Assembly: GCF_017355935.1 (NCBI RefSeq)
Contig: NZ_JAFIQT010000012.1
Coordinates: 1-64,000, forward strand
Reading direction: 5' to 3'
Length of the DNA stretch: 64,000 bases
From: Telluribacter humicola
GTDB taxonomy: Bacteria; Bacteroidota; Bacteroidia; Cytophagales; Spirosomataceae
This document shows positions 1-64,000 of this stretch, in pieces. The translations under genes and the position numbers were made by a program. The notes beneath the pieces were generated by a model. It was not told the DNA's origin. It saw only the letters and a list, made by a program, of their open reading frames with translations, and did not search any database. Every line of letters starts with the position of its first letter. The first letter of the stretch is position 1.

Positions 1-16
1 AAATCAAACATCCCAA

Positions 17-84
17 GTGGCTCAATTTGCTCCGAAATGCTGGCTCAGTTTGTACCGAAATAGTGGCTCAGTTTACTCCGGAAT
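17..84. repeat. Three 22-bp near-identical direct repeats (IS21-type end)
   Basis: Copies at 17-38, 40-61 and 63-84, spaced exactly 23 bp, share the core GTGGCTCA(A/G)TTT..(T/A)CCG(A/G)AAT. Multiple short repeats of this GTGGCTCAGTTT type are typical of the ends of IS21-family (istAB) elements in Bacteroidetes, so this is probably the right end of such an element whose body lies left of the window. Family assignment is from memory of that end type; the repeats themselves are plain in the sequence. Confidence 0.6.
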
Positions 85-839
85 ATACAGCTTACCTCTC
101 CGATGAGGCCACCCGACATAAGTGGGCTACCCTTTCCCGCCGACTGGCCGCCATCCGCAAGTGGCACCGGCTCCACCAGCATCCCGATCCCGCCCTGGAC
201 CAGACCGTACAGACGGTGCTGGAAGGCATCAAGCGCAGCCTGGGCACCGAGCCGGGCCAGGCCCTGGCCTTTGAAATCGAAGAATTCAAGGAAAAGATCC
301 GGTCTATCCCCCGCACCCCCGTCGGACTGCGCGAGCGGGCCTTGCTCCTGGTGGGATTTGTGGGGGCCTTCCGACGCTCGGAGCTGGTCGCCCTGAATTT
401 AGAAAGTATTCAGTTTACCCGGGAAGGAGCGGTGGTTTCTTACCAGGGGAGTAAGACCAACCAGTACGGAAAAACCGAGCAGAAGGCGCTGTTTTTCAGC
501 CCGGACCCCGAGACCTGTCCCGTCCGGGCCCTGCAGGATTACACCACTTTATTAAATCGTTCGGCTGGGCCGCTTTTCGTCCGTATTCGGAAGGGCAACC
601 AGATTACTCAGGACCGGCTCACTGACAAGCAGGTGGCCCGCACCACCAAAACGTACCTGGGTCAGGAATATTCGGCCCATTCCCTGCGGGCTTCTTTCGT
701 GACGATCGCTAAACTCAATGGAGCCGATGATTCCCAGATCATGCAACAGACCAAGCACCGCACCCGCACGATGATCGACCGCTATACCCGCGTGCAGCAG
801 GTGGTCCGGCACAATGCCGCCATGAAATTGGGGCTTTGA
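27..839 (+). pseudogene. Tyrosine recombinase, 5'-truncated by IS end
   Basis: The open frame gives 270 residues of a phage/Xer-type integrase. The whole catalytic domain is present: R116 in the GAFRRSE box, K143 in the beta-hairpin, H218 and R221 (HSLR), H244 and Y253 (RYTR). The N-terminal SAM-like core-binding domain is short: residues 1-19 are encoded by the IS21-type repeats at 17-84 and native-looking sequence starts only around position 85. I infer that an IS insertion removed the first part of the gene and the frame happens to run through the IS end. Catalytic residues are intact, but DNA binding by a protein lacking most of the core-binding domain is doubtful. High GC relative to the AT-rich gene that follows. 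Confidence 0.75.
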
Positions 840-1167
840 ACGTGGAATTCTAATTTCAGAACAACTATTGTACATTAATTGGAGATTCAAATAAATGGGT
901 ATATGCAGCTATATACCTGACTAACTGAGGCCAACTATAGATATGTGAATTGGTTGGTTGTAAAGCTTTCCTCCTTTAAGGAGAGAATGAGACGGCTGCC
1001 GCGGGGGAGGTGATAAGGGCAAAAGTGCTGCAATACTGCACAGAGTCTTTACAGATTTGCTCATTCATTAATAAAGTTCGGAAGAGACAACGTTTGTAGT
1101 GAAAATAGGAAAACTTATTTCAGGCTAAGACCGTGACAGCAAGTTACCAATAGTATAGACTTATTCA
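840..1167. other. Intergenic, no gene seen
   Basis: No convincing coding frame. The only notable content is the dispersed repeat at 1109-1131 described separately. Confidence 0.5.
1109..1131 (+). repeat. Dispersed copy of the recD2-side inverted-repeat arm
   Basis: Matches 21 of 23 bases of the right arm of the perfect inverted repeat at 6951-7014, including an exact 16-base run TATTTCAGGCTAAGAC at 1116-1131. It is in inverted orientation to the arm at 6951-6975, so the two could be terminal repeats of a 5.9-kb segment or two leftovers of the same mobile element. Confidence 0.6.
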
Positions 1168-2259
1168 CTAATCAATATTATATAAATAATTAGCTGCGGC
1201 ATCTCCCATTTTCAGATGGTCATGACCCACGTTTGTGACTATTACTAACTCCCAATTAAAACCAAATCCAAGTTCTTCTGCAATGGCTTTAGACTTGTTA
1301 TAAAAATTTGTTCCACGCTCGAGTCTATGAAGTCCCTGTTCATTTGCACTTTTTGATTGCAGGAAAGTACCTCTTGTTTCATTTTCGTTGTCTAACTCAC
1401 CCAAAAGAACAACTAAACGTCTTTTGAAAGTACTTTTTAAAGATTCTTGAGTGATAGGCATATTCTTACAGCCGAAAGGAAAATCAGCTTCAAACGTTGG
1501 TAATGTATAGAAACTTGAGTTGGAAGCTAAGATTCTGTTTGCCTTAGAACTTTTTTGAAATATAGCGAGCCTGTGTAAAATATGTCCTCCCGCAGAATGT
1601 CCAAATATATCATATGAGTTCTGCTTTAAATCCACAGCATTTACAACTAAATCAAATAACCTATCAAAGTCGTTAAAAATCCATTCGTTGGAATTTGAGT
1701 TGACTTTAAAATTAAGCATAGCCTCATCTAATCTTGCAGTATTCGTATTATCAATGTATTCTATGTTAGCTTTTAAGTTTGAATTAGTTATTAGTCCACC
1801 TAAATGATAGTCCTCAAATCCATATTCGTCATTAGAATACATGGGAGAAAGAATTAAAAGGCTATACTCTTCTGATTCTGCGATCCACGTGTCTCTATAG
1901 CTATCGGCATTTCTGCCAGCCCCTGGTATAACGATTAGAACCTTAGATGTTGAATTGAAGTTTTTAGGTCTATGATAAAAGACTTTAATTGTTTTTCCTT
2001 CATTTCCAACTCCTCCTTCAATGAGAAATGCACCTGAACCTTCATTAATTTTGATTTCATTCAGGGCTGGCTCTTCGGAAAAATCACCTTTCTTGATTAG
2101 CTCCATTTTACAATGCGGACAAATCCCGCCTTCTGAAAAGGTTAGTTTATCACATTCCAAATTGCAAGGTTTACACACATATACCTCATCTTTGTTTTGA
2201 CAAGAGCTTATAATTAGTGATAGAAGTATTAGAGAAAGAAAGATTATTCTATTCTTCAT
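1168..2259 (-). CDS. Lipoprotein with heavy-metal-binding domain and alpha/beta hydrolase domain
   Basis: 363 residues. A signal peptide ends in a lipobox with lipidated C20 (IISSC), so the protein should be membrane anchored. Residues about 28-58 form a small Cys-rich module (C29, C32, C36, C47, C50 with PHCKMEL), as in the heavy-metal-binding domain of CusB/ZneB-type proteins. The rest is an alpha/beta hydrolase of the poly(3-hydroxybutyrate) depolymerase/esterase type: nucleophile motif GHSAGG near residue 220 and a C-terminal GHDH supplying the catalytic His. The fusion of the two domains is uncommon. The gene is clearly more AT-rich than its neighbours and stands alone, which suggests recent acquisition. 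Substrate unknown. Confidence 0.75.
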   Translation of the reverse strand: MKNRIIFLSLILLSLIISSCQNKDEVYVCKPCNLECDKLTFSEGGICPHCKMELIKKGDFSEEPALNEIKINEGSGAFLIEGGVGNEGKTIKVFYHRPKNFNSTSKVLIVIPGAGRNADSYRDTWIAESEEYSLLILSPMYSNDEYGFEDYHLGGLITNSNLKANIEYIDNTNTARLDEAMLNFKVNSNSNEWIFNDFDRLFDLVVNAVDLKQNSYDIFGHSAGGHILHRLAIFQKSSKANRILASNSSFYTLPTFEADFPFGCKNMPITQESLKSTFKRRLVVLLGELDNENETRGTFLQSKSANEQGLHRLERGTNFYNKSKAIAEELGFGFNWELVIVTNVGHDHLKMGDAAANYLYNID

Positions 2260-2443
2260 CTTTTGTATTTATTAATAATTTAAATTACCTATAAATTCTA
2301 ATCTCATATTTTTGAAAAAGGAGGCTATAATTTTTTTTGCCCTTCGGTGATTTAACGACAGTTCCAGCGGCCTAACGCAAAAGCAGTTAGTGTATGTCGC
2401 TTCCGTAATCCTATTCTAACCTGCTTCATGGTAGTGGTAAACA

Positions 2444-2869
2444 CTAAGGTGATTTAGATTTATTATAGTAGTTGATGAAGTTGAGGATTCTGCCAAAGTG
2501 GCTATCATCCGTTTTGGCAAAAGCTAATGTTTTTCTTGTTAAATGGGGCTGGCGCTGCCTAAGCGTGTTATTGAAGCGTTCGATATGGGCTGTTCCACCT
2601 GCTTTTTGAAAATGCCTATCTGTAGGAATAACCGCTTCATAGACAGGATACAGGTCAGTATAAAAGACCTCATTTTGCTGATAGTACTCTGGTAAGCTTT
2701 CCCATAGAAGCCGTCCACAGTACTCGCTCCGGTCGCCTGTAGCCAGACCTACAATCTGTCTACTACTGCGCTCAATTGCTAACCAGATCCAGGTTTTAGT
2801 TTGCTTACTACCAACGAATGAATACATTTCATCTACTTCTATGACAGGCTTGATAACACTAGTATCCAC
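2444..2869 (-). CDS. insB: IS1-family transposase, catalytic part (InsB)
   Basis: 141 residues as an independent frame starting at GTG, but the real product is most likely an InsAB fusion made by -1 frameshifting from the upstream frame: the run of eight A (minus strand, about 2910-2917) lets LAKK continue as KKKAAAAAVDHYF into this frame. The DDE catalytic triad is visible: D in EVDEMYSF, D in TDLYPVY and E in HIERFNNTLRQ. This part cuts and joins the IS ends. The Ala-rich linker is encoded by a GC-rich tract that includes a GCGGCCGC palindrome. Confidence 0.85.
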   Translation of the reverse strand: MDTSVIKPVIEVDEMYSFVGSKQTKTWIWLAIERSSRQIVGLATGDRSEYCGRLLWESLPEYYQQNEVFYTDLYPVYEAVIPTDRHFQKAGGTAHIERFNNTLRQRQPHLTRKTLAFAKTDDSHFGRILNFINYYNKSKSP

Positions 2870-2889
2870 CTGGACGTGAAAGTAATGAT

Positions 2890-3189
2890 CTACCGCAGCG
2901 GCGGCCGCTTTTTTTTCGCTAGTTTTATGATAGTAGGACGGCTTACGCCTGTAACACGCTGGATACCTCTCAGAGAAGTGCGCTCTAGTAAGAGCTTTTC
3001 TACCTGCTCGTAACGTTCGACTCGTTGCTGGGCCACATTGCTGATAGTGCCATACTTATTACAATCCTTACAGTGGTACTTAGGATAACCGGATGTTGAA
3101 TGACCATTCTTCCGTAAGTTCAAACTGCCGCAGCGTTGGCATCTATAAGTTATAGTTTCGCTGATCATGAGGCAAATATAAAAAATCAC
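2890..3189 (-). CDS. insA: IS1-family transposase, DNA-binding part (InsA)
   Basis: 99 residues. An N-terminal zinc ribbon (CQRCGS ... CKDCNK) is followed by a helix-turn-helix (LRGIQRVTGVSRPTIIKLAKK), the InsA arrangement that binds the terminal repeats. The frame ends just after an A8 slippery tract, from which a -1 shift gives the InsAB fusion. On its own InsA usually represses transposition. Confidence 0.85.
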   Translation of the reverse strand: MIFYICLMISETITYRCQRCGSLNLRKNGHSTSGYPKYHCKDCNKYGTISNVAQQRVERYEQVEKLLLERTSLRGIQRVTGVSRPTIIKLAKKKRPPLR

Positions 3190-3216
3190 CCCCTAAATTA
3201 CCACTACCTGCTTCAT

Positions 3217-3274
3217 GGAGCTCAATACAGCGTCGACGCAGGGCTTCGTAATCACTTTGTTTATTGCTTGCCAT
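3217..3274 (-). pseudogene. N-terminal fragment of an IS630-type transposase
   Basis: Reading leftward from ATG at 3274, the peptide MASNKQSDYEALRRRCIELH is typical of the start of IS630-type transposases, just before their helix-turn-helix. It is cut by the IS1-family element; on the far side (left of 2430) the frame soon hits a stop and does not resume. A C-terminal IS630 fragment also occurs at 61413-61690, but I cannot say whether it is the same element. Confidence 0.5.
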
Positions 3275-3349
3275 CAAACTACAAAGAATTCTTGAAAAAA
3301 AACTTACTCATGTATCAGTACAGTAGGAGACCTCGATCCTGGTAGGGGC

Positions 3350-4150
3350 TTGGTCATTCTCACCTTTATGGAAACCACTGACCAGGTACTCATGCGGCAA
3401 AAACAGGAACTACTTCTGGAGGAACTAAGACAGTCCAATAAAGACCTGGAGCAATTTGCCTATGTAGCTTCTCACGATTTACAGGAACCAGCGCGTAAGA
3501 TCAGTTCTTTCTCGAATCTGGTGGTGAAGCAGTATGCACAGGTACTGCCACCGGCCGGAGTCGACTTACTCCAAAGAATGCAGTCAGCCAGTATACGGAT
3601 GCAGGACCTGATAGATGGGCTGCTAACCTACTCCCAGTTTTCTACTCAGAAGGAGCCACATCAGCCGGTTTCCTTATCTCTGCTCGTGCAGCACATCCTG
3701 TCAGACCTTGAAAGCAGGATTGACGAGAAAAAGGCGGATATACATGTAGCTGAACTGCCCCAAATACAAGGTAACCCTATTCAACTCCGGCAGCTGTTCC
3801 AGAACCTGATCAGCAATGCCTTAAAGTTTTGCCATCTTGATAGACCTCCACAAATCACGATCGAGTCAGAGCAGGCAACGGAGGAAGAAATCATGCAGTC
3901 GGGACTTGATATAGAGGTCAAGTATCTGGCCATTCGGGTGAAGGATAATGGCATTGGTATGGAGCAGGCTAACGAGAAAAAGATCTTTGAGTTGTTTGCT
4001 CGCCTGCACGGCCGGAGCCAGTATCCGGGTAGTGGACTGGGACTGTCTATCTGCAAAAAGGTGGCCGAGCTGCATGGAGGTAGTATCACAGTGACCAGCA
4101 CACCTGGTACAGGAAGTACCTTTATTGTTATATTACCAGCTCTCATTTAA
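3350..4150 (+). CDS. Sensor histidine kinase, N-terminally truncated
   Basis: 266 residues from a TTG start. The sequence begins in what looks like the end of a PAS/PAC domain (ETTDQVLMRQKQELLLEE). Then follow a HisKA dimerisation helix with the phospho-acceptor His in VASHDLQEPARKI and a HATPase_c domain with N box (NLISNALKF), G1 (DNGIGM) and G2 (GSGLGLSI). The core is closely similar to the second kinase module of the 1378-residue kinase at 17054-21190. The usual sensory PAS array is missing; the adjacent IS debris suggests the front was lost by insertion or deletion. Without input and partner domains function is uncertain. No response regulator is adjacent. Confidence 0.7.
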   Translation: MVILTFMETTDQVLMRQKQELLLEELRQSNKDLEQFAYVASHDLQEPARKISSFSNLVVKQYAQVLPPAGVDLLQRMQSASIRMQDLIDGLLTYSQFSTQKEPHQPVSLSLLVQHILSDLESRIDEKKADIHVAELPQIQGNPIQLRQLFQNLISNALKFCHLDRPPQITIESEQATEEEIMQSGLDIEVKYLAIRVKDNGIGMEQANEKKIFELFARLHGRSQYPGSGLGLSICKKVAELHGGSITVTSTPGTGSTFIVILPALI

Positions 4151-4404
4151 ATGAAGATTGAAGTCGGTCCCATAGTTCCTAAGAAGAAATCAAATAGCCA
4201 AAATTCTACTTCTGATAATAAAGGTCTATCCCATATAGCTTAATCTACTGAGAGTTGCCTGACACGTGTATACGATCAGGCCTTTAAACCTTCCATATAT
4301 AATCTAAGAAACTCAAAAAGTGGTGGAATTACAGAGTTTGATTACACCTATTGCTGAACCGCCAAGACCTAAAAGGTCCAGAATGATGTAGAGAAACCCA
4401 ATTA

Positions 4405-6921
4405 TTACTCCATATCCTGCCTGAGTAAATAGGCCAGGGCTGTCTGCCGGGTGGCGGTGCTTTGTTTGCTGACCGCCAGTGCCAACGCCTTTCGTGTCCC
4501 CACCAGCACGGCCAGCTTCTTGGCCCGGGTGATACCAGTGTAGACCAGATTCCGGAACAGCATTCCGAAGTGCTGCGTGACCACAGGGATAATCACGCTC
4601 TCAAACTCACTGCCCTGGGACTTGTGAATGGTGATGGCATAAGCCAGATCCAACTCCAGCAAATGCTCCTTGGTGTACCTTACTTCCTTCACCTCTTTGC
4701 CTGCCTTAAAGCTCACCGATAGCTCCATTTCCTGATTGTCTACCTTCGTGATGGAGCCGATGTCCCCGTTAAATACATTCAAGTCATAGTTGTTGTGCTT
4801 CTGTATCACCCGGTCCCCCTCCCGCAGGATCCTGCCTCCTATCAGGATTTGTGCTTTTCCTTCCCTGGCCGGGTTGATCCGCTCCTGAATGACTTTGTTG
4901 AGGTTGGTGGTTCCCAGGCTGCCCTTGGTCATGGGGGAGAGAATCTGTATCTCCACCTCATTGCCATGGTATTTAGGAATGATTGACTCATACAGCTTTT
5001 CGACCATTCCCACCGCTGAAAGGCCGTAATGCAGCGAGGACCAGGGGTGGACACGCAGCAGGACTTCCCTGAGCTCTTCACTGTGCCTACGGGCCTGCAG
5101 CAGGGCCTCCAGATCCACATGGCTGAACTTTTGGGGGATGGACAGGCCGCAGCCCTGCTGATAGGGATCCGCTGCCGCAACGTCCGTTGTGGCACCTCCC
5201 GTTGTGGCACCTCCTGTTTCATCCGCTGCCTTGCCGGCCGGCTCACCCATCATTCTCCTGACTTTGGAGATGAACCTGAGTTGCTCACTGGTGGCTTCCT
5301 CTGAGTCAATAAATAGGCAGTCCTTCTTCTGCTGCCAGACCAGGGGCTTGTGAAAGGGAGACTCTATCCGGGGTACTTCCCCGCTGTTTATCTGGTGGGC
5401 ATAGGAGATGATAAGCGATTCCTGCGCCTGCCTGAATACTTTCGTCAGCTTCTGGCATGGGACCACTCCGGATGCAATCATGTCTTTGAGCACATTGCCC
5501 GCCCCCACGGCAGGGAGTTGGTCGGCGTCCCCTATCAGTACCAGCTGGCCGTCAGCAGGCACTGCCCGGAGCAGGGAAGCAGCCAGGTGAACGTCGAGCA
5601 TCGAGCACTCATCCACGATGAGCACGTCCGTTTCCAGGGGATCCTGTTCATTTCGCTTGAAGCCCCCTTTGGAAGGGTCCCACTCCAGCAGCCGGTGAAT
5701 GGTCCTGGCCTCCACGCCGATGACCTCACTCATGCGTTGGGCAGCCCTGCCGGTAGGGGCGGCCAGCATGACTTCCCTGCCCATCATCTGCAGGACTCCT
5801 ACCAGTGCCCGGGTGGTGGTGGTTTTCCCGCAACCCGGCCCCCCTGTGAGGATGGAGAGGTGCCTGGTGGCTATTTGCAGTACGCTCAGGCGCTGCTCTT
5901 CGCTGAGGGTAATCTGGTGCAGCTGGCAGAACTCCTCCAGGTCCCCTAGCAGATGCGCTCGGTTAAGGCTGATTGGGCGGCTGGCCAGCTGCCTGACCTT
6001 GGTGGCGATGTACTGCTCATCATAGTAGAGCGAGTGGGCGTAAAAGCATTTCTGGGCCGTTCCCTGCTCATCGGGCAGCAACCTGATTTTAAGCTCTTCT
6101 TTTCTCCCCATCTCAAGAAGGTTAGCCTCAATGGCAGCGGTATCCGCCAGGGACAGCAGTTCAGCCACTGCCTGAATGATCTGCTCCTGGGTCAGGTAGC
6201 AATGCCCCTGCTCTCTGGCGTTTTGCAGCACATGGGCAATGGCTGCCTGTACACGCTGGGTGGAGTCCTGGGCCAGGCCCAGGCTCAGGGCCACTTTATC
6301 GGCCGAGAAGAAGCCGATGCCGTAGATATCGGCGGCCAGGCGGTAAGGGTTCTTCCTGACTATCTCAATGGCGTCATTCCCATAGGTCTTGTATATTTTG
6401 ACGGCAAAAAGGGTGGAAATACTGTGCGACTGCAGAAAAAGCATCACATTCCTTATCTCCTGGTGCTCTACCCAGGCTTTGCTGATCATCTCCAGCTTGA
6501 GCCGGGCAATGCCTTCAACTTCGGTGAGCCTTTCGATGCTGCTCTCAAAAACATCCAGGGTACTGTCCCCAAAATGCCGGACGATTCTTTTGGCCGTCAC
6601 CGGGCCTACCCCTTTGATTAAGCCCGAGCCCAGGTACTTTTCCAGCGCATTAGCCGTGGCAGGTTTCCTTTCGATGCCCCTGGAGGCTTTGAACTGCAGG
6701 CCATAGCTAGGGTGCGTGGTCCACTCACCGTAAAAGTCAACGGTGGCCCCGGCGAAGACCTTGGACTGGTGGACAAGGACAGTGAGGTCTTCATGGGGCC
6801 TTTGGAAGCTGTTTACCTTCAGCACAGTATAGCCTGTCTCAGCGCTATGAAAGGTCACGCGCTTGACGATGCCCGATAGCTTTTCGGGTTCAGCCGAAGT
6901 TTGTCTGTCCAGTGCCTGCAT
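4405..6921 (-). CDS. recD2: ATP-dependent RecD2-type DNA helicase
   Basis: About 838 residues from ATG at 6921 (an open frame extends to 6975, but those 18 extra codons lie in the inverted repeat and look untranslated). N-terminal OB-like and tandem HhH domains precede a superfamily 1 helicase core with Walker A GGPGCGKTTTT, Walker B DECSML, and the final motif HKSQGSEFE. RecD2 is a 5'-3' DNA helicase of recombination/repair that works without RecBC. Between helicase motifs there is an extra segment containing two copies of GGATT from a 15-bp tandem duplication (5186-5200, 5201-5215), plus a spacer of some 60 residues. The gene stands alone. Confidence 0.9.
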   Translation of the reverse strand: MQALDRQTSAEPEKLSGIVKRVTFHSAETGYTVLKVNSFQRPHEDLTVLVHQSKVFAGATVDFYGEWTTHPSYGLQFKASRGIERKPATANALEKYLGSGLIKGVGPVTAKRIVRHFGDSTLDVFESSIERLTEVEGIARLKLEMISKAWVEHQEIRNVMLFLQSHSISTLFAVKIYKTYGNDAIEIVRKNPYRLAADIYGIGFFSADKVALSLGLAQDSTQRVQAAIAHVLQNAREQGHCYLTQEQIIQAVAELLSLADTAAIEANLLEMGRKEELKIRLLPDEQGTAQKCFYAHSLYYDEQYIATKVRQLASRPISLNRAHLLGDLEEFCQLHQITLSEEQRLSVLQIATRHLSILTGGPGCGKTTTTRALVGVLQMMGREVMLAAPTGRAAQRMSEVIGVEARTIHRLLEWDPSKGGFKRNEQDPLETDVLIVDECSMLDVHLAASLLRAVPADGQLVLIGDADQLPAVGAGNVLKDMIASGVVPCQKLTKVFRQAQESLIISYAHQINSGEVPRIESPFHKPLVWQQKKDCLFIDSEEATSEQLRFISKVRRMMGEPAGKAADETGGATTGGATTDVAAADPYQQGCGLSIPQKFSHVDLEALLQARRHSEELREVLLRVHPWSSLHYGLSAVGMVEKLYESIIPKYHGNEVEIQILSPMTKGSLGTTNLNKVIQERINPAREGKAQILIGGRILREGDRVIQKHNNYDLNVFNGDIGSITKVDNQEMELSVSFKAGKEVKEVRYTKEHLLELDLAYAITIHKSQGSEFESVIIPVVTQHFGMLFRNLVYTGITRAKKLAVLVGTRKALALAVSKQSTATRQTALAYLLRQDME

Positions 6922-6950
6922 GTACAAGGATAGGTAAAACCAAAGATACA

Positions 6951-7014
6951 GTCTTAGCCTGAAATAGGTTGTCATAATTTCACACTAAAATGACAACCTA
7001 TTTCAGGCTAAGAC
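6951..7014. repeat. Perfect 25-bp inverted repeat with 14-nt spacer at recD2
   Basis: Arms 6951-6975 and 6990-7014 are exact reverse complements (GTCTTAGCCTGAAATAGG... on the left). The arms are not GC-rich and have no T-tract, so a terminator is unlikely. The arrangement lies directly upstream of the recD2 start at 6921 and could be an operator, a recombination site, or two abutting ends of a lost mobile element. A third copy with 2 mismatches lies at 1109-1131. Confidence 0.85.
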
Positions 7015-7140
7015 ATTTATGGCATCAAGACCACTAGGATGTTACACCATGGTTCAGAAGACACCTTTGCTTGTTGATTTACCAGATATAGAAAGATAAT
7101 AACCCCTCAAATAGATATATAGGAATCTCCCGTCTGATCC

Positions 7141-7644
7141 TTAGTTTTCCAGCCTTTCGTTGACGATATCGATTTCCAATTGTCCAAACTGCCGTTTGGG
7201 AAAATGCCCCACCATCCTTACTTTAAATGTCTCTCCTAGCTCCATCTTCAGAGCTATCTCCTTTCCAATGGTATCAGGCAGATACCCTAGCTTGTACTCA
7301 TTCACATAGACCTCGACTGCAAAAGAGTCCTGTTTTATATTAAAACTTCTCCGAAGTGTGAACGGGGAATCTTCATGGATATATCCTTTTCTTTTTGCCA
7401 TTTCGTATTTATAATGGTACAACCCCATTATTTCTACATTTTTATAGTGAATCGGCTTGATCCAATTTTTATACATTAGTAACTCCTCCTCCTCCCTCTG
7501 GACCGGCAATGAACGTTTTTGTGCTCGACCTGCTTTGTATAGCCGGTAAAAGAAATACAGGAATCCAAACCCTAATACTACCTTTAGCAAAAGGAATAGC
7601 AACCGAGACAGTGAATCTTCCATAGTAGTAAGTTTTACAACCAT
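7141..7644 (-). CDS. Membrane-anchored HIRAN-like domain protein
   Basis: 167 residues. One N-terminal transmembrane segment (residues about 12-32) is followed by a soluble domain with the pattern G.Y.Y ... L.RS.NI..D..AVEVYV...KLGYLPDTIG, resembling HIRAN domains, which are usually DNA-associated. The last base of the upstream RND gene is shared with this start (7644), so the two are co-transcribed. A HIRAN-like fold tethered to the membrane is unusual; the assignment is by motif only. Confidence 0.55.
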   Translation of the reverse strand: MVVKLTTMEDSLSRLLFLLLKVVLGFGFLYFFYRLYKAGRAQKRSLPVQREEEELLMYKNWIKPIHYKNVEIMGLYHYKYEMAKRKGYIHEDSPFTLRRSFNIKQDSFAVEVYVNEYKLGYLPDTIGKEIALKMELGETFKVRMVGHFPKRQFGQLEIDIVNERLEN

Positions 7645-10010
7645 TAAATCACTGCCTTTTTCCGGGCCTCTCTGCGCTGCATCCGCTTGTCCAGCGACAT
7701 CAGGAAGGCCGGCAGCAGGATCAGGTTAGAGGTCATACCCATTAGCAGCGTTATGGACACCAGTATACCCAATACTACAGTACCCTGGAAGGTAGAGGCG
7801 CCAAAGATAGAGAACCCGGCAAACAGGATGATGGCGGTATAGAACATACTGATACCCGTCGACTGGATAGTTCTGGCTACGGCGTCGGCTATGCTGTAAC
7901 GCCCGCTGCGGAGCTCATCCTTGTACTTGGTCAGGAAGTAAATGGTACCATCCGACGACAGACCAAACGCTATACTGAAAATCAGGATCGTGGATGGCTT
8001 GATATGAATATCAAAGAAGCCCATCAGTCCCGCCGTGATGATGAGAGGTACCGTACTGGGTATGACCGCGATCAGGATCATCCGCAGGTTTCCGAATATG
8101 AAGGCCATGATTAGCGATATCAGCACGATGGCCAGGATGGTACTCTCGAGCAGGTTCTGCTTGAGGTAATCGTTGCCTTTGGTAAATACCACACTGTTAC
8201 CCGTTAGCTGCGCCTCTATGCGCTCCTCCTTAGGTACCCATCTGCCGGTAGCCTGGTCATAGTTAAAGATCGTATCCATCCGGGGCTGCAGCTGGCTATA
8301 CAACTCCGTGATCCGGCGGGTACCTACGTCGGCAATCTGGAAGCTCACGCGGGTGTAGCGACGGGTACTGTCCATGAATCCCTTAAACTGGCTCTCTTTG
8401 CCCTTAAAGGTAGAGGCGTAGCTGGCCAGCTTATTGAGCTCAAGTGCGCCGGGTACCCGGTAGTACTTGGGATCGCCTCCCCGATACGACTGGTAGAAAA
8501 ACTTGATGGCCTCCACCAGCGAGAGCGGCCGGGTGATCTCGGGGTACTTCTCAAACTCCCGCTGCATGAGGCGAATCTTGGTCAGGGTAGTAGGGTCAAG
8601 TACGCCGCCCGGACGCTGCGTATCAATGGCTACCTCAAAGGGCATAACGCCTTTGAAATGCTTTTCAAAGAATTTAAGATCGGTAAAGATGGGATCATTT
8701 TGAGGCAGGTCATCTACTACGTAGCCCACAGCAGTGATGCGGGTCATACCATAAAGAGAGGTCAGCACCAGTAGGCTTACCAGGGTATATATAACAGGCC
8801 GTCTATCCCGTACAATACTCCCTACCAGCGACAGGAAGGCATTGATCCGGCGCGATTCCAGGTGCCCCATCTGGCGGGCCGAAGGGGGAGGAAGTATGCT
8901 GAAAATAATAGGAATCATGATCATGGACAGGGCGTAGGTAATCATGACCGACAAGGATGACACCAACCCGAACTCCGACAGGAAGGCACTACCGGTGAAG
9001 CAGAATACACCAAAGCCAATGAAGGTAGTAACGTTGGCCCAAAAGGTCGTCTGGCTGATCTTTTCGATGGATAGTGCCAGCGACTGGAATTTATCGCCAC
9101 TCCGGGCGTACTCCTCGTGGTACTTGTTGACCAGGAAGATACAGTTAGGGATACCTATCACGATCAGCAGCGGGGGAATCAGGCCCGAAAGCAGCGTGAT
9201 GCGAAAGTCAAAGATACCTATTAGTCCCAGCGACCACACAACCCCCAGCCCCACGACAAAGACTGCCGCCAGTGCTACTACTATAGACCGGAAAAACAAG
9301 AGCAGAATCAGCGCCGTTACCCCAAAAGCCAGTACCATAAAAAGACTCATCTCCTTGCTTACCTTCGACATAAACTCCGTACGGATGTAAGGCATACCCG
9401 ACAGGTGTACTTCCTGCCCGTTCTTCTCACCAAAAGCCAGGGCTATGGCCTTGATCTGCCTGGCAATATCAATGCGGCTCTTGCTGTTGAGCTTACTCTG
9501 GTCGAAGGTTACGGCCATCAGGTGCGCCTTCCCATCCTCGCTCACCACAAATCCCTGGTAGAAGGGCATGGCCGCTATCTTAGCCGCAATAGTATCCACC
9601 TCGGCCTGGGTAGTAGGTTTCTGACTCGTCAGTGGCTTAAAGTCAAAGCGGTTAAGGCTGTCGTTGCGTACGATTTGAAACAGGTCTGCGTTGGAGAGTA
9701 CATTCTTGATGCCATCTATGGCTTTGATCTCCCGGCTTAGCTCGTACCACTCTGTAAACAGGGGAAGGCTGTACATACTATCCGTCTCGATACCAATAAC
9801 CATGACACTGCCATCCTCGCCATAGCGCCCTTTGAACTCTTCATACAACTTGAAATTAGGATCAGTAGCGGGCAGTATCTTGGCCAGTTCGTAGGATAGC
9901 CGGATACTGCTGGCTTTGTATCCCATAAAAGCAGTAGTCAGGATCACCAGGCCAGCCAGCCAGGCGCGGTTTCGGAGGATAAATTTGGATAACGTATGCC
10001 AGAATAACAT
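7644..10010 (-). CDS. RND superfamily exporter (MMPL/COG1033 type)
   Basis: About 788 residues from ATG at 10010 (the frame is open to 10034). Two repeated halves, each with one transmembrane helix, a large extracytoplasmic loop, and a cluster of five helices (around residues 215-380 and 610-780). The second cluster contains GLSSDGTIYFLTKYKDE, the position of the conserved charged residues that couple proton flow. This family exports lipids, hopanoids or other hydrophobic compounds and works without a TolC-type partner. It overlaps the HIRAN-like gene by one base and probably forms an operon with it. Confidence 0.85.
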   Translation of the reverse strand: MLFWHTLSKFILRNRAWLAGLVILTTAFMGYKASSIRLSYELAKILPATDPNFKLYEEFKGRYGEDGSVMVIGIETDSMYSLPLFTEWYELSREIKAIDGIKNVLSNADLFQIVRNDSLNRFDFKPLTSQKPTTQAEVDTIAAKIAAMPFYQGFVVSEDGKAHLMAVTFDQSKLNSKSRIDIARQIKAIALAFGEKNGQEVHLSGMPYIRTEFMSKVSKEMSLFMVLAFGVTALILLLFFRSIVVALAAVFVVGLGVVWSLGLIGIFDFRITLLSGLIPPLLIVIGIPNCIFLVNKYHEEYARSGDKFQSLALSIEKISQTTFWANVTTFIGFGVFCFTGSAFLSEFGLVSSLSVMITYALSMIMIPIIFSILPPPSARQMGHLESRRINAFLSLVGSIVRDRRPVIYTLVSLLVLTSLYGMTRITAVGYVVDDLPQNDPIFTDLKFFEKHFKGVMPFEVAIDTQRPGGVLDPTTLTKIRLMQREFEKYPEITRPLSLVEAIKFFYQSYRGGDPKYYRVPGALELNKLASYASTFKGKESQFKGFMDSTRRYTRVSFQIADVGTRRITELYSQLQPRMDTIFNYDQATGRWVPKEERIEAQLTGNSVVFTKGNDYLKQNLLESTILAIVLISLIMAFIFGNLRMILIAVIPSTVPLIITAGLMGFFDIHIKPSTILIFSIAFGLSSDGTIYFLTKYKDELRSGRYSIADAVARTIQSTGISMFYTAIILFAGFSIFGASTFQGTVVLGILVSITLLMGMTSNLILLPAFLMSLDKRMQRREARKKAVI

Positions 10011-10122
10011 GAGCAAGCAGTAGTAGTTAGACAATCACAGAAGATCTCTCTTCCCGGATAAATATCAATTAGTAATAGAGTTATAAACAGTAGTAGACAA
10101 CTGGTAATGCCAGTGATAAAAG

Positions 10123-10989
10123 CTAATGAACCGCCCGGCTCCTGATCTTCCCTCCCTGGACGTCATTGATGTTAAACTGAACCAGGAACGCCTGTTGATC
10201 AATCTCCTGAACAACATTGATCAGCCGGCCTATTTCCAGACGGGTGACTACTGCATAGAGTACATCACCGGGCTTCTCCTGATAGCCCCGTTTACCAAAT
10301 CCCATGCCGCTTTTCAGGATCGTGATACCCCAGCCATTTTGAGAAACAGCAGATTCAATGGCCTGGTAGTGTTCACTCACAATCAGGATTCCCGTGTACT
10401 GCTCCATACCATGAACCAGAAAATCAATGGTTTTAGAGGCGGCAAAGTAAGTGATCATGGAATATAGAGCGGGTTCCACGCCGAGCAGAAATACCGCCGT
10501 TGAAAAGATAAACAGGTTCAGCAGCAGGATTACATCACTGACTTTCAAGAGGTGGGACTTGCGGCTTATCAGGAGTGCCAGGGCTTCTGTACCATCTAAA
10601 ACAGCCCCACCACGCATAGCCAGTCCTATACCAGCTCCTATAAAGAATCCACCAAAAATAGCCGTCAGCAACAGATCGGGAGTTACATCGGGAAATGGAA
10701 CGACGGCCAGACAAAAGGCTAGTCCGGCAATGGCCAGGGTGCTTCTTATAGCAAACCGACGACCGATTAATCGGTAGGCCATAAATATAAACGGGAGGTT
10801 GATCAGCGGGATAAGTAGGGCTAATGAAAGACCCGTTGACTTAGAAATCAACATAGATATACCCGTTGCTCCTCCATCAATGAAATGGCTGGACAGCAGG
10901 AAACCCTCAAGGCCAAAACCTGCACTAAGAATGCCTAGAACTATTAGTATTATATCTCTGAGTTTTCTCTCATTCCGGGTTGTGTTCAT
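10123..10989 (-). CDS. YitT family membrane protein
   Basis: 288 residues. An N-terminal membrane domain (DUF161, about five helices, residues 10-185, with GLEGFLLSSHFIDGGATGISML and GIGLAMRGGAVLDGTEALA segments) and a C-terminal soluble DUF2179 domain (about 200-285) that includes GDVLYAVVTRLEI. This two-domain layout is the YitT family of Firmicutes and Bacteroidetes, probable transporters of unknown substrate. Full length for the family. It is separated from the RND gene by about 110 bp and is likely its own unit. Confidence 0.85.
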   Translation of the reverse strand: MNTTRNERKLRDIILIVLGILSAGFGLEGFLLSSHFIDGGATGISMLISKSTGLSLALLIPLINLPFIFMAYRLIGRRFAIRSTLAIAGLAFCLAVVPFPDVTPDLLLTAIFGGFFIGAGIGLAMRGGAVLDGTEALALLISRKSHLLKVSDVILLLNLFIFSTAVFLLGVEPALYSMITYFAASKTIDFLVHGMEQYTGILIVSEHYQAIESAVSQNGWGITILKSGMGFGKRGYQEKPGDVLYAVVTRLEIGRLINVVQEIDQQAFLVQFNINDVQGGKIRSRAVH

Positions 10990-11205
10990 AATATTAAGCA
11001 GTAAAGTGGATGGTTAGAGTAGCCTATAATAAACCATAGGGGGAGTGGCTTAAAGTAAAAATTAGCTGGTTCTCCCTCAGGGTATTACAAACAATCTGAT
11101 TGGACGATGTATAAAGACATAGTGAGCCGTGACCTCTTTGACAGGTCAGCTTTAAAATGGTCAACAGACCATTAAATCAGGCACATGGACTAACAAATAG
11201 TTAGT

Positions 11206-11703
11206 TTACGGAGCATTGGTGACTATGAACCTTCCACATATTCTTTGAAAGGTTGAAAACACAAAGTCAGTAGTATGTAAATTAGGTTGCACAGGACGTG
11301 CAAAGGGGAAAGCTATCCAGAGTAAACGAGATAAAAAATAGTAGTAATGAGGTGAATAGAGAGAAAGCGTAGGTGTAACCAGAGCGTAAAGTGACAAGTG
11401 CGCAGCCGACTTGCCTGCCTCTGGCCGTCGTGAAGGTATCTTCTTATAATTAACCTTTAAATAAATCTGGCTATTTTGAAGCTTATCCAATGTAGTTAGA
11501 AAAGGTAGAGGCGAAGAACTCTCACTCCCCTTCCCAGCCTGAGATACCTTGTACGTACTTCTCTTCAATAAAAGATTAGACTGACAATCCAGCGATTGAT
11601 TGACTGATGCCTTCTCAACCCCTACCAGCGACCACAATGCTGCCATTACCAGGGCAGCAAGAAGTAAGCTTAAAGCGGGTTTAAAAGTTCTATTTGAATT
11701 CAC
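11206..11703 (-). CDS. Hypothetical membrane-associated protein
   Basis: 165 residues, not recognised. It has an N-terminal hydrophobic segment (LSLLLAALVMAALWSLVGV), a Ser/Lys-rich middle, and a second hydrophobic stretch near LSLYSPHYYYFLSRLLWIAF. Proteins of this layout (signal, short middle, aromatic tail) are common as Bacteroidetes orphans. No conserved enzymatic motif is visible. Coding is supported by length and the plausible N-terminus only. Confidence 0.45.
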   Translation of the reverse strand: MNSNRTFKPALSLLLAALVMAALWSLVGVEKASVNQSLDCQSNLLLKRSTYKVSQAGKGSESSSPLPFLTTLDKLQNSQIYLKVNYKKIPSRRPEAGKSAAHLSLYALVTPTLSLYSPHYYYFLSRLLWIAFPFARPVQPNLHTTDFVFSTFQRICGRFIVTNAP

Positions 11704-11833
11704 GAGAAGTTCATATTCAGTCGTACCGCAAAGTTACTAGGTAATTTACTATCCCATCAATTGGTAGCAATAAAAACATGTATTTTAGCCTTTTGACTTT
11801 ATCTCAAGCTGCTAGCCATTGCTCTTTTGATAG

Positions 11834-12178
11834 CTATTTCGCTGGCCAGGTATAAGTAAGCGCAGTGATTAGCTGAGCTATGGATTCTGGAAATCCGGTG
11901 ATGTAAAAGTAATCAGGTGATTCTATATAAATTTGTCCCGTTGGATCATTGGCTATTTCATTTTCCAGGGGCAGCAGCAGGTTCACCAGAGATTCAACGG
12001 CATACATGGCTTCTCCATCACGCAGCTCAAAATAGGACCTCCCTTGATACCTGATCTTGTTCAACATGGTATTTATCATACTGGTGTGAGGAAACATAAC
12101 CGACCTAATCAAGCTATCTATGGATAATGACAGTATTACATACCTACCAAAGTCGACACAAAAGGAGCATTTTACCAT
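11834..12178 (-). CDS. Small hypothetical protein downstream of mscS
   Basis: 114 residues as written, with start codon overlapping the stop of the mscS-type gene by 7 bp (12172-12178), so translational coupling is likely. A later start at MINTMLNKIRYQGRSYF is equally plausible. The core has alternating beta-like strands (GQIYIESPDYFYITGFPES) and a C-terminal helix. Unrecognised family; probably cytoplasmic. Confidence 0.5.
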   Translation of the reverse strand: MVKCSFCVDFGRYVILSLSIDSLIRSVMFPHTSMINTMLNKIRYQGRSYFELRDGEAMYAVESLVNLLLPLENEIANDPTGQIYIESPDYFYITGFPESIAQLITALTYTWPAK

Positions 12179-13097
12179 TCACGCTTATTTAGCAATGCAA
12201 CAGGGAAATTCTTTTCTTTACCATAGAGTTTGAGCTCAACGATGTCGGCCGGTAGACTAATGCCCTTTTGCTCAAGAGATACCTTGATGTCCCGCATCAC
12301 CTCTCCCCTGGTCACCAGGGCCGCTCTTTTGAAATCAAGCGTTTCAACCCAGAAGAATACCTTCAGGTTGACGGTGCTGGTAGCCAGCTCATCTTCGGCA
12401 ACAAAGTTTTCGTGGATATGATCGTGCACTACACTCTTGTGAGAATCTAGAACGCTTTGAATAATTTGCCTGGCTGTGTCAATATCTTCTTCATAGGCAA
12501 TGCCTACCAGAAATTCCCAGCGAAAAAAACCATCCTTTGTATAGTTAGCTACCGGTTTATTAAGTACATCGGCATTGGGAATGTGTACGTCCTGCCCGTT
12601 AAAGGTCTTGATATGCGTGTATCTGAACTTGAGGGCTTTCACCTTGCCGATTACTTCCCCCACCTGGACGGTATCATTTATGTGAAAAGGACGATTGAAA
12701 GCAAGGATCATTCCGGCTATAAAGTTTTGACCTATATCTTTGAAGGCAAACCCAAGGACTAACGTTGAGACTCCGGCGGTGGCAAGTAGTCCACCCGCTA
12801 CCCCACTAAGACCCGCCGTCTGCAAAGCCAGCATGGTGGCAACCAGGGTAAATACTAACTTGATGGTGTTCCCCAGGAAATTGCTCATAAGTGGGTCCTG
12901 CGAACGGGCTTCCAGGCGGCTACGGGTAAAGCCTCCAACGGTACGGGCAATTAGGATACCCACCACTATAATCTAATCAGAAGGGCCAGAGCTAAACGGG
13001 GCGTGGCAGCAATAAAGCTATCCCAATAGCTATCAAGGGAGGTATACAGCTTCTTCCAAAATGTTTCAACGGATTTATTGGCTTCTTCCATAGTCAT
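12172..13097 (-). pseudogene. MscS-family mechanosensitive channel, frameshifted near its start
   Basis: The large frame 12172-12966 encodes the membrane pore helix (glycine/alanine-rich, GLSGVAGGLLATAGVSTLVLGFAFKD) and the beta/MscS C domains. The missing N-terminus is in another frame: from ATG at 13097, MTMEEANKSVETFWKKLYT... runs to ALALLIRL and a TAG at 12966-12968. Joining the two needs one extra base around 12972-12975, after which the first transmembrane helix continues as IIVVGILIARTVGG. Either a real null mutation or a one-base assembly error. The intact gene would encode about 308 residues, a normal small-MscS length; such channels release solutes on hypo-osmotic shock. Confidence 0.75.
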
Positions 13098-13538
13098 AAG
13101 TAGCTACTTCTTCTTAAGCAGCTGCATCAGAAAAAGTTTTCTGACAATCGTCATTGAAATGTATCTTTTAGCGCTTCGACTCAAATTGTCCACTTTCAGA
13201 TAACACTCTACTGTAGTGACTAGTCAGGACAACAAATAATCGTGAAAATCCGCTGGTATAGTAGGATATTTAACTTTTAAATTAAAAGTTGTATCTATAC
13301 CAACACAAGATCTCCCACGAGTAAGTACCAGTGGGAGAACGTACCATGTCGAACCTTATTAGAAGTGAACAACCGTATATTATATTAACCCCTGAACATT
13401 ATTCTTGTTTACTGTAGGATAAAGTAAGGGGTTATTTTCATCAAGAGGTCTTAGTAAACCCTTTGCCTGTTAATAGCTTTCTATCACCAATAACATTCAT
13501 TCTAACATACGAACTATTAAATGGATAAGCAGTATAAA
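13098..13538. other. Intergenic with hairpin, no gene seen
   Basis: Holds a stem TCTCCCAC / GTGGGAGA at 13311-13318 and 13331-13338 with a 12-nt loop and no T-tract, and an AT palindrome around 13272-13290. A weak pair TAACCCC/GGGGTTA spans roughly 13386-13435. No coding frame I can support. Confidence 0.4.
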
Positions 13539-13994
13539 TTATTCTGCTCTTTTCTCATTACAGAGGTAAGTATCTGTAATAATTCCTGCTTTGGAAAGGG
13601 TAAAGCAACGGCTTTCCTCCACAATACCTGTAAACAGGTTACGGGCTTTATATATAATAGTAGCCTTATAGTAAACAGAGCCACTGTCACCTGTTCTCAG
13701 TAACTTTACATGAATTGTTTTGAAACTTGAAGGAAAGAGTAAGGTGCTTCTTGTCTTCTGAACGACTAGTGCTACCAATGATGACATAGTTGCTGATTGT
13801 ACATTCGCCTGGGTAGTACTTGCTGGCTGCTTCGGACTTCTTAGCATGATCAGCAAAGGAATGACGATCACTGAAATACGAAGTCTTTCCCAAATCTTCT
13901 TATTCTTATATAGTAATTCCATAGCTGTAATCACCACAAGGCGAGACGTTGATTCATTATTCTTACCCAGATTCCAGGCAAATAGGCTGACCAT
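13539..13994 (-). CDS. Hypothetical single-pass membrane protein (weak)
   Basis: 151 residues as an open frame; a start at the internal MELLYKNKKIWERL would give about 126 residues with one transmembrane segment (LRISVIVIPLLIML) followed by a soluble part rich in beta-type residues (VKLLRTGDSGSVYYKATIIYK). Not recognised. The region also contains competing short frames, so coding is uncertain. Confidence 0.35.
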   Translation of the reverse strand: MVSLFAWNLGKNNESTSRLVVITAMELLYKNKKIWERLRISVIVIPLLIMLRSPKQPASTTQANVQSATMSSLVALVVQKTRSTLLFPSSFKTIHVKLLRTGDSGSVYYKATIIYKARNLFTGIVEESRCFTLSKAGIITDTYLCNEKRAE

Positions 13995-14316
13995 CAGGTA
14001 TTCTTTCTTCCAATGCGATGCGTATCAGGTGAGTACAGCTTTAGAGGTACTACCTGGTGAGAGAAATAACAAACTGCTTCTTTACCAGATTGATAATTTA
14101 CTGCTTTCCGTACGGAATATCGACTATACTATCATAAAAGGCTAAGAAATATAGCGTCATCACAATCACACCTACTACTATTAGAAATCTCAGAACTTGT
14201 AGGGAAGATAAAAATCATAATTCTGGTGTCAACTCATCCGGTATAGAGCCTATTCAATATGTGGGGATGATTGTTCTAAGCTAACTTTCTTTAGTACCCT
14301 CGAAATAGTTGACGAA
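13995..14316. other. Intergenic, no gene seen
   Basis: About 320 bp without a convincing coding frame or structural element. Confidence 0.35.
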
Positions 14317-14532
14317 GTGGCGCTTCAAGAGGTCTTCCTAGGTGACTTTTTACAAGTTACCAGCCATTCGTGCCGAGTTATAGCAATCAACAGCAATGAT
14401 AAAGTTTGTGATTACCTGCTGTCTCCCTATATAGACCAATTACAAGACTGTCTTCGGAAAGAAGTACGCTTCCGTGCACTTGTAATAAATCTTAAAGATA
14501 ACCTTTATAAGGTCAAAGTGGAAAGAGCTTAA
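14317..14532 (+). CDS. Small hypothetical protein or gene remnant (weak)
   Basis: 71 residues from GTG; the frame is open further upstream (reading ...STLEIVDEVALQE) without an ATG, so this may be the 3' remnant of a longer gene. The segment DYLLSPYIDQLQDCLRKEVRFRALVINLKD looks like a real amphipathic helix plus strand. It converges on the DUF4136 gene with a terminator-like structure between them, which mildly supports transcription. Function unknown. Confidence 0.35.
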   Translation: MALQEVFLGDFLQVTSHSCRVIAINSNDKVCDYLLSPYIDQLQDCLRKEVRFRALVINLKDNLYKVKVERA

Positions 14533-14570
14533 CCTATTGTGAAAGCTACTTTTTATATGTATAGTAAAAT

Positions 14571-14632
14571 GCCTTCCGGTCTGGATAAACATTCCAAATG
14601 GAACGAGCTCCTAACAGCCGGAAGGCGTTTTC
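14571..14632. terminator. Probable bidirectional terminator-like structure
   Basis: GCCTTCCGG (14571-14579) pairs with CCGGAAGGC (14618-14626), preceded by AAAAT and followed by GTTTTC; the 38-nt loop contains a smaller TTCC-AAAT-GGAA hairpin. It lies between convergent genes ending at 14532 (+) and 14667 (-). The long loop makes it weaker than a textbook terminator. Confidence 0.5.
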
Positions 14633-14666
14633 TTGAAAATGACTCCTAATTAAACCTTTCCTCTTG

Positions 14667-15266
14667 CTATTCATTCAGAACCAGGTCTAACTCTTCTGCT
14701 ATAAGATTTATAGCTTTAGCTACGTGGTCTGGATCCTTATCGAAAACATTACCATTGGTGATACCACTCGCATACCCCTGCCACACTACCACTCCTTTTT
14801 TAGCGTCTACCAGCTGAACAATAATTGTCCCTTTATCAAAAAAGTACTTTTTACCACGACGTCCGGGATCATCTGCATGCAGGATGAGCCCTAGCTTCTC
14901 CTGGCTTATTTCGTTCTTTCCCCAGTATTCTGGATCACGGAAGTACCCTTCATAGGCTGTCATTTCAACGGGCTCGTCAAAGACCCGGAAATTGACCAGA
15001 AGATCAGGATTCTGGGTTACCATTTTAAATTTACGCGCTGCAAGCTCATGAGCTAAAGCATCTCTAATGGCAGTCTTAAGGATAGCATCATTAAGGGCAC
15101 TTGCAAGACTTGTTTCAAGGCTTATATTTTTAGCCCAGGAATAGGTTTTATATTGATCAAAAGGGGCTGATATATCCTTATCCGAAGTAACCTTATAATC
15201 CTGGGCTAAGAGCGGTGACGATACAAAGGCCAGGAGAAGAATAAATACTTTTAATAACTGTTTCAT
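14667..15266 (-). CDS. DUF4136 domain lipoprotein-like secreted protein
   Basis: 199 residues with a signal peptide ending in ...SSPLLAQ. The following DYKVTSDKDISAPFDQYKTYSWA is the hallmark start of DUF4136 proteins, secreted or outer-membrane proteins of Bacteroidetes and Proteobacteria with unknown role. It contains the expected tail with a beta-strand reading TIIVQLVDAKKGVVVWQG. Length is normal. It stands alone. Confidence 0.85.
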   Translation of the reverse strand: MKQLLKVFILLLAFVSSPLLAQDYKVTSDKDISAPFDQYKTYSWAKNISLETSLASALNDAILKTAIRDALAHELAARKFKMVTQNPDLLVNFRVFDEPVEMTAYEGYFRDPEYWGKNEISQEKLGLILHADDPGRRGKKYFFDKGTIIVQLVDAKKGVVVWQGYASGITNGNVFDKDPDHVAKAINLIAEELDLVLNE

Positions 15267-15573
15267 AATCGCATCATTTTTAGTTTAACATTTTTACAAG
15301 ATCAATCAGTAGCAAATTTTCGATAGAGTATTCATTATCAATAGGTTGCTATATTAATTTATATAAAAAAGTTATTCCACCAAGGCATTGACGCTCCTAT
15401 GAGGTCAAGTGGACCCAAATGTCTACAACGTATATGCGAAATACTTTCTACTGTTCCTGCTGTTGCTGCTGTTATTATTTTGTGGTAACGATCAGTAGTT
15501 TAAATGTAAACGATGCTGTGTTCACTTTACCATGAGTATCAACAAAGTTGATTATAAAACAGCTTTATCCTTC
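15267..15573. other. Intergenic
   Basis: Contains a CTG-rich run near 15452-15475. In one frame a GTG start gives a 29-residue hydrophobic peptide with poly-Leu ending FCGNDQ; it looks like a chance frame or a remnant signal peptide. Nothing else supported. Confidence 0.35.
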
Positions 15574-16851
15574 TTAAACAACTTCCTTTACCCCCAGCTG
15601 AGCGTTAATCAAAGGGGTCTTGGGGGCCAGGAAAAAGCCGGTCAGGCTGGCAAACATGATCGGGATGAAATAGTGGAAGCCCGTTAGTGTAGAGAGTAGT
15701 ACGGTAGTACTGATAGGAGTACGGGTGACACACGCATTAATGGCGGCCATACAGCTTACCAGAATCAGGGGCAGATTCTGTCCCGGAAAGGCGGCATTGA
15801 TAATTAGCCCCACGGTAGCTCCCACAAAAAAAAGAGGGATGATAAAGCCTCCGCGCCAGCCTGATGTAACAGTAAAGACAATAGCCAGTATTTTTGCAAT
15901 CAGCAGGATGACTAGGTAGGTAAGGCTGAACGGCTCTTCTAAAAGTACATTCAGTTCATCATGGCTAAAGTACCGTGACAGGGGTACCAGGTAAGCAATA
16001 GTTCCTATGAATACTCCCCCGATCATCATGTTGATATAAATAGGCAACTTTAATTGTCTGAACAGTCTTCTGGACTGACGTACCGTAAATATAAAGAGCC
16101 AGCCCACGGCCGTACCAGCCATACCATAGAGCATAGCATAAAAAAAGTCATTTAGTTCAGGAGTTGCGTACATAGGGAAATGCCAGGTAGGACCAATACC
16201 TATGTGCGTAATCAGTATAAAGATAACATAGCTCGAGCAGCTGGCTACAAAAGCGGGTATAAGCGCCTGGTAGTACTCCACCACATGTTTGTGATGCAGA
16301 ATTTCAACAGCGAAAAGACTACCGCCTAAAGGTGCACCAAACAGGGCAGTGAAGGCAGAAGCCATACCGGCAATACTCAGGGAACGGAGATCCTCTCCTT
16401 TGAATCCCAGTTTTTTAGCTATCCAGGTACCGGTAGAGCCTACAACCTGTACCAGTGGTGCTTCCGGTCCGGCACTACCTCCACTTGCTATACACAACCA
16501 GGACGACAGGATCATGGAGGGGTTGTTCTTTGGCTCCAGTCTCCCCCCCTTAAAGCGGATGTTGTTTACAATAAGATCCATTTCGCCGGGATCGCCCAGG
16601 AAGTAGATGACCAGTCCTGCCAGTAGCCCAGCCCCTGCCATAAGAGGAATAATATATAGCCCCTGCACCTGCCCTAGAAAATGGAGCAATCCTTCCAGTA
16701 TAGTCCAGTAAAAACCGGCTATGACACCTCCTACGATGCCAATGAGTACCCAAAGCAAAAATATTCTGCTGAATACAAAGGGGTTGAACTGTAAAGGGTA
16801 ATTAAGTTGATTCCTGAGTGTTACCGCAAGTCTCTTGGTTTTGTAATCCAT
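15574..16851 (-). CDS. ClC-family chloride channel or H+/Cl- exchanger
   Basis: 425 residues with about ten hydrophobic helices. The ClC signatures are visible: GGSAGPEAPLV (the GxEGP filter region, with the gating glutamate in GPEAP) and GWRGGFIIPLFFVGATVG (the GGxFxPxLxxGAxxG filter). The short C-terminus has no CBS domains. Members move chloride or fluoride across the inner membrane as homodimers. Single gene, likely its own promoter. Confidence 0.9.
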   Translation of the reverse strand: MDYKTKRLAVTLRNQLNYPLQFNPFVFSRIFLLWVLIGIVGGVIAGFYWTILEGLLHFLGQVQGLYIIPLMAGAGLLAGLVIYFLGDPGEMDLIVNNIRFKGGRLEPKNNPSMILSSWLCIASGGSAGPEAPLVQVVGSTGTWIAKKLGFKGEDLRSLSIAGMASAFTALFGAPLGGSLFAVEILHHKHVVEYYQALIPAFVASCSSYVIFILITHIGIGPTWHFPMYATPELNDFFYAMLYGMAGTAVGWLFIFTVRQSRRLFRQLKLPIYINMMIGGVFIGTIAYLVPLSRYFSHDELNVLLEEPFSLTYLVILLIAKILAIVFTVTSGWRGGFIIPLFFVGATVGLIINAAFPGQNLPLILVSCMAAINACVTRTPISTTVLLSTLTGFHYFIPIMFASLTGFFLAPKTPLINAQLGVKEVV

Positions 16852-17053
16852 TCCGGAAAGTGACTGTTTGCCGTAAAGGTGTCTTTTATACCTTTACTTT
16901 ACAAAGAAGATAATAATATTAAATTGTTTAGACAACGAACAAAGGTATATCAACTTTACCTATGTAAATCTTCATTTTACTTTTAACCATTCATCAGGAG
17001 GCCAACCTCCCCATCAGTGGAAACATCTCTGTTCAAAGAGCTTATACTCCTTC

Positions 17054-20000
17054 TTACTTAGGAAGCAATAAGGTAAAGGTGGCACCTTCACCTTCTTGTC
17101 CCTGGGCATAAATGATTCCACCATGTCGTTCTGCAATCTTTTTACAAAGAGCGAGACCTAATCCTGTTCCTTCAAATTTGTCTTTTGAGTGGAGCCGGGT
17201 AAATGTGCCAAATATTCGACTTGCTTCATCGTTGCCGAAACCTATACCATTATCCTGTAAACTAATTTTGACATATTCCTTTTGCTCATTTAAACAGCTA
17301 CCCTTAATTTCTTCAATAGAGGCAGTGGAGGAGCTTATGCGGATCAAAGGTTTACGCTCGGGACTTGAAAATTTAAGGGAATTGTTGATCAGATTATAGA
17401 ACAACTGATAAATCAAAACATTAGAACCTTCTATCCATGGCAATTCGCTAAATAGGATACTTGCTTCTTTTTGGGCTATTACTACCTCCAGATCGCTTAC
17501 TATGCTCTGAATAATCTCTTCTAATTCTATGCCTTCTTTTGTTTGTTCCAGTGCATTAAGTGAAGAATAAAGAAGCACACCATCAATCATTGAATACATT
17601 CGGATGGCGGATGATTCTACTTTGGAAAGGTACAACTGGCCTTTCTCCGGAAGCACTTTACCAAATTCAGTTTTGAGACGGTTGCTAAAAAGCATAATTT
17701 TGCGGACAGGCTCTTTCAGGTCATGAGAGGCAACGTGGGCAAATTGCTGCAAGTCTTCGTTGGAGCGTTGCAGTTCTCTATTAACTTCTTCCAGCTTTAT
17801 TTCTGACTCTACAATGGCTGTGACATCCCTTGCCATAATTATCACTCCTTCCACATTACCGTCAATAACAAGTGGAAAAAAGTAGGTATCTACAAATATA
17901 TCAGGTTGTTTAATCGTCGACCGTTTCTCCAAATGCACTGTTTCGCCACTTAGAGCTTTCAGAATACTTCTGTGTTGTTCGGTACCTTTTGCCTTAGGGT
18001 TATATTCAAAAAGATGTTGTCCTTTAAGTTGCTCCCGGTCAATCTGCATCTTTTCTTCGAATCGCTTGTTAACGGTAACAAAGTTCAGGTCTTTGTCAAA
18101 TACAGATATATATTCGACCGAAGAATCAATTAACTGTTGCAAAAAGGATTGGGTATTCTGCAGTTCCTTTGTTCGTAGTGCTACCTGTTCCTCCATGCGC
18201 TCCGAGAACGTTTTTTGTACATGAATGTCTGTTAATGCACCAATGTATTTTATTACTTTTCCCTCATCATCTTTTACTGGTTCGCCTACAGCGTATTGCC
18301 ATCTGTACTCTCCTTCCCTGTTTTTTAACCGTACCTCCTGTCTGAACGGCAGACCCGCTTCTATCGCTTTTTGCCATACGCTCATAACAGGCTCCCAGTC
18401 ATCGGGATGAGTCATTGTTTTCCAGGCCTCCCGCATGTCCTTAATACCAGTATAGTCTTCCCAGCTATTTGAGGCATACTCTATGGTACCATCCATACTT
18501 CTTACCCAAATCAACTGAGGCAGGGTTTCGGCCAGGGTACGAAAGCGGCTTTCACTTTCTTCAATTTTTTTTCGAGCCAGTACCTGCTCGGTTACATCAT
18601 GTGCACTGGCAATTACACCCGTGATGGTATTATTAGAATCGCGAAACGGTTCAAAAACGCTGTTAAAGTACCCCTCATACAAGGTGTCCTTCCGGTGATA
18701 TTCAAGTAGCAATTCATTGATAACAACCCGTTCACCGGTTTCGTAAACCTTCCGGTGAAGTGCTATTACTCCATCAACTGCCACCTCAGGGATAGCTTCA
18801 AAGATAGGCTTATCAATAATCTCTTCCCGGCTTTTTCCATAGAACTCTAGCATCCGGTCATTGGCCAGTTCTACAATAAAATTTGGCCCCTTATAGATAG
18901 CGATAGCAACGGGTGCCTGCATGAGTAAATCATACAAAAATTTTTCTGCTTTCCTTCTGGAAGCATCAATAGCAAGGTTAGAACGTACTTTTGCCAATAA
19001 TTCCTTTGCCGAAAAAGGTTTTATCAGGTAATCATCCACACCAACGTTCAAGCCTTCAATTCTGGCTTCTTCGCCGGCACGGGCCGACAGCAATATAACC
19101 GGCAGCATTGAAGTGTGCGGTGCCGTTTTTATTTTTGTGAGTAGTTGAAGGCCATCCATTACCGGCATCATAATATCACTCACAACCAAATCAGGTTTTT
19201 GCTCCTCTATTTGAATCAGCGCCTCCCTGCCATTGCTGGCCGTAACAACAGTATAGTCTTTCTCAAGTAATTTCCTGAGGTAGGCCCGCATGTCGGCATT
19301 ATCATCCACCACCAGAACTCTGGGCGTATTTTTTACCTGGGTACCGTTTTGAGAGATGGGAAGTCCGGTAAGAGAAGTGACTTCATCCAGAAAGGCAGCA
19401 GTAAGCTCATCCTGTACCACAGGGTTGGCAAGGGCAAACTGCTCCTCGGGTGATGGTACACCTCTGGTGGGTATGGTGACACTGAATTCGGAACCCAAAC
19501 CCACTTTACTGCTAACCGAAATTTCGCCCTTGTGCAGCATCACAAGTTCTTTTACCAGAGATAGCCCTATTCCGGTACCTTCAAAGCTTCTTCCCAGGCT
19601 GTTTTCAACTCGGTGAAACCGCTGGAAGATTTTTGAGAGTTCCTTTCCGGGGATGCCCACGCCGGTGTCGGTGACTTTTAAAACAACAGTCTTGGCCTGG
19701 GTGGATAGAGAAATGGTGATACTTCCTGCAAGTGTGTATTTAAACGCATTACTTAGTAGGTTCAGCACAATTTTCTCCCACATCTCTTTATCCACGTGCA
19801 CGGGTTGAATACCCTTATCGCATTGTACATTAAATTCCAGACCGGCACTCTCGATTACAGAACGAAATCCGGAGGCAAGGTCAGTAGTATACTTAGCTAA
19901 ATCAATGGGGGTAAACTGTGCTTTTACTTTTCCTGCTTCGATGCGGTTGAAATCCAGCAGGTTGTTCACCAGCCTTAAAAGGCGCAGCGAATTTCGATGT

Positions 20001-21190
20001 GTCATTTCTAGGGCCTGAGTATCTTCATCTTCTACACCGTTTTTTTTACGTAAGAGATCCTCTAACGAGCCAAGCATGAGTGTTATAGGCGTACGGAATT
20101 CATGTGATATGTTGGTAAAGAATGCTGTTTTGGCCCGGTCGATTTCCGCAAGTGCTTCGGCACGTTTCCGTTCTTCTTCGTAGGCTAATGCATTGGCCGC
20201 TTCAAGTGCTATTTGGTCGGCTACCAGTTGAATGAAATTCTGATAGCTCTCATCAAACTTTCGGTAGGGATTTAACCCAACCGATAAAACCGCCACCGGA
20301 AACTTCCTGTTGCCAGTTTTTATAGGTGCATGCACAAAGCACTTTGGTGGGATACTCCATGCACCCGTTGGCAAATTCTGCCACCTGCCCTTGGTAGGAG
20401 ATAATATGATTTTGTTCTCCGTCACGCAGGCCGCTAGATTTTCACCTATTGTATCAGGGTTTTGTATATTAATGTGAAGCGGAAGCTGGGGGTGGTTAGC
20501 ATCAATGCCGGCAAAGGCTGTTGCTCTCGCAGTTTTACTTTCTTCGTCTATGGTATAGATTATAGCACAAAGAAAGTCTTTGTTGTTTGCCGCAATTGTT
20601 GTAGCAGAGGCTTCAAAGATTTCTTTTAAACTATTTGTCTGTATGATTACGGCCAGGGACCGGAGGGTTGTTAGGGACCGTTCGGTAATAACGCGGCTTG
20701 TTTCTTCTGTACAGACACAAAATAAGCCTTCGGTTCCGCCCTTATCACCTGGAATTGGATTGTATGAAAACTTAAAATAGGTTTCCTCCTCGTAGCCATA
20801 CCGGTTCATTACCAGCAGCAGGGCGTCGTCAAATGTACCTTCGTTTCTGGTAAAAACGATTTCCGCCCGAGCCCATAGTTCATCCCATATTTCTGCCCAG
20901 GCTTTACGACCTGACTTACCAAGCATTTCCGGGTGTTTGCCACCTAGTACAAATCGATAAGCATCATTATATATATTGATTAGTGTATCCCGCCCCCACC
21001 ACACAAACATAGGTTGTGGTGAAGTAAGCATAATGCGGACACAGGTTTTAAGACTTTGCGGCCATTGCTCTGGATTGCCTAACGGTGTAGTTGACCAATC
21101 GTATTCTCGAATGCGTTGGCCCATTTCTCCGCCGCCTGATAAAAAAGAAGGAAAATCATTTCCAGTTCTTTCAGGTATGGGTTGTTCCAT
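17054..21190 (-). CDS. Large hybrid histidine kinase with two kinase cores
   Basis: 1378 residues. Order: an N-terminal PAS-like region (about 45-165), GAF-like domain (190-340), HisKA with SHEFRTPITLML (His about 363), HATPase_c (NLLSNAFKY, GTGIGLS; to about 600), a receiver domain with VVSDIMMPVMDG (phospho-Asp about 673), two to three PAS/PAC domains (755-1140), then a second HisKA with VASHDLKEPVRKI (about 1154) and HATPase_c (NLINNSLKF, GTGLGLA). No transmembrane segments, so it is probably a cytoplasmic sensor. Two complete kinase cores around an internal receiver is an unusual but known layout in Cytophagales. The second core resembles the truncated kinase at 3350-4150. No dedicated output regulator lies nearby. 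Confidence 0.9.
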   Translation of the reverse strand: MEQPIPERTGNDFPSFLSGGGEMGQRIREYDWSTTPLGNPEQWPQSLKTCVRIMLTSPQPMFVWWGRDTLINIYNDAYRFVLGGKHPEMLGKSGRKAWAEIWDELWARAEIVFTRNEGTFDDALLLVMNRYGYEEETYFKFSYNPIPGDKGGTEGLFCVCTEETSRVITERSLTTLRSLAVIIQTNSLKEIFEASATTIAANNKDFLCAIIYTIDEESKTARATAFAGIDANHPQLPLHINIQNPDTIGENLAACVTENKIILSPTKGRWQNLPTGAWSIPPKCFVHAPIKTGNRKFPVAVLSVGLNPYRKFDESYQNFIQLVADQIALEAANALAYEEERKRAEALAEIDRAKTAFFTNISHEFRTPITLMLGSLEDLLRKKNGVEDEDTQALEMTHRNSLRLLRLVNNLLDFNRIEAGKVKAQFTPIDLAKYTTDLASGFRSVIESAGLEFNVQCDKGIQPVHVDKEMWEKIVLNLLSNAFKYTLAGSITISLSTQAKTVVLKVTDTGVGIPGKELSKIFQRFHRVENSLGRSFEGTGIGLSLVKELVMLHKGEISVSSKVGLGSEFSVTIPTRGVPSPEEQFALANPVVQDELTAAFLDEVTSLTGLPISQNGTQVKNTPRVLVVDDNADMRAYLRKLLEKDYTVVTASNGREALIQIEEQKPDLVVSDIMMPVMDGLQLLTKIKTAPHTSMLPVILLSARAGEEARIEGLNVGVDDYLIKPFSAKELLAKVRSNLAIDASRRKAEKFLYDLLMQAPVAIAIYKGPNFIVELANDRMLEFYGKSREEIIDKPIFEAIPEVAVDGVIALHRKVYETGERVVINELLLEYHRKDTLYEGYFNSVFEPFRDSNNTITGVIASAHDVTEQVLARKKIEESESRFRTLAETLPQLIWVRSMDGTIEYASNSWEDYTGIKDMREAWKTMTHPDDWEPVMSVWQKAIEAGLPFRQEVRLKNREGEYRWQYAVGEPVKDDEGKVIKYIGALTDIHVQKTFSERMEEQVALRTKELQNTQSFLQQLIDSSVEYISVFDKDLNFVTVNKRFEEKMQIDREQLKGQHLFEYNPKAKGTEQHRSILKALSGETVHLEKRSTIKQPDIFVDTYFFPLVIDGNVEGVIIMARDVTAIVESEIKLEEVNRELQRSNEDLQQFAHVASHDLKEPVRKIMLFSNRLKTEFGKVLPEKGQLYLSKVESSAIRMYSMIDGVLLYSSLNALEQTKEGIELEEIIQSIVSDLEVVIAQKEASILFSELPWIEGSNVLIYQLFYNLINNSLKFSSPERKPLIRISSSTASIEEIKGSCLNEQKEYVKISLQDNGIGFGNDEASRIFGTFTRLHSKDKFEGTGLGLALCKKIAERHGGIIYAQGQEGEGATFTLLLPK

Positions 21191-22056
21191 ATATTATAGT
21201 AGAGTAAAGGCTTGGTAAGTTACAAAACCTGAGAATTATAAAATGCTTTACTTTTATAAAATAAAATGATTTCTTTTCACAACTTTGATTTACCTAGTGC
21301 AGATTTTAGATCATCAGCTGGCGTATGTCTGGATATCTAGACGTACTCTGCATTATCTACTCTGCATTATCCTTGCCTCCTTTCAAGCCCCTACCGCATC
21401 CATATCCAGTCATATATCATCATCCATGCTAATGGGAGGTGGCAAAGTTGTAGGCCTCGTTTTTCCTTACGATTTCCCATGTCCGGTACTCTGAGGCCCC
21501 AGTAATAATATAGAAGGCCTTGCTTTACTCAATCCCTTCTGAAACAGGAGCCATATCATCAGAAGTTTTACGACCAGGTGTCAAGCAGATATAACTAAAA
21601 GAGAGTCAGAGGCTAGAAACCTTTGACTCTCCAAATAATTCCCACAAGTCTTTTATTCTAAATTAACTATAGCATGTTAGGCAACAATAATACCATGATT
21701 GCTGCTTAATCGATCAAAGTTGCATTTTTGCCAGTCTAAAATCCCGCAATGACCAGCGCCTGATCCAGACATACCAGGAAATTCTGGCCGCTCGGGTCGT
21801 TCTCGGCATTCACCTGCATCTCGTGCTACAGGATTACTGCCATATTTAGGCATTGTTAAGGCATATAACTGGTTTTGTTCTGTGAATGCCGATAACGCTT
21901 AGCCCTAAAAATCGTGTCAATAATTGTCGATAAGAATACTTATAACTTAACCATTCTGTATTTGATCTCACTCTACTTATCCACCATACTTCAGATTGTT
22001 CCTGTCAAATTGAGAGGTTAAGCTTACCTTTTGATTTCTCGGTTTCCTATCCTTTA
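21191..22056. other. Long intergenic region with gene debris
   Basis: Contains a 14-bp tandem repeat TACTCTGCATTATC (21344-21357, 21358-21371) and a terminator-like hairpin (listed). On the minus strand near 21730-21835 a short GC-rich frame, starting MQVNAENDPSGQNF and ending ALVIAGF, looks like the 3' end of a lost protein gene. No intact gene. Confidence 0.4.
21601..21631 (-). terminator. Terminator-like hairpin
   Basis: GAGAGTCAGAGG (21601-21612) pairs with CCTTTGACTCTC (21620-21631), a 12-bp stem with one G-T pair and a 7-nt loop. On the minus strand it is followed by TTTTAGTTAT. It may end transcripts coming from the hydroxylase gene at 22057. Confidence 0.5.
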
Positions 22057-22941
22057 CTACATCCTTTCAAAAGGATAGCGTAATTGCTTCCAGAAACGAC
22101 GAGGAAATTCTTCAATTCCTTTGAACCCCAAGGCTATATCTTTTCCGTCTTTAGGCACATAGGCTGTTCCAAATAGGTAATCCCACAAGCTAAGGGTAAT
22201 GGCAAAGTTGACACCATACCTACGTTCCTTAAGCTCCTTGGCGTGGTGCCACGTATGAGTCTGGGGGTTATTGAGCAGGTACCGGAGCTTCCCCAGGGGC
22301 AGGTATACATTGGTATGATTAAGGTGTCCAATAGCTAACGTAAACAAATGGACTATAAAGAAATCAGTGAGTCCAAAGCCAATCATTGCCAGAGGGATGT
22401 ACTCCAGCGCGCGATAGATCACTGTCTCCATAGGATGGTATCGCATATGGGAGGCAAAGCCCATTTCCTCCACCGAGTGGTGTACCTGGTGAATTCGCCA
22501 GAGCCACTCGACCCGGTGCAGCAGGAGGTGTACGTTCCACTGGATAAAATCTCGTACTACAAAAAGAGTTAATAATCGCGCCCATACCGGCCACTCCGCT
22601 ATATCCCACACCACCAGATGCTGAACCCCTACTCTCCCCATCAGTTCTTTGAAGGCTTCAACACCTACATCAGAGAGCGCGTTGTAGCCTATAAGGGAAA
22701 ACAAAAAGAAGTTAAAGAACATATAGAAACCATCCAGCCAAAAGTCACGGCGTAGTACCGGCTGCCCTTTCCGCCAGGGTACTATGATTTCAAGCAGCCA
22801 GCAGAAGAGCGAAAGCGCCAGTAACCAGTAAAAGAAATTGGTCCAGTGCGGATTCAACACCTCCTTCCACAAATAGTCAGCATATCCATAGGTGGAGTTG
22901 ATTAGTAGATTACCATATTTCTCAAGCACTACCATTGGCAT
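22057..22941 (-). CDS. Sterol desaturase / fatty acid hydroxylase superfamily protein
   Basis: 294 residues, integral membrane, four or more helices. The di-iron His clusters of the family are present: HLLLH (HxxxH), HQVHHS (HxxHH), HLNH, and THTWHH. These bind two irons that hydroxylate or desaturate a lipid using O2. The substrate is not evident; bacterial relatives act on carotenoids, sphingolipids or ether lipids. The gene lies 45 bp from the ArsR-rhodanese gene on the same strand and is probably co-transcribed, downstream of it. Confidence 0.85.
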   Translation of the reverse strand: MPMVVLEKYGNLLINSTYGYADYLWKEVLNPHWTNFFYWLLALSLFCWLLEIIVPWRKGQPVLRRDFWLDGFYMFFNFFLFSLIGYNALSDVGVEAFKELMGRVGVQHLVVWDIAEWPVWARLLTLFVVRDFIQWNVHLLLHRVEWLWRIHQVHHSVEEMGFASHMRYHPMETVIYRALEYIPLAMIGFGLTDFFIVHLFTLAIGHLNHTNVYLPLGKLRYLLNNPQTHTWHHAKELKERRYGVNFAITLSLWDYLFGTAYVPKDGKDIALGFKGIEEFPRRFWKQLRYPFERM

Positions 22942-22985
22942 AGGTATTTGAGGTATAAGCAGCTAACTTCTACATTTCATTAGTA

Positions 22986-23648
22986 CTAATTTAGCTCAAC
23001 AGGGAGTCCCAGTAGCTTCCAGTCTGGAAAGCCTACCTCCAGACGGATAGCCCGGTACCCTCTGCTCTTCAGCAGGGCTACCGCATCGTCGGCAAATACA
23101 CAGAAAGGCCCGCGGCAGTAGGCAATGATCTCTTTCTCGGTAGGAAGGGTGTGCAGGTGTTGCTCCCAATCACCCGGAGGAACGGATATGGCCTTGGGTA
23201 TATGCCCCAGCAGGTACTCTTCGGTAGGTCTTACATCCAGCAGGATTACTTCATCCGCCTGCAGTTTCTGGATCAGTTCTTCCATAGATACCCCTTCCAG
23301 GCTATCTTTTTCTTTGCGGAAGTCAGAGATCACCCTCTCTACCTCAGGCAGCTCCCGAGTACTTAGGGTACGCAGAGCCTGCCAGGCCTGAAACACCTCC
23401 GGGCTGGATAGGCGATAGTATATATAATGTCCTTGCTTACGGGTACTCAACAACTTCGACTGCTTCAATACCTGTAAGTGTTGTGAGGTATTGGCAACAG
23501 AAGCATGTATTTCAGCCGCGATCACTTCAACCGTTTTCTCCCCCTGCGCTAGCAATTCGATTATTTCGAGCCGATGCGGGTTTGATAAGGCTTTTGTCAT
23601 CTGTGCTATTCCTCCGTATACTCGATCCTTAAATTCTCTTTTCTCCAT
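22986..23648 (-). CDS. ArsR-family regulator fused to a rhodanese domain
   Basis: 220 residues. N-terminal winged helix (residues about 10-100) of the ArsR/SmtB type with SNPHRLEIIELLA and the recognition helix VANTSQHLQVLKQ. C-terminal rhodanese domain (about 120-218) with the active-site loop YCRGPFC (C178, C183). Such fusions are thought to sense persulfide or other reactive sulfur on the rhodanese cysteine. Placed upstream of the hydroxylase gene in the same direction. No metal-binding ELCVCDL box of classic ArsR is present. Confidence 0.9.
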   Translation of the reverse strand: MEKREFKDRVYGGIAQMTKALSNPHRLEIIELLAQGEKTVEVIAAEIHASVANTSQHLQVLKQSKLLSTRKQGHYIYYRLSSPEVFQAWQALRTLSTRELPEVERVISDFRKEKDSLEGVSMEELIQKLQADEVILLDVRPTEEYLLGHIPKAISVPPGDWEQHLHTLPTEKEIIAYCRGPFCVFADDAVALLKSRGYRAIRLEVGFPDWKLLGLPVELN

Positions 23649-24128
23649 TAGTTTACAGTATGCTTGCTGGTACTAAGCAAATATAGAAGCCATTATTCAA
23701 TCAATCAATAGATCTATTGAATTCTTTTGTATCTTTAATTGCTCCCTATAAAGAGCTAAGCACTTATTATGGGGGCTTCTTAGTATTTATTTAAAAATAA
23801 ATGGAAAAATTATTGATCTAGGATACTCTTATGTAAACCTGTACAGCTGAATGCTATGCCAAAAGGTTGTCCTTACAGAAGAAGATAACTCTGATTTATA
23901 TCAATGTTTCTCCGAGCAGGTTATCAATACATTTAAAAAGCTCCTTTAAGTATATAATACAAGCTAATGTATCAGGTTAAGTTTTATTATGAACTAGTGA
24001 CTGACTGCTGAAATCATTAAAATGGATTTATCGGAAGTAGGTTAAAGAAGTATACAAAGAGGTTGTTAAGAAATATCCCATTGAAAGTAGGTTGATCCTG
24101 GTAGAGGCACTATCCAACCTTTATAAAA
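23649..24128. other. Intergenic, promoter region of the ArsR gene
   Basis: AT-rich, no gene seen. It should hold the promoter for the leftward ArsR-rhodanese gene. Nothing else stands out before the terminator at 24129. Confidence 0.4.
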
Positions 24129-24159
24129 AATGCTGGAACCCCTATGGAGCTCCAGCATT
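24129..24159 (-). terminator. Rho-independent terminator after iorB
   Basis: On the minus strand AATGCTGGA and TCCAGCATT (24151-24159 and 24129-24137 on plus) form a 9-bp stem with a 13-nt loop followed by a TTTTTATAA tract. It lies about 20 bp beyond the iorB stop. Confidence 0.8.
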
Positions 24160-24179
24160 GCACTTCTCTTTCTTTACAC

Positions 24180-26447
24180 TTATAATTGTTTATCTCCTTT
24201 TCCGGGTAGTTCATTGGAAAATGGCTGCTTATAATGCCGCTTGCCTGTATTCTTGTACAAGGCATTGGCTACGGCCGCGAATACCGGTGGAAAAGGAGGC
24301 TCGCCCAGACCCGTAGGGTCAATGTCATTCTGCACAAAATGTACGTCAATCTGTTTGGGCGCTTCATTGTGGCGAATGAGGCGGTATTTGTCAAAGTTAC
24401 TTTGCTGAGCTACCCCATCTTTATGCGTTAATCCGCCGAAGAAAGCATTGCCTATGCCATCTACCACGGCACCCTGCACCATATTAGTGGCTGCGTCGGG
24501 GTTTACTACTACTCCGCAGTCCACCGCGCTGAATACCCGCTCCACGTAGGGCTTTCCATCCCGGGTGACCATATCCACCACGTGAGCTGCATAGGAGTTA
24601 TGACAGAAATAAGCCGCTACCCCCCGGCTGTATTTCCCATCCTGAGTGGTAGCCCAGCCCGATTTCTCCCGGACCAGTTTGAGCACTTCTGCATACCGGG
24701 CCGCATCGTAGTCATTGTCCTTGCCCACCGGGTTTTTAGCGGCCCGATCTAACAGCTCCAGACGCATTTCGATGGGATCTTTACCCATGGCTTCGGCTAC
24801 TTCGTCCAGGAACGACTGCTCGGCGGCGGCGTTGAAGTTAGAGCGCGGTGCCCGGAATGCCCCGATGGTAATATTGGATGGGATCTGCCAAGCTTCGGCC
24901 AGGTAGTTATCCACGGCTCCGGCCGGGAAGCGGTTGGCATGAACCGGATGCTCGGGTATACCGCCGCCCTTCACATGAAAGGCAATCAGGTTTTTGTTAG
25001 CATCCAGAGCTGCCCGGTACGTGGCCGTGTACATGGGGCGGTAGATGCCGTAGGTCATGTCATCCTCGCGGGTGTAGATCAGCTTAACGGGTGCATTGAC
25101 TTTCTTGGAAATAAGCGCCGCTTCGTACATGTATTGAGCGTAGGCTCTCCGTCCAAAGCCCCCACCCATACGGGTCATCTGGATTTCAATCTTGTCAGCA
25201 GGCAAATCTAATAGTTTTGACAGCGTAGGTTCTGCCCAGCCCGGTGCCTGCAGGGGTCCGGCTACTACCGCTTTTTCAGGAGTTACATGGGCGAAGAAAT
25301 TCATCGGCTCCATGCAGTTATGGGCCAGGAAGGGCGCGGTGTAGGTACGTTCAATAACCTGAGCCGCTCCCTTGAATGCCGCTTCGGGATCGCCGTCTCT
25401 TCGTAGTAGCTGAGCCGGTTTTTGTGCATACTCCTGCATTTTTTGGAGCTGGCTATCGGTACTTTCCAGTCCTGCCGGAACGATCACCTCTCTTTTTCCA
25501 CCCCGTCCGGACATGGTATCTTTGGTATCGCTAACCGGCTCCCATTGTACTTTCAGCTTCTTGCGGGCATTCATCACTTCCCAGGTAGTCTTGCCTACCA
25601 CGACCAGCAGATCGTTGAAGGTACGGGTATCGAAACCGCCCTGTTCAAAACCTTCCTTGTACAGTTGCAGGCTGAACACCTCTTTGATACCCGGCATTTT
25701 GAGCGTCTGCGCGGCATCAAACGATTTAAGCTTCATACCAAAGGCGGGCGGGTGTTGGATCATAGCAATCAACATACCGTCTACGCGGTAATCCAGGCCA
25801 AAAACCGGTTGGCCGGTGACTATTTTTTGCCCTTCCACATTTTTCTTCGAGCTTCTGACAATTGAAAACTCTTTCGGATCTTTCAGTTTCAGGTCTTTCG
25901 GTACGGGTAGGGTGGCCGCAATCTGGGCAAACTCTCCGTATTTAGCGGCCTTCATGGTGCCGGGATGGACGATGATCCCGTTTTTGGTGGTCACCTCTTC
26001 GAGGGGTACCTTCCAGGTTTGGGCGGCGGCCTGGCGCAGCATGTAGCGGGCAGCGGCCCCTGCCTCGCGCAGAGGCTTCCAGTACATCCTCACCGAATTA
26101 CTGCCCCCCGTAAACTGCGGTCCCAGCTTTACGTTGTCGTGCGGGCCCATTTCTACCACTACATTCTTCCAGTCGGCATCCAGTTCCTCGGCGATAATCA
26201 TCGGCAGTGAGGTCATCACATTTTGCCCAAATTCGGGATTAGGACAAAGAATAGTAATGACATTATCAGGCGTGATTTTGATATAGCCTGTCAGCTCTGC
26301 CCACTGCTCGGGCAGGTTCAGCTCCTGCATCTTTTCGGCGGCTTTCGCGGTCGAAAACCAGTTGAAGGTGAGCATGAGCCCACCACCCGCCAGGGCCGAA
26401 GACTTCAGAAAAGACCGCCGGTTATAGGTTGTTTTTTTATTTTCCAT
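24180..26447 (-). CDS. iorB: Molybdopterin-binding hydroxylase subunit, isoquinoline 1-oxidoreductase beta type
   Basis: 755 residues of the xanthine dehydrogenase/aldehyde oxidase large-subunit family. A twin-arginine signal (NRRSFLKSSALAGGG) indicates periplasmic export in folded form with the Mo cofactor. Two aldehyde-oxidase-type domains follow, with the cofactor segments GGGFGRR (around residue 430) and GAFRAPRSNFN (about 525), and a C-terminal GLGEPPFPP segment holding the active-site glutamate. With the adjacent 2Fe-2S subunit it forms a two-subunit enzyme hydroxylating N-heterocycles or aldehydes; the true substrate is unknown. No FAD subunit or cytochrome is encoded next to it. Confidence 0.9.
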   Translation of the reverse strand: MENKKTTYNRRSFLKSSALAGGGLMLTFNWFSTAKAAEKMQELNLPEQWAELTGYIKITPDNVITILCPNPEFGQNVMTSLPMIIAEELDADWKNVVVEMGPHDNVKLGPQFTGGSNSVRMYWKPLREAGAAARYMLRQAAAQTWKVPLEEVTTKNGIIVHPGTMKAAKYGEFAQIAATLPVPKDLKLKDPKEFSIVRSSKKNVEGQKIVTGQPVFGLDYRVDGMLIAMIQHPPAFGMKLKSFDAAQTLKMPGIKEVFSLQLYKEGFEQGGFDTRTFNDLLVVVGKTTWEVMNARKKLKVQWEPVSDTKDTMSGRGGKREVIVPAGLESTDSQLQKMQEYAQKPAQLLRRDGDPEAAFKGAAQVIERTYTAPFLAHNCMEPMNFFAHVTPEKAVVAGPLQAPGWAEPTLSKLLDLPADKIEIQMTRMGGGFGRRAYAQYMYEAALISKKVNAPVKLIYTREDDMTYGIYRPMYTATYRAALDANKNLIAFHVKGGGIPEHPVHANRFPAGAVDNYLAEAWQIPSNITIGAFRAPRSNFNAAAEQSFLDEVAEAMGKDPIEMRLELLDRAAKNPVGKDNDYDAARYAEVLKLVREKSGWATTQDGKYSRGVAAYFCHNSYAAHVVDMVTRDGKPYVERVFSAVDCGVVVNPDAATNMVQGAVVDGIGNAFFGGLTHKDGVAQQSNFDKYRLIRHNEAPKQIDVHFVQNDIDPTGLGEPPFPPVFAAVANALYKNTGKRHYKQPFSNELPGKGDKQL

Positions 26448-26492
26448 AGGTAAGGATCTCTTTTAGGGTTGAGGCGTACGCCCTAGAACCGA

Positions 26493-26948
26493 TTATTTTT
26501 TGGCGGCTGTTCTAATAGCTTCTTTGATGCGCAGATACGTGCCGCAGCGGCAGATGTTTCCGCTCATGCTGGCCTCAATGTCCTCATCACTTGGATTAGG
26601 GTTCATTTTCAGGAGCGAAGCGGCCGACATGATCTGTCCGGCCTGGCAGTAGCCGCATTGCGCCACGTCATGTTCCAGCCACGCCTGCTGTACCGGATGG
26701 TCTCCCTTGGCGGATAGTCCTTCGATGGTGGTGATTTCCTGCCCGGTTACAGCCGAAGCAGGCAGCTGACAGGAGCGAACGGCCACTCCGTTCAGATGGA
26801 CCGTACAGGCTCCGCACTGTCCTACGCCGCAGCCGTACTTGGTACCTGGCATGTCCAGGTAATCGCGCAGTACCCACAGCAGGGGCGTGGAAGGATCCAC
26901 ATCTACGGGCCGGGTTTTGCCGTTAATTTTCAGATTATATTTTGCCAT
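26493..26948 (-). CDS. iorA: 2Fe-2S subunit of the molybdenum hydroxylase, IorA type
   Basis: 151 residues. N-terminal ferredoxin-like domain with C40, C45, C48 and C60 for the first cluster (CGVGQCGAC), and a C-terminal helical domain with C98, C101, C133 and C135 (CGYCQAG, CRCG) for the second. It carries electrons from the Mo centre of IorB. It lacks a signal peptide, so it is probably exported piggyback with IorB through Tat. 45 bp upstream of iorB, same operon. Confidence 0.9.
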
Positions 26949-27020
26949 TTCTAAAAGGGTTTTTCCTATGTTTTCTATTTGGTTTTGGCTTCTTAACCAG
27001 GATACGTATATATATGAGCG

Positions 27021-27938
27021 TTAATTGTCATGGAACATCCGTAGTGGCGACCGCCTATATTCGTTGGGAGACTGCCCGGTCCGCTCCTTAAAAAAGCGGC
27101 TGAAGTGCTGTGGGTACTTAAATCCTAATTCGAAGGCTATATCATTAATGGTTTTGCTCAGGTCAAAGACTTTTTCTTTGGCTATCTCTATGAGCTTGGA
27201 CTGGATGTACTCCTGGGCGGAATGACCCGTTTCTTTTTTCACCAGATCACCAAAGTAATTAGCTGAGAGGTTCAACTGTTCAGCACACCAGGCTACGGAA
27301 GGAAGGCCCACCGTCTGAGGTTTATCGGTCTGGAAAAATTCGTTCAGCAGGGTCTCAAACCTTTCCAGTATGCCTTGATGAATCGTGTCTCGGGTAATAA
27401 ACTGACGGTCGTAAAAGCGAACGCAGTAGTTCAGAAACAATTCAATATTGGATGTAATCAACCGTTTGCTATGCTTGTCAACGCCCTGTTCCAGTTCGTA
27501 TTCAATTTTTGAAAAGCAATCCAGCACAATCCTCTTTTCGCGCTCGGACAAATGAAGCGCCTCATTGGACTGGTAGCCGAAGAAGGTATAATCCTGCATA
27601 TGCCGTCCCAGAGCAGTGCCATGTACCAGGTCAGGATGAAAGATAAGCGCGTGGCCTTTTGGTTGGTAGGTCTCGCCGCTGTTTTCAACGCTCACTACCT
27701 GGCCCGGACCAATGAACACCAGCGTCCCTTCCTGGTAGTCATAGGTATGCCGGCCGTAACGCAGATCACCGCATTTTACCTCTTTTAGAAAGATGGTATA
27801 AAAACCAAAGTACATATTAGAGGCCTGCCGGGGACTGGCCTTCGACAGATCAACCACACTCACCAGCGGGTGCAGCGTCTCGTTGCTGTTGAAGGTGTTG
27901 TAATCATTTATGGTCTCGAACCGACGTAGATTATCCAT
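27021..27938 (-). CDS. AraC-family transcriptional regulator
   Basis: 305 residues. N-terminal cupin-like effector domain (about 30-170) and C-terminal double helix-turn-helix (about 200-300) with SANYFGDLVKKETGHSAQEYI and the AraC signature AFELGFKYPQHFSRFFKERTG. It lies upstream of iorAB in the same direction, 70 bp away, and probably controls that operon in response to an aromatic or aldehyde inducer; the inducer is a guess. Confidence 0.9.
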   Translation of the reverse strand: MDNLRRFETINDYNTFNSNETLHPLVSVVDLSKASPRQASNMYFGFYTIFLKEVKCGDLRYGRHTYDYQEGTLVFIGPGQVVSVENSGETYQPKGHALIFHPDLVHGTALGRHMQDYTFFGYQSNEALHLSEREKRIVLDCFSKIEYELEQGVDKHSKRLITSNIELFLNYCVRFYDRQFITRDTIHQGILERFETLLNEFFQTDKPQTVGLPSVAWCAEQLNLSANYFGDLVKKETGHSAQEYIQSKLIEIAKEKVFDLSKTINDIAFELGFKYPQHFSRFFKERTGQSPNEYRRSPLRMFHDN

Positions 27939-28174
27939 TGCAATTTTGTTTTAACTCATTCAAAATTACCACTTTATTTCATTACTGATAAAAGAGCATC
28001 CCCGAATCAGTAATCTTGGTAGAACTATCCGTAATCCATATACTATAGAGATGAATAATAGGTAAGACCTTTGTAAGGTAAAATTTCATCCGCGAGAAGG
28101 GTAAAGACAATTCAAAATTATCCACTCGAAAAAGAGAATAAATTATCATCACATACCCATTAATTGATACCGAT

Positions 28175-28657
28175 ATGAAAGCATCCATTCTGACCCTTTG
28201 CCTTTTAGTTCTAATTGTAATGGGGGGCCGGGCACAACAGAAAATGGCAAGTAGTTCAGCAAAAAACCGTATGAATACGGAACAGGAAATCATCCAACTG
28301 TCCAAAGACAAATGGTGGTGGATGGCGGACAAGAACGTTGTTAAACTGGCTTCACTCTTCCACGATAAAGCAAAGTTTGTCCACATGAGCGGATCCTGGA
28401 AGAAGGATAGGGAACTGGACATCATCAAAACCGGAAGTATCTGGTACAAAAAAGCGGATGTACACGATGTGGCGGTAGAGATAATAGACGACGTGGCCAT
28501 CCTGTGGAACCGCATTACGCTAACGGCCGTAGTTCGGGGCAGTGACGCGGTAAATGAATTTACAGTGACCGAAGTCTATAAAAAACAAAGGAATAGTTGG
28601 AAACTGTTAGCCTTAACATTTAGCAGCGTTCGGGACACCCATAAAATAGAGCATTAG
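28175..28657 (+). CDS. Secreted NTF2-like (SnoaL/DUF4440) protein
   Basis: 160 residues with a signal peptide (ILTLCLLVLIVMGGRAQ). The mature part has the NTF2-like pattern: an N-terminal helix (EQEIIQLSKDKWWWMADKN), a FHDKAKFVHMSG strand region and a C-terminal sheet (VTEVYKKQRNSWKLLALTFS). Members are periplasmic binders or isomerase-like enzymes with varied ligands. It is transcribed divergently from the AraC gene and may belong to the same aromatic-compound module. Confidence 0.8.
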   Translation: MKASILTLCLLVLIVMGGRAQQKMASSSAKNRMNTEQEIIQLSKDKWWWMADKNVVKLASLFHDKAKFVHMSGSWKKDRELDIIKTGSIWYKKADVHDVAVEIIDDVAILWNRITLTAVVRGSDAVNEFTVTEVYKKQRNSWKLLALTFSSVRDTHKIEH

Positions 28658-28833
28658 TAGCATCAGCTTAGTTTAACCGTCCACCTGGTCAGTAACTCCA
28701 TTCTTACTGGAAAAAGGTATTTAACGCCCTCCCGCGTAGGGCAGCAGGAGCTACACAGGATCGCCTGCGTCCTGGTAAAACAGCCTAAGGATTGTCAGAG
28801 CGACCTTCCATCATTTCAACAACAACTAAGTAA

Positions 28834-29148
<315 letters not shown>

Positions 29149-29247
29149 GAGGATACACCTGAAAATATTTCTGATATAATAGATTTATCGAAAGTAGGAG
29201 CAACAAGAAGAACAGAAATGCTGTAAAGTACCATCAGGCTGGCATAG

Positions 29248-29904
29248 TCACATCAAATGGTTAATCAGCTCATCCAGATCGTCACGAACATATATTTTAT
29301 TCCTTCCCAGTTCCACCAGTTTTCTTTTTTCCAGTTGCTTTAGGAGCCGTGATACTACTTCACGGGATGTTCCCAGCTCACTGGCTATTTCCTGATGGGT
29401 CATAGAAACTTCAAGAGTCTTTAACTGCTTTGACTTGACCACCAAAAACTTCAACAGGCGCTCGTCCATCTTTTTAAAAGCAATATCATCTACAGCCTTT
29501 AGCAGTTCCTGAAACCGATTCTGGTATGTCTGCGCGACAAAGTCTTTCCACTGACGGAATTCGTTTCCCCAGTCCTCATGCTTGCGAATAGGTATTGCGA
29601 TCACCCTGGTTCTTTCTTCAGCCACTGCTTTGATGTCACTCGGATTGGCTACGCTGCAACAGGTTAACGTAATAGCACAGGTATCCCCACTTTCAATATA
29701 GTACAAGAAGAGCTCATGGCCTTCCTCGTCGGTTCGCATCACTTTTACTGTTCCTTCCAGGATGATGGGAACCATCTTAACAGACTGTCCCGGCTCGATC
29801 AGTGCCTGCCCGGGTTCATACACCTGAATTTTTCCATGCTTCTCTATCTCTGAGAGAAGTAGAGGATCTGTAAGAGTTGGAATCTGAAATGGCATATTTA
29901 ACAA
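29248..29904 (-). CDS. Crp/Fnr-family transcriptional regulator
   Basis: 218 residues: cyclic-nucleotide-binding-type beta roll (about 15-125), dimerisation helix, and winged helix with recognition helix TSREVVSRLLKQLEK. The R-E-x-x-x-R arrangement is that of E. coli CRP, which reads the GTGA half-site. A CAITLTCC segment suggests possible redox sensitivity through cysteines, but the Fnr four-Cys set is not present. It is the rightmost reading gene of the sulfur cluster and a candidate regulator of it. Similar in architecture to the regulator at 36159. Confidence 0.9.
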   Translation of the reverse strand: MLNMPFQIPTLTDPLLLSEIEKHGKIQVYEPGQALIEPGQSVKMVPIILEGTVKVMRTDEEGHELFLYYIESGDTCAITLTCCSVANPSDIKAVAEERTRVIAIPIRKHEDWGNEFRQWKDFVAQTYQNRFQELLKAVDDIAFKKMDERLLKFLVVKSKQLKTLEVSMTHQEIASELGTSREVVSRLLKQLEKRKLVELGRNKIYVRDDLDELINHLM

Positions 29905-30207
29905 GTTTAAAAATGGGGATAAATCTACTAGTTACTAAACCTAAACCATAGTAGATCAGACAGGTAAGAAAGACAAAAGAATAGGGCGACTAGTAAAGTA
30001 TCCGGAGAAACTATCGCATCAGGGAAATATCCTGCCGGAATAGAAAAAGGGTAGTACTTAGTATTAGACGTTTAAACCTCCTAATGGAAATTGTAAAAGT
30101 TTATCCATCAGCAGGGATTTCCTGCGCAAACAGGTAAGGTTAAAAACCAAACGTGTGCTTGGAGCGAAAAAACAGGTAGTCTCTTCCCAGGCACAAGTTA
30201 AGGCTTT
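29905..30207. other. Intergenic between Crp/Fnr and DUF302 genes
   Basis: About 300 bp without coding frames or an obvious GTGA-N6-TCAC palindrome. Confidence 0.4.
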
Positions 30208-30594
30208 CTAAAGCTTGTCAATCACTACCTTTAAATGACTACTTACCTGTGATGCAATTGGTTCCAGCTGCTGGTTATCAACTGATGACATGGATTCCAT
30301 AGGATTGATGGCAGAAACTTCTACCCCTCCGTCCTCCAGCTCCTGCACCACGACATTACAGGGTAGCATAGTACCTATATTTCTTTCCTGTTCAATGGCC
30401 TGATATGCCATTTTTGGATTACAGGCTCCCAGGATCTTATAATTTCGAAATTCAACGTCCAGTTTTTCCTTAAACTTCTCCCTGAGGTCTATTTCCGTAT
30501 TAATTCCAAATCCTTCGCTTTTAAGCTCTTCAGTAACTTTACGAAGGGCTTCCTCAAAGGAGAGCTGGATCTTTTTGGTGAAGTGATAACTCAT
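30208..30594 (-). CDS. DUF302 domain protein
   Basis: 128 residues covering one DUF302 domain: an N-terminal helix-strand (FEEALRKVTEELKSEGFGI), the ILGACNPKMAYQA segment and TMLPCNVVVQE. DUF302 proteins are small cytoplasmic or periplasmic proteins commonly found near sulfur and copper genes in Bacteroidetes and sulfur oxidisers. Two cysteines (in GACN and LPCN) are conserved in the family and may bind sulfane sulfur or metal. Follows the MFS gene on the same strand by 55 bp. Confidence 0.85.
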   Translation of the reverse strand: MSYHFTKKIQLSFEEALRKVTEELKSEGFGINTEIDLREKFKEKLDVEFRNYKILGACNPKMAYQAIEQERNIGTMLPCNVVVQELEDGGVEVSAINPMESMSSVDNQQLEPIASQVSSHLKVVIDKL

Positions 30595-30649
30595 AGTAGG
30601 TTTGGATTTTGTGGATACTGGTAATAAAACTCTCTCACTTTATAATAGT

Positions 30650-31915
30650 TCAAAGAGATGCGGTACTACATTCAGGGCAACGTCTGCTATGCCACAGCCA
30701 CTTCCTGGTACAGCACATGCGCACCTCCGTCAGGACTCCAGCGCCAGCAGTAAGCAAGGCTGCGCCCAATAATACGGCACTCACTCCCAGGATGTCGCTG
30801 AATATTCCGGCGGCAATGGCCCCTACTACATACCCAAAGTCACGCCAGAACCTAAAAATACTTAAGCTTTGAGGCCGCTGATCCGGGGGCGTGTTCTCGG
30901 CTACCACCGACAGAAAGTTGGGGTACACCAGGGCGGTACCCACTCCTAAAAAAGCCAGAGCGAGAACCAAAGCCAGATAAGCCTGGGTATAAAATAGGAC
31001 CGCAATGGCAACTCCTTGCATGAGCATACCTAAACTCAGGAGCTGTTTTTTACAAAATAGGTCTCCGAGCCTTCCTGTTACCAGTTGACCCACTCCCCAA
31101 ACAACCGGATAGATCCCTGCCAGCAGCCCTACCTCCTGTAATGAATATCCTTTTGTAGTAAGTAATACGGGCAGCAATCCCCACAGTACCCCATCGTTCA
31201 TGTTATTGACAAAGCCACTCCAGGTCACTGGGCCTAAGTTAGCATGGCGCCAGGTAGTGTCTTTCCATACACTTTTGAGCGGTGGGATGTGGGATTGCCG
31301 GGATTCCGTCTGCACATGAGCATGAGTATCGCAAATAAATAGAATAGTCAGTAAAAGACCCAGTATCGAAAAGCCAACACCTGGTATAAAGGCATAGGTA
31401 ACTTGACCGGTGGAGGAGGCAATGTACCCAGCCAGAAAGGCCACCAGACCTACAGCCAGGTAGCCGGCAAATTCATTGATCCCCATGGCCAATCCACGAT
31501 GTTTCTCCCCCACCAGATCAATCTTCATCACTACGGTAGCTGACCAGGAAAGTCCCTGGTTAATTCCCAGAAAAAGGTTAGCCAGCAGCACCCACTCCCA
31601 GCGGGTGGCGAATAGTAACAGCCAGGGGACAGGTAAGGCAAAGCCCCAGCCTAACAGCAGGAGTTGCTTTCGGGTAAACCGTCCGGTCAGCCGTCCCATC
31701 ATCAGGTTAGCCCCTGACTTGGCCAGCCCAAAGGCTACAATAAAGGAAAGGAGCGCTGAATGGCCACTTATGCCGAATACGTCTTCCGCAAACTCCGGAA
31801 TGACCGCGCGCTCCATTCCTACCATTGCCCCAACAAAGCCATTGATAAGCACCAGGAGCCAGAATTGCTTCCTGTTCTCTTTAAGTCCTAGTTGTATGGG
31901 GGCCACCGTTGACAT
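30650..31915 (-). CDS. MFS transporter
   Basis: 421 residues, twelve predicted helices, with the MFS loop motif GRLTGRFTRKQL between helices 2 and 3 and a related GRLGDLF repeat in the second half (GQLVTGRLGDLFCKKQ). The tail is Cys-rich (RMCCTRKWLWHSRRCPEC). It lies 17 bp from the YeeE-type gene and is in the sulfur operon. A role in moving a sulfur anion or organic sulfur compound is inferred from context only. Confidence 0.85.
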   Translation of the reverse strand: MSTVAPIQLGLKENRKQFWLLVLINGFVGAMVGMERAVIPEFAEDVFGISGHSALLSFIVAFGLAKSGANLMMGRLTGRFTRKQLLLLGWGFALPVPWLLLFATRWEWVLLANLFLGINQGLSWSATVVMKIDLVGEKHRGLAMGINEFAGYLAVGLVAFLAGYIASSTGQVTYAFIPGVGFSILGLLLTILFICDTHAHVQTESRQSHIPPLKSVWKDTTWRHANLGPVTWSGFVNNMNDGVLWGLLPVLLTTKGYSLQEVGLLAGIYPVVWGVGQLVTGRLGDLFCKKQLLSLGMLMQGVAIAVLFYTQAYLALVLALAFLGVGTALVYPNFLSVVAENTPPDQRPQSLSIFRFWRDFGYVVGAIAAGIFSDILGVSAVLLGAALLTAGAGVLTEVRMCCTRKWLWHSRRCPECSTASL

Positions 31916-31932
31916 AGTCTAACTAATTTATA

Positions 31933-32352
31933 TTAATGTGGTAATCTCTCTTTTAGGACGCCGTAGGAATAAGTCCCTACCAAGGCACCGGCAATAGCCA
32001 CCAGAATGGCCCAGTAACTAAAACCTATGTTGACAAACATGGGACCAGGACAGGCACCCGTCAGAGCCCAGCCCAGCCCAAACACAGTACCTCCAATCAG
32101 GTAACGCGGCAGGGACATCTGCTTGGGTTGAAACACGATCGGATTTCCCTGAAAATCGCGCAGCTTAAACCTTTTGATCAGGTAAACCGCGATGATACCC
32201 AGTACGACGGCTGTACCAATGATCCCATACATATGGAACGACTGGAAGCGAAACATTTCCTGGATCCGGTACCAGGAAATGGCTTCCGACTTACTCATGA
32301 CGATGCCGAAAAGAATGCCGGCCAGAATAAATTTTATACTCTTCACTTTCAA
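31933..32352 (-). CDS. YeeE/YedE half-transporter (DUF6691 type)
   Basis: 139 residues with four hydrophobic segments and the glycine-rich motif GWALTGACPGPMFVNIG, which contains the conserved Cys of the YeeE/YedE sulfur transporters. YeeE imports thiosulfate in E. coli; here the transporter is split into two short polypeptides, this one and the gene at 32390-32947, which together should equal a full YeeE/YedE. Confidence 0.85.
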   Translation of the reverse strand: MKVKSIKFILAGILFGIVMSKSEAISWYRIQEMFRFQSFHMYGIIGTAVVLGIIAVYLIKRFKLRDFQGNPIVFQPKQMSLPRYLIGGTVFGLGWALTGACPGPMFVNIGFSYWAILVAIAGALVGTYSYGVLKERLPH

Positions 32353-32389
32353 GCTTTGTTTAATGATTCAACCACTAGATAGCTACTCC

Positions 32390-32947
32390 TTAAAAAAGCA
32401 AGGGCAACAAGATAAAGGTACTGATCAGCCCTCCGATAAAGAATCCGACGACCGCAATCAGCGAAGGTAGCTGCAGGTTTGATAAACCGCTGATGGCATG
32501 ACCTGACGTACATCCTCCGGCATAGCGCGCCCCGAACCCTATCATGAAGCCGCCGATCAGCAGCAATAGAAAGCCTTTCAGGCTAAACAGTGCCTGCAGA
32601 CCAAAGATCTCTTCCGGCTGAATACCTTCCGGACCTGAAAACCCCAGTGCACGCAGATCAGAAAGCGTGGCATCTGAAATCTGGATCACCTCACCGGTAG
32701 TCAAGTATTCCGCCGAGATCCAGCCCCCCAGTACCGCCCCTACTAAAAACAAGAGGTTCCACGTCTGGCTGCGCCAGTCAAAGTCAAAGAACTTAACCGA
32801 TTTACCTGCCCCGCAGGCCGTACATATGGTCCGCAGGTTGGCAGAGACGCCAAAGGATTTACCAAAGAATAACAGCAGCACCATGACAAAGGCGATTACG
32901 GCGCCCGATGTATACCACGGCCATGGCTGCCTCACTAATTCTAACAT
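32390..32947 (-). CDS. YeeE/YedE half-transporter (first half)
   Basis: 185 residues, five hydrophobic segments, with the conserved GARYAGGCTSGHAISGLS motif carrying the substrate-relay cysteine. The pair with 31933-32352 should make a thiosulfate or related sulfur-species permease. A further cysteine pair (CTACGAG) lies near residue 45. Spacing of 37 bp to the second half supports co-expression. Confidence 0.85.
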   Translation of the reverse strand: MLELVRQPWPWYTSGAVIAFVMVLLLFFGKSFGVSANLRTICTACGAGKSVKFFDFDWRSQTWNLLFLVGAVLGGWISAEYLTTGEVIQISDATLSDLRALGFSGPEGIQPEEIFGLQALFSLKGFLLLLIGGFMIGFGARYAGGCTSGHAISGLSNLQLPSLIAVVGFFIGGLISTFILLPLLF

Positions 32948-33020
32948 AACTTAAGGACTGGTTTTATTGAAATAGATGGGGGGAGGAGCACTTCCCCTCC
33001 CTTTATTAAGGTTATACTCT

Positions 33021-33347
33021 TTATCTGGGCCAGGCCCCGATGCCTCCGGCCAGGTTATAGGTTCTGAAACCCTTTTCAGAAAGCAACTGGCAGGCCATTC
33101 CGCTGCGATTTCCGCTTCGGCAGAACACGTAGTACTCCTTATCTTTATCCAAGGTGTTTATTGCCTTCTGAAATTCACGTGAATTTACGTCCAGATTCAT
33201 AGCACCGGGAATAGTACCGGAAGCAAATTCACTGGCCGTGCGGACATCCAGTAGCTCGGCATTCGAGGCTGCTTGGTAGTTTGCCTGGAACGATTTTCCG
33301 TCCAGGTCTTCATACGATTTGGGTGCGGACTTAAATAAATTAAACAT
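33021..33347 (-). CDS. Single-domain rhodanese
   Basis: 108 residues, one rhodanese domain with active-site loop FCRSGNRSGMAC; the first Cys carries persulfide. No signal peptide, so cytoplasmic. It is the first gene of the leftward operon with the YeeE pair, MFS and DUF302, and is preceded by the Crp-type palindrome at 33421. Confidence 0.9.
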   Translation of the reverse strand: MFNLFKSAPKSYEDLDGKSFQANYQAASNAELLDVRTASEFASGTIPGAMNLDVNSREFQKAINTLDKDKEYYVFCRSGNRSGMACQLLSEKGFRTYNLAGGIGAWPR

Positions 33348-33420
33348 GGCTTTTCTATGTTTTACGTTGATGGTATTTACATTTTACAATACAAAGATCC
33401 TGAATTAACAAGGCCAGTAC

Positions 33421-33436
33421 AGTGACTTAGATCACA
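33421..33436. promoter_or_regulatory. Crp/Fnr-type operator (AGTGA-N6-TCACA)
   Basis: AGTGACTTAGATCACA, 74-89 bp upstream of the rhodanese start. One of six sites with the same spacing in the sulfur cluster; matches the classical CRP consensus TGTGA-N6-TCACA. Confidence 0.7.
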
Positions 33437-33465
33437 CAAGACTGGCACTCTACATAAGTAAAAGC

Positions 33466-33510
33466 TATCAGGCAGGGCTGTGTCAGGTACTGATACAGCT
33501 CTGCCTGATA
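33466..33510 (-). terminator. Strong hairpin terminator after MBL-rhodanese gene
   Basis: 20-bp stem, arms 33466-33485 and 33491-33510, with two G-T pairs and a 5-nt loop, starting 2 bp beyond the stop of the gene at 33513. On the minus strand it is followed by GCTTTTACTT. Confidence 0.8.
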
Positions 33511-33512
33511 TA

Positions 33513-34937
33513 CTACTTGAGGGTGGAAGGACAAACGTAGGCCGTTACGGGAACGGTGGTCGCGGCAATGGCCTTGAATCCTCCCATGATGTTGATTATA
33601 TTATCATAGCCTCTGGCTTTCAGAATCGAAGCGGCTATCATGGAACGATACCCTCCGGCGCAGTGCAGGAATATATCTTCCTCTTTGGGCAGCTCTGACA
33701 AATAATTATTCAGATAGTCAAGCGGTGCGTTCTGCGCGCTTTCTACGTGCTGGGCCTGGTATTCCCCGGGCTTACGTACATCTACTACTTTTATGTTTTT
33801 CTGAATGCTAGTGGCCAAAGCATAACGATAAGCAAACTCTTCCGCTATAATACAGCGAATGGTGTCAACCTCCTTACCAGCTTGTACCCAGCTTTTGAAG
33901 CCTCCTTCCAGATAGCCAATGGCATGATCATATCCTACCCGGGCTAGCCGGGTTACTACTTCTTCCTCGCGTCCCTCTTCCGAAACAAACAGAATGGGCT
34001 GCTGGATATCCGGAATAAGTGCCCCCACCCAGGGGGCAAAATTGCCGTCAATGCCAATGTTGATCGAGTTAGGAATAAATCCTTTGGCAAATTCTTCCGG
34101 ATCACGGGTATCAAGGACGAGTGCTCCCGTTTCGTTGGCGGCCGCTTCGAACGCTTCGGGGGATAAAGCCTGTTGCCCCTGCTGCAATACTTCGGTGATA
34201 CTGGCGTAACCTTCCCGGTTCATCTTTACATTGAGCGGGAAGTAGCCCGGTGGGGGCAGCAGCCCATCGGTCACCTCCTTGACAAACTCCTCCCTGGTCA
34301 TGGTAGCCCGTAAGGCATAATTGGTCAGTTTCTGATTGCCCAGTCTGTCACTGGTTTCCTTGCTCATGTTTTTACCACAGGCCGAACCGGCTCCATGGGC
34401 GGGATAAACAATCACCTCGTCCGGCAGCGTCATAATCTTGCTACGAAGCGAATCATACAGATGCTCGGCCAACTGCTTTTCCGTCAGGTCCGACTTTACG
34501 GCCAGATCCGGCCGTCCCACATCTCCAATAAAGAGCGTGTCACCGGTAAAAATGGCATAGTCTTTCCCCTGTTCATCTCTAAGCAGATAGGTGGTAGACT
34601 CCATGGTATGCCCTGGGGTATGTAGTACCTTAATGGTAACATTACCTACTTTCAATTCTTCCCCATCACAGGCAATGTGTGCCTGAAAGGCTGGTGTAGC
34701 ATTCGGACCAAAGACAATCTGTGCCCCGCTTGCTTTCGCCAGATCTACGTGTCCCGATACAAAATCGGCATGAAAATGCGTCTCCAGTACATACTTGATG
34801 GTGGCTCCATCTGTTTCGGCCTTATCCAGATAAGGCTGAATTTCACGCAGTGGGTCAACAATGGCCACTTCGCCCCTACTTTCAATGTAGTAAGCGCCCT
34901 GGGCCAGGCATCCGGTATAGATTTGTTCAACTTTCAT
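33513..34937 (-). CDS. MBL-fold hydrolase fused to two rhodanese domains (persulfide dioxygenase type)
   Basis: 474 residues. N-terminal metallo-beta-lactamase domain with iron-ligand motif THFHADFVSGH (H54, H56, D58) and TGDTLFIGDVGR, as in ETHE1/SdoA persulfide dioxygenases. Two rhodanese domains follow: the first (about 265-360) has no active-site Cys where expected and is probably structural, the second (about 370-470) has LHCAGGYRS with the reactive Cys. The pair should oxidise glutathione or protein persulfide to sulfite and pass sulfane sulfur on. Own operator at 35024. Confidence 0.85.
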   Translation of the reverse strand: MKVEQIYTGCLAQGAYYIESRGEVAIVDPLREIQPYLDKAETDGATIKYVLETHFHADFVSGHVDLAKASGAQIVFGPNATPAFQAHIACDGEELKVGNVTIKVLHTPGHTMESTTYLLRDEQGKDYAIFTGDTLFIGDVGRPDLAVKSDLTEKQLAEHLYDSLRSKIMTLPDEVIVYPAHGAGSACGKNMSKETSDRLGNQKLTNYALRATMTREEFVKEVTDGLLPPPGYFPLNVKMNREGYASITEVLQQGQQALSPEAFEAAANETGALVLDTRDPEEFAKGFIPNSINIGIDGNFAPWVGALIPDIQQPILFVSEEGREEEVVTRLARVGYDHAIGYLEGGFKSWVQAGKEVDTIRCIIAEEFAYRYALATSIQKNIKVVDVRKPGEYQAQHVESAQNAPLDYLNNYLSELPKEEDIFLHCAGGYRSMIAASILKARGYDNIINIMGGFKAIAATTVPVTAYVCPSTLK

Positions 34938-35023
34938 TGGTTTCTATTGATTTATGGTATAGTCTTACCTGTTGTTATCACCTATTTGACCTGACAAAGG
35001 TCGCAAGTGGAGATAGGCTGTTT

Positions 35024-35039
35024 GGTGACATTCATCACC
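35024..35039. promoter_or_regulatory. Crp/Fnr-type operator (GGTGA-N6-TCACC)
   Basis: GGTGACATTCATCACC, symmetrical over all five bases of each arm, 87-102 bp upstream of the MBL-rhodanese start at 34937, just outside the end of the TauE gene. Confidence 0.65.
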
Positions 35040-35046
35040 GAAGGGA

Positions 35047-35859
35047 TTAGGGGAAGAAAATTTCCTTTCCCATGATGTAGAGGCCCATGACCAGCACGAA
35101 CCAGCCAAAGGAGGTTTTGAGTTTATTGGCCTGAATGCGGGCAGACAGGTAGGAGCCAATAAAGATACCGACCACCGAAAGTGCGGAAAAGCTCAGCAGA
35201 AACATCCAGTCAATCGGATAGTTAGAAACATCACCCAGAAATCCGAACAGCGATTTAGCTGCAATAATGAGCAGTGAAGTACCGACTGCTAATTTCATGT
35301 CCAGCTTGCTGAACAGCACCAGCGCCGGGATGATCAGAAAACCTCCACCGGCCCCTACCAGTCCGGTAAGAGTTCCCACTACCAGGCCTTCGCCCAGAAT
35401 ACCCGCATAGTTGAACTTCTGGGACGAAGGCAAAGTGGTACTATCTTCCTGCCCACACGATTCACACTCTTTTCGGATCATACTGATAGAGGCAAATACC
35501 ATCAGGCCGGCAAAGAGCAGCATCAGCATGATATCTTTGGTGATGAGCATGCCTGAGACGGTAAAAAGACTATCCGGTATGGCCGGTACAATAAAACGGC
35601 GGGTTACGTAAACGGCCGCCATGGAAGGCAAGCCAAAGACCAGAGCTGTTTTCAGACTCACCAGCCCTTTCTTATAAAATTTATAAGCGCCTACCAGACT
35701 GGTAGACCCTACAATAAACAGGGAATAGGCAGTAGAGAGCACCGGGCTCAGTCCCAGCAGGTAAACAAGCACGGGTACCGTCAGAATGGACCCTCCGCCT
35801 CCAATGAGCCCCAGGGAGAGTCCAATCACTAGGGCAGCGGTATAACCAAGTATTTCCAT
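35047..35859 (-). CDS. TauE/SafE family sulfite/sulfonate exporter
   Basis: 270 residues with about eight helices and the two glycine-rich TauE repeats, LSLGLIGGGGSILTVPVLVYLLG and GLVGAGGGFLIIPALVLF. A CxxC pair in a cytoplasmic loop (ECESCGQED) is seen in several TauE proteins of sulfur clusters. Its place beside persulfide dioxygenases, which release sulfite, fits a role in sulfite export. Operator at 35920. Confidence 0.9.
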   Translation of the reverse strand: MEILGYTAALVIGLSLGLIGGGGSILTVPVLVYLLGLSPVLSTAYSLFIVGSTSLVGAYKFYKKGLVSLKTALVFGLPSMAAVYVTRRFIVPAIPDSLFTVSGMLITKDIMLMLLFAGLMVFASISMIRKECESCGQEDSTTLPSSQKFNYAGILGEGLVVGTLTGLVGAGGGFLIIPALVLFSKLDMKLAVGTSLLIIAAKSLFGFLGDVSNYPIDWMFLLSFSALSVVGIFIGSYLSARIQANKLKTSFGWFVLVMGLYIMGKEIFFP

Positions 35860-35919
35860 CAGTAGATATGATTAAGATTATATTCTGTCACAAAGGTCCG
35901 ATAGGGCCAGAAGGAAGAC

Positions 35920-35935
35920 AGTGACAATTATCACA
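35920..35935. promoter_or_regulatory. Crp/Fnr-type operator (AGTGA-N6-TCACA)
   Basis: AGTGACAATTATCACA, 61-76 bp upstream of the TauE start at 35859. Confidence 0.7.
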
Positions 35936-36101
35936 GAGGCAACTATCTAGGAAAGGCTCAGAATAAGATTAATTTGAAAAGGTGAGATACGCCATCCATT
36001 GTGTTCTGGCGGGGAGAAGTAGGTAAAGCCTAATTTTGATCATCCTAGTTATATCAGTGTATATATAACTCTTACCTTTATACGTATTATAAAAAACAAA
36101 A

Positions 36102-36129
36102 AAGCGAAGAGGCCACGGGCCTTCCGCTT
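36102..36129 (-). terminator. Rho-independent terminator after Crp/Fnr gene
   Basis: Near-perfect stem AAGCGAAGAGGCC / GGCCTTCCGCTT (36102-36114, 36118-36129) with a 3-nt loop; on the minus strand it runs into TTTTTTGTTTTTTAT. About 30 bp beyond the stop of the gene at 36159. Confidence 0.85.
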
Positions 36130-36158
36130 GCTACTAGCTGCTAGAGGTACTGTACTCT

Positions 36159-36830
36159 CTAAACCATCTCCAGCCTGTGCACTTCAATAGAGTTGCGGTG
36201 TAGGGTAACCGCTCCGGATTGTTCCAGTTTCTTCAAGAGGCGAGAGATTACTTCCCGTGAGCTGTTGAGCTCATAGGCGATCTGCTGGTGGGAGAGCTTT
36301 ATTTCCCTGCTTCCCACTTTAACGTGCCGTTTCAGATAAAAGAGGAGCCGCTCGTCCAGACCTTTAAATGCAACGCTATCCAACGTCAGGAGCAGCTCCT
36401 CAAAGCGTTGGCGATAGGCACTGATGACAAAGTTTTGCCAGCTCTTATATTGTGCAAGCCACGGTTCTGACTGGTGGGCAGGGACTAGAACGATTTCAGA
36501 GCTTTCGACTGCCTTGGCCATAATGGGGCTTTTTTCATCCCGGGCTGTACATAGCATGGAAAGCGCACAGGCACTACCCGGCTCTAAGTAGTACATCAAA
36601 AATTCGTTTCCCTCCTCATCCTCCCGGCACACTTTCAGTAGCCCACTGAGTACCAGAACCGAGGAGCGGATGTACTGACCCGTGCGCAGGACCTCCTGGC
36701 CTTCCTCCAGGCTTCGAATGGTACAGGTGGCCAGAATCTGCTCTAGCAGTGAGGGCTCTAATTGCGGGAACAGCTCGATAAATACCTTTCTTTGTAAAGC
36801 TTCCATCCAAATTTTAGATATAAATACCAT
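36159..36830 (-). CDS. Crp/Fnr-family transcriptional regulator
   Basis: 223 residues with beta-roll sensor domain and a C-terminal winged helix whose recognition helix reads SSREVISRLLKKLEQ, again the CRP-type RExxxR. CALSMLCTA in the sensor domain parallels CAITLTCC in the other regulator, so both may share a Cys-based signal. It sits in the middle of the genes carrying GTGA-N6-TCAC operators and is the best candidate for binding them. No operator of this type was seen in front of its own gene. Confidence 0.9.
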   Translation of the reverse strand: MVFISKIWMEALQRKVFIELFPQLEPSLLEQILATCTIRSLEEGQEVLRTGQYIRSSVLVLSGLLKVCREDEEGNEFLMYYLEPGSACALSMLCTARDEKSPIMAKAVESSEIVLVPAHQSEPWLAQYKSWQNFVISAYRQRFEELLLTLDSVAFKGLDERLLFYLKRHVKVGSREIKLSHQQIAYELNSSREVISRLLKKLEQSGAVTLHRNSIEVHRLEMV

Positions 36831-36849
36831 TCGTAAAAAACAGAATTAA

Positions 36850-36870
36850 CCAGTGCCTGCCTGGCACTGG
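36850..36870 (-). terminator. Terminator hairpin after second MBL-rhodanese gene
   Basis: CCAGTGCC (36850-36857) pairs with GGCACTGG (36863-36870), loop 5 nt; on the minus strand followed by TTAATTCTGTTTTTTAC. Confidence 0.75.
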
Positions 36871-36886
36871 CTTTCCTGGTAATTAT

Positions 36887-38224
36887 TTACTTAAAATCAT
36901 TGATTGCTTCACTCAGGTCAAGCACCTTTACATGGGGCAGGGCGGCTTCTATAATACTGCTTCCGGCCGCCGAACTATACCCGCCTGCACAGTGGACTAC
37001 GACGGGTTTATCACCCGGTATTTCCTGTGCCCGCTCCCGTAGTTCCGGCAGAGGAATGTTCAGGGCCTTCTCAAAATAAGACTGAATCGCTACCTCTGAG
37101 CTGTTACGGATATCGACGATGGTATACTTATCGGGATTGTCTTTGAAATCGGCCAGATCTATTTCTGAGGAGGCTACCTCCGCCGCTCTGTTCTGCACAA
37201 AAGCTCCTTTGATCAGTGTTTCATATCCAATCCTGGCAGCTTTCGCTACTAGCACATCCAGTTGTTCCTCCGTCTGAGCAACTAGGTAAAAGGGTTCTTG
37301 GGGGCTCACGATACTTCCCAACCAGGTTTCAAATTTAGTACCATCCTGTATATTGATTGCTCCCGGCAGATGGCCTTTCTTATATAGATCCTCAGGACGT
37401 GCGTCCACAATGATTGCTCCGGGCTGGGGCTTGTAATTTTCGCTCAACCTTTTTACAGCCTCCACACTGGGCTGATAAGCCGGTGCTCCTTTTTTATTGA
37501 GCGCCACATCATATCCGAAGTATTTAGGTATGAAGGGCTGATCCTCCAGCAGGAGCTTTACAAACTCTTCTTCTGACATGGGCTGTAAGGCATAGTTGCT
37601 GATTTTCTCGGCTCCAATGGTACTACTGTTGGCCTCGCTTAAACCTTTGCCACAGAGAGTCCCGGCTCCATGGGCCGGATACACGACTACGTCATCATCC
37701 AGCTTCATGAGCTTTTGGCGGGTACTCTGATACATCTGTCGGGCTAGCTCCTCCCGTTTAGCCGTAATGTTTCCAGCACTCTCCCGCAGATCGGGCCGTC
37801 CTACATCTCCGATAAAAAGAGTATCTCCGGTAAACACGGCTTTATCCTGTCCTTTATGTTCCAGTACAATACTGATCCCGTCCGGCGAGTGTCCGGGGGT
37901 ATGCAGGGACTTCAGCCGGATCTTTCCTACCTGCAGTACAGCTCCCTCATCAAAAGGCTGGTGGGGGTAATCAGCCCCTACCAGACTATGTGCGTAGATG
38001 GTTGCACCTGTCTTCTGGTAGATTTCCACGTGTGAGCTTATAAAGTCCGCATGGGGATGGGTTTCAATCACCCCTACAATTTTAGCTCCTTGACTTTCAG
38101 CAAAGTCATAATAAGGCTGCGGATCCCGGGCCGGATCAATTAATACGACCTCTTTCTGACACTCGCTCAGAATGGCGTAGGAAAAATGAGCTAATCCTTT
38201 ATCTTCAAATTGCTTAACTATCAT
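36887..38224 (-). CDS. Second MBL-fold hydrolase fused to rhodanese domains
   Basis: 445 residues, paralogue of the protein at 33513. MBL motif THPHADFISSH (H56, H58, D60) and TGDTLFIGDVGR; then a degenerate rhodanese domain and a C-terminal active one with HCAGGYSSAAG. In both paralogues the HxHxDH motif ends in F instead of H, as in many Bacteroidetes ETHE1-like proteins. Predicted persulfide dioxygenase with linked sulfur transfer. Operator at 38329. Confidence 0.85.
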   Translation of the reverse strand: MIVKQFEDKGLAHFSYAILSECQKEVVLIDPARDPQPYYDFAESQGAKIVGVIETHPHADFISSHVEIYQKTGATIYAHSLVGADYPHQPFDEGAVLQVGKIRLKSLHTPGHSPDGISIVLEHKGQDKAVFTGDTLFIGDVGRPDLRESAGNITAKREELARQMYQSTRQKLMKLDDDVVVYPAHGAGTLCGKGLSEANSSTIGAEKISNYALQPMSEEEFVKLLLEDQPFIPKYFGYDVALNKKGAPAYQPSVEAVKRLSENYKPQPGAIIVDARPEDLYKKGHLPGAINIQDGTKFETWLGSIVSPQEPFYLVAQTEEQLDVLVAKAARIGYETLIKGAFVQNRAAEVASSEIDLADFKDNPDKYTIVDIRNSSEVAIQSYFEKALNIPLPELRERAQEIPGDKPVVVHCAGGYSSAAGSSIIEAALPHVKVLDLSEAINDFK

Positions 38225-38328
38225 AACGAATCGAGTAATAATGTTTAAAATGAGATGAGATGATCAAGAACTTATTCGGGTGATCAGCTTTTGATGATAC
38301 AAAGTTACAATCCTGCCAGAGGCCCTAC

Positions 38329-38344
38329 AGTGATGTTTGTCACA
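38329..38344. promoter_or_regulatory. Crp/Fnr-type operator (AGTGA-N6-TCACA)
   Basis: AGTGATGTTTGTCACA, 105-120 bp upstream of the MBL-rhodanese start at 38224. Confidence 0.7.
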
Positions 38345-38415
38345 CAAACACATAGGATTCGCAATATGTAAGGGCGAGGTTAAGCATCAGGAAAAACCAA
38401 TTGGTTCAGTTGGAG

Positions 38416-39483
38416 TTATTTCTTTCTGGCTAATGTATGCTGGTCCTGCCATTGTTTGATGGGTTTGAAAGGACCAAACTTATGTTGTTTCTCACTAAAT
38501 GGGTCTGTATAGGGACCAAAAGGATGATCTATCGGTTTTCCAGCTATAGAAGGCCAGTCCCGGCTAAGATCTTTGGCGGGACGGGGTCTGGAATTAATAT
38601 ACGCAGCAATATCCCAGGATTCTTCATCGCTTAACTGCGGTTTGTCCCAGCTCGCTCCCAAGGGCATGCTGGTTTTGATGTAACCCGCCAATCGTGAAAT
38701 ACGATACAAGCCAGCACCCTTATTATAGCTGTTCTTTCCCCAGAGAGGAGGATACACATAGCCAGTCCCACCAGCTTTTCCTACTCCCTGACCGTCAGAT
38801 CCATGGCAGTAGGCACATTTCTGCTGATAAACCAATTTACCCTTTTCCGGATCCGCCGCACGGTCCATATATGGAACATGCCAGATTCCTGTACCACGAG
38901 GCGTCTTACCTTTGGGAACATCTCGTCCCACAAAGTGTAGATAAGCAACAATAGCTTTTATTTCACGGCTGTTGGTGTCTAGGGCTTTGCCATTCAAGCT
39001 TCGTTCAAAACAGTCATTGACACGCTTTGAGGTATTCTCAACGGTCCCGGAGCGCTCCCGGTATTTTGGAAAAGTAGAGGCTACGGCCCCATAATTATTG
39101 CCCCAGGGCTTTCCTCCTGCTTCTAAATGACAGTTCTGGCAATTCATACCATTCGAACTATACACCACATTTCCCTTGGGGCCTAAATATTTAGCAGTAT
39201 TCACAATTAGGTCCTGACCATACTTGATCAAATCCGCTTCCTGAGCCGTATTCATGAGTGACTGGGCAGGTGGACGCCACAATGAATCTGCTGCAAGTGG
39301 GGTGCGTCTTCCTGTAATTTCAGTATTCATGTTCGTCTTTTGAGTAAAGTGGCTAAACCAACCCAGCTGTAAACCGGCGCCCCATATGACAATAACAACT
39401 GCTGTAGACACCAGGCCTGCCAATGTGAGTAATGCCTGCTGTAAGGACCGGATGGTCTTCTTAAAAGAGTCTTCCTGTGCCAT
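38416..39483 (-). CDS. tsdA: Thiosulfate dehydrogenase TsdA, di-haem cytochrome c
   Basis: 355 residues. One N-terminal membrane anchor (about 18-42), then two cytochrome c domains with haem sites C115-C118-H119 (CQNCH) and C223-C226-H227 (CAYCH). C158 in RVNDCFERSLNG matches the cysteine that serves as the unusual axial ligand of haem 1 in TsdA; this motif is the main ground for the assignment. TsdA couples two thiosulfates to tetrathionate (or the reverse) in the periplasm. It is preceded by a small membrane protein gene with a frameshift (39514-39743), a common partner of TsdA-type cytochromes. Confidence 0.85.
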   Translation of the reverse strand: MAQEDSFKKTIRSLQQALLTLAGLVSTAVVIVIWGAGLQLGWFSHFTQKTNMNTEITGRRTPLAADSLWRPPAQSLMNTAQEADLIKYGQDLIVNTAKYLGPKGNVVYSSNGMNCQNCHLEAGGKPWGNNYGAVASTFPKYRERSGTVENTSKRVNDCFERSLNGKALDTNSREIKAIVAYLHFVGRDVPKGKTPRGTGIWHVPYMDRAADPEKGKLVYQQKCAYCHGSDGQGVGKAGGTGYVYPPLWGKNSYNKGAGLYRISRLAGYIKTSMPLGASWDKPQLSDEESWDIAAYINSRPRPAKDLSRDWPSIAGKPIDHPFGPYTDPFSEKQHKFGPFKPIKQWQDQHTLARKK

Positions 39484-39513
39484 TGAAAATAAAAGAGAAT
39501 GAAAGTTAATTGT

Positions 39514-39743
39514 TTATATTTTGGAGTTGGGCTTTTTCAGCCAGTACAACATAACTACCATCAGCCCCAGCCAGGGTGCTCCATGAAAAGCGAAATCCAG
39601 CCAATCAACCCTTTGCATACCACGGGCTCCCCCTGCTATCCACCGTATCTTCCCCACGATATGAGGCTCAGGAAAAAAGGAGCTAGCCCCAGTGTAAGAC
39701 TACCTATCAGAAGAGCCTTGAGGAGAATTTGAGCTTTGAACAT
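39514..39743 (-). pseudogene. Small membrane protein upstream of tsdA, frameshifted
   Basis: From ATG at 39743: MFKAQILLKALLIGSLTLGL then APFF; the frame then breaks in a run of six T (minus strand). One additional T would allow APFFPEPHIVGKIRW... to continue to KKPNSKI and the stop at 39514, giving a 76-residue protein with two membrane segments around a conserved PEPHIVGKIRWIAGG loop. The APF.PEPH motif is known in small proteins next to cytochromes. The 230-bp length is one base short of a multiple of three. A one-base loss in a homopolymer could be an assembly error. Confidence 0.7.
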
Positions 39744-39997
39744 GGATTTTAAATATTTTGGTCAACAAATGAACGATACCCTCTATACGTAAATCATTTT
39801 AAATGATATGTTGAAGCAAAATAGATCCACCAAGCGCCCCATGACATCTAGGAGAAGGCTTGTAACATTCCTGCCGAAGACAAAGAATGATCCTTTCCGA
39901 TAAGTTGGAAAATGTCATCTTCCAGTCTGGCAGTTCTAGATTCATATGATTCTACCATGCAAAAGGAAGACAAAACCTCAGCCTTTTATTACACCTA

Positions 39998-41422
39998 TTA
40001 GTAGTGATAGTTAATGATGAGATTGTAGTGGTTCATGTCGACTTTATTAAAAACAGCTCTATCATAAAGTATATCAGCCTTACGTAGGCGATCTTTCCGT
40101 ACGACCAGCAGCTGGGCATCCAAACCTTTCAATAGCCCAGTAAAATGATAACTCATGCCTAGATTCAACTGCCTGTAGCTGGGCATTCCATACTTATTCA
40201 ACCTAAAGTTATTTTGCTTGGGTAGACTGTATATTCCTGAGCTAAGCTCCCATTTCCAGTGAGATGAGGGAGTATAAAAAACATTTATACTCCCAGCTGT
40301 AACATCACCCATTCCTTCGTTCCGTTCACGGGGAAGAAACGTATAAAAAGGTTCTCTGCCCCACTCACGGGGCATCAGGTAACGACCATGGGCTGTTATT
40401 CTGGTCGCATTAAGAGCAATTGACCCTTGTGGAGCTTTATAACTGATCCGGCCCGAAAAGAATAAGGAGTTGACATTTAGGGGAAAGTAGGCCTTTTCCG
40501 GAACAGGATTTCCACCGTTTCCAAGCGCCTGTTGCTGTCCCGCCTGAAGACCCACGTGCCACTGGTACCCATTACGAATGGGTGAAGTAAGTTCGGCTTT
40601 AGCATAGGCGGTATTAAACACATTCCCTACGTAGTTGTCCCAAATATGTACATGCAGATGACCCATTTTCTGGGAAACACCTAGTTGAAATACTCCCTTT
40701 GTCTCCGTATGTCCACTGTATTGGGAGGGATTTCCTTTGGAGTCAATGCCAACCGGATAAAGTCCCATGCTCTCTCCTACGCCATACCACTCTACCGTAG
40801 AACGAGGCGAGATCCGGAATAGGTACTCAGCTTGAACTACGGTATTAGGTAGTTCTCGCCATTCCAGTGCCAGACCTTCGGTAAGGGTAGGCCGCATCCT
40901 GCCATCCTGGGGGTTGATGAACGGACTGTGCGGGATCTGGCGGCCTAAGGTGACTTTTGACCTTTTACCAAAATGGTACCTAAGATACAACTCCTCCAGC
41001 CGATCCAGATCTTCATGATCCTTAGGGTCTTTTAGATTGAACAAACCCACTTCATACCGGTTAGGTAACCCTGTCTTGGGGTCAGGACGGGAAAGATCCG
41101 ATGAAAGTACATTGAACATGAAAAACCCGCTTAGCCCCAACTCAACGTGTCTGGCAATACGTGGCGTCTGATAACCAATGCCAGCCCCAACTCCCCAGGC
41201 ATAGGCGTCGCTGAGACCTTTTTTATTATCGGTGCCCATCCAGTAAGACCTGGCATGGCCATGAAAGTGCCCCCGCTGAAAAAAGTGGTGTAAGTCAGCC
41301 GTGGAGTCAGGTATTTCTGCCTTATGGGTAAATTGCTGGCTGCTGTGCACCTGAGCCTCTACTGAAGCATCAATAAAACTCAGCAGGATTGCCCATAAAG
41401 GAATTTTTAGGTAGTTCAACAT
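39998..41422 (-). CDS. OprD-like outer membrane porin
   Basis: 474 residues with a signal peptide (...IDASVEAQ) and alternating aromatic beta-strands to the end, finishing YNLIINYHY as expected for a barrel. TLGRQIPHSPFINPQDGRM and LEWRELPNT match the OprD porin family. It likely admits a small anion such as thiosulfate or tetrathionate into the periplasm, inferred from its position by TsdA and a sulfur operator. Divergent from the TlpA gene. Confidence 0.8.
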   Translation of the reverse strand: MLNYLKIPLWAILLSFIDASVEAQVHSSQQFTHKAEIPDSTADLHHFFQRGHFHGHARSYWMGTDNKKGLSDAYAWGVGAGIGYQTPRIARHVELGLSGFFMFNVLSSDLSRPDPKTGLPNRYEVGLFNLKDPKDHEDLDRLEELYLRYHFGKRSKVTLGRQIPHSPFINPQDGRMRPTLTEGLALEWRELPNTVVQAEYLFRISPRSTVEWYGVGESMGLYPVGIDSKGNPSQYSGHTETKGVFQLGVSQKMGHLHVHIWDNYVGNVFNTAYAKAELTSPIRNGYQWHVGLQAGQQQALGNGGNPVPEKAYFPLNVNSLFFSGRISYKAPQGSIALNATRITAHGRYLMPREWGREPFYTFLPRERNEGMGDVTAGSINVFYTPSSHWKWELSSGIYSLPKQNNFRLNKYGMPSYRQLNLGMSYHFTGLLKGLDAQLLVVRKDRLRKADILYDRAVFNKVDMNHYNLIINYHY

Positions 41423-41476
41423 AGTTTTTCAGAAAAAATATCCGATACAAAACTAGGTTGACGTGTAGCTACTTTC

Positions 41477-41492
41477 AGTGATTTAAGTTACA
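41477..41492. promoter_or_regulatory. Crp/Fnr-type operator with one mismatch
   Basis: AGTGATTTAAGTTACA, 55-70 bp upstream of the porin start at 41422; TTAC replaces TCAC in the second arm. Confidence 0.5.
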
Positions 41493-41718
41493 GATACAGT
41501 AGGTAGAGTAAAATTCTAAAAAGGTTTTTACCATCATTTATACCAAGCTGCATGTAGACAGAAATGGTATATTATATAACACAAAGCTAAGATGTTAATC
41601 AGAAAAGGCTTGCGGAACTGGTTGATAGAATAACCAAACTGTAGCTCCATAATCCCTAATAATCAATATGTATTTTTCTGAGCAGCCAGGGCTGCTACTC
41701 TCTTATTCTACTCTTACC

Positions 41719-41734
41719 TGTGACAAAAGTCACA
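41719..41734. promoter_or_regulatory. Crp/Fnr-type operator, perfect consensus
   Basis: TGTGACAAAAGTCACA, a perfect palindrome equal to the CRP consensus TGTGA-N6-TCACA, 69-84 bp upstream of the TlpA gene start at 41803. Confidence 0.75.
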
Positions 41735-41802
41735 AATAGGGAAATTTTAGCTTCTTAAATTTACAGAGTACTGAGGCCAGTATATCCCAAACAAAAGCAT
41801 TT

Positions 41803-42432
41803 ATGAACAAATTGATGAGTCTAATGAACAAAATACCTGGTTGGGTGATCACCTTACTTGTTTTTGGATTTCTATACATAACAGGTTTACATACGCAGGT
41901 AATCGGACAGATGCAGCGGCTTATCTTAGCTACTGGTCTTATGAATCCTGATATTGGCCAAGTCAATCATGGGGAGACAACAGAAGGCTCAGCTGCAGGT
42001 AAAGCGAACGCAGCTAATCCGCATAGTGGCTACGATTTTACAATGACTACACTTGATGGAAAAATAGTAACGATGGAATCATTAAAGGGTAAGGTTATTT
42101 TTCTCAATCAGTGGGCTACCTGGTGTCCCCCCTGCCGAGCGGAAATGCCTGCTATCGAAAAGCTATATCAATTAATGGATAAGGATAAAGTAGCTTTTGT
42201 CATGCTATCATTAGATGATGACCCTACCAAGGCAGAGCGATATGTGAAGCAGGAAGAGTTTTCATTTCCCGTATATGTTCCAGCAGGTCCTTTTCCTCAG
42301 GATTTTATGTCTCAGGCGATTCCTACTACCCTAATTCTGGATACCGATGGGAAAATCGTTCAACGTATTGAGGGTATGGCTAATTACAATACGGATGATT
42401 TTCGCCAGTACTTAAGCTCCCTTCATAAGTAA
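41803..42432 (+). CDS. TlpA-family thiol-disulfide oxidoreductase
   Basis: 209 residues. An N-terminal membrane anchor (about 12-45) is followed by a thioredoxin-like domain with the CxxC site in WATWCPPCRAEMP (about C108 and C111) and the cis-proline region IPTTLILD. It would reduce disulfides in the periplasm, for instance for cytochrome c maturation of TsdA. Preceded by the strongest operator of the cluster and followed at 26 bp by the DsrE-like gene. Confidence 0.9.
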   Translation: MNKLMSLMNKIPGWVITLLVFGFLYITGLHTQVIGQMQRLILATGLMNPDIGQVNHGETTEGSAAGKANAANPHSGYDFTMTTLDGKIVTMESLKGKVIFLNQWATWCPPCRAEMPAIEKLYQLMDKDKVAFVMLSLDDDPTKAERYVKQEEFSFPVYVPAGPFPQDFMSQAIPTTLILDTDGKIVQRIEGMANYNTDDFRQYLSSLHK

Positions 42433-42458
42433 TGCATTATTAACAAGAACTTAATACC

Positions 42459-42920
42459 ATGATCAAAAAGGCTCTTTTTCTCGCGTTATACCTGGTTATT
42501 ATTGCTAATGCGTTCATACATGCCCAGACCACAGTGAACACGGTTCCTTTTCATGGGGCATTAGCTACTAAAACAAGGTATCAGGTAGTTTACCAGCTTA
42601 ATTCCGATGAAGACGCTCACATTAAAGCTACTTTGAAGAATATCAGGAATGCTCTTAGTGATTCTCGACTAATTAATAAACTAGACGTAGAACTGGTTGT
42701 ACACGGAAAGGGGCTAGCGGCATTTAAAATAGGAAGTCCTTACGAAGAACTATTGCGCCAACTAAAGCAGCAAAAGGTAATCCTGGCTATGTGCGAGAAT
42801 ACAATGCGTGAACGAGATATCAAAAGAGAGGATCTTTATTCATTCGTTAGCTACGTCCCCAGTGGGAATGGAGAGTTGATCATTAGACAACAGGAAGGGT
42901 GGGCTTATATACATCCTTGA
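42459..42920 (+). CDS. DsrE-like secreted protein
   Basis: 153 residues with a signal peptide (IIANAFIHAQ). The mature part fits the DsrE/DsrF-like fold: YQVVYQLNSDEDAHIKATLKNIRNAL, VELVVHGKGLAAF, LAMCENTMRERDI with a conserved cysteine near residue 109. Such proteins relay sulfane sulfur. Operon with tlpA. Confidence 0.8.
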   Translation: MIKKALFLALYLVIIANAFIHAQTTVNTVPFHGALATKTRYQVVYQLNSDEDAHIKATLKNIRNALSDSRLINKLDVELVVHGKGLAAFKIGSPYEELLRQLKQQKVILAMCENTMRERDIKREDLYSFVSYVPSGNGELIIRQQEGWAYIHP

Positions 42921-43024
42921 TATAGGGTTGGTCAATATATATTAACAACAAATAGTCAACACTTTTCAGGACAAGTCACAGCAAAAATATTATAGAATAA
43001 ACAGTCATATAAACCATATAGATA

Positions 43025-43096
43025 ATTAGATGAAAACCTTTTGATATTACATCGTTATTATTATAAATAAATCTTTAAATAAGGTTTTCATCTAAT
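43025..43096. repeat. Perfect 16-bp inverted repeat with 40-nt spacer (res-like)
   Basis: ATTAGATGAAAACCTT (43025-43040) and its exact reverse complement (43081-43096) flank a 40-nt AT-rich spacer. The right arm ends 10 bp before the start of the serine-recombinase remnant at 43106. The same architecture precedes the other recombinase remnant at 61123, so these are probably the recombinase's own binding or recombination sites. Confidence 0.8.
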
Positions 43097-43105
43097 CACT
43101 ACAAA

Positions 43106-43325
43106 ATGCCCCAGAATATTGTCTATCTACGTGTCTCCACTCTGGACAAGGACCTGGAAAAAAACAAAGCTGACATTCTACACCTGGCCAACGAGAAAAA
43201 TCTGGGGAAAGTCGAGTTCATCCCGCGGCAGCGGACCGCAAGAAAAGGTGTCTGGAAAGGTGGCCTGGCGTAACCGGAAAATAGGACCGATCCTCGAAGA
43301 ACTGAAAAAGGGATATGTTCAATGA
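43106..43325 (+). pseudogene. Serine recombinase (resolvase) remnant, frameshifted
   Basis: MPQNIVYLRVSTLDKDLEKN is the start of the resolvase catalytic domain, with the nucleophile Ser in LRVST. After KVEFI the frame is broken by an additional GC-rich tract at about 43223-43240; homology resumes in another frame as EKVSGKVAW..RKIGPILEELKKG and stops. The rest of the catalytic domain and the DNA-binding domain are lost. Only about 75 codons remain. It borders the restriction-CBASS island. Confidence 0.8.
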
Positions 43326-43336
43326 ATCGTTTTATC

Positions 43337-44089
43337 TCAGTCAGGTCTAAACTGCCGAAGCCGATCTTCCCACACGCGCCAGTCCGGCATCAAGCGATCT
43401 TGCAACTCATAAAAGGGCTTTCGATGGTATGGGTTTAGAATATGTGCCAATTCGTGCCAAATAATGTATTCAATGCAGCCCTTGGAGGCACGGATCAAAT
43501 CCGGGTTTAGCCGGATAATGCTTTGAGAACTGCAACTTCCCCAACGTTTTTCCATTCGAACCAGCTTTACTTGCACCCGTTTTTTTTGGTATTCCTCGAT
43601 GGGAAGTTTAGCCAAACAGCGATTGAAAAGGGGGACAATAAAAAGGCGTGCCCGCTGTCGATACCATTCGCCCAACTGTAAGGAAATTAACTTTTTATCG
43701 GTTTTGTCTGGCGTAGTAATCACAATCCTTCCCGAAAGAAATACAACAGATTTAACTGTTTGTTCTTCCACTTTAAGACGGTACTGTCGGCCCAAATAAT
43801 AATGTGTTTCGCCCGATACGTATCGACGTGGAGGTGTGGTGTGGGCGTTGAGCTGGCGAAAACGTTCCTGCTGCCGGATGATCCAGCCTGCCCGGCTCCT
43901 TACCCTTATCTTGATTTGCTCCGTCAAGGCATCCAATGGAGCTTTGACCACTACGTCCCCCGAAGTATCTACGGTAATGGAAAGGGTTTTCCGTGGACTA
44001 CGAGCCACAGCGAAGCGGACGACCACGGAGCCGTAGCGGATTTCTTCTTCACTTGTTTCGACGAGATTTGTTTTTAAGGCGAATGACAT
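43337..44089 (-). CDS. M48/YgjP-type zinc metallopeptidase (DUF45)
   Basis: 250 residues with a C-terminal zinc-peptidase motif WHELAHILNPYHRKPFY (HELAH plus distal His) and the family segment RWGSCSS upstream. Proteins of this family are regularly encoded at the end of type I restriction operons. Its start overlaps the hsdR stop (44089), so it is translated in the same operon. A role in turning over the restriction subunit is speculative. Confidence 0.85.
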   Translation of the reverse strand: MSFALKTNLVETSEEEIRYGSVVVRFAVARSPRKTLSITVDTSGDVVVKAPLDALTEQIKIRVRSRAGWIIRQQERFRQLNAHTTPPRRYVSGETHYYLGRQYRLKVEEQTVKSVVFLSGRIVITTPDKTDKKLISLQLGEWYRQRARLFIVPLFNRCLAKLPIEEYQKKRVQVKLVRMEKRWGSCSSQSIIRLNPDLIRASKGCIEYIIWHELAHILNPYHRKPFYELQDRLMPDWRVWEDRLRQFRPD

Positions 44090-47000
44090 TAGTATCGGGC
44101 TTTAGCTAATTGCACAATTTTTCCAATCAACTCATCGGCTTGGTCGAATGTGAGGTGAGCCGACAGCTCATCGTCCAGTTGCCAAACCCAGTCATCAAGG
44201 GCAAAACGAAGTTGGTTGACAATTTCCGACCGGTTCACCCAATCGACCACTACGCATTCATCCTGCACTAAATTGGATAGCAACACCTCTTCGGCACGCA
44301 CTGACCATTCTCCCGCTGCTTCGGCATCTAGAACCGAAGTGGCCCCATTTTCCCCCTTGTTTCCTAAACTATCCCGCAGTATTCCGTAGATAGCAGTAGC
44401 GGTAGGACGGTTGCGCACAGTCGGAGGCAGGTTGTCAACGGGACGGTTGATCACTTGATCGCGGATGGAAATCATGGACTTCAATAGCTCGGTTTCGCTG
44501 ATGCGCTCCTCCCGGTATAGCATTAAGGTCTCACGAATCATTTCAGAGAAACGGCGGTAGAAGGCCGGGTCTTCCCCCATCCGCTCGGTGAGCGTACGAT
44601 CGGTGCGGGCGGCGATGGCATGCGCCCGCGAAGCCGTCCCCTCGATACGGGCAACTTCTTCCTCGAACCGTTCACGGTCGAATATGTTAACCTGTTCGGT
44701 CAGTTGTACAATCTCGTCGGACACGACGTGCGTATCGATGAGCTTCTGTATTTGGGGTTCGTACTGACCGTAATCAATTTCCAGGGCGTAGATATTGATT
44801 ACTGCTCGCCGTAGGTTCTGAAAGAAAATAAGATCGTCCCGGTAGCGAAGTTGCTTGGGCTCTGGGATAGTTGTTACAAATTCGTGGTTGGAGAAAGCCA
44901 TTTTTAACAGGCGACTAAATGCCGACAGCCGCTCGAAGAAGATTTCCCGCACAGCCTCATCAGCCAAGATGTTCTGGTAGGCAGGCAAGTCGTGTCGGTT
45001 AGTGACTCTCTTAAACACATCCCAGACTTCCGAATGAACCTGGGGCAAGCGGGCCAGTTCCCTACGCATATCTGATACCGTGCCTTCCAGGTCAGCTGTC
45101 TCGAAGTCCTCGAAGTGGTCGGCGTAAATTTCCAGCACCCTGGCGAGTTCGGCGATAACGCCATCGTAGTCGATGATGTAGCCGAAGTCCTTGCCGGGTG
45201 CTTTTCGGTTTACCCTGGTAATAGCCTGGAAAAGCGTGTGTTCATGCAGCTTGGCGCAGAGGTACAGCACCACGTTAATCGGGTTATCGAATCCCGTCAG
45301 CAGCTTGTTGACCACGATGATGACATCGGGGGCAGTGTCGCTCTGCTTGAACAACTGGCGCAGGGTTTCGTCGTATTGTTTGGGACTGCCGAAGCGATCC
45401 ATCATATGGTTCCAGAACGTCTGTACTTCACTGCTGGTCTGGCCGTAGGCGTCTTCGTTCCCCTCCCGGTCGTCGGGTGGCGAAATTAGCACCTCAGTGG
45501 TAATCAGTCCGATTTCATCCATAAAACGCTTGAAGCGTACCGCCGCCTTTTTGCCGGGTGCCACCAATTGGCCCTTGAATCCGGTACCTTTCCAGGTGTT
45601 GGCAAAATGGGTGCTGATGTCCCAGGCCTTGGCGTAGATGATTTGCTCACCCTGGGTCAGCGTGTCCCGGCGGCTGAACTTCTTTTTCAAGTCAGCGCGC
45701 TGGTAGTCGTTCAGCGGTTCGGCGATGCGGTTGAAATAGTTGTCGATGGGCCGCTCGTTGACCTCGAACAACGGGGCGCGCCCCTCGAAGAGCAGCGGCA
45801 CCACCGCACCGTCCTCCACGGCGTCTCTCACGGTGTAGGTGTCGATAATGCCGCCGAACCTATTGGCGGTGTTCTTCTCACGGCGCATCAGGGGCGTACC
45901 CGTGAAGCCGATGAAACAGGCCGTAGGGAACACCTGCTGCATCTTGACGTTGAGGGTACCGTACTGGGTGCGGTGGGCCTCGTCGATCAGCACGAAAACG
46001 TTTGGGCGGGTGATAGGGTGCTGCAACCCTTTGATGGCCGCGTCGAACTTGTGGACCAGTGTGGCCAGCACGGCGTCGCTATCATCTTCCAGGTACTCGA
46101 CCAGCCGTCGCCCCGTGGTAGCCTGCACTACTTCGCGCCCGCAACGCTTAAAAGTCTGGTAAATCTGGTCGTCCAATTCGACGCGGTCGGTGACCAGGAC
46201 GATCTTAGGGTTCAGGATCTTGTCGTCGGTGGCCAGCAACTGCGCCAGCATCACCATCGTGTACGACTTGCCGCTTCCCTGGGTGTGCCAGATTACACCA
46301 CCCTGGCGTCGGCCTGTGATGTCGGGTTCGCGCCGGACCCGTTCCAGGGTACGCCTTACACCGAAGTATTGCTGGTAGCGGGCCACGATCTTTTCTCCGG
46401 CATCGAAAACGATGAAATTATAAAGAATATCCAGCAGCCGGGCGGGACGACAGAGGGCGTACAGAAGTTCATCCTGCGGGGTCACTGTCCAGGTGGCCGT
46501 ACCACTTATTGGTTCCTGTTGATCGCGGCGGTCAGGGTTGGTACGCAATGCCTGTCCAAAGGTGCGGTCGTTGCGGCTCCTGTCCTTTACCGTTTGCAGC
46601 GGGAGGGCATTTTCGTCGTTCTCCCGTTCCCGCCAGAGCTGCCAGAACTCCTCTTTGGTTTGGTTGGTGGCGTAACGCCCCTCGCTGCCGCAGATGGCCA
46701 TCAGTAGCTGGCTAAGGATGTATAAAGGCCGGATGCCGTCGTTCTGCTGATTGCGGAGGTGTTGGCTGATGGCCTGCGACAGGGGCTTATCCATATCGGG
46801 CCTTTTGCACTCGATCACTACCAGCGGAATGCCGTTGACATACAACACGATATCGGGACGGTAGGAATAGTCGCGGCCCGCTGATTGAGCGTGACCTGTA
46901 CGCGACACCCTCAGTTCCTCTGTCACATGCAAGACGTTCCGTTCCGGGTTTTCCCAGTCGATATAGTGGAGCGAAAAACTCTTTTTATCTGGCCCGATCT

Positions 47001-47343
47001 GCTCTTCGAAGCTCTTACCGAGGGTAAGCAGGTCGAAGACGTAGCGGTTGGCTTCCAGGTACCCTTGTTGCACGGGGTAGTCGAGTAGGGCGTAGATGGC
47101 GTTGGTCAGGCTTACTTCCGAAAAGGTGTATTCCTCGCCCTTCAGCGAAAAGCTATTCAACTTCCGCAGTTGGTCGCGCAGCACTGGTTCCAGTACCACC
47201 TGGCCCGAATGCCTGGTGACGGGGTCGTTCCCACGCAGCCGCGTGGCTTCCTCGGGGGACAGGTAGGTGTAGCCCATCGCCTGCAAAAGTAGCAGGGCGG
47301 GAACCTGGCTGGCGTCGTTTTCGCGGAAGGATGGGTTGGTCAT
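44089..47343 (-). CDS. hsdR: Type I restriction enzyme, HsdR subunit
   Basis: 1084 residues from the ATG at 47343 (an earlier in-frame ATG at 47385 lacks family similarity). N-terminal nuclease domain with the PD-(D/E)xK core DIVLYVNGIPLVVIECKRP; helicase-translocase with Walker A TQGSGKSYT and DEAH box VLIDEAHRTQ; C-terminal helical part. With HsdM and HsdS it cleaves DNA away from unmethylated sites after ATP-driven translocation. It is separated from hsdS by about 4.9 kb of cargo, and by 180 bp containing a probable antisense RNA. Confidence 0.95.
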   Translation of the reverse strand: MTNPSFRENDASQVPALLLLQAMGYTYLSPEEATRLRGNDPVTRHSGQVVLEPVLRDQLRKLNSFSLKGEEYTFSEVSLTNAIYALLDYPVQQGYLEANRYVFDLLTLGKSFEEQIGPDKKSFSLHYIDWENPERNVLHVTEELRVSRTGHAQSAGRDYSYRPDIVLYVNGIPLVVIECKRPDMDKPLSQAISQHLRNQQNDGIRPLYILSQLLMAICGSEGRYATNQTKEEFWQLWRERENDENALPLQTVKDRSRNDRTFGQALRTNPDRRDQQEPISGTATWTVTPQDELLYALCRPARLLDILYNFIVFDAGEKIVARYQQYFGVRRTLERVRREPDITGRRQGGVIWHTQGSGKSYTMVMLAQLLATDDKILNPKIVLVTDRVELDDQIYQTFKRCGREVVQATTGRRLVEYLEDDSDAVLATLVHKFDAAIKGLQHPITRPNVFVLIDEAHRTQYGTLNVKMQQVFPTACFIGFTGTPLMRREKNTANRFGGIIDTYTVRDAVEDGAVVPLLFEGRAPLFEVNERPIDNYFNRIAEPLNDYQRADLKKKFSRRDTLTQGEQIIYAKAWDISTHFANTWKGTGFKGQLVAPGKKAAVRFKRFMDEIGLITTEVLISPPDDREGNEDAYGQTSSEVQTFWNHMMDRFGSPKQYDETLRQLFKQSDTAPDVIIVVNKLLTGFDNPINVVLYLCAKLHEHTLFQAITRVNRKAPGKDFGYIIDYDGVIAELARVLEIYADHFEDFETADLEGTVSDMRRELARLPQVHSEVWDVFKRVTNRHDLPAYQNILADEAVREIFFERLSAFSRLLKMAFSNHEFVTTIPEPKQLRYRDDLIFFQNLRRAVINIYALEIDYGQYEPQIQKLIDTHVVSDEIVQLTEQVNIFDRERFEEEVARIEGTASRAHAIAARTDRTLTERMGEDPAFYRRFSEMIRETLMLYREERISETELLKSMISIRDQVINRPVDNLPPTVRNRPTATAIYGILRDSLGNKGENGATSVLDAEAAGEWSVRAEEVLLSNLVQDECVVVDWVNRSEIVNQLRFALDDWVWQLDDELSAHLTFDQADELIGKIVQLAKARY

Positions 47344-47441
47344 AGCGGTAATTTCTCTTGTCCTGGAATTATCAAAAATTCGCAAAAATGCATTCAGACA
47401 TCAGGATAACTGTTTGATAAACAGATTTTTAAAAAAAATGC

Positions 47442-47472
47442 TTGAAATATCAAGCAAAACATGTTACTTTTG
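47442..47472 (+). promoter_or_regulatory. Bacteroidetes-type promoter of an antisense RNA
   Basis: TTG at 47442-47444, then a 20-nt spacer and TACTTTTG at 47465-47472, matching the Bacteroidetes sigma consensus TTG-N19/20-TAnnTTTG. Transcription would begin around 47478. The -33 region overlaps a small hairpin CTTGA-aata-TCAAG (47441-47454). Confidence 0.7.
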
Positions 47473-47477
47473 CAAAG

Positions 47478-47575
47478 TCATCTCCCAAAGGGCGAAGGAC
47501 TTGGTCAGTGGTTTATCCACGCAATCGCAATACCGAAAGTTGCGTACCGCACCCCGAGTGCGGTTTTATTTTTTA
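47478..47575 (+). ncRNA. Putative structured small RNA, about 95 nt, in the defence operon
   Basis: A consensus promoter at 47442-47472 and a Rho-independent terminator (CCGCAC-cccga-GTGCGG-TTTTATTTTTT, 47547-47575) bound a short non-coding stretch on the strand opposite to hsdR and the cargo. Three internal helices can be drawn: AAGTC/GACTT (about 47476-47502), GTGG/CCAC (47509-47520) and CGCAA/TTGCG (about 47520-47544). No ORF of any length is present. The 3' end overlaps the last codons of the gene at 47566 in antisense. Its role is unknown: antisense control of hsdR, attenuation, or a functional RNA of the system. Confidence 0.6.
47547..47575 (+). terminator. Rho-independent terminator of the small RNA
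   Basis: Stem CCGCAC (47547-47552) / GTGCGG (47558-47563), loop CCCGA, followed by TTTTATTTTTTA. Confidence 0.85.
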
Positions 47576-48123
47576 AGCCCATCCCGATACTGCTGATGGC
47601 GCTTCCGATGGAAGATCTTCTCATGCTTATCTACACAAAAAGCGGTCACCAAAAGCAGATCAGGGGCAATTGGCTTTAATATTACCAGGTAGTCGCGCCG
47701 CTCATACCAATAATACTGTTTGAGGGTGCCATCCCCTTCAGTGTGTTCGTAATACCAAACCAGCGGATCTTCCGAATGCCTGAGTATAGTCTTGATCCAA
47801 TGCAGTCGGCAGGCCCGAGGGAGATCGAATTCCCGGCGTTGCTTCATTTTACTCTCCCGCGTTATCAAATGCACAAAAGCATCGGGGTAGTTGAGATAGC
47901 CATACACCCTGGAACGGTTCAAATTGACTTTCACGCGCTTTCCTTTGAAATGAAAGGTGGTTTTTTCCCATTCCTGCTTAAAATAATCGTAAAGATCCTT
48001 TACGCATTCCTCCTCCGGAAGGTCCCAAACCCATTCCGCTTCTTCCAAGTCGTCCAGCTCGTCTGGCTCATCGTATAGTCTGCCCATATCAGTCATTTGA
48101 ACTTTGTTTGGGCTGATGGTCAA
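47566..48123 (-). CDS. Hypothetical protein, possible RelE/barnase-type nuclease fold
   Basis: 185 residues, not firmly recognised. An acidic N-terminus (DEPDELDDLEEAEWVWDLPEE) precedes a basic region with RAxRLHWIKTIL, a YYWYERRDYLVILKPI strand pair and LLLVTAFCVDKHEKIFHRKRHQQY. This pattern of strand-TAF/TAY plus terminal basic residues recalls PBECR/RelE-like phage nuclease families. It overlaps the DUF3800 gene by 35 bp (translational coupling). It could be a toxin-like effector or accessory nuclease of the CBASS cargo. Confidence 0.5.
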   Translation of the reverse strand: MTISPNKVQMTDMGRLYDEPDELDDLEEAEWVWDLPEEECVKDLYDYFKQEWEKTTFHFKGKRVKVNLNRSRVYGYLNYPDAFVHLITRESKMKQRREFDLPRACRLHWIKTILRHSEDPLVWYYEHTEGDGTLKQYYWYERRDYLVILKPIAPDLLLVTAFCVDKHEKIFHRKRHQQYRDGLKK

Positions 48124-48805
48124 AAATATTGAATTTCTGCTCCCATGGTTCGGTACCTAAGTGCAGAAAATAGCCCGAAAGCCGCTCTATTTGTTGGATT
48201 AGGGCTACTTTGGCGGTATTAGCCCCCGGTTTCTCATGATTTCCAAGGGCTTTGTAAGCGATGGCTCCAATAAACAGATCCGTCAATTCGAGCAGCGGGC
48301 TATCGTGGGAGCGCAGGTGTTGGAAAGTCTCAAAAGGAGAGTTGCCTTGGTGGTGATTGTGAAAAACTTCCCGAATCTTACGCAACTTCTCCCGGCCCCT
48401 GGTATCCTTTACATCCAGAAAAACCCGGTAGCAACAATCCTGATCATGATTGGGACGTAGCAGGAAATAGACCAGCTTGTAATAGAAGTTATCGTGTGAA
48501 CCGCCGTTGAATTGGTCGTGGTCCAGCTTGTCTTTGTATTTTACCAGAACACACCGAAACCAAAGAGGATTGGCAAAGAAATAGGCAATCAACTCAGCGT
48601 ATAGCGCTTGCCTTGAGGCCGACACCTTCGACCATTTAATCTCAGCGGGCGTGTGATGACGGAGTTTGATGGCTTCCAGATCTTCCCGAATTCGGTCGTA
48701 CTGCTCCTCTTCGACTTTTATATAGCCGATCACCATGACCGGAGAATGGTCGTTTTCCAGGTGGTGACTCTCGTCGCAATAGATTTGGTAGCGCTTGATG
48801 TTCAT
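48089..48805 (-). CDS. DUF3800 protein
   Basis: 238 residues beginning YQIYCDESHHLENDHSP, the CDES signature of DUF3800, a family with a predicted RNase H-like fold. Additional acidic residues (FLDVKDT and LLELTDLFIGAI) fit its catalytic set. The family is frequent in defence islands. Here it is 4 bp downstream of a CD-NTase gene, so it belongs to the same transcription unit. Confidence 0.8.
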   Translation of the reverse strand: MNIKRYQIYCDESHHLENDHSPVMVIGYIKVEEEQYDRIREDLEAIKLRHHTPAEIKWSKVSASRQALYAELIAYFFANPLWFRCVLVKYKDKLDHDQFNGGSHDNFYYKLVYFLLRPNHDQDCCYRVFLDVKDTRGREKLRKIREVFHNHHQGNSPFETFQHLRSHDSPLLELTDLFIGAIAYKALGNHEKPGANTAKVALIQQIERLSGYFLHLGTEPWEQKFNIFDHQPKQSSND

Positions 48806-48808
48806 GGT

Positions 48809-49687
48809 TTAATTTGACTTTTCAAAATAACGTCCCAGGTAACTTCTCCAGATGGTGGAAGCCCGCTCTACACTTCGCATTTTCACAGCACTCTCTGCAT
48901 CCGTAATAAAAAGCTTGATTTGTTGCATGAAGTACGCTCTATCAGACACCGAGAATTTATGCAACAATTCATCCTTTGGAAGAACAGGCATTTTGCATGA
49001 CCACTCTCTAGACAGTTTCCTGCTAATCCCCTTTAAAATATGTAACAGTGCTTGGTCGTCTCTGAGCATGGGCCTGTAGAACGTTCCCGCCATTGTGGTC
49101 AGGGCTACACCCTGGGGAACTCTTCTGTCGTCTGCAATATGATGGCACCAAGCCTTTAAATATCGAACAAGTCGAACCAATTGCTCTTTATCGTTTCCCC
49201 CTTTCTCGTTGAACCAGTCTTCAAATTCCCTCGGATCGCTCTTCACCCATCCATTCTTGGTGGCTAAGAATGATTTACCCCTACCACGCGAACTTTCCAG
49301 ATAATAGATGGGAAGGTCAATATGAAATTTGCCTGCGTAGGGGATTCTGATACATTTTTTCTTGTGTTCAGGCTGAGTCCGGCTTTGATGCCCATTAACG
49401 AAAATGGTATGCATGGCGGCCATTAGACTCCTTGGTAGTATATCTGGCTTGGGATAGAAATAAACCCCTATATCAATATCGCTCTCCTCCCCGTATTTGC
49501 GAATCAGAGTGCCTAGCTGCTTTGAACCTTGTACCTTGAAGCGCTTGAAAGGATACCTCTTCTCCGCGCATAGCTTCTTAATGTGCTGGCGAACGGATTT
49601 ATTGGCACTTCCAAGTTTCTTCTTCACCGTTGGTGAAATGTTCAGTGCTTCGTTGAACTCCAAAAACAGCTTATGACAATCGGCCAT
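48809..49687 (-). CDS. CBASS CD-NTase (cGAS/DncV-like), second copy
   Basis: 292 residues from ATG at 49687; the longer frame to 49762 would overlap the upstream gene and lacks similarity. Nucleotidyltransferase core with QGSKQLGT (G54, S55), D70 and D72 in SDIDIGVYF, and D124 in FHIDLPIYY; helical C-lobe with VPQGVALTTM. All catalytic acids are present, so it should be able to make a cyclic oligonucleotide. It is clearly paralogous to the CD-NTase at 50122 but ends soon after the helical domain (GRYFEKSN) with no flexible tail. Start overlaps the E2-like gene by 17 bp. Confidence 0.85.
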   Translation of the reverse strand: MADCHKLFLEFNEALNISPTVKKKLGSANKSVRQHIKKLCAEKRYPFKRFKVQGSKQLGTLIRKYGEESDIDIGVYFYPKPDILPRSLMAAMHTIFVNGHQSRTQPEHKKKCIRIPYAGKFHIDLPIYYLESSRGRGKSFLATKNGWVKSDPREFEDWFNEKGGNDKEQLVRLVRYLKAWCHHIADDRRVPQGVALTTMAGTFYRPMLRDDQALLHILKGISRKLSREWSCKMPVLPKDELLHKFSVSDRAYFMQQIKLFITDAESAVKMRSVERASTIWRSYLGRYFEKSN

Positions 49688-50132
49688 CTGATTCTGATTT
49701 TTCCTGGTCTTCGTGGGAGGCACTTTTTCCAAGCCACACACCATATAACTTGTACAGTTCATAAAACACCAGCCATTCCGCAGTCCAGGGAAGCATCGTG
49801 TCCTTCATGTGAAAATGGTCTTTCCAGGGAGTCTCCTTTGGATAGTAAAGGCATAGATTTCCTTCTTTGTAAATATGAATCAGAGCCGAGGGGATAATTT
49901 CGGGCTCCTCAATATACATGGCAGGCTTACCCCAAACGGAATATTCAAGCCTAAGCCGATATATGGGAGAGTCATCGGTTGGCTTCATTTGGCCAAAGCA
50001 TACCAACTTCGTGGTTCGTAAATTGACCTCATTACACTTCATACAGGGAAACCGACTTTCTATCATACCCTTTTCCACGGTCAGCTTACGCCAGCCGGAG
50101 ACCCTTATTCCCTTTAATGTTTTAGTTCCCAT
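49671..50132 (-). CDS. CBASS E2-like conjugating protein (short type II)
   Basis: 153 residues with the pattern HIYKEGNLCLYYPKETPW and LPWTAEWLVFYELYKLYGVWLG, typical of E2-only proteins of short type II CBASS. C94 in NLCLYY is the predicted active-site cysteine. In such systems an E2-like protein joins the CD-NTase C-terminus to a target, priming its activity; no E1 or JAB peptidase is encoded here. Overlaps the upstream CD-NTase gene by 11 bp and the downstream one by 17 bp. The N-terminus carries an additional cysteine pair (C30, C33). Confidence 0.8.
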   Translation of the reverse strand: MGTKTLKGIRVSGWRKLTVEKGMIESRFPCMKCNEVNLRTTKLVCFGQMKPTDDSPIYRLRLEYSVWGKPAMYIEEPEIIPSALIHIYKEGNLCLYYPKETPWKDHFHMKDTMLPWTAEWLVFYELYKLYGVWLGKSASHEDQEKSESDGRLS

Positions 50133-51144
50133 AAAATTTATGATCGAGATTCTTGGTTGAACCGATTGAGGAACTGGTAATTACACCCGTTTTGGATGTA
50201 TATGCCGCACCCGATGTGATAAGGGCGGCTTTCTCCCACAGTGCTTTTTCCCGCGCTTCAACATCGGCATCTTCTCCTACGGGAAAGCGATTGCCTAAAT
50301 GCTTTCGCCACAGTTTACTGGCTTTCAATTGATTGGGTTCATCTAACGCTCTATTTGCATCGTCAATAAAGGAGTCCAGCTCAGCCAGGAATGCACTGCT
50401 CTGAATGTCGTTGAAGTCGGCCAGAAGATCGTCAAATGGCGTGACGGGCATCAGGCATTCAAAGCGCTGCAGGCGATCCCGAATGGCTCTCAACGTCTCA
50501 TACATAGCCTTGTCGTTTCGAATATTCAGAACACGGTGGCTTGTGCAAAGCACCGTCAACGCAACCCCCTTCGGCATTTTCAATGATTTACTCTTGTAAT
50601 CTGCCCATGCTTTCAAGTACCTGATCAGGCTGACCACTTGCTGCTCACCTTTCTTTTCTTGCTGGTACCACTCCCAAAATTTCTTAGGATCACTTTTGTC
50701 CCAACCTACATTTTTTACGGCCAGGTAAGGCGACTCGTCGCCTAGGGAAGAGTCACGGTAATATACGGGCAGGTCGATATGGTAATCTCCCTTGTAGATC
50801 ACCCGGATGCATTTGTCACGGTGTTTGGGCGGAGTGTCTGTGGCGTCTTTAACCGCATCCAGCACCCACTGCTGCATGGTCGTGGCATTTTCCGTAGGTT
50901 TAGGAAAGAAATAGACTCCATCATCCATGTCGCACGTGTCCTCTTCTGTCCTGATGACGGTTCGCATTTTGCTCGAACCCTGAATGTAAAACCTTGGCTT
51001 ATATTCAGGATGGTGGGCCGCGAAGTGCTTTCTGATCAGTTTACGCCCCTCTTCACGGGAGGTCCGCATTCGGCCTTCCTTCGTTGAGGTGAGTTTCAGT
51101 TCATCATCGTTGAACGAGGTAAATAGTGTGTGGCAGTTGGCCAT
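50122..51144 (-). CDS. CBASS CD-NTase (cGAS/DncV-like), first copy
   Basis: 340 residues. Catalytic core IQGSSKM (G56, S57), D72 and D74 in CDMDDGVYFF and D124 in YHIDLPVYY, all intact. The C-terminus continues past the helical domain with a Ser/Thr-rich flexible tail ending HKFYGN; such tails are what E2-type proteins conjugate through, normally at a terminal Gly or Ala residue. It lies 13 bp after the patatin gene. Its product is probably a cyclic dinucleotide such as 3'3'-cGAMP, as known for DncV-type enzymes partnered with patatin effectors; this is inference. Confidence 0.9.
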   Translation of the reverse strand: MANCHTLFTSFNDDELKLTSTKEGRMRTSREEGRKLIRKHFAAHHPEYKPRFYIQGSSKMRTVIRTEEDTCDMDDGVYFFPKPTENATTMQQWVLDAVKDATDTPPKHRDKCIRVIYKGDYHIDLPVYYRDSSLGDESPYLAVKNVGWDKSDPKKFWEWYQQEKKGEQQVVSLIRYLKAWADYKSKSLKMPKGVALTVLCTSHRVLNIRNDKAMYETLRAIRDRLQRFECLMPVTPFDDLLADFNDIQSSAFLAELDSFIDDANRALDEPNQLKASKLWRKHLGNRFPVGEDADVEAREKALWEKAALITSGAAYTSKTGVITSSSIGSTKNLDHKFYGN

Positions 51145-51156
51145 GATTATTGTTAT

Positions 51157-52260
51157 TTAGAGTGAAAATGAAGGTGTGTACGGAGCGCTTTTGCGCTCAA
51201 AATAAGAACTGACGATGCGAGAGCCTTCGCGGGTGTATAGTTCGCTACCCTGCTCATCTAATGCTTTTAGCTTTCTTTCGACTGTCGTGTCTAGCCCGAC
51301 CCTGGTTTTTCCGTCGAAGCTTACCTGAAGCCTGTCGTATTGAAAATTATTTTGCTGAGCGTGACCCAAACCGCCACTCAGTATTTTCAAGGTATTGTTA
51401 ACTATTTCGGAGTTACCCTGCATCATCATCTCGATCAGGGGCATTCCCGACAGCGGGTTTAGCCAGTACGATGCCGCACCCCACGCTCTTTTGATTTTCA
51501 AAGGGTAGTGAGCGTAAGGCTCTTTAAAATTCTCCGAACCCGTCCCTATCGAGAGGAGCTTTATCTGCGGAAGCTCTATCCCGATGCTTAGGGCTTCCGT
51601 CAGGCCAATCAACGCGGGATTGTTTGCGAAAACGCCACCATCTACCAAATTGGTCATCGTAGAGTTCCGGCCCGTGATAACGTCAGAATAAGAAAAGGTT
51701 TGGGCAGAAAAATAGGTAGGAGCGGCGCTGGTCGCTAATGCTACGCTGTAAGCTGGTACCTGGTAATCGCGAGTCAATTCCGGGTGGTGCGATGTTTTAA
51801 AGACAACTGGTTTTCCCTGAGCGGCCGAATAAGCGGGAACAACTAATCGTGTTTTGGCGTGACCGAGTCGGGTGACGCCGTCGGAAGAGTAGGGAGCGAA
51901 AGCTTCTTCAAGCACTTCTACTAAACCTTTGTTTGAGTGCTTCGCGTGGGTAAGCATTCTTATCCCACGCATTAGGTTGAAAACGATGTTGGATTGTCCG
52001 AATATTCGCTGAGCATTCTTACGGTATAGGTCGAGAATGTCGCTCGCCGGCATTCCCAAGGCAAGTCCGATGGCGATAATTCCGCCTGTGGAAGTTCCAC
52101 AAATGAGATCAAAGTAGTCACACATGCGGACCTGCTCTCCTTTTTGCTTACCCACCTGAGATTCTAACTCACAGAGAAAGCGAGCGGGAATGATGCCCCG
52201 TATCCCGCCGCCATCTATGGACAGGATGCGAAATGGTTTTTGCTCGTTTTCTTCTGCCAT
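51157..52260 (-). CDS. capV: Patatin-like phospholipase, CBASS effector
   Basis: 367 residues from ATG at 52260 (MAEENEQKPFR), 16 bp past the hsdS stop; an earlier ATG at 52299 would overlap hsdS. Oxyanion-hole motif DGGGIRG, nucleophile motif GTSTGG and catalytic aspartate in DGGVFANNPA are all present. In CBASS this enzyme is activated by the CD-NTase product and degrades the inner membrane, killing the infected cell. Adjacent CD-NTase genes support this role. Confidence 0.9.
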   Translation of the reverse strand: MAEENEQKPFRILSIDGGGIRGIIPARFLCELESQVGKQKGEQVRMCDYFDLICGTSTGGIIAIGLALGMPASDILDLYRKNAQRIFGQSNIVFNLMRGIRMLTHAKHSNKGLVEVLEEAFAPYSSDGVTRLGHAKTRLVVPAYSAAQGKPVVFKTSHHPELTRDYQVPAYSVALATSAAPTYFSAQTFSYSDVITGRNSTMTNLVDGGVFANNPALIGLTEALSIGIELPQIKLLSIGTGSENFKEPYAHYPLKIKRAWGAASYWLNPLSGMPLIEMMMQGNSEIVNNTLKILSGGLGHAQQNNFQYDRLQVSFDGKTRVGLDTTVERKLKALDEQGSELYTREGSRIVSSYFERKSAPYTPSFSL

Positions 52261-52276
52261 ATACTCTTTGTTACTT

Positions 52277-53569
52277 TTAAGCGGTCTCCTTCTCCTCAAT
52301 ACGCACCCGCATCTTCCCTGTCAACAACTGCTGCATCAGTCCGCTTTTCTGTTCTTTCAAGACCTCAATCTCCGCGGTGGATAGCCGGATTTCTTCGTCG
52401 GCTGCGTTGAGGACGGTAGCGATCGCGCGTTGTTCTGACAAGGATGGGGTTTTGAATGTTATTTGAAAAAAGTCAATGACACTGATATTCAGCAGGCCGT
52501 GGTTTCGCGCGCCTTCTTGAGCAATTTTGTAGATTCCATGATTTAACTGTCCAGCCTCGAAGAAATGGGTATAGAAATCGCTATCTCCTTCCGTGATTTC
52601 TAGGCATATATACAATGGGGAGAGGATTCCTCTTTCGTATAAATCCAGCCTCTTGATAGCCCCGAAATCATAACCTGCTGAAGAACTTTTATTGTATGCA
52701 AACTCTCCTCTATTTAATAAATAATAGTTTCGAACTTCTTCACTAGCCACCACCTTATTGAAATATTCAGTTTGGCTAATCAAGCCGTATTTGGCTGAGA
52801 TGGTTAATACATTCGTATTGCCTTGATCATTTCGACGCATTAGTCTCCTGAATACCTGGTTTAACTTCACGTCTTGCCAAGCCTCAATAAAACCCGGCAG
52901 GCGGGTCTCTCCAGTAAGCAGCTGCTGCATTAAAGCACTTTTACGGAGCTGCCGGGCTTCCAGCAGTTGGCGGGCGGTTTGAATGGCTTCGTCCCAGGCT
53001 GAGAGGACGGCAGCAATTTTGTTCTGTTCAGGTAAGGGAGGAACGGGAATCGGGGTTGTTCTTATCTGCGACAAATTGATGGAGGCGATTCCTGTCGTTT
53101 GCTTTGCACAAGACAAGAAATAATTCTTGGCCGCTCTGCCTTGAATATATTGCGCCAGAAATTCTGCTGATAAGCTCTTCCCTATGCACCTGATTCTAAA
53201 GAGGTGATTTTGATAAACCACACCCTGAATCTGGTCCTTCCAGATGCTTCCCCTTCCTAACTTGTCAGGATCGCCACCTTCTGTAATGAGAATATCGTTG
53301 GTTTTAAGATTGTATAGAGCGAATTCTGATTCCAGTACTTCAATAGTTTTGATTTCATTGAGGTTAAATTCCCCATCCAAAACATTAGCCACCCTTAGAT
53401 ACGGGACTTCCAATATTTTTTTCTCTTTGAAATTACGCCCTTTGGAAACTCCTTGCTTAACCTCAGCTACTTGATCCAAAGGATTTACCTGCCATTTCTC
53501 TGGTAGGACTCCAATGAATCCATTCCTTGAGTTTAGTTTTTTGTCTTTATTAACTGTCTTTGGTTCCAT
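52277..53569 (-). CDS. hsdS: Type I restriction-modification specificity subunit HsdS
   Basis: 430 residues with two target-recognition domains, each followed by a conserved coiled-coil: PEQNKIAAVLSAWDEAIQTA...SALMQQLLTGE and SEQRAIATVLNAADEEIRL...SGLMQQLLTGK. The two coils fix the spacing between the two half-targets. Starts 83 bp after the hsdM stop and ends 16 bp before the patatin start. The recognition sequence cannot be read from the protein. Confidence 0.95.
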   Translation of the reverse strand: MEPKTVNKDKKLNSRNGFIGVLPEKWQVNPLDQVAEVKQGVSKGRNFKEKKILEVPYLRVANVLDGEFNLNEIKTIEVLESEFALYNLKTNDILITEGGDPDKLGRGSIWKDQIQGVVYQNHLFRIRCIGKSLSAEFLAQYIQGRAAKNYFLSCAKQTTGIASINLSQIRTTPIPVPPLPEQNKIAAVLSAWDEAIQTARQLLEARQLRKSALMQQLLTGETRLPGFIEAWQDVKLNQVFRRLMRRNDQGNTNVLTISAKYGLISQTEYFNKVVASEEVRNYYLLNRGEFAYNKSSSAGYDFGAIKRLDLYERGILSPLYICLEITEGDSDFYTHFFEAGQLNHGIYKIAQEGARNHGLLNISVIDFFQITFKTPSLSEQRAIATVLNAADEEIRLSTAEIEVLKEQKSGLMQQLLTGKMRVRIEEKETA

Positions 53570-53652
53570 TATTTTCCGATGGGGTTAACCTCGTTCTCAT
53601 CATTCTTTCGGTACTCCAAATCTTGGCTTAGATTCAATCGGCCAGAATAAAT

Positions 53653-55224
53653 TCAGAAGCCCAACTCACTCAGATATTGACTCATGCGTTTTTTAGCCTC
53701 GGCCAATTCACCTTCCAACCGGGCAATCTGCTGTTGGGTGGCGGCGATGTCGATCGGTTCCTCCTCCTCGAAGGTGTCTACGTAGCGGGGAATATTGAGG
53801 TTGTAGTCGTTCTCGCGAATTTCGTCGCGGGTAGCGCGGTAGGCAAACTTGTCGACCACGACGCCGGTGGTACCCTGAGGTTCGTTGCGGAAAGAGGCGA
53901 CCAGCTCGACAATTTGGTCGAGGTGTTTCTTTTTGAGCATACTCTGGTTGCGGCCGTCGTCGTACGACTGGCTGGCGTCCACAAACAGGACATCGGTGTT
54001 GGTAGCATCGGTACGCGCGCGGTTGAACAGCAGGATGGCCGTGGGAATGCCCGTGCCAAAGAACAGATTAGCGGGCAGACCGATTACGGCTTCCAGCAAA
54101 TTCTCCTCGATCAGTTTCCGCCGGATCAACCCTTCCGAACTTCCCCGGAACAGCACACCGTGCGGCACGATCACGCCCACCCGGCCGCTACCCTCGTAGG
54201 TAGTTTCTATCATGTGAGAGATAAAGGCGAAATCACCCTTGGACTTAGGCGGTACGCCCCGGTGGAAGCGGGCGAAGCGGTCGGTAGCGGCTATGTCGGC
54301 ACCCCATTTGTCGAGCGAGAAAGGCGGATTAGCCACTACGATGTCAAACTTCATTAGCCTGTCATTCTCCAAAAGCAACGGGTTATTGAGGGTGTCGCCC
54401 CAGCGGATTACCGCGTCATCAAACCCATGCAGGAACATATTCATGCGGGCCAGTGCAAAAGTACTGCGGTTAATTTCCTGGCCATAGAGGGCAAAATTGC
54501 GCGAACCCACTTGCTGCCCTACCTTAATTAGCAGCGAGCCCGAGCCGCAAGTAGGGTCACTGATGCGACTACCGGGCCGTGGATTCATAAGACGCGCCAG
54601 TAGTAAAGAAACCGACGAAGGTGTGTAGAACTCCCCTGCCTTTTTGCCCGCGTTCGAGGCAAAGCGGTCGATCAGAAACTCATACACATCACCGATAACG
54701 TCCTGGCTTTCGAGGTGCGAGGGCGTGAGGTCAATGCTCTTGAAATCCTCGATCAAGTTCTTTATACGGCGGTTACGGTCGCGAGTAGAGCCAAGCTGCT
54801 TCTCGGAATTGAAGCTGATGTCGCCGAAGACGCCGTCGAGCTTCAGGCGATTGGCTTCTTCCAGGTGGTCGAGGGCCATGTCCACCAGTTCACCAATATT
54901 AGTGGCGTTACGCTGCTCGTAGAGGTAATCGTAGCGGCATTCCTCCGGGAGGCGGAACCGTTCGAACTGCTCAAGCGCGCGTTGAGTACGTGGACAATTA
55001 TCGGGCGTCTCATCGTATTTGTCCAGGTAAAAGTTTTCTCGGTCCTTCCACAGGTCAGAGAGGTACTTCAAAAATAGAAAGGTGAGAATATAGTCCTTGT
55101 ACTGCGCCGGGTCGATAACGCCCCGAAAAGTATCACAGGCCCGCCATACGGCTGCATTAATGGCGTCGGCCGAGATCAGGCGGTCTCCCTTGGCAGCAGT
55201 GGAGATAGGGTCGTCGAAAAGCAT
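53653..55224 (-). CDS. hsdM: Type I modification methyltransferase subunit HsdM
   Basis: 523 residues. N-terminal HsdM helical domain, then an adenine-N6 methyltransferase with AdoMet motif DPTCGSGSLLIK and catalytic NPPF in VVANPPFSLDKWG. With HsdS it methylates the target to protect host DNA. The start overlaps the half-HsdS gene by 49 bp. Confidence 0.95.
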   Translation of the reverse strand: MLFDDPISTAAKGDRLISADAINAAVWRACDTFRGVIDPAQYKDYILTFLFLKYLSDLWKDRENFYLDKYDETPDNCPRTQRALEQFERFRLPEECRYDYLYEQRNATNIGELVDMALDHLEEANRLKLDGVFGDISFNSEKQLGSTRDRNRRIKNLIEDFKSIDLTPSHLESQDVIGDVYEFLIDRFASNAGKKAGEFYTPSSVSLLLARLMNPRPGSRISDPTCGSGSLLIKVGQQVGSRNFALYGQEINRSTFALARMNMFLHGFDDAVIRWGDTLNNPLLLENDRLMKFDIVVANPPFSLDKWGADIAATDRFARFHRGVPPKSKGDFAFISHMIETTYEGSGRVGVIVPHGVLFRGSSEGLIRRKLIEENLLEAVIGLPANLFFGTGIPTAILLFNRARTDATNTDVLFVDASQSYDDGRNQSMLKKKHLDQIVELVASFRNEPQGTTGVVVDKFAYRATRDEIRENDYNLNIPRYVDTFEEEEPIDIAATQQQIARLEGELAEAKKRMSQYLSELGF

Positions 55225-55772
55225 TCAGTAATCAGGTTTTGGTGGTGATCCGTGATCTGTTGGTGCAGGCCCTGGATCGTTAGAAATGTATTGTACAGGT
55301 TTATTAAGCGCCTTTGAGTATCCATTGAAGGGATCGGAATGGGCAGATCGAGTAAATCTTTCTTATTCAAAGTGGGTACCGTTGCGGATGAGCTAACGCG
55401 ACGATCAAGCAGTGTCTGTGTTCCGGGCTGATTCAGGTAACAGGCCAGAAATTCAGGTAAAACTACATCGGGCTCGTTTACCCGAAGAATATAAAAGGCT
55501 GCCGACGCAACCGCTCTGGGATATTTTTCACGATAGAAAATAGCCGAATGCCGACTTCCCTTTCCCATCAATAAAATGTCATCCGGCCTAATCCTTGCGC
55601 GTTCCATTATATCACTAACGGGACTAAGCCGGGTTGGCGGTTCCATCGACAATAACCTCCCATACTCATCAAAATCGCCCGGATTAAAGAAGATGATAGG
55701 CTCACCTGTCTTGGCCGGGCGTAAAGCCATGCCAATTTGAATGTCCACAATATGATCCAAGGGTATAAGCAT
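55176..55772 (-). CDS. HsdS-like half specificity subunit (single TRD)
   Basis: 198 residues from ATG at 55772; the frame upstream to 55859 has no family similarity. It contains one target-recognition-type domain (KKDLLDLPIPIPSMDTQRRLINLYNTF) and a short trailing helix, i.e. half of an HsdS. It is the first gene of the operon, overlapping hsdM by 49 bp. It may modify specificity by replacing or supplementing HsdS, or be a remnant of a domain-shuffling locus. Confidence 0.75.
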   Translation of the reverse strand: MLIPLDHIVDIQIGMALRPAKTGEPIIFFNPGDFDEYGRLLSMEPPTRLSPVSDIMERARIRPDDILLMGKGSRHSAIFYREKYPRAVASAAFYILRVNEPDVVLPEFLACYLNQPGTQTLLDRRVSSSATVPTLNKKDLLDLPIPIPSMDTQRRLINLYNTFLTIQGLHQQITDHHQNLITECFSTTLSPLLPRETA

Positions 55773-55861
55773 GAACAAATGTAAGAAAAAATAAATTATA
55801 TTATCATGGAACCGAAATAAAAAATGGAAGGTTCCTATTTGAACTAAATTTACACACACTT

Positions 55862-56908
55862 ATGGCGACAGTTCTAATCAAGCTATTTCAAGTGCTTCAA
55901 GGCGATTGTATTTCGATTGAGTGCTTTGATGAATCGAGAGATCAAGCCGCTTGTATATTTATAGATGCAGGTTTCGTTAGGACTTACTTCAGGACATTAA
56001 GACCTGAGGTATTGAGCATTAATGATTCGCAAAAACCAATCGATTTATTTGTGGTGACGCACACCGACAGCGATCATATTTCTGGAATCTTACCATTTCT
56101 TAAAGAGTTTGGTCACCTGCCAGTAAAGCAATTTTGGTTCAACTGGTCACCCAACCCAGTACGCTTGAGTGAATCAAACGGAGAGATCAGCATCAAGGAA
56201 GGAATCATACTACGAGACTTTCTGATTGGAGAGGGAAAAGCCTCTGGAAATAATATTTTGGCTGGCCAGGCCTACGAAGTCAATGGGGTAGCACTGACCA
56301 TCCTGTCACCAGACGAGGAGCAATTCGAGGGCTTCACAAAGAAATGGCACAAGGAAGAGACTAGACTGTCTGAAAAGTCAGGTAGTGATATAGGCACAGG
56401 CCAAGGTCGTAACGACCACGAGAGTATTAATGATCTCAGTAATCAAAAATTTGCCGAGGATAAGTCGCTAAGTAATCGTAGTAGCATGGCCTTTCTCTTA
56501 GAATTTAATGGGTTCACGGGTTTGTTCACAGGAGACAGTGTCCCATCGGTCATTATCGCTTCTTTGGAAAAATTAGGGTACAGCCAAGAAAAAAAATTGA
56601 AGCTAGATTTCATGAAAGTCGCACATCACGGATCGAAGGCAAATACCAGCGACGAGTTGTTGCAGATGCTTGACTGTGCTCATTATGGAATCAGCAGTAA
56701 TTCCCAGAACACCCACAATTTCCCTCATAAGGAAACTCTGGCCAGGATTGTCAAGGCCAGAGAAGGTAGTACCGTCAATTTTCATTTCAATTATGACGAC
56801 CCAGTTCTAAGAAATATATTCACAAGCCAAGAGCTAGCCGACCATAATATCACCTGTCACTACCCTGCCCAGCGAGAAAATCAAATCCAATACACATGGA
56901 ATCAGTAA
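55862..56908 (+). CDS. MBL-fold hydrolase, ComEC/Rec2-type, paired with the trypsin-PIN protein
   Basis: 348 residues. Metallo-beta-lactamase motif VTHTDSDHISG (H67, D69, D71, H72), with Asp in place of the second His as in one branch of ComEC-type hydrolases, plus GLFTGDS and KVAHHGSKANTS further on. No membrane segments, unlike ComEC. Probably a nuclease or phosphodiesterase. It overlaps the next gene by 13 bp, so the two form a unit transcribed divergently from the restriction operon. MBL-trypsin pairs occur in Avs1 and other conflict systems. Confidence 0.8.
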   Translation: MATVLIKLFQVLQGDCISIECFDESRDQAACIFIDAGFVRTYFRTLRPEVLSINDSQKPIDLFVVTHTDSDHISGILPFLKEFGHLPVKQFWFNWSPNPVRLSESNGEISIKEGIILRDFLIGEGKASGNNILAGQAYEVNGVALTILSPDEEQFEGFTKKWHKEETRLSEKSGSDIGTGQGRNDHESINDLSNQKFAEDKSLSNRSSMAFLLEFNGFTGLFTGDSVPSVIIASLEKLGYSQEKKLKLDFMKVAHHGSKANTSDELLQMLDCAHYGISSNSQNTHNFPHKETLARIVKAREGSTVNFHFNYDDPVLRNIFTSQELADHNITCHYPAQRENQIQYTWNQ

Positions 56909-59900
56909 GTTCATCGAACATCGACAGCCTTTGTGCCCGGCTGAGTAACAATGGCCATCCGGTTGGAAGCTGCGTTTTGGTCAAACCAAGCGAGACAAGC
57001 GAACTGGTTTACCTTTTTACCGCTACCCACTGCTTAAAAGACATAAAATCAATCGCTGACCTGGCAGTTGAAATGTACACTCCTGAGCTTAAAGGCTTTA
57101 CCAAATATAAATTAAATGATGGGATAAAGAGAATTGACGACCCTGTCGCCGATTTATCCATTCTGGAAATATCGGCGCTGATCACAGACCGAAAGATTCC
57201 CTTTATCACTATGAGTCTCGAGTATGCCCAAGGTGAACCGTATTTTTTTCGGGGTTTCCCGCAAGCTGTCAACGCGTTGGAACCGGAAGAAGATGACGGA
57301 ATTCTGCAAACCCCGTCTGGGCGGACGATTAAAGGTAGTAGTAACCGTACCAAATCCAGCCCAATATGTTTGCCTGAGGACCTAGTAAAAGGTTTTTCTG
57401 GTAGTGGCTGCTTTGTAGTTCGCGGAGGGGATAAGGTGCTCATTGGTGTAGTGAGCAAATACAATGACGGGTTAAATCGCTTTGAAGGAGTTAATTTGGT
57501 AGGGGCGAATGACCTGTTAAATTCCCATTACCTTGAAGAGTTACAGTTTTTCATCAGGAAAGAAATTCTGCCAGAAACATCAAATCCGGAGTTGATTGAA
57601 AGCCTGAACAATCAATTGAAAGCTGCCGAGGAACAATACGAGCGGCTGATGCCTTTCTCAGCGCTTACTGCGGTGGATAAACTTATACCTACAATCCAAG
57701 ACAGTTCGATACGTGCGCTGGATAAAAAGAAGCTTAATGCTAGAAGTTGCTACCTCAGAGCAAACTGCCTACGGGAAGATACCAAAGTTCCGGATCGGGA
57801 GTATCATAACTTGTTTATTCATGCTTATAAATTGGATCCCCAGCCGTTGAAACACAAAGAGAGGGCAGCCAGAGCGTATTTTGATTTGGAGCAACCTGTT
57901 GAGTCGTCTTTGATTATAGACGAAATCCTAGAAGAAGATCCACTCAATGCCTACGCGCTGGCAATAAAATGCCAAATTCATCCCGAAACGTTACCTGATG
58001 CATCTGTGGCTCGAAATCCTGTTTTCAAGCGACTTAAAGTCCACTATCTGTTAAAAATCAGCGGAAAGGTTTCTACAGACTCACTTGCTGAAATTTTTCA
58101 GGAGGAGAAAGACGCCTTAAAACTGCCTGATAAAATCTCTCGTGACGAACTTTCCTACTGGTGGTACTTGGCTCAGTACATTATGCAGGACTGCCTCGCA
58201 AAAATAAAGGTGTATAATTTCCATTCACCAGTTGACTTGAAAAGTGATTTTGCTTTGGACTATGCCAATAAGCTTTTAAGGTTTATTGGTAAACGTGTGA
58301 ATGATACAGAAATACAGGATAGCGTGACATTTAGATTGGCACGCTTTGATTACTGGTTTACGCATTATTTGCAAACGAGAACCCGTCAATCTGTTTTCAA
58401 AATGTACGAGTTGTTCAACGGAACTCAGCAAGAGGATCAGCTTTTTTCACCCTTTGAAGAAATAGTATTGCCAGTTTCAGAGGATTTATCCAGCAGGATT
58501 TCATGTATGTGCATATGCCTTTTAGAAATTAAAGAATTTGAAAAAATTATCAAATTATTGGAAGAAACTAAGACTGAGAAGCATGGACTTTTGTGGCAGT
58601 TTGGTGGTTTTGCCTTTTCCCAAATTAATAAACATGAAGAAGCTGTAGAGTACTTTACTGAGTACCTAAAAGAGATAAGCCTTATAGATGAAACAGATAC
58701 CCTTAACCTGTTTAACATTATTGATTATTTGTATGAACTAAAATGGCCCGTTGACAAAATATGGGAATTCATTTCTACCGGGAAGGATTTTGAAAACGAA
58801 AATTTAAAAGTATTACTCATGGCGTCATGTTTTCGCCTTGAGGAAAATAAACATAATGAAGTTAAAGCATTATGTGAGAAACTGGATTATACGGATTTTA
58901 CAGAACGTCGTTTTAAATATATGTTTGTGGCCTGTCTGATGGCCATAGGTAATCTTAAACAGGCCGAAGAAATACTGGAACCACTGATTGATTTTGACAA
59001 GCCTTCGCCCGAGTTGGAATGGTACATTATGTGCCTACAAGGGATGAGAACAAAGACGGCTCGCCTGCTGGAAATATTGAAGCACTGGCGTCTTAATTTC
59101 GAGCCTGGCCATGCCTACATTGACTTGGAGCTTTATATTTTAAGTTATGTCCGAGATTATCAAGCGATTGAAGATGCTGCCAGAACGGGCTTAAAAGCTC
59201 ATCCTGATAATCCTGAATACTGGTTCTCATTGTTCAATGCGATGGTTCGTGCAGCCAAGTCAGGAAAAGAAGAGGAAATCAAGGGCCACTTGACAAAGCA
59301 GGCTAAAATTGTTGCCACAAAAATAGAATGGCAGCGGGCTTTTAAACTGGCTGGACTATGTGCGATAGTTGGTCTTCGCGAGCTGAGCAAGGACATTCTC
59401 TACGACACCCTTCAAGCCAATGCCGACAACTCATTGGTAAAGACAGCCTACTTGACCACCGAAGTGATGGAAAAGGAATCGGAACCTTATGAACATCCTG
59501 AGGTGGCTACGGAGGACTGTGTCATACGGCTCAAAGACGATGCTGGCAAGGATTCTGTGCTTTCATTGAAGTCCTCTTTGATTGAAAGCAACCCGCTCGT
59601 GATTCTTGCCATTGGAAAGCGGGTTGGCGAATCATTTGTCCATATTAAGTCCATGGGAAATGCGAAGACTTACACCATTACCATGATATTCGATAAGTAC
59701 GTTGGTCAAAAAGTACTTCTGTATAACGAGTTGGAAAGAAACCCAGCAACTCAGCCTGAGGTAGAATCGATGAATATAATTGAGGAAGGTGGGTTCGAGG
59801 GGATGATAGAGAAGTTTAAGAATACCTTCGGTGCGGCAGGTTCAATGCGTAAGGATTCAATAAATAAGTTCTTTGAGAAGTTCAAAAACAGGGAAATAGG

Positions 59901-60924
59901 GTTTACAGAACTGGCTATGGCAGTTCAAAATGATTATCATCAAACATGGCAATCTATCACGTCTGATTACAACGATGGGTTTCCGGTTGTTCCTTTAAAT
60001 GTTAAACGACTAGCATTCGATGGGGATAAGGAAATAGTGCTTGACTATTCGACATTATTTACTTTGATTAAACTTGAAGAGCTTACAGGGCTTACGCATA
60101 AGGGTAAACCGTATTTTATATCGCAGAGAATTGTCGATTCATTAAGGGAACAGCTCCAAGAGATGAAATTGACCCGCCCTGGCACTCATTCGATGAGTAT
60201 AACCCTAGATTCGGTAACACCTATACTAATTCCTAACGATTTTTACATAAAGAAAGAGAACGAGTTGCAGAAAATTATTGATTGGATTGGTAAGAACACG
60301 AGAACAGAGGCGGTTCCTGAGATGTTCGAGTATTGTATTGATTCCCCTGGATTTGATGTCAATACACAAATGGTAGTAGAAACGGCTATGTTGGCTACTA
60401 AGCCGAACAGAATTTTATTATCAGATGAGCTATTTCATCAAAATCATACCTTGAATTCGCTTGATATAAATGTTGTATCAATAGAAAATTATTTGCTAGA
60501 TCATTTTCAAGCTGAATATAAAGATGTTTTACTTCCAGAATTGTTGAAACTGAATTACAGAGGGTTAACTGTTGACAGTAGTGTTTTGACCCGCCTCCTG
60601 GAAGAATCAAATACTGCATTGACAAGGTCATTGAACCAACACACACTTTTTCAAAAAAGCCTTTATGGAATCTGCCCCCTTTTCAATGACAATCCTGAGA
60701 ATATATCATCCGTAGTAAGATTTCTGAAAAGTGTTTACTCAGAGTCTTCTGACTTATGGTATAAGCAAATGATATCAAGAAAGGTACTCGGTTTCTTGTT
60801 CGATGGTGCTAATCCAACCGTTCTACCAAGGCTTATAAAGCTAATTGAAAGAGATTTCAGGTTACTTGGTGACCATATGGATCATGTAGTTGAGGACGTG
60901 CAGTTTGTTGTGGGTAATCCTTGA
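56896..60924 (+). CDS. Giant trypsin-TPR-GreAB-C-PIN domain protein
   Basis: 1342 residues. Residues 1-235: chymotrypsin-like protease with a full triad, H45 in FTATHC, D86 in VADLSIL and S168 in KGFSGSG. About 255-850: TPR-like helical repeats. About 876-940: a GreA/GreB C-terminal-type domain (IRLKDDAGKDSVLSL ... LAIGKRVGESFVHI). About 1045-1340: PIN-like nuclease with D1050 (IVLDYSTLF) and S1176-D1177-E1178 (LLSDEL). A protease, sensor repeats and a toxic nuclease in one chain suggest an abortive-infection device triggered by proteolysis, with the MBL protein as partner. No nucleotide-binding STAND domain is present. Family assignments are by motif and order; the GreAB-C call is the weakest. 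Confidence 0.75.
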   Translation: MESVSSSNIDSLCARLSNNGHPVGSCVLVKPSETSELVYLFTATHCLKDIKSIADLAVEMYTPELKGFTKYKLNDGIKRIDDPVADLSILEISALITDRKIPFITMSLEYAQGEPYFFRGFPQAVNALEPEEDDGILQTPSGRTIKGSSNRTKSSPICLPEDLVKGFSGSGCFVVRGGDKVLIGVVSKYNDGLNRFEGVNLVGANDLLNSHYLEELQFFIRKEILPETSNPELIESLNNQLKAAEEQYERLMPFSALTAVDKLIPTIQDSSIRALDKKKLNARSCYLRANCLREDTKVPDREYHNLFIHAYKLDPQPLKHKERAARAYFDLEQPVESSLIIDEILEEDPLNAYALAIKCQIHPETLPDASVARNPVFKRLKVHYLLKISGKVSTDSLAEIFQEEKDALKLPDKISRDELSYWWYLAQYIMQDCLAKIKVYNFHSPVDLKSDFALDYANKLLRFIGKRVNDTEIQDSVTFRLARFDYWFTHYLQTRTRQSVFKMYELFNGTQQEDQLFSPFEEIVLPVSEDLSSRISCMCICLLEIKEFEKIIKLLEETKTEKHGLLWQFGGFAFSQINKHEEAVEYFTEYLKEISLIDETDTLNLFNIIDYLYELKWPVDKIWEFISTGKDFENENLKVLLMASCFRLEENKHNEVKALCEKLDYTDFTERRFKYMFVACLMAIGNLKQAEEILEPLIDFDKPSPELEWYIMCLQGMRTKTARLLEILKHWRLNFEPGHAYIDLELYILSYVRDYQAIEDAARTGLKAHPDNPEYWFSLFNAMVRAAKSGKEEEIKGHLTKQAKIVATKIEWQRAFKLAGLCAIVGLRELSKDILYDTLQANADNSLVKTAYLTTEVMEKESEPYEHPEVATEDCVIRLKDDAGKDSVLSLKSSLIESNPLVILAIGKRVGESFVHIKSMGNAKTYTITMIFDKYVGQKVLLYNELERNPATQPEVESMNIIEEGGFEGMIEKFKNTFGAAGSMRKDSINKFFEKFKNREIGFTELAMAVQNDYHQTWQSITSDYNDGFPVVPLNVKRLAFDGDKEIVLDYSTLFTLIKLEELTGLTHKGKPYFISQRIVDSLREQLQEMKLTRPGTHSMSITLDSVTPILIPNDFYIKKENELQKIIDWIGKNTRTEAVPEMFEYCIDSPGFDVNTQMVVETAMLATKPNRILLSDELFHQNHTLNSLDINVVSIENYLLDHFQAEYKDVLLPELLKLNYRGLTVDSSVLTRLLEESNTALTRSLNQHTLFQKSLYGICPLFNDNPENISSVVRFLKSVYSESSDLWYKQMISRKVLGFLFDGANPTVLPRLIKLIERDFRLLGDHMDHVVEDVQFVVGNP

Positions 60925-61003
60925 ATTTTGGCGGTTGTGAATTAAGGACTACAAATGTAACTATGCTACTTCGATCATTAATAACGAGACCATAAAGGCA
61001 TAC

Positions 61004-61120
61004 CTTTCTGAACCCTGCCCACCAGCAGGGTTTCTCTTTGCTTCTACCCCGAAATGTAGGTTCAGAAAGTAAGTCCAGTACTAAAAGAAAGCTTAGCTTT
61101 ATGATACCAACTTTCTGAAC
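61004..61120. repeat. Three CTTTCTGAAC sites (+,-,+), res-like
   Basis: CTTTCTGAAC at 61004-61013, its reverse complement GTTCAGAAAG at 61060-61069, and CTTTCTGAAC again at 61111-61120. The last two extend to an 11-bp perfect inverted repeat (61060-61070 / 61110-61120) with a 39-nt spacer, ending 2 bp before the recombinase remnant start at 61123. Same architecture as at 43025-43096. Confidence 0.7.
61011..61045 (+). terminator. Rho-independent terminator after the trypsin-PIN gene
   Basis: Perfect 8-bp stem AACCCTGC (61011-61018) / GCAGGGTT (61025-61032), loop CCACCA, then TCTCTTTGCTTCT. Lies 87 bp beyond the stop at 60924. Confidence 0.8.
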
Positions 61121-61122
61121 AT

Positions 61123-61365
61123 ATGAACAAAGTCTTTTGCTACGCCCGGGTATTCACGGCAGCGGCCGCCCGTCGCCGACCAAAACACCAACACCCAGAT
61201 AGAAGCCTTACAGAATTACGGCTGCGACCGGATCTTTCAGGAGAAGATATTCGGCCTATCAGTCCAGCGCCCGCCCTGAACGAAATGCTGTCCCTACTCC
61301 GCGAAGGTGATACCGTAGCGGTACACCCTATGTTCCTATTAAACACAATCCCCAAGCAGCTTTAA
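61123..61365 (+). pseudogene. Serine recombinase (resolvase) remnant, indels
   Basis: The frame starts MNKVFCYARVFTA (resolvase start; the Ser nucleophile of the expected RVSTA is replaced by Phe). A 16-bp GC-rich insertion at about 61161-61176 breaks it; the next segment DQNTNTQIEALQNYGCDRIF is in another frame; a one-base loss at about 61275 restores the original frame, which continues ALNEMLSLLREGDTVAV and then diverges. Only the N-terminal catalytic part is left, and the key serine is missing, so this is non-functional. Confidence 0.8.
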
Positions 61366-61412
61366 AGTAAATCTTAAAAAAATAATATTGCCTATTACTT
61401 ATTTTAATCTTA

Positions 61413-61690
61413 GAATTCCGGCGGATGGCGCTGCCATACATCGTAACCAGGAGGTATAAACGTTTCTGGTACGCAAGAAGGTGCTTGTTCACTTGCAGTA
61501 TTTACCTGCCTATAGACCTGAACTTAATCCTGTGGAGCTATTATGGAGCCAGTTAAGGTGGAATATAAAAAATAAGCGGGGCTGCCCGTGCAGTGTACTT
61601 GACTATTCTAGACTTAACTGATGCTGTCTTGGAACAGGTGAAGGAGCTAGGAAAGAATCTCATCACATCCTTCTTCCTTAAAAAAGGAAT
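61413..61690 (+). pseudogene. IS630-type transposase C-terminal remnant
   Basis: HLQYLPAYRPELNPVELLWS is the hallmark IS630/Tc1 C-terminal DDE segment (final E in NPVELLW). A preceding ADGAAIHRNQEV (second D expected nearby) is interrupted by a stop, and the end is frameshifted. No ends recognised. Confidence 0.8.
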
Positions 61691-61789
61691 CGGTTCCTTT
61701 ATGAATTAATTCACTCATCTATAAATATTTCTAAAGTTAGATTGCCACAAATTAGTTTAGCGACCAAGGTGTACCAGTTATTGCTCTTC

Positions 61790-62002
61790 TCATAATTGTT
61801 TTAAAAACTCGTCAGGGAGCAGCTCCCGCAGTGATACCTGGCATAGGGTGGCTATAGCTGGGAACAACTCCAGCGGAACTGGAGCTTTACCACTTTCCCA
61901 TTTATGATATGTACTTTGTGATACCCCAAGTTGCTCGGCCATAAGAGATTGTGAAATACGAGTTCGAGCACGGTAATTTCGGAGAAGATCTTCAACAGGC
62001 AT
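61790..62002 (-). CDS. XRE-family helix-turn-helix regulator
   Basis: 70 residues: a single Cro/C1-type HTH with ISQSLMAEQLGVSQSTYHKWESGK (helices 2-3) and a short C-terminal tail. Transcribed divergently from the glycosyltransferase gene, which it may control. No signal domain, so it acts as a simple repressor or activator. Confidence 0.85.
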   Translation of the reverse strand: MPVEDLLRNYRARTRISQSLMAEQLGVSQSTYHKWESGKAPVPLELFPAIATLCQVSLRELLPDEFLKQL

Positions 62003-62331
62003 GGATAAAGTGAGTGTATAGAAGTAAGGTTCTTTTTACCCAAATTAAAGCCTCATAGCTTTCTACGCAACTTACCCAATTATAAATACGTAAAAATACC
62101 TGGTATTGTAACTATTGAGCAGATTAGCTATAATTAGTTCGTTGTCAGCTATTTATATCAAATATACTTCTAGAAAGAAACTATTAAAAATTTATTTAAC
62201 GGTAGAGTCTACTTCATACTTCGATAATTCTAAAATTATTACTAAGATAATAAATAATATTACTTAAGTAATAGGACTTAACAGCTGCTCTTAGGTTATT
62301 TGACTTAACGATCACGCTAGTTAATTACCTC
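62003..62331. other. AT-rich divergent promoter region
   Basis: About 330 bp between the XRE regulator (leftward) and the glycosyltransferase (rightward). Very AT-rich. No gene seen; I could not define a clear promoter box. Confidence 0.4.
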
Positions 62332-63720
62332 ATGAAGAAAGGTAACCTCCTGTTCCTCCCCGCAGCCATCCGCAGCCACGTACTGCCCTCGTTGTACCTG
62401 GCGAACCTGCTGGCGGAGCAGTACGAAATATACTATGGGGTAACCAACGACATACTGACTGAGCTGGTGACGAGGAATGGCTACCAAGCGGTGAGGGTAT
62501 CTCCTTGGCATGTAGGCTACAGTATGGAGGGGGCTTACTTGGCTTCCCAACATCTAAAACCTACTTATTGGCGCCTTTTGAGGGCATACCGTAGGGATGA
62601 GTTGTACCACATGCGCCAGCGAGAGCTAAAGGAACTGGTGGAACAACTGAAACCTGTCGCAATTTTTATTGATCTTTTTATTTGTACCGATTTCTGGCTT
62701 CTGCACAAGTATAATATTACCTATAAGCTCCTCTTTTTTAACCCTATGCCCTCTACCTACCGGCTACAGGGCTACCCTGCCGTGTCGGAAGGATACTGGT
62801 ACAAAGACAGCCAGGGAACAACCACCCCTGATATAATTAAACGACCAAAGTGGACAGACTGGCTACTTCGCCCCAGAATTACCCTTATGCAGCAGTCCAT
62901 CCAGTGGCACCGCCTTCGCATCCAAAAAAGGGCTCAGAGCCTACCGGATTTTCCCCTAGCAACTGACGCCAGCGTTACACAGGTTATTGCCAATGTCCCA
63001 GAGTTACTGCTGGCCCCACAGGAATTCGAGCTATCGCCCGAGATACGCAAGCCCAACCAGCATTACCTGGGCCTGTGCCAGGTGGAGGACCGGCACGATA
63101 CCGAGCAGGATGCCGCCTTTGCTGCCGAATGGCCGGAACTTTTAGCCAACCGCCTCCCCGGTGAAAAGTGGGTGTATTGCAGCTTCGGTACCTTCCACGA
63201 AGGGGCCGACGCCGCCCTGCTCCGCTTTGTGACCAATTTACTGGATGTAGTGCGGGAATGGCCCGGCCTGCGGCTGGTCTGCTCTGTGAACAGGTACCTC
63301 ATTGAAACCCTCCGCGCCCGCGATCTCATCCCCACCCACGCGCACTTCTTTACACGGGTACCTCAGCTGCGAGTACTGGCGGAGGCCGACCTCTTCATTA
63401 CCCACGGCGGCTTTGGCTCCATTAAGGAAAGCATCTACCAGGGCGTACCCATGCTAGTGTACCCTCTCGACCCCCATTACGACCAAAATGGCAACGCCCT
63501 AAAAGTGGAGCACCACGGACTGGGGCTGCGGGGACTGTTTGCACATGAGCGGCCCGAGGAGTTGAAAAGGAAAGTGAAGGTGCTGCTGGAAGAGGATCGA
63601 TATTACCTGCGCGTGCAGCAATGGCGCGAAATCATGCAGTTGCGCTACTCGTCGGAGAGGCTGCGGGAAGCCTTGCTGGTACAAATAGACACCCATCAGG
63701 CCGAAAGACTGTTGACCTGA
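62332..63720 (+). CDS. GT1-family glycosyltransferase (UGT/macrolide-GT type)
   Basis: 462 residues. GT-B fold with N-terminal acceptor domain and C-terminal sugar-nucleotide domain carrying the GT1 signature FITHGGFGSIKESIYQGVPMLVYPLDPHYDQNGNAL. The first residues LFLPAAIRSHVLPSLYLA fit the typical start. Acceptor unknown: carotenoid, lipid, small molecule or peptide. Immediately downstream is a small gene with a double-glycine leader, which makes a role in natural-product or peptide glycosylation worth considering. Confidence 0.9.
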   Translation: MKKGNLLFLPAAIRSHVLPSLYLANLLAEQYEIYYGVTNDILTELVTRNGYQAVRVSPWHVGYSMEGAYLASQHLKPTYWRLLRAYRRDELYHMRQRELKELVEQLKPVAIFIDLFICTDFWLLHKYNITYKLLFFNPMPSTYRLQGYPAVSEGYWYKDSQGTTTPDIIKRPKWTDWLLRPRITLMQQSIQWHRLRIQKRAQSLPDFPLATDASVTQVIANVPELLLAPQEFELSPEIRKPNQHYLGLCQVEDRHDTEQDAAFAAEWPELLANRLPGEKWVYCSFGTFHEGADAALLRFVTNLLDVVREWPGLRLVCSVNRYLIETLRARDLIPTHAHFFTRVPQLRVLAEADLFITHGGFGSIKESIYQGVPMLVYPLDPHYDQNGNALKVEHHGLGLRGLFAHERPEELKRKVKVLLEEDRYYLRVQQWREIMQLRYSSERLREALLVQIDTHQAERLLT

Positions 63721-63777
63721 GTCGGATTTTGCAAAATCACATAAGTCATTTTTTCAAACTGTAAACAAACCCATAGT

Positions 63778-64000
63778 ATGATCAGATTAGCGAGTTTTAG
63801 TGAGTTTGCTTTGAATAAAGCAGAGATCAAGAAAGTCAAGGGTGGAGATTGTATGCCTGCACATTGGGATGTATATGTTGATGGACAACTGGTCTTATGC
63901 GCTCTTACATACAGTACCGCCTGGAAGTATGCGCAGACTAGTGAAAAAAATGGAGGGCCATCTGGTGGTACAAGGGAAGTAAAATACAGGGAGAGTCAAT
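63778..64000 (+). CDS. Putative GG-leader (ComC/bacteriocin-type) peptide, runs off window
   Basis: From ATG at 63778 the frame is open to the window edge (74 codons, partial). MIRLASFSEFALNKAEIKKV ends in KGG at about residues 21-23, the Bacteroidetes double-glycine leader type (LxKxExKKVKGG) cleaved by peptidase-containing ABC transporters. The segment after GG (DCMPAHWDVYVDGQLVLCALTYS...) has two cysteines and no enzymatic motif. It follows the glycosyltransferase by 57 bp on the same strand. Full length, modifying enzymes and transporter lie outside the window. Confidence 0.6.
   Translation, partial: MIRLASFSEFALNKAEIKKVKGGDCMPAHWDVYVDGQLVLCALTYSTAWKYAQTSEKNGGPSGGTREVKYRESQ

What the first reader, a model, noticed from the sequence alone, without database searches (positions are those of the whole stretch)
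55862..60924. MBL hydrolase + trypsin-TPR-GreAB-C-PIN protein, a possible undescribed defence system
A 13-bp overlapping gene pair, divergent from the R-M/CBASS operon. The 1342-residue protein joins a full catalytic-triad protease, a long TPR array, a Gre-type C-terminal domain and a PIN-like nuclease. MBL-trypsin pairs accompany STAND NTPases in Avs1, but no STAND is present here. One reading: TPRs sense a phage product, the protease cleaves the chain (or MBL), releasing PIN or MBL nuclease. The Gre-like domain could dock at RNA polymerase, which would be a novel trigger or target.
Basis: partly seen in the sequence, partly recalled or inferred. Interest (0 to 1): 0.86.

Follow-up and report, generated by a model that had tools for sequence, protein, structure and literature searches.

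The report
Protease-triggered nuclease on a Gre-PIN protein
Two overlapping bacterial genes look like a suicide-type virus defence in which a large sensor protein carrying a protease switches on a caged DNA-cutting enzyme; both halves were known separately, and here they are joined in one conserved system.

Summary
Window 55862-56908 encodes an MBL-fold protein and overlaps by 13 bp a 1342-residue trypsin-TPR-GreC-PIN gene (56896-60924). Neither half is undescribed. The large protein is the TPR-GreA/B-C-PIN conflict protein of Kaur et al. 2021, with trypsin already a listed head (PF20698). The MBL-trypsin half is the nuclease-protease pair of Tuck et al. 2025: a caged DNase opened when its partner protease cuts two gating loops.

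I found their obligate union in neither text. Nine of nine trypsin-headed Gre-PIN loci carry the MBL gene overlapping upstream; none of ten testable Gre-PIN loci with other heads does. The nine MBLs form one clade. The window's MBL models as a ComEC-type nuclease with just two disordered stretches, 98-110 and 173-184, holding I109 and, less surely aligned, I177, the counterparts of published cut sites.

Best reading: TPR/Gre/PIN senses infection, trypsin cuts both loops, the freed MBL destroys DNA. The trigger, including RNA polymerase, is untested. New variant of a known kind. Related MBL-trypsin pairs also sit on short Argonautes.

The parts
55862..56908 (+). MBL-fold pro-nuclease gene (348 aa), ComEC-type
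   Evidence: PADLOC LmuA hydrolase model 3.3e-86, RTasMBL 6.3e-56, Avs1a 1.1e-40; model pLDDT 81.8, pTM 0.85; best PDB match ComEC domain 9ic4, Z 24.7, 249 aligned, rmsd 2.9
56060..56077 (+). MBL metal-binding motif HTDSDH, residues 67-72
   Evidence: Sequence; H67, D69, D71, H72 invariant in the 20-row alignment; in the Gre-PIN set G802 and G735 differ inside the motif
56153..56191 (+). Predicted gating loop 1 (residues 98-110), predicted cut after I109 (56186-56188)
   Evidence: pLDDT under 50 at 98-110; aligned with I116 of Plesiomonas HamM and I133 of Vibrio Avs1a
56378..56413 (+). Predicted gating loop 2 (residues 173-184), predicted cut after I177 (56390-56392), register unsure
   Evidence: pLDDT under 50 at 173-184; loop-2 alignment
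56896..56908 (+). 13-bp overlap of the two genes
   Evidence: overlaps of 8-23 bp at the other eight loci
56896..60924 (+). Trypsin-TPR-GreC-PIN gene (1342 aa)
56896..57570 (+). Trypsin-like protease domain (residues 1-225), triad H45/D86/S168
   Evidence: Trypsin_2 19.2 bits, sub-threshold; PADLOC LmuA protease model 2.8e-21; triad in 8 of 8
57571..59475 (+). TPR region (about residues 226-860)
   Evidence: TPR_19 over cut-off at 648-706, weaker TPR_14 at 752-779; the limits are approximate
59476..59760 (+). GreA/B-C-like domain (about residues 861-955)
   Evidence: hhalign probability 94.6, shuffles at most 12.7; GreA_GreB hit in L084
60037..60438 (+). PIN domain; acidic residues D1050, D1081, E1162, D1177
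   Evidence: PF20698; the four positions are acidic in 8 of 8 trypsin-headed rows; 1050, 1162 and 1177 acidic in 16, 18 and 17 of 19 rows with other heads included

Best explanation
A two-gene abortive-infection-type defence. The MBL gene encodes a caged ComEC-type DNase whose active site is covered by two disordered loops. The large protein is sensor and switch: on infection its TPR/GreC/PIN part recognises or assembles on a phage-made or phage-altered target and brings trypsin domains together. The protease then cuts the MBL after a small aliphatic residue in each loop (I109 and I177 predicted), and the opened MBL degrades DNA, ending the infection and probably the cell. The PIN domain keeps its acidic residues, so it may be an active RNase that works beside the DNase, or part of sensing. 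Shown here: architecture, intact catalytic residues, obligate pairing, one MBL clade, two disordered loops with aligned cut sites. Inferred: cleavage, DNase activity, trigger, oligomerisation, cell death.
For: Nine of nine trypsin-headed loci have the MBL overlapping upstream; 0 of 10 testable loci with other heads have it (Fisher p 1e-5 ignoring kinship). The nine MBLs are one clade, 100/99. The eight full large proteins are one side of a branch in their last 500 residues, 93/90, and the unrooted MBL, trypsin and C-terminal trees of the eight have the same five splits (one split is weak, 65/66 in trypsin and 68/68 in MBL). The MBL model has exactly two segments under pLDDT 50, in the regions of the published gates. 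Best structural match is the ComEC nuclease domain. The mechanism was shown by experiment for relatives in Hachiman and AVAST. PIN acidic residues and triad intact. Purifying selection. Defence genes beside the pair at four of the nine loci.
Against: No experiment on any member. The alignment behind the model is of MBLs at 21-34% identity, so low confidence in the loops may come partly from lack of aligned relatives there. Loop 2 cannot be aligned securely: the aligned column is I or V in only 2 of 9 Gre-PIN MBLs, and C11 and G841 have no matching second site under the rule. Trypsin_2 is below its Pfam cut-off in the window protein. At five of the nine loci no defence neighbour was shown: one neighbour each tested without a hit at G735 and G841, none scanned at C11, G195 and G802.
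Confidence: 0.68

Rival explanations
1. The PIN domain is the main effector: engaged with an RNA polymerase complex through GreC it cleaves transcripts, and the trypsin-MBL pair is a back-up suicide arm that fires only if this first line fails (Kaur et al.'s two-tier model, extended here to the MBL).
For: Kaur et al. predicted this order (passages). PIN acidic positions are kept whatever the head (16-18 of 19 rows), so PIN is not lost when the effector head changes.
Against: No evidence that GreC binds RNA polymerase; the Gre match is remote and covers only the C-terminal domain of Gre factors.
Confidence: 0.17
2. The trypsin cuts the large chain itself (or host or phage proteins), and the MBL is a separate hydrolase, not its substrate.
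For: Autocleavage is common among proteases (established knowledge); substrate not tested here.
Against: The MBL accompanies the trypsin head in 9 of 9 loci and is absent with other heads in 10 of 10 testable. Two disordered loops with aligned cut sites. Homologous pairs work by cutting the MBL.
Confidence: 0.07
3. A degraded Avs, Lamassu or Hachiman system that has lost its sensor gene and is no longer a defence.
For: MBL is close to the Lamassu hydrolase model (3.3e-86), and the right flank holds mobile-element remnants by reading.
Against: Complete Gre-PIN chassis present; same pair at eight other loci; its own MBL clade; purifying selection.
Confidence: 0.03

Closest known systems
TPR-GreA/B-C-PIN conflict system (Kaur et al. 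2021, PMC8195603, passages read; Pfam PF20698)
   Same: Same constant C-terminus (TPR, GreA/B-C, PIN); trypsin is among the 13 replacement heads.
   Different: Described as mostly standalone genes with few conserved neighbours; no MBL or lactamase term occurs in its main text. Here an MBL gene is an overlapping partner of the trypsin-headed form in 9 of 9 loci.
Nuclease-protease pairs of Hachiman, AVAST, Lamassu and DRT (Tuck et al. 2025, PMC12799240; main text and figure legends read, supplement not available)
   Same: ComEC-type MBL gene upstream of a gene whose protein begins with a trypsin domain; two disordered gating insertions; aliphatic cut positions.
   Different: The protease sits on a TPR-GreC-PIN protein. 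The main text names neither PIN nor GreA/B.
Lamassu with hydrolase and protease effectors (PADLOC LmuA models)
   Same: Nearest PADLOC models for both proteins: MBL 3.3e-86, trypsin part 2.8e-21.
   Different: No SMC-type LmuB or LmuC among the flanking ORFs scanned.
Avs1 (AVAST type 1)
   Same: MBL plus trypsin; MBL matches the Avs1a models.
   Different: Below NCBIfam's Avs1a cut-off (178.5 vs 420); no STAND NTPase family in the large protein.
canu (caspase-nuclease) systems
   Same: Protease-opened MBL nuclease.
   Different: Caspase, not trypsin; the caspase-linked MBLs of my panel fall on the other side of a 97/96 branch, mixed with two unassigned ones.

Membership tests
TPR-GreA/B-C-PIN conflict protein | PIN domain of family PF20698 | tested here: met
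   41.1 bits, cut-off 27.8, residues 1048-1180
TPR-GreA/B-C-PIN conflict protein | TPR repeats before the Gre domain | tested here: met
   TPR_19 27.3 bits, cut-off 25, at 648-706
TPR-GreA/B-C-PIN conflict protein | GreA/B-C domain between TPR and PIN | tested here: met
   Not by Pfam in the window; by profile-profile comparison, probability 94.6 against at most 12.7 in 100 shuffles; direct hit in relative L084. Remote.
TPR-GreA/B-C-PIN conflict protein | One exchangeable N-terminal effector head | tested here: met
   Trypsin in nine loci; other heads in eleven full-length relatives, e.g. NNH5 in two
Nuclease-protease pair (Tuck et al.) | ComEC-type MBL gene next to a protein with an N-terminal trypsin domain | tested here: met
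Nuclease-protease pair (Tuck et al.) | Two disordered insertions at the active site | tested here: met
   Only segments under pLDDT 50 are 98-110 and 173-184; that they cover the active site was not measured
Nuclease-protease pair (Tuck et al.) | Conserved cut residues in both insertions | tested here: inconclusive
   Site 1 is I or V in 8 of 9; site 2 column I or V in 2 of 9 with unsure register
Nuclease-protease pair (Tuck et al.) | Protease-dependent DNase activity and phage defence | not testable with these tools
   Needs the bench
Avs1 (AVAST type 1) | STAND NTPase in the protease protein; Avs1a over NCBIfam cut-off | tested here: not met
   No NTPase family in the large protein; Avs1a 178.5 vs 420
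Lamassu | LmuB SMC ATPase (and LmuC) beside LmuA | tested here: not met
   No SMC-type ATPase among the flanking ORFs scanned; next long ORF downstream is at 62332, a glycosyltransferase by reading, not scanned
Hachiman | HamB helicase and HamA domain | tested here: not met
   No HamA family in the large protein; the only helicase among the flanking ORFs scanned is HsdR at 44089-47385

The most novel reading that the evidence does not exclude
The system guards host RNA polymerase. The GreC domain docks at the secondary channel of polymerase that a phage has taken over or stalled, PIN cuts the extruded transcript, and clustering of the large protein there switches on the trypsin, which uncages the DNase: a transcription-surveillance trigger wired to a proteolytic nuclease cascade.
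Probability: 0.15. Interest if true: 0.88.

Novelty: new variant of a known kind. Interest (0 to 1): 0.52.

Why it matters
It gives the predicted but, as far as I could read, untested TPR-GreA/B-C-PIN family a concrete, assayable output (cleavage of a named substrate at two named residues) and adds a chassis to those named for the nuclease-protease module. The trypsin-MBL read-out would make the RNA-polymerase-surveillance idea directly testable. The short-Argonaute loci found on the way suggest that the module has spread beyond the systems named in the main text of Tuck et al.

Tried and rejected
Looked for and not found. Pair in viral contigs: the window MBL alone matched nothing; the 9-row MBL alignment gave 6 loci, four with an MBL at E 2e-39 or better by my profile (L144-L147), a trypsin-profile hit beside it in L145 and L146 only, and no Gre-PIN hit in any; the Gre-PIN alignment gave 73 pattern matches, none a relative. 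Phage records: no match to the large protein. Plasmid records: 3 match the large protein, only Runella's over most of its length; 65 match the MBL. PF20698 in the phylum of a Paenibacillus genome: 0 of 299. In the window's own phylum it is rare: 7 of 291 (order), 10 of 395 (phylum), 8 of 222 (family) genomes (the samples overlap).

They served only as rows for the structure job.

AlphaFold of residues 861-1342 without an alignment: pLDDT 38.6, uninformative. I gave it no relatives, because the structure tool names the sources it accepts and loci of the genome search, the fetch from genomes and annotated records are not among them.

Covariation of the two cut residues. The site-1 residue recurs before S/G/A/T in loop 2 in 24 of 33 rows against 11.6 in shuffles (1 in 20,000 as high). 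Of 12 offsets tried, offset 0 is best, but offsets 3 (16 vs 9.3) and 7 (15 vs 10.4) also exceed. Ham_Vibrio counts as a match at a place that is probably not the site. Nine Gre-PIN rows alone: 7 against 4.2, p 0.036 (all). Seven of 40 panel rows were left out: one near-copy (Lmu_L108) and six caspase-linked or unassigned rows. The stricter aligned-column test gave 3 of 9 (p 0.035) and 6 of 30 (p 0.11). On independent pairs of the tree it lacks power: 5 pairs each, I 2.7 same way vs 1.0 other way, V 3.3 vs 0.1, no p under 0.05 possible. A lead, not a result.

A first GreA set failed (my pattern kept 1 of 33 candidates); it was replaced by 29 domains cut at the search coordinates. The first shuffle control read the wrong field and was redone.

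Rows dropped before the 9-against-10 count: other-headed L091 (160 bases upstream, contig end), L083 (C-terminal part only, 341 bases upstream), L095, L096 and L097 (short or doubtful PIN matches). Upstream lengths. L114 and L126 are the same Runella plasmid and count once.
Full report
OBSERVATION. Two plus-strand ORFs, 55862-56908 (348 aa) and 56896-60924 (1342 aa), overlap by 13 bp. They point away from an operon with an HsdS half, HsdM, a second HsdS-like and a patatin-like ORF (both by reading), two CD-NTases and an E2-like protein. Pfam finds Lactamase_B in the first. In the second it finds PIN-TPR-GreABC (41.1 bits, cut-off 27.8), TPR_19 (27.3, cut-off 25) and a sub-threshold Trypsin_2 (19.2, cut-off 27.6). 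The triad H45, D86, S168 is in 8 of 8 full-length proteins. The four PIN positions 1050, 1081, 1162 and 1177 are acidic in 8 of 8; with other heads included, 1050, 1162 and 1177 are acidic in 16, 18 and 17 of 19.

GRE DOMAIN. Pfam does not call it in the window protein. I took 29 GreA/B C-terminal domains from genomes of the order and compared profiles. With all 19 Gre-PIN proteins the match has probability 94.6 and score 40.8; the best of 100 column shuffles were 12.7 and 19.9. Of windows slid along the trypsin-headed alignment only two passed probability 10, both here: 852-959 (82.1) and 906-1009 (17.2). Trypsin-headed rows alone give 74.9. Relative L084 has a direct GreA_GreB hit, 28.1 bits at cut-off 26.9; L086 a sub-threshold one. 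The domain is probable, and remote from true Gre factors.

RELATIVES. The same genome has a second copy on another contig (MBL 40%, large protein 28% identical). PF20698 was found in 7 of 291 genomes of the order, 10 of 395 of the phylum and 8 of 222 of the family (overlapping samples). All nine matches within the family are trypsin-headed and all nine have the MBL overlapping upstream: window, C11, G195, Runella slithyformis plasmid pRUNSL03 (NC_015694.1, also met as G803), G821, G802, G794, G735, and G841, where the large gene is broken and a transposase-like ORF (by reading) lies in it. Of eleven full-length Gre-PIN proteins with other heads, ten have at least 2 kb of upstream DNA; none has an MBL or trypsin hit in its locus. 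In the same 291 order genomes none of the five with other-headed Gre-PIN has any MBL-profile hit.

TREES. Forty MBLs: the nine Gre-PIN ones form one clade (100/99), grouped with Avs2- and Avs4-linked MBLs at 92/91; 13 of 37 inner branches are open. In the last 500 residues of the large protein the eight full trypsin-headed ones are one side of a branch, 93/90; two long rows make parts of that tree unsure. The unrooted MBL, trypsin and C-terminal trees of these eight have the same five splits, one of them weak (65/66 in trypsin, 68/68 in MBL). This fits one acquisition and co-inheritance.

MBL AS A CAGED NUCLEASE. A model from 20 sequences (mean pLDDT 81.8, pTM 0.85) has exactly two stretches below 50: residues 98-110 and 173-184. 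The best PDB match is the ComEC domain 9ic4 (Foldseek 9.9e-13; Z 24.7, rmsd 2.9 over 249); a phosphorylcholine esterase follows at Z 21.7-21.9. Tuck et al. (main text and figure legends; supplement not available) mapped cuts in HamM after I118 and I218, and in EpiAvs1a found defence reduced or lost on changing I134 and I234 and a product from a cut next to I134. In my alignment the Plesiomonas HamM and Vibrio Avs1a residues in those places are I116/I215 and I133/I234 (numbered by hand). The window's counterparts are I109 and, with less sure register, I177. Site 1 is I or V in eight of nine Gre-PIN MBLs and A in G794, which has A in the aligned loop-2 column too; that column is I or V in only two of nine. 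Across chassis the site-1 residue tends to recur in loop 2 (24 of 33, shuffles 11.6), but kinship cannot be removed with so few lineages.

SELECTION AND MOSAICISM. Window against G794: dN/dS 0.07-0.19 by domain, so both genes are maintained. dS runs from 0.21 in Gre to 2.7 in the middle and late TPR parts, which points to recombination that swaps the TPR region. Values above about 2 are near saturation, and the pair G195-G821 shows no such step. A swapped repeat region is what a sensor in an arms race might show; that is inference.

CONTEXT. Beside the pair: type I R-M and CBASS in the window; two CD-NTases and a 4TM effector at G821; a type I specificity subunit and a TIR-like ThsB at G794; PDC-M48B-like MBLs and weak E1-E2 hits at Runella, with an annotated MvaI/BcnI R-M further off. 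The one neighbour tested at each of G735 and G841 had no hit. Neighbours at C11, G195 and G802 were not scanned.

MECHANISM. Best reading: TPR/GreC/PIN senses, trypsin domains cluster and cut both MBL loops, DNase destroys DNA. Cleavage and DNase steps are inferred from relatives tested by experiment. The trigger is unknown. RNA polymerase docking is Kaur et al.'s proposal (passages) and my most novel case. The PIN domain may be an RNase arm; nothing here decides it.

NOVELTY. Chassis with trypsin head: published 2021. MBL-trypsin switch: published 2025. Their union: no MBL or lactamase term in the 2021 main text, no PIN or GreA/B in the 2025 main text. Text searches for the chassis or the combination (open-licence PMC only; one search listed 20 of 23) showed, as far as listings and passages of PMC13092281 and PMC10907252 tell, no other description. 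The 2025 supplement, which has further loci, could not be read. Hence: new variant of a known kind.

SIDE FINDING. In two genomes of the same family an MBL close to the window's lies before a trypsin-APAZ protein and a short Argonaute. In L098 PADLOC gives Aga 8.5e-64, LmuA protease 1.2e-31 and pAgo_I 3.2e-178. L099 has the same gene order and a very similar 473-aa protein by reading; its trypsin had only a sub-threshold Pfam hit. Text searches for Argonaute with APAZ and trypsin, or with protease and metallo-beta-lactamase, found no description (listings and two passages).

Noticed in passing
L098:6021-10086 (-) and L099:6516-10530 (-): MBL gene + trypsin-APAZ protein + short Argonaute (in L098 PADLOC pAgo_I 3.2e-178, Aga 8.5e-64): the nuclease-protease module on a short-pAgo chassis. 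The two MBLs group at 100/99. No description found.
   Followed up: partly
window 48809-51144 (-): Two CD-NTase genes in one CBASS operon with an E2-like gene between them (49671-50132); both keep GS and D-x-D motifs by reading. L127 also has two CD-NTases and a 4TM effector directly upstream of the pair.
   Followed up: partly
window 56896-60924 against L129:6238-10266: Mosaic gene: dS 0.21 in Gre, 0.41 in PIN, 2.7 in the middle and late TPR parts, suggesting exchange of the TPR region.
   Followed up: partly
window 60925-62331: No long ORF; by reading it holds a serine-recombinase N-terminal fragment near 61123 and an IS630-like transposase fragment. Serine recombinase genes lie near the pair in L126, L127 and L129, but tblastn of these three found no similar stretch here.
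   Followed up: partly
L129:2962-5178: The HsdM/HsdS-half block next to the pair is 85% identical to window 53621-55836, so R-M block and pair are shared as one stretch by two genomes.
   Followed up: no
L100, L101, L116: MBL-trypsin pairs on Avs4-like (L100, L116) and Avs2-like (L101, where the MBL gene follows the protease gene) proteins rather than Avs1.
   Followed up: no
window 47566-48805 (-): Two genes matching PADLOC candidate system PDC-M04A/B (one has DUF3800) between HsdR and the CBASS genes.
   Followed up: no
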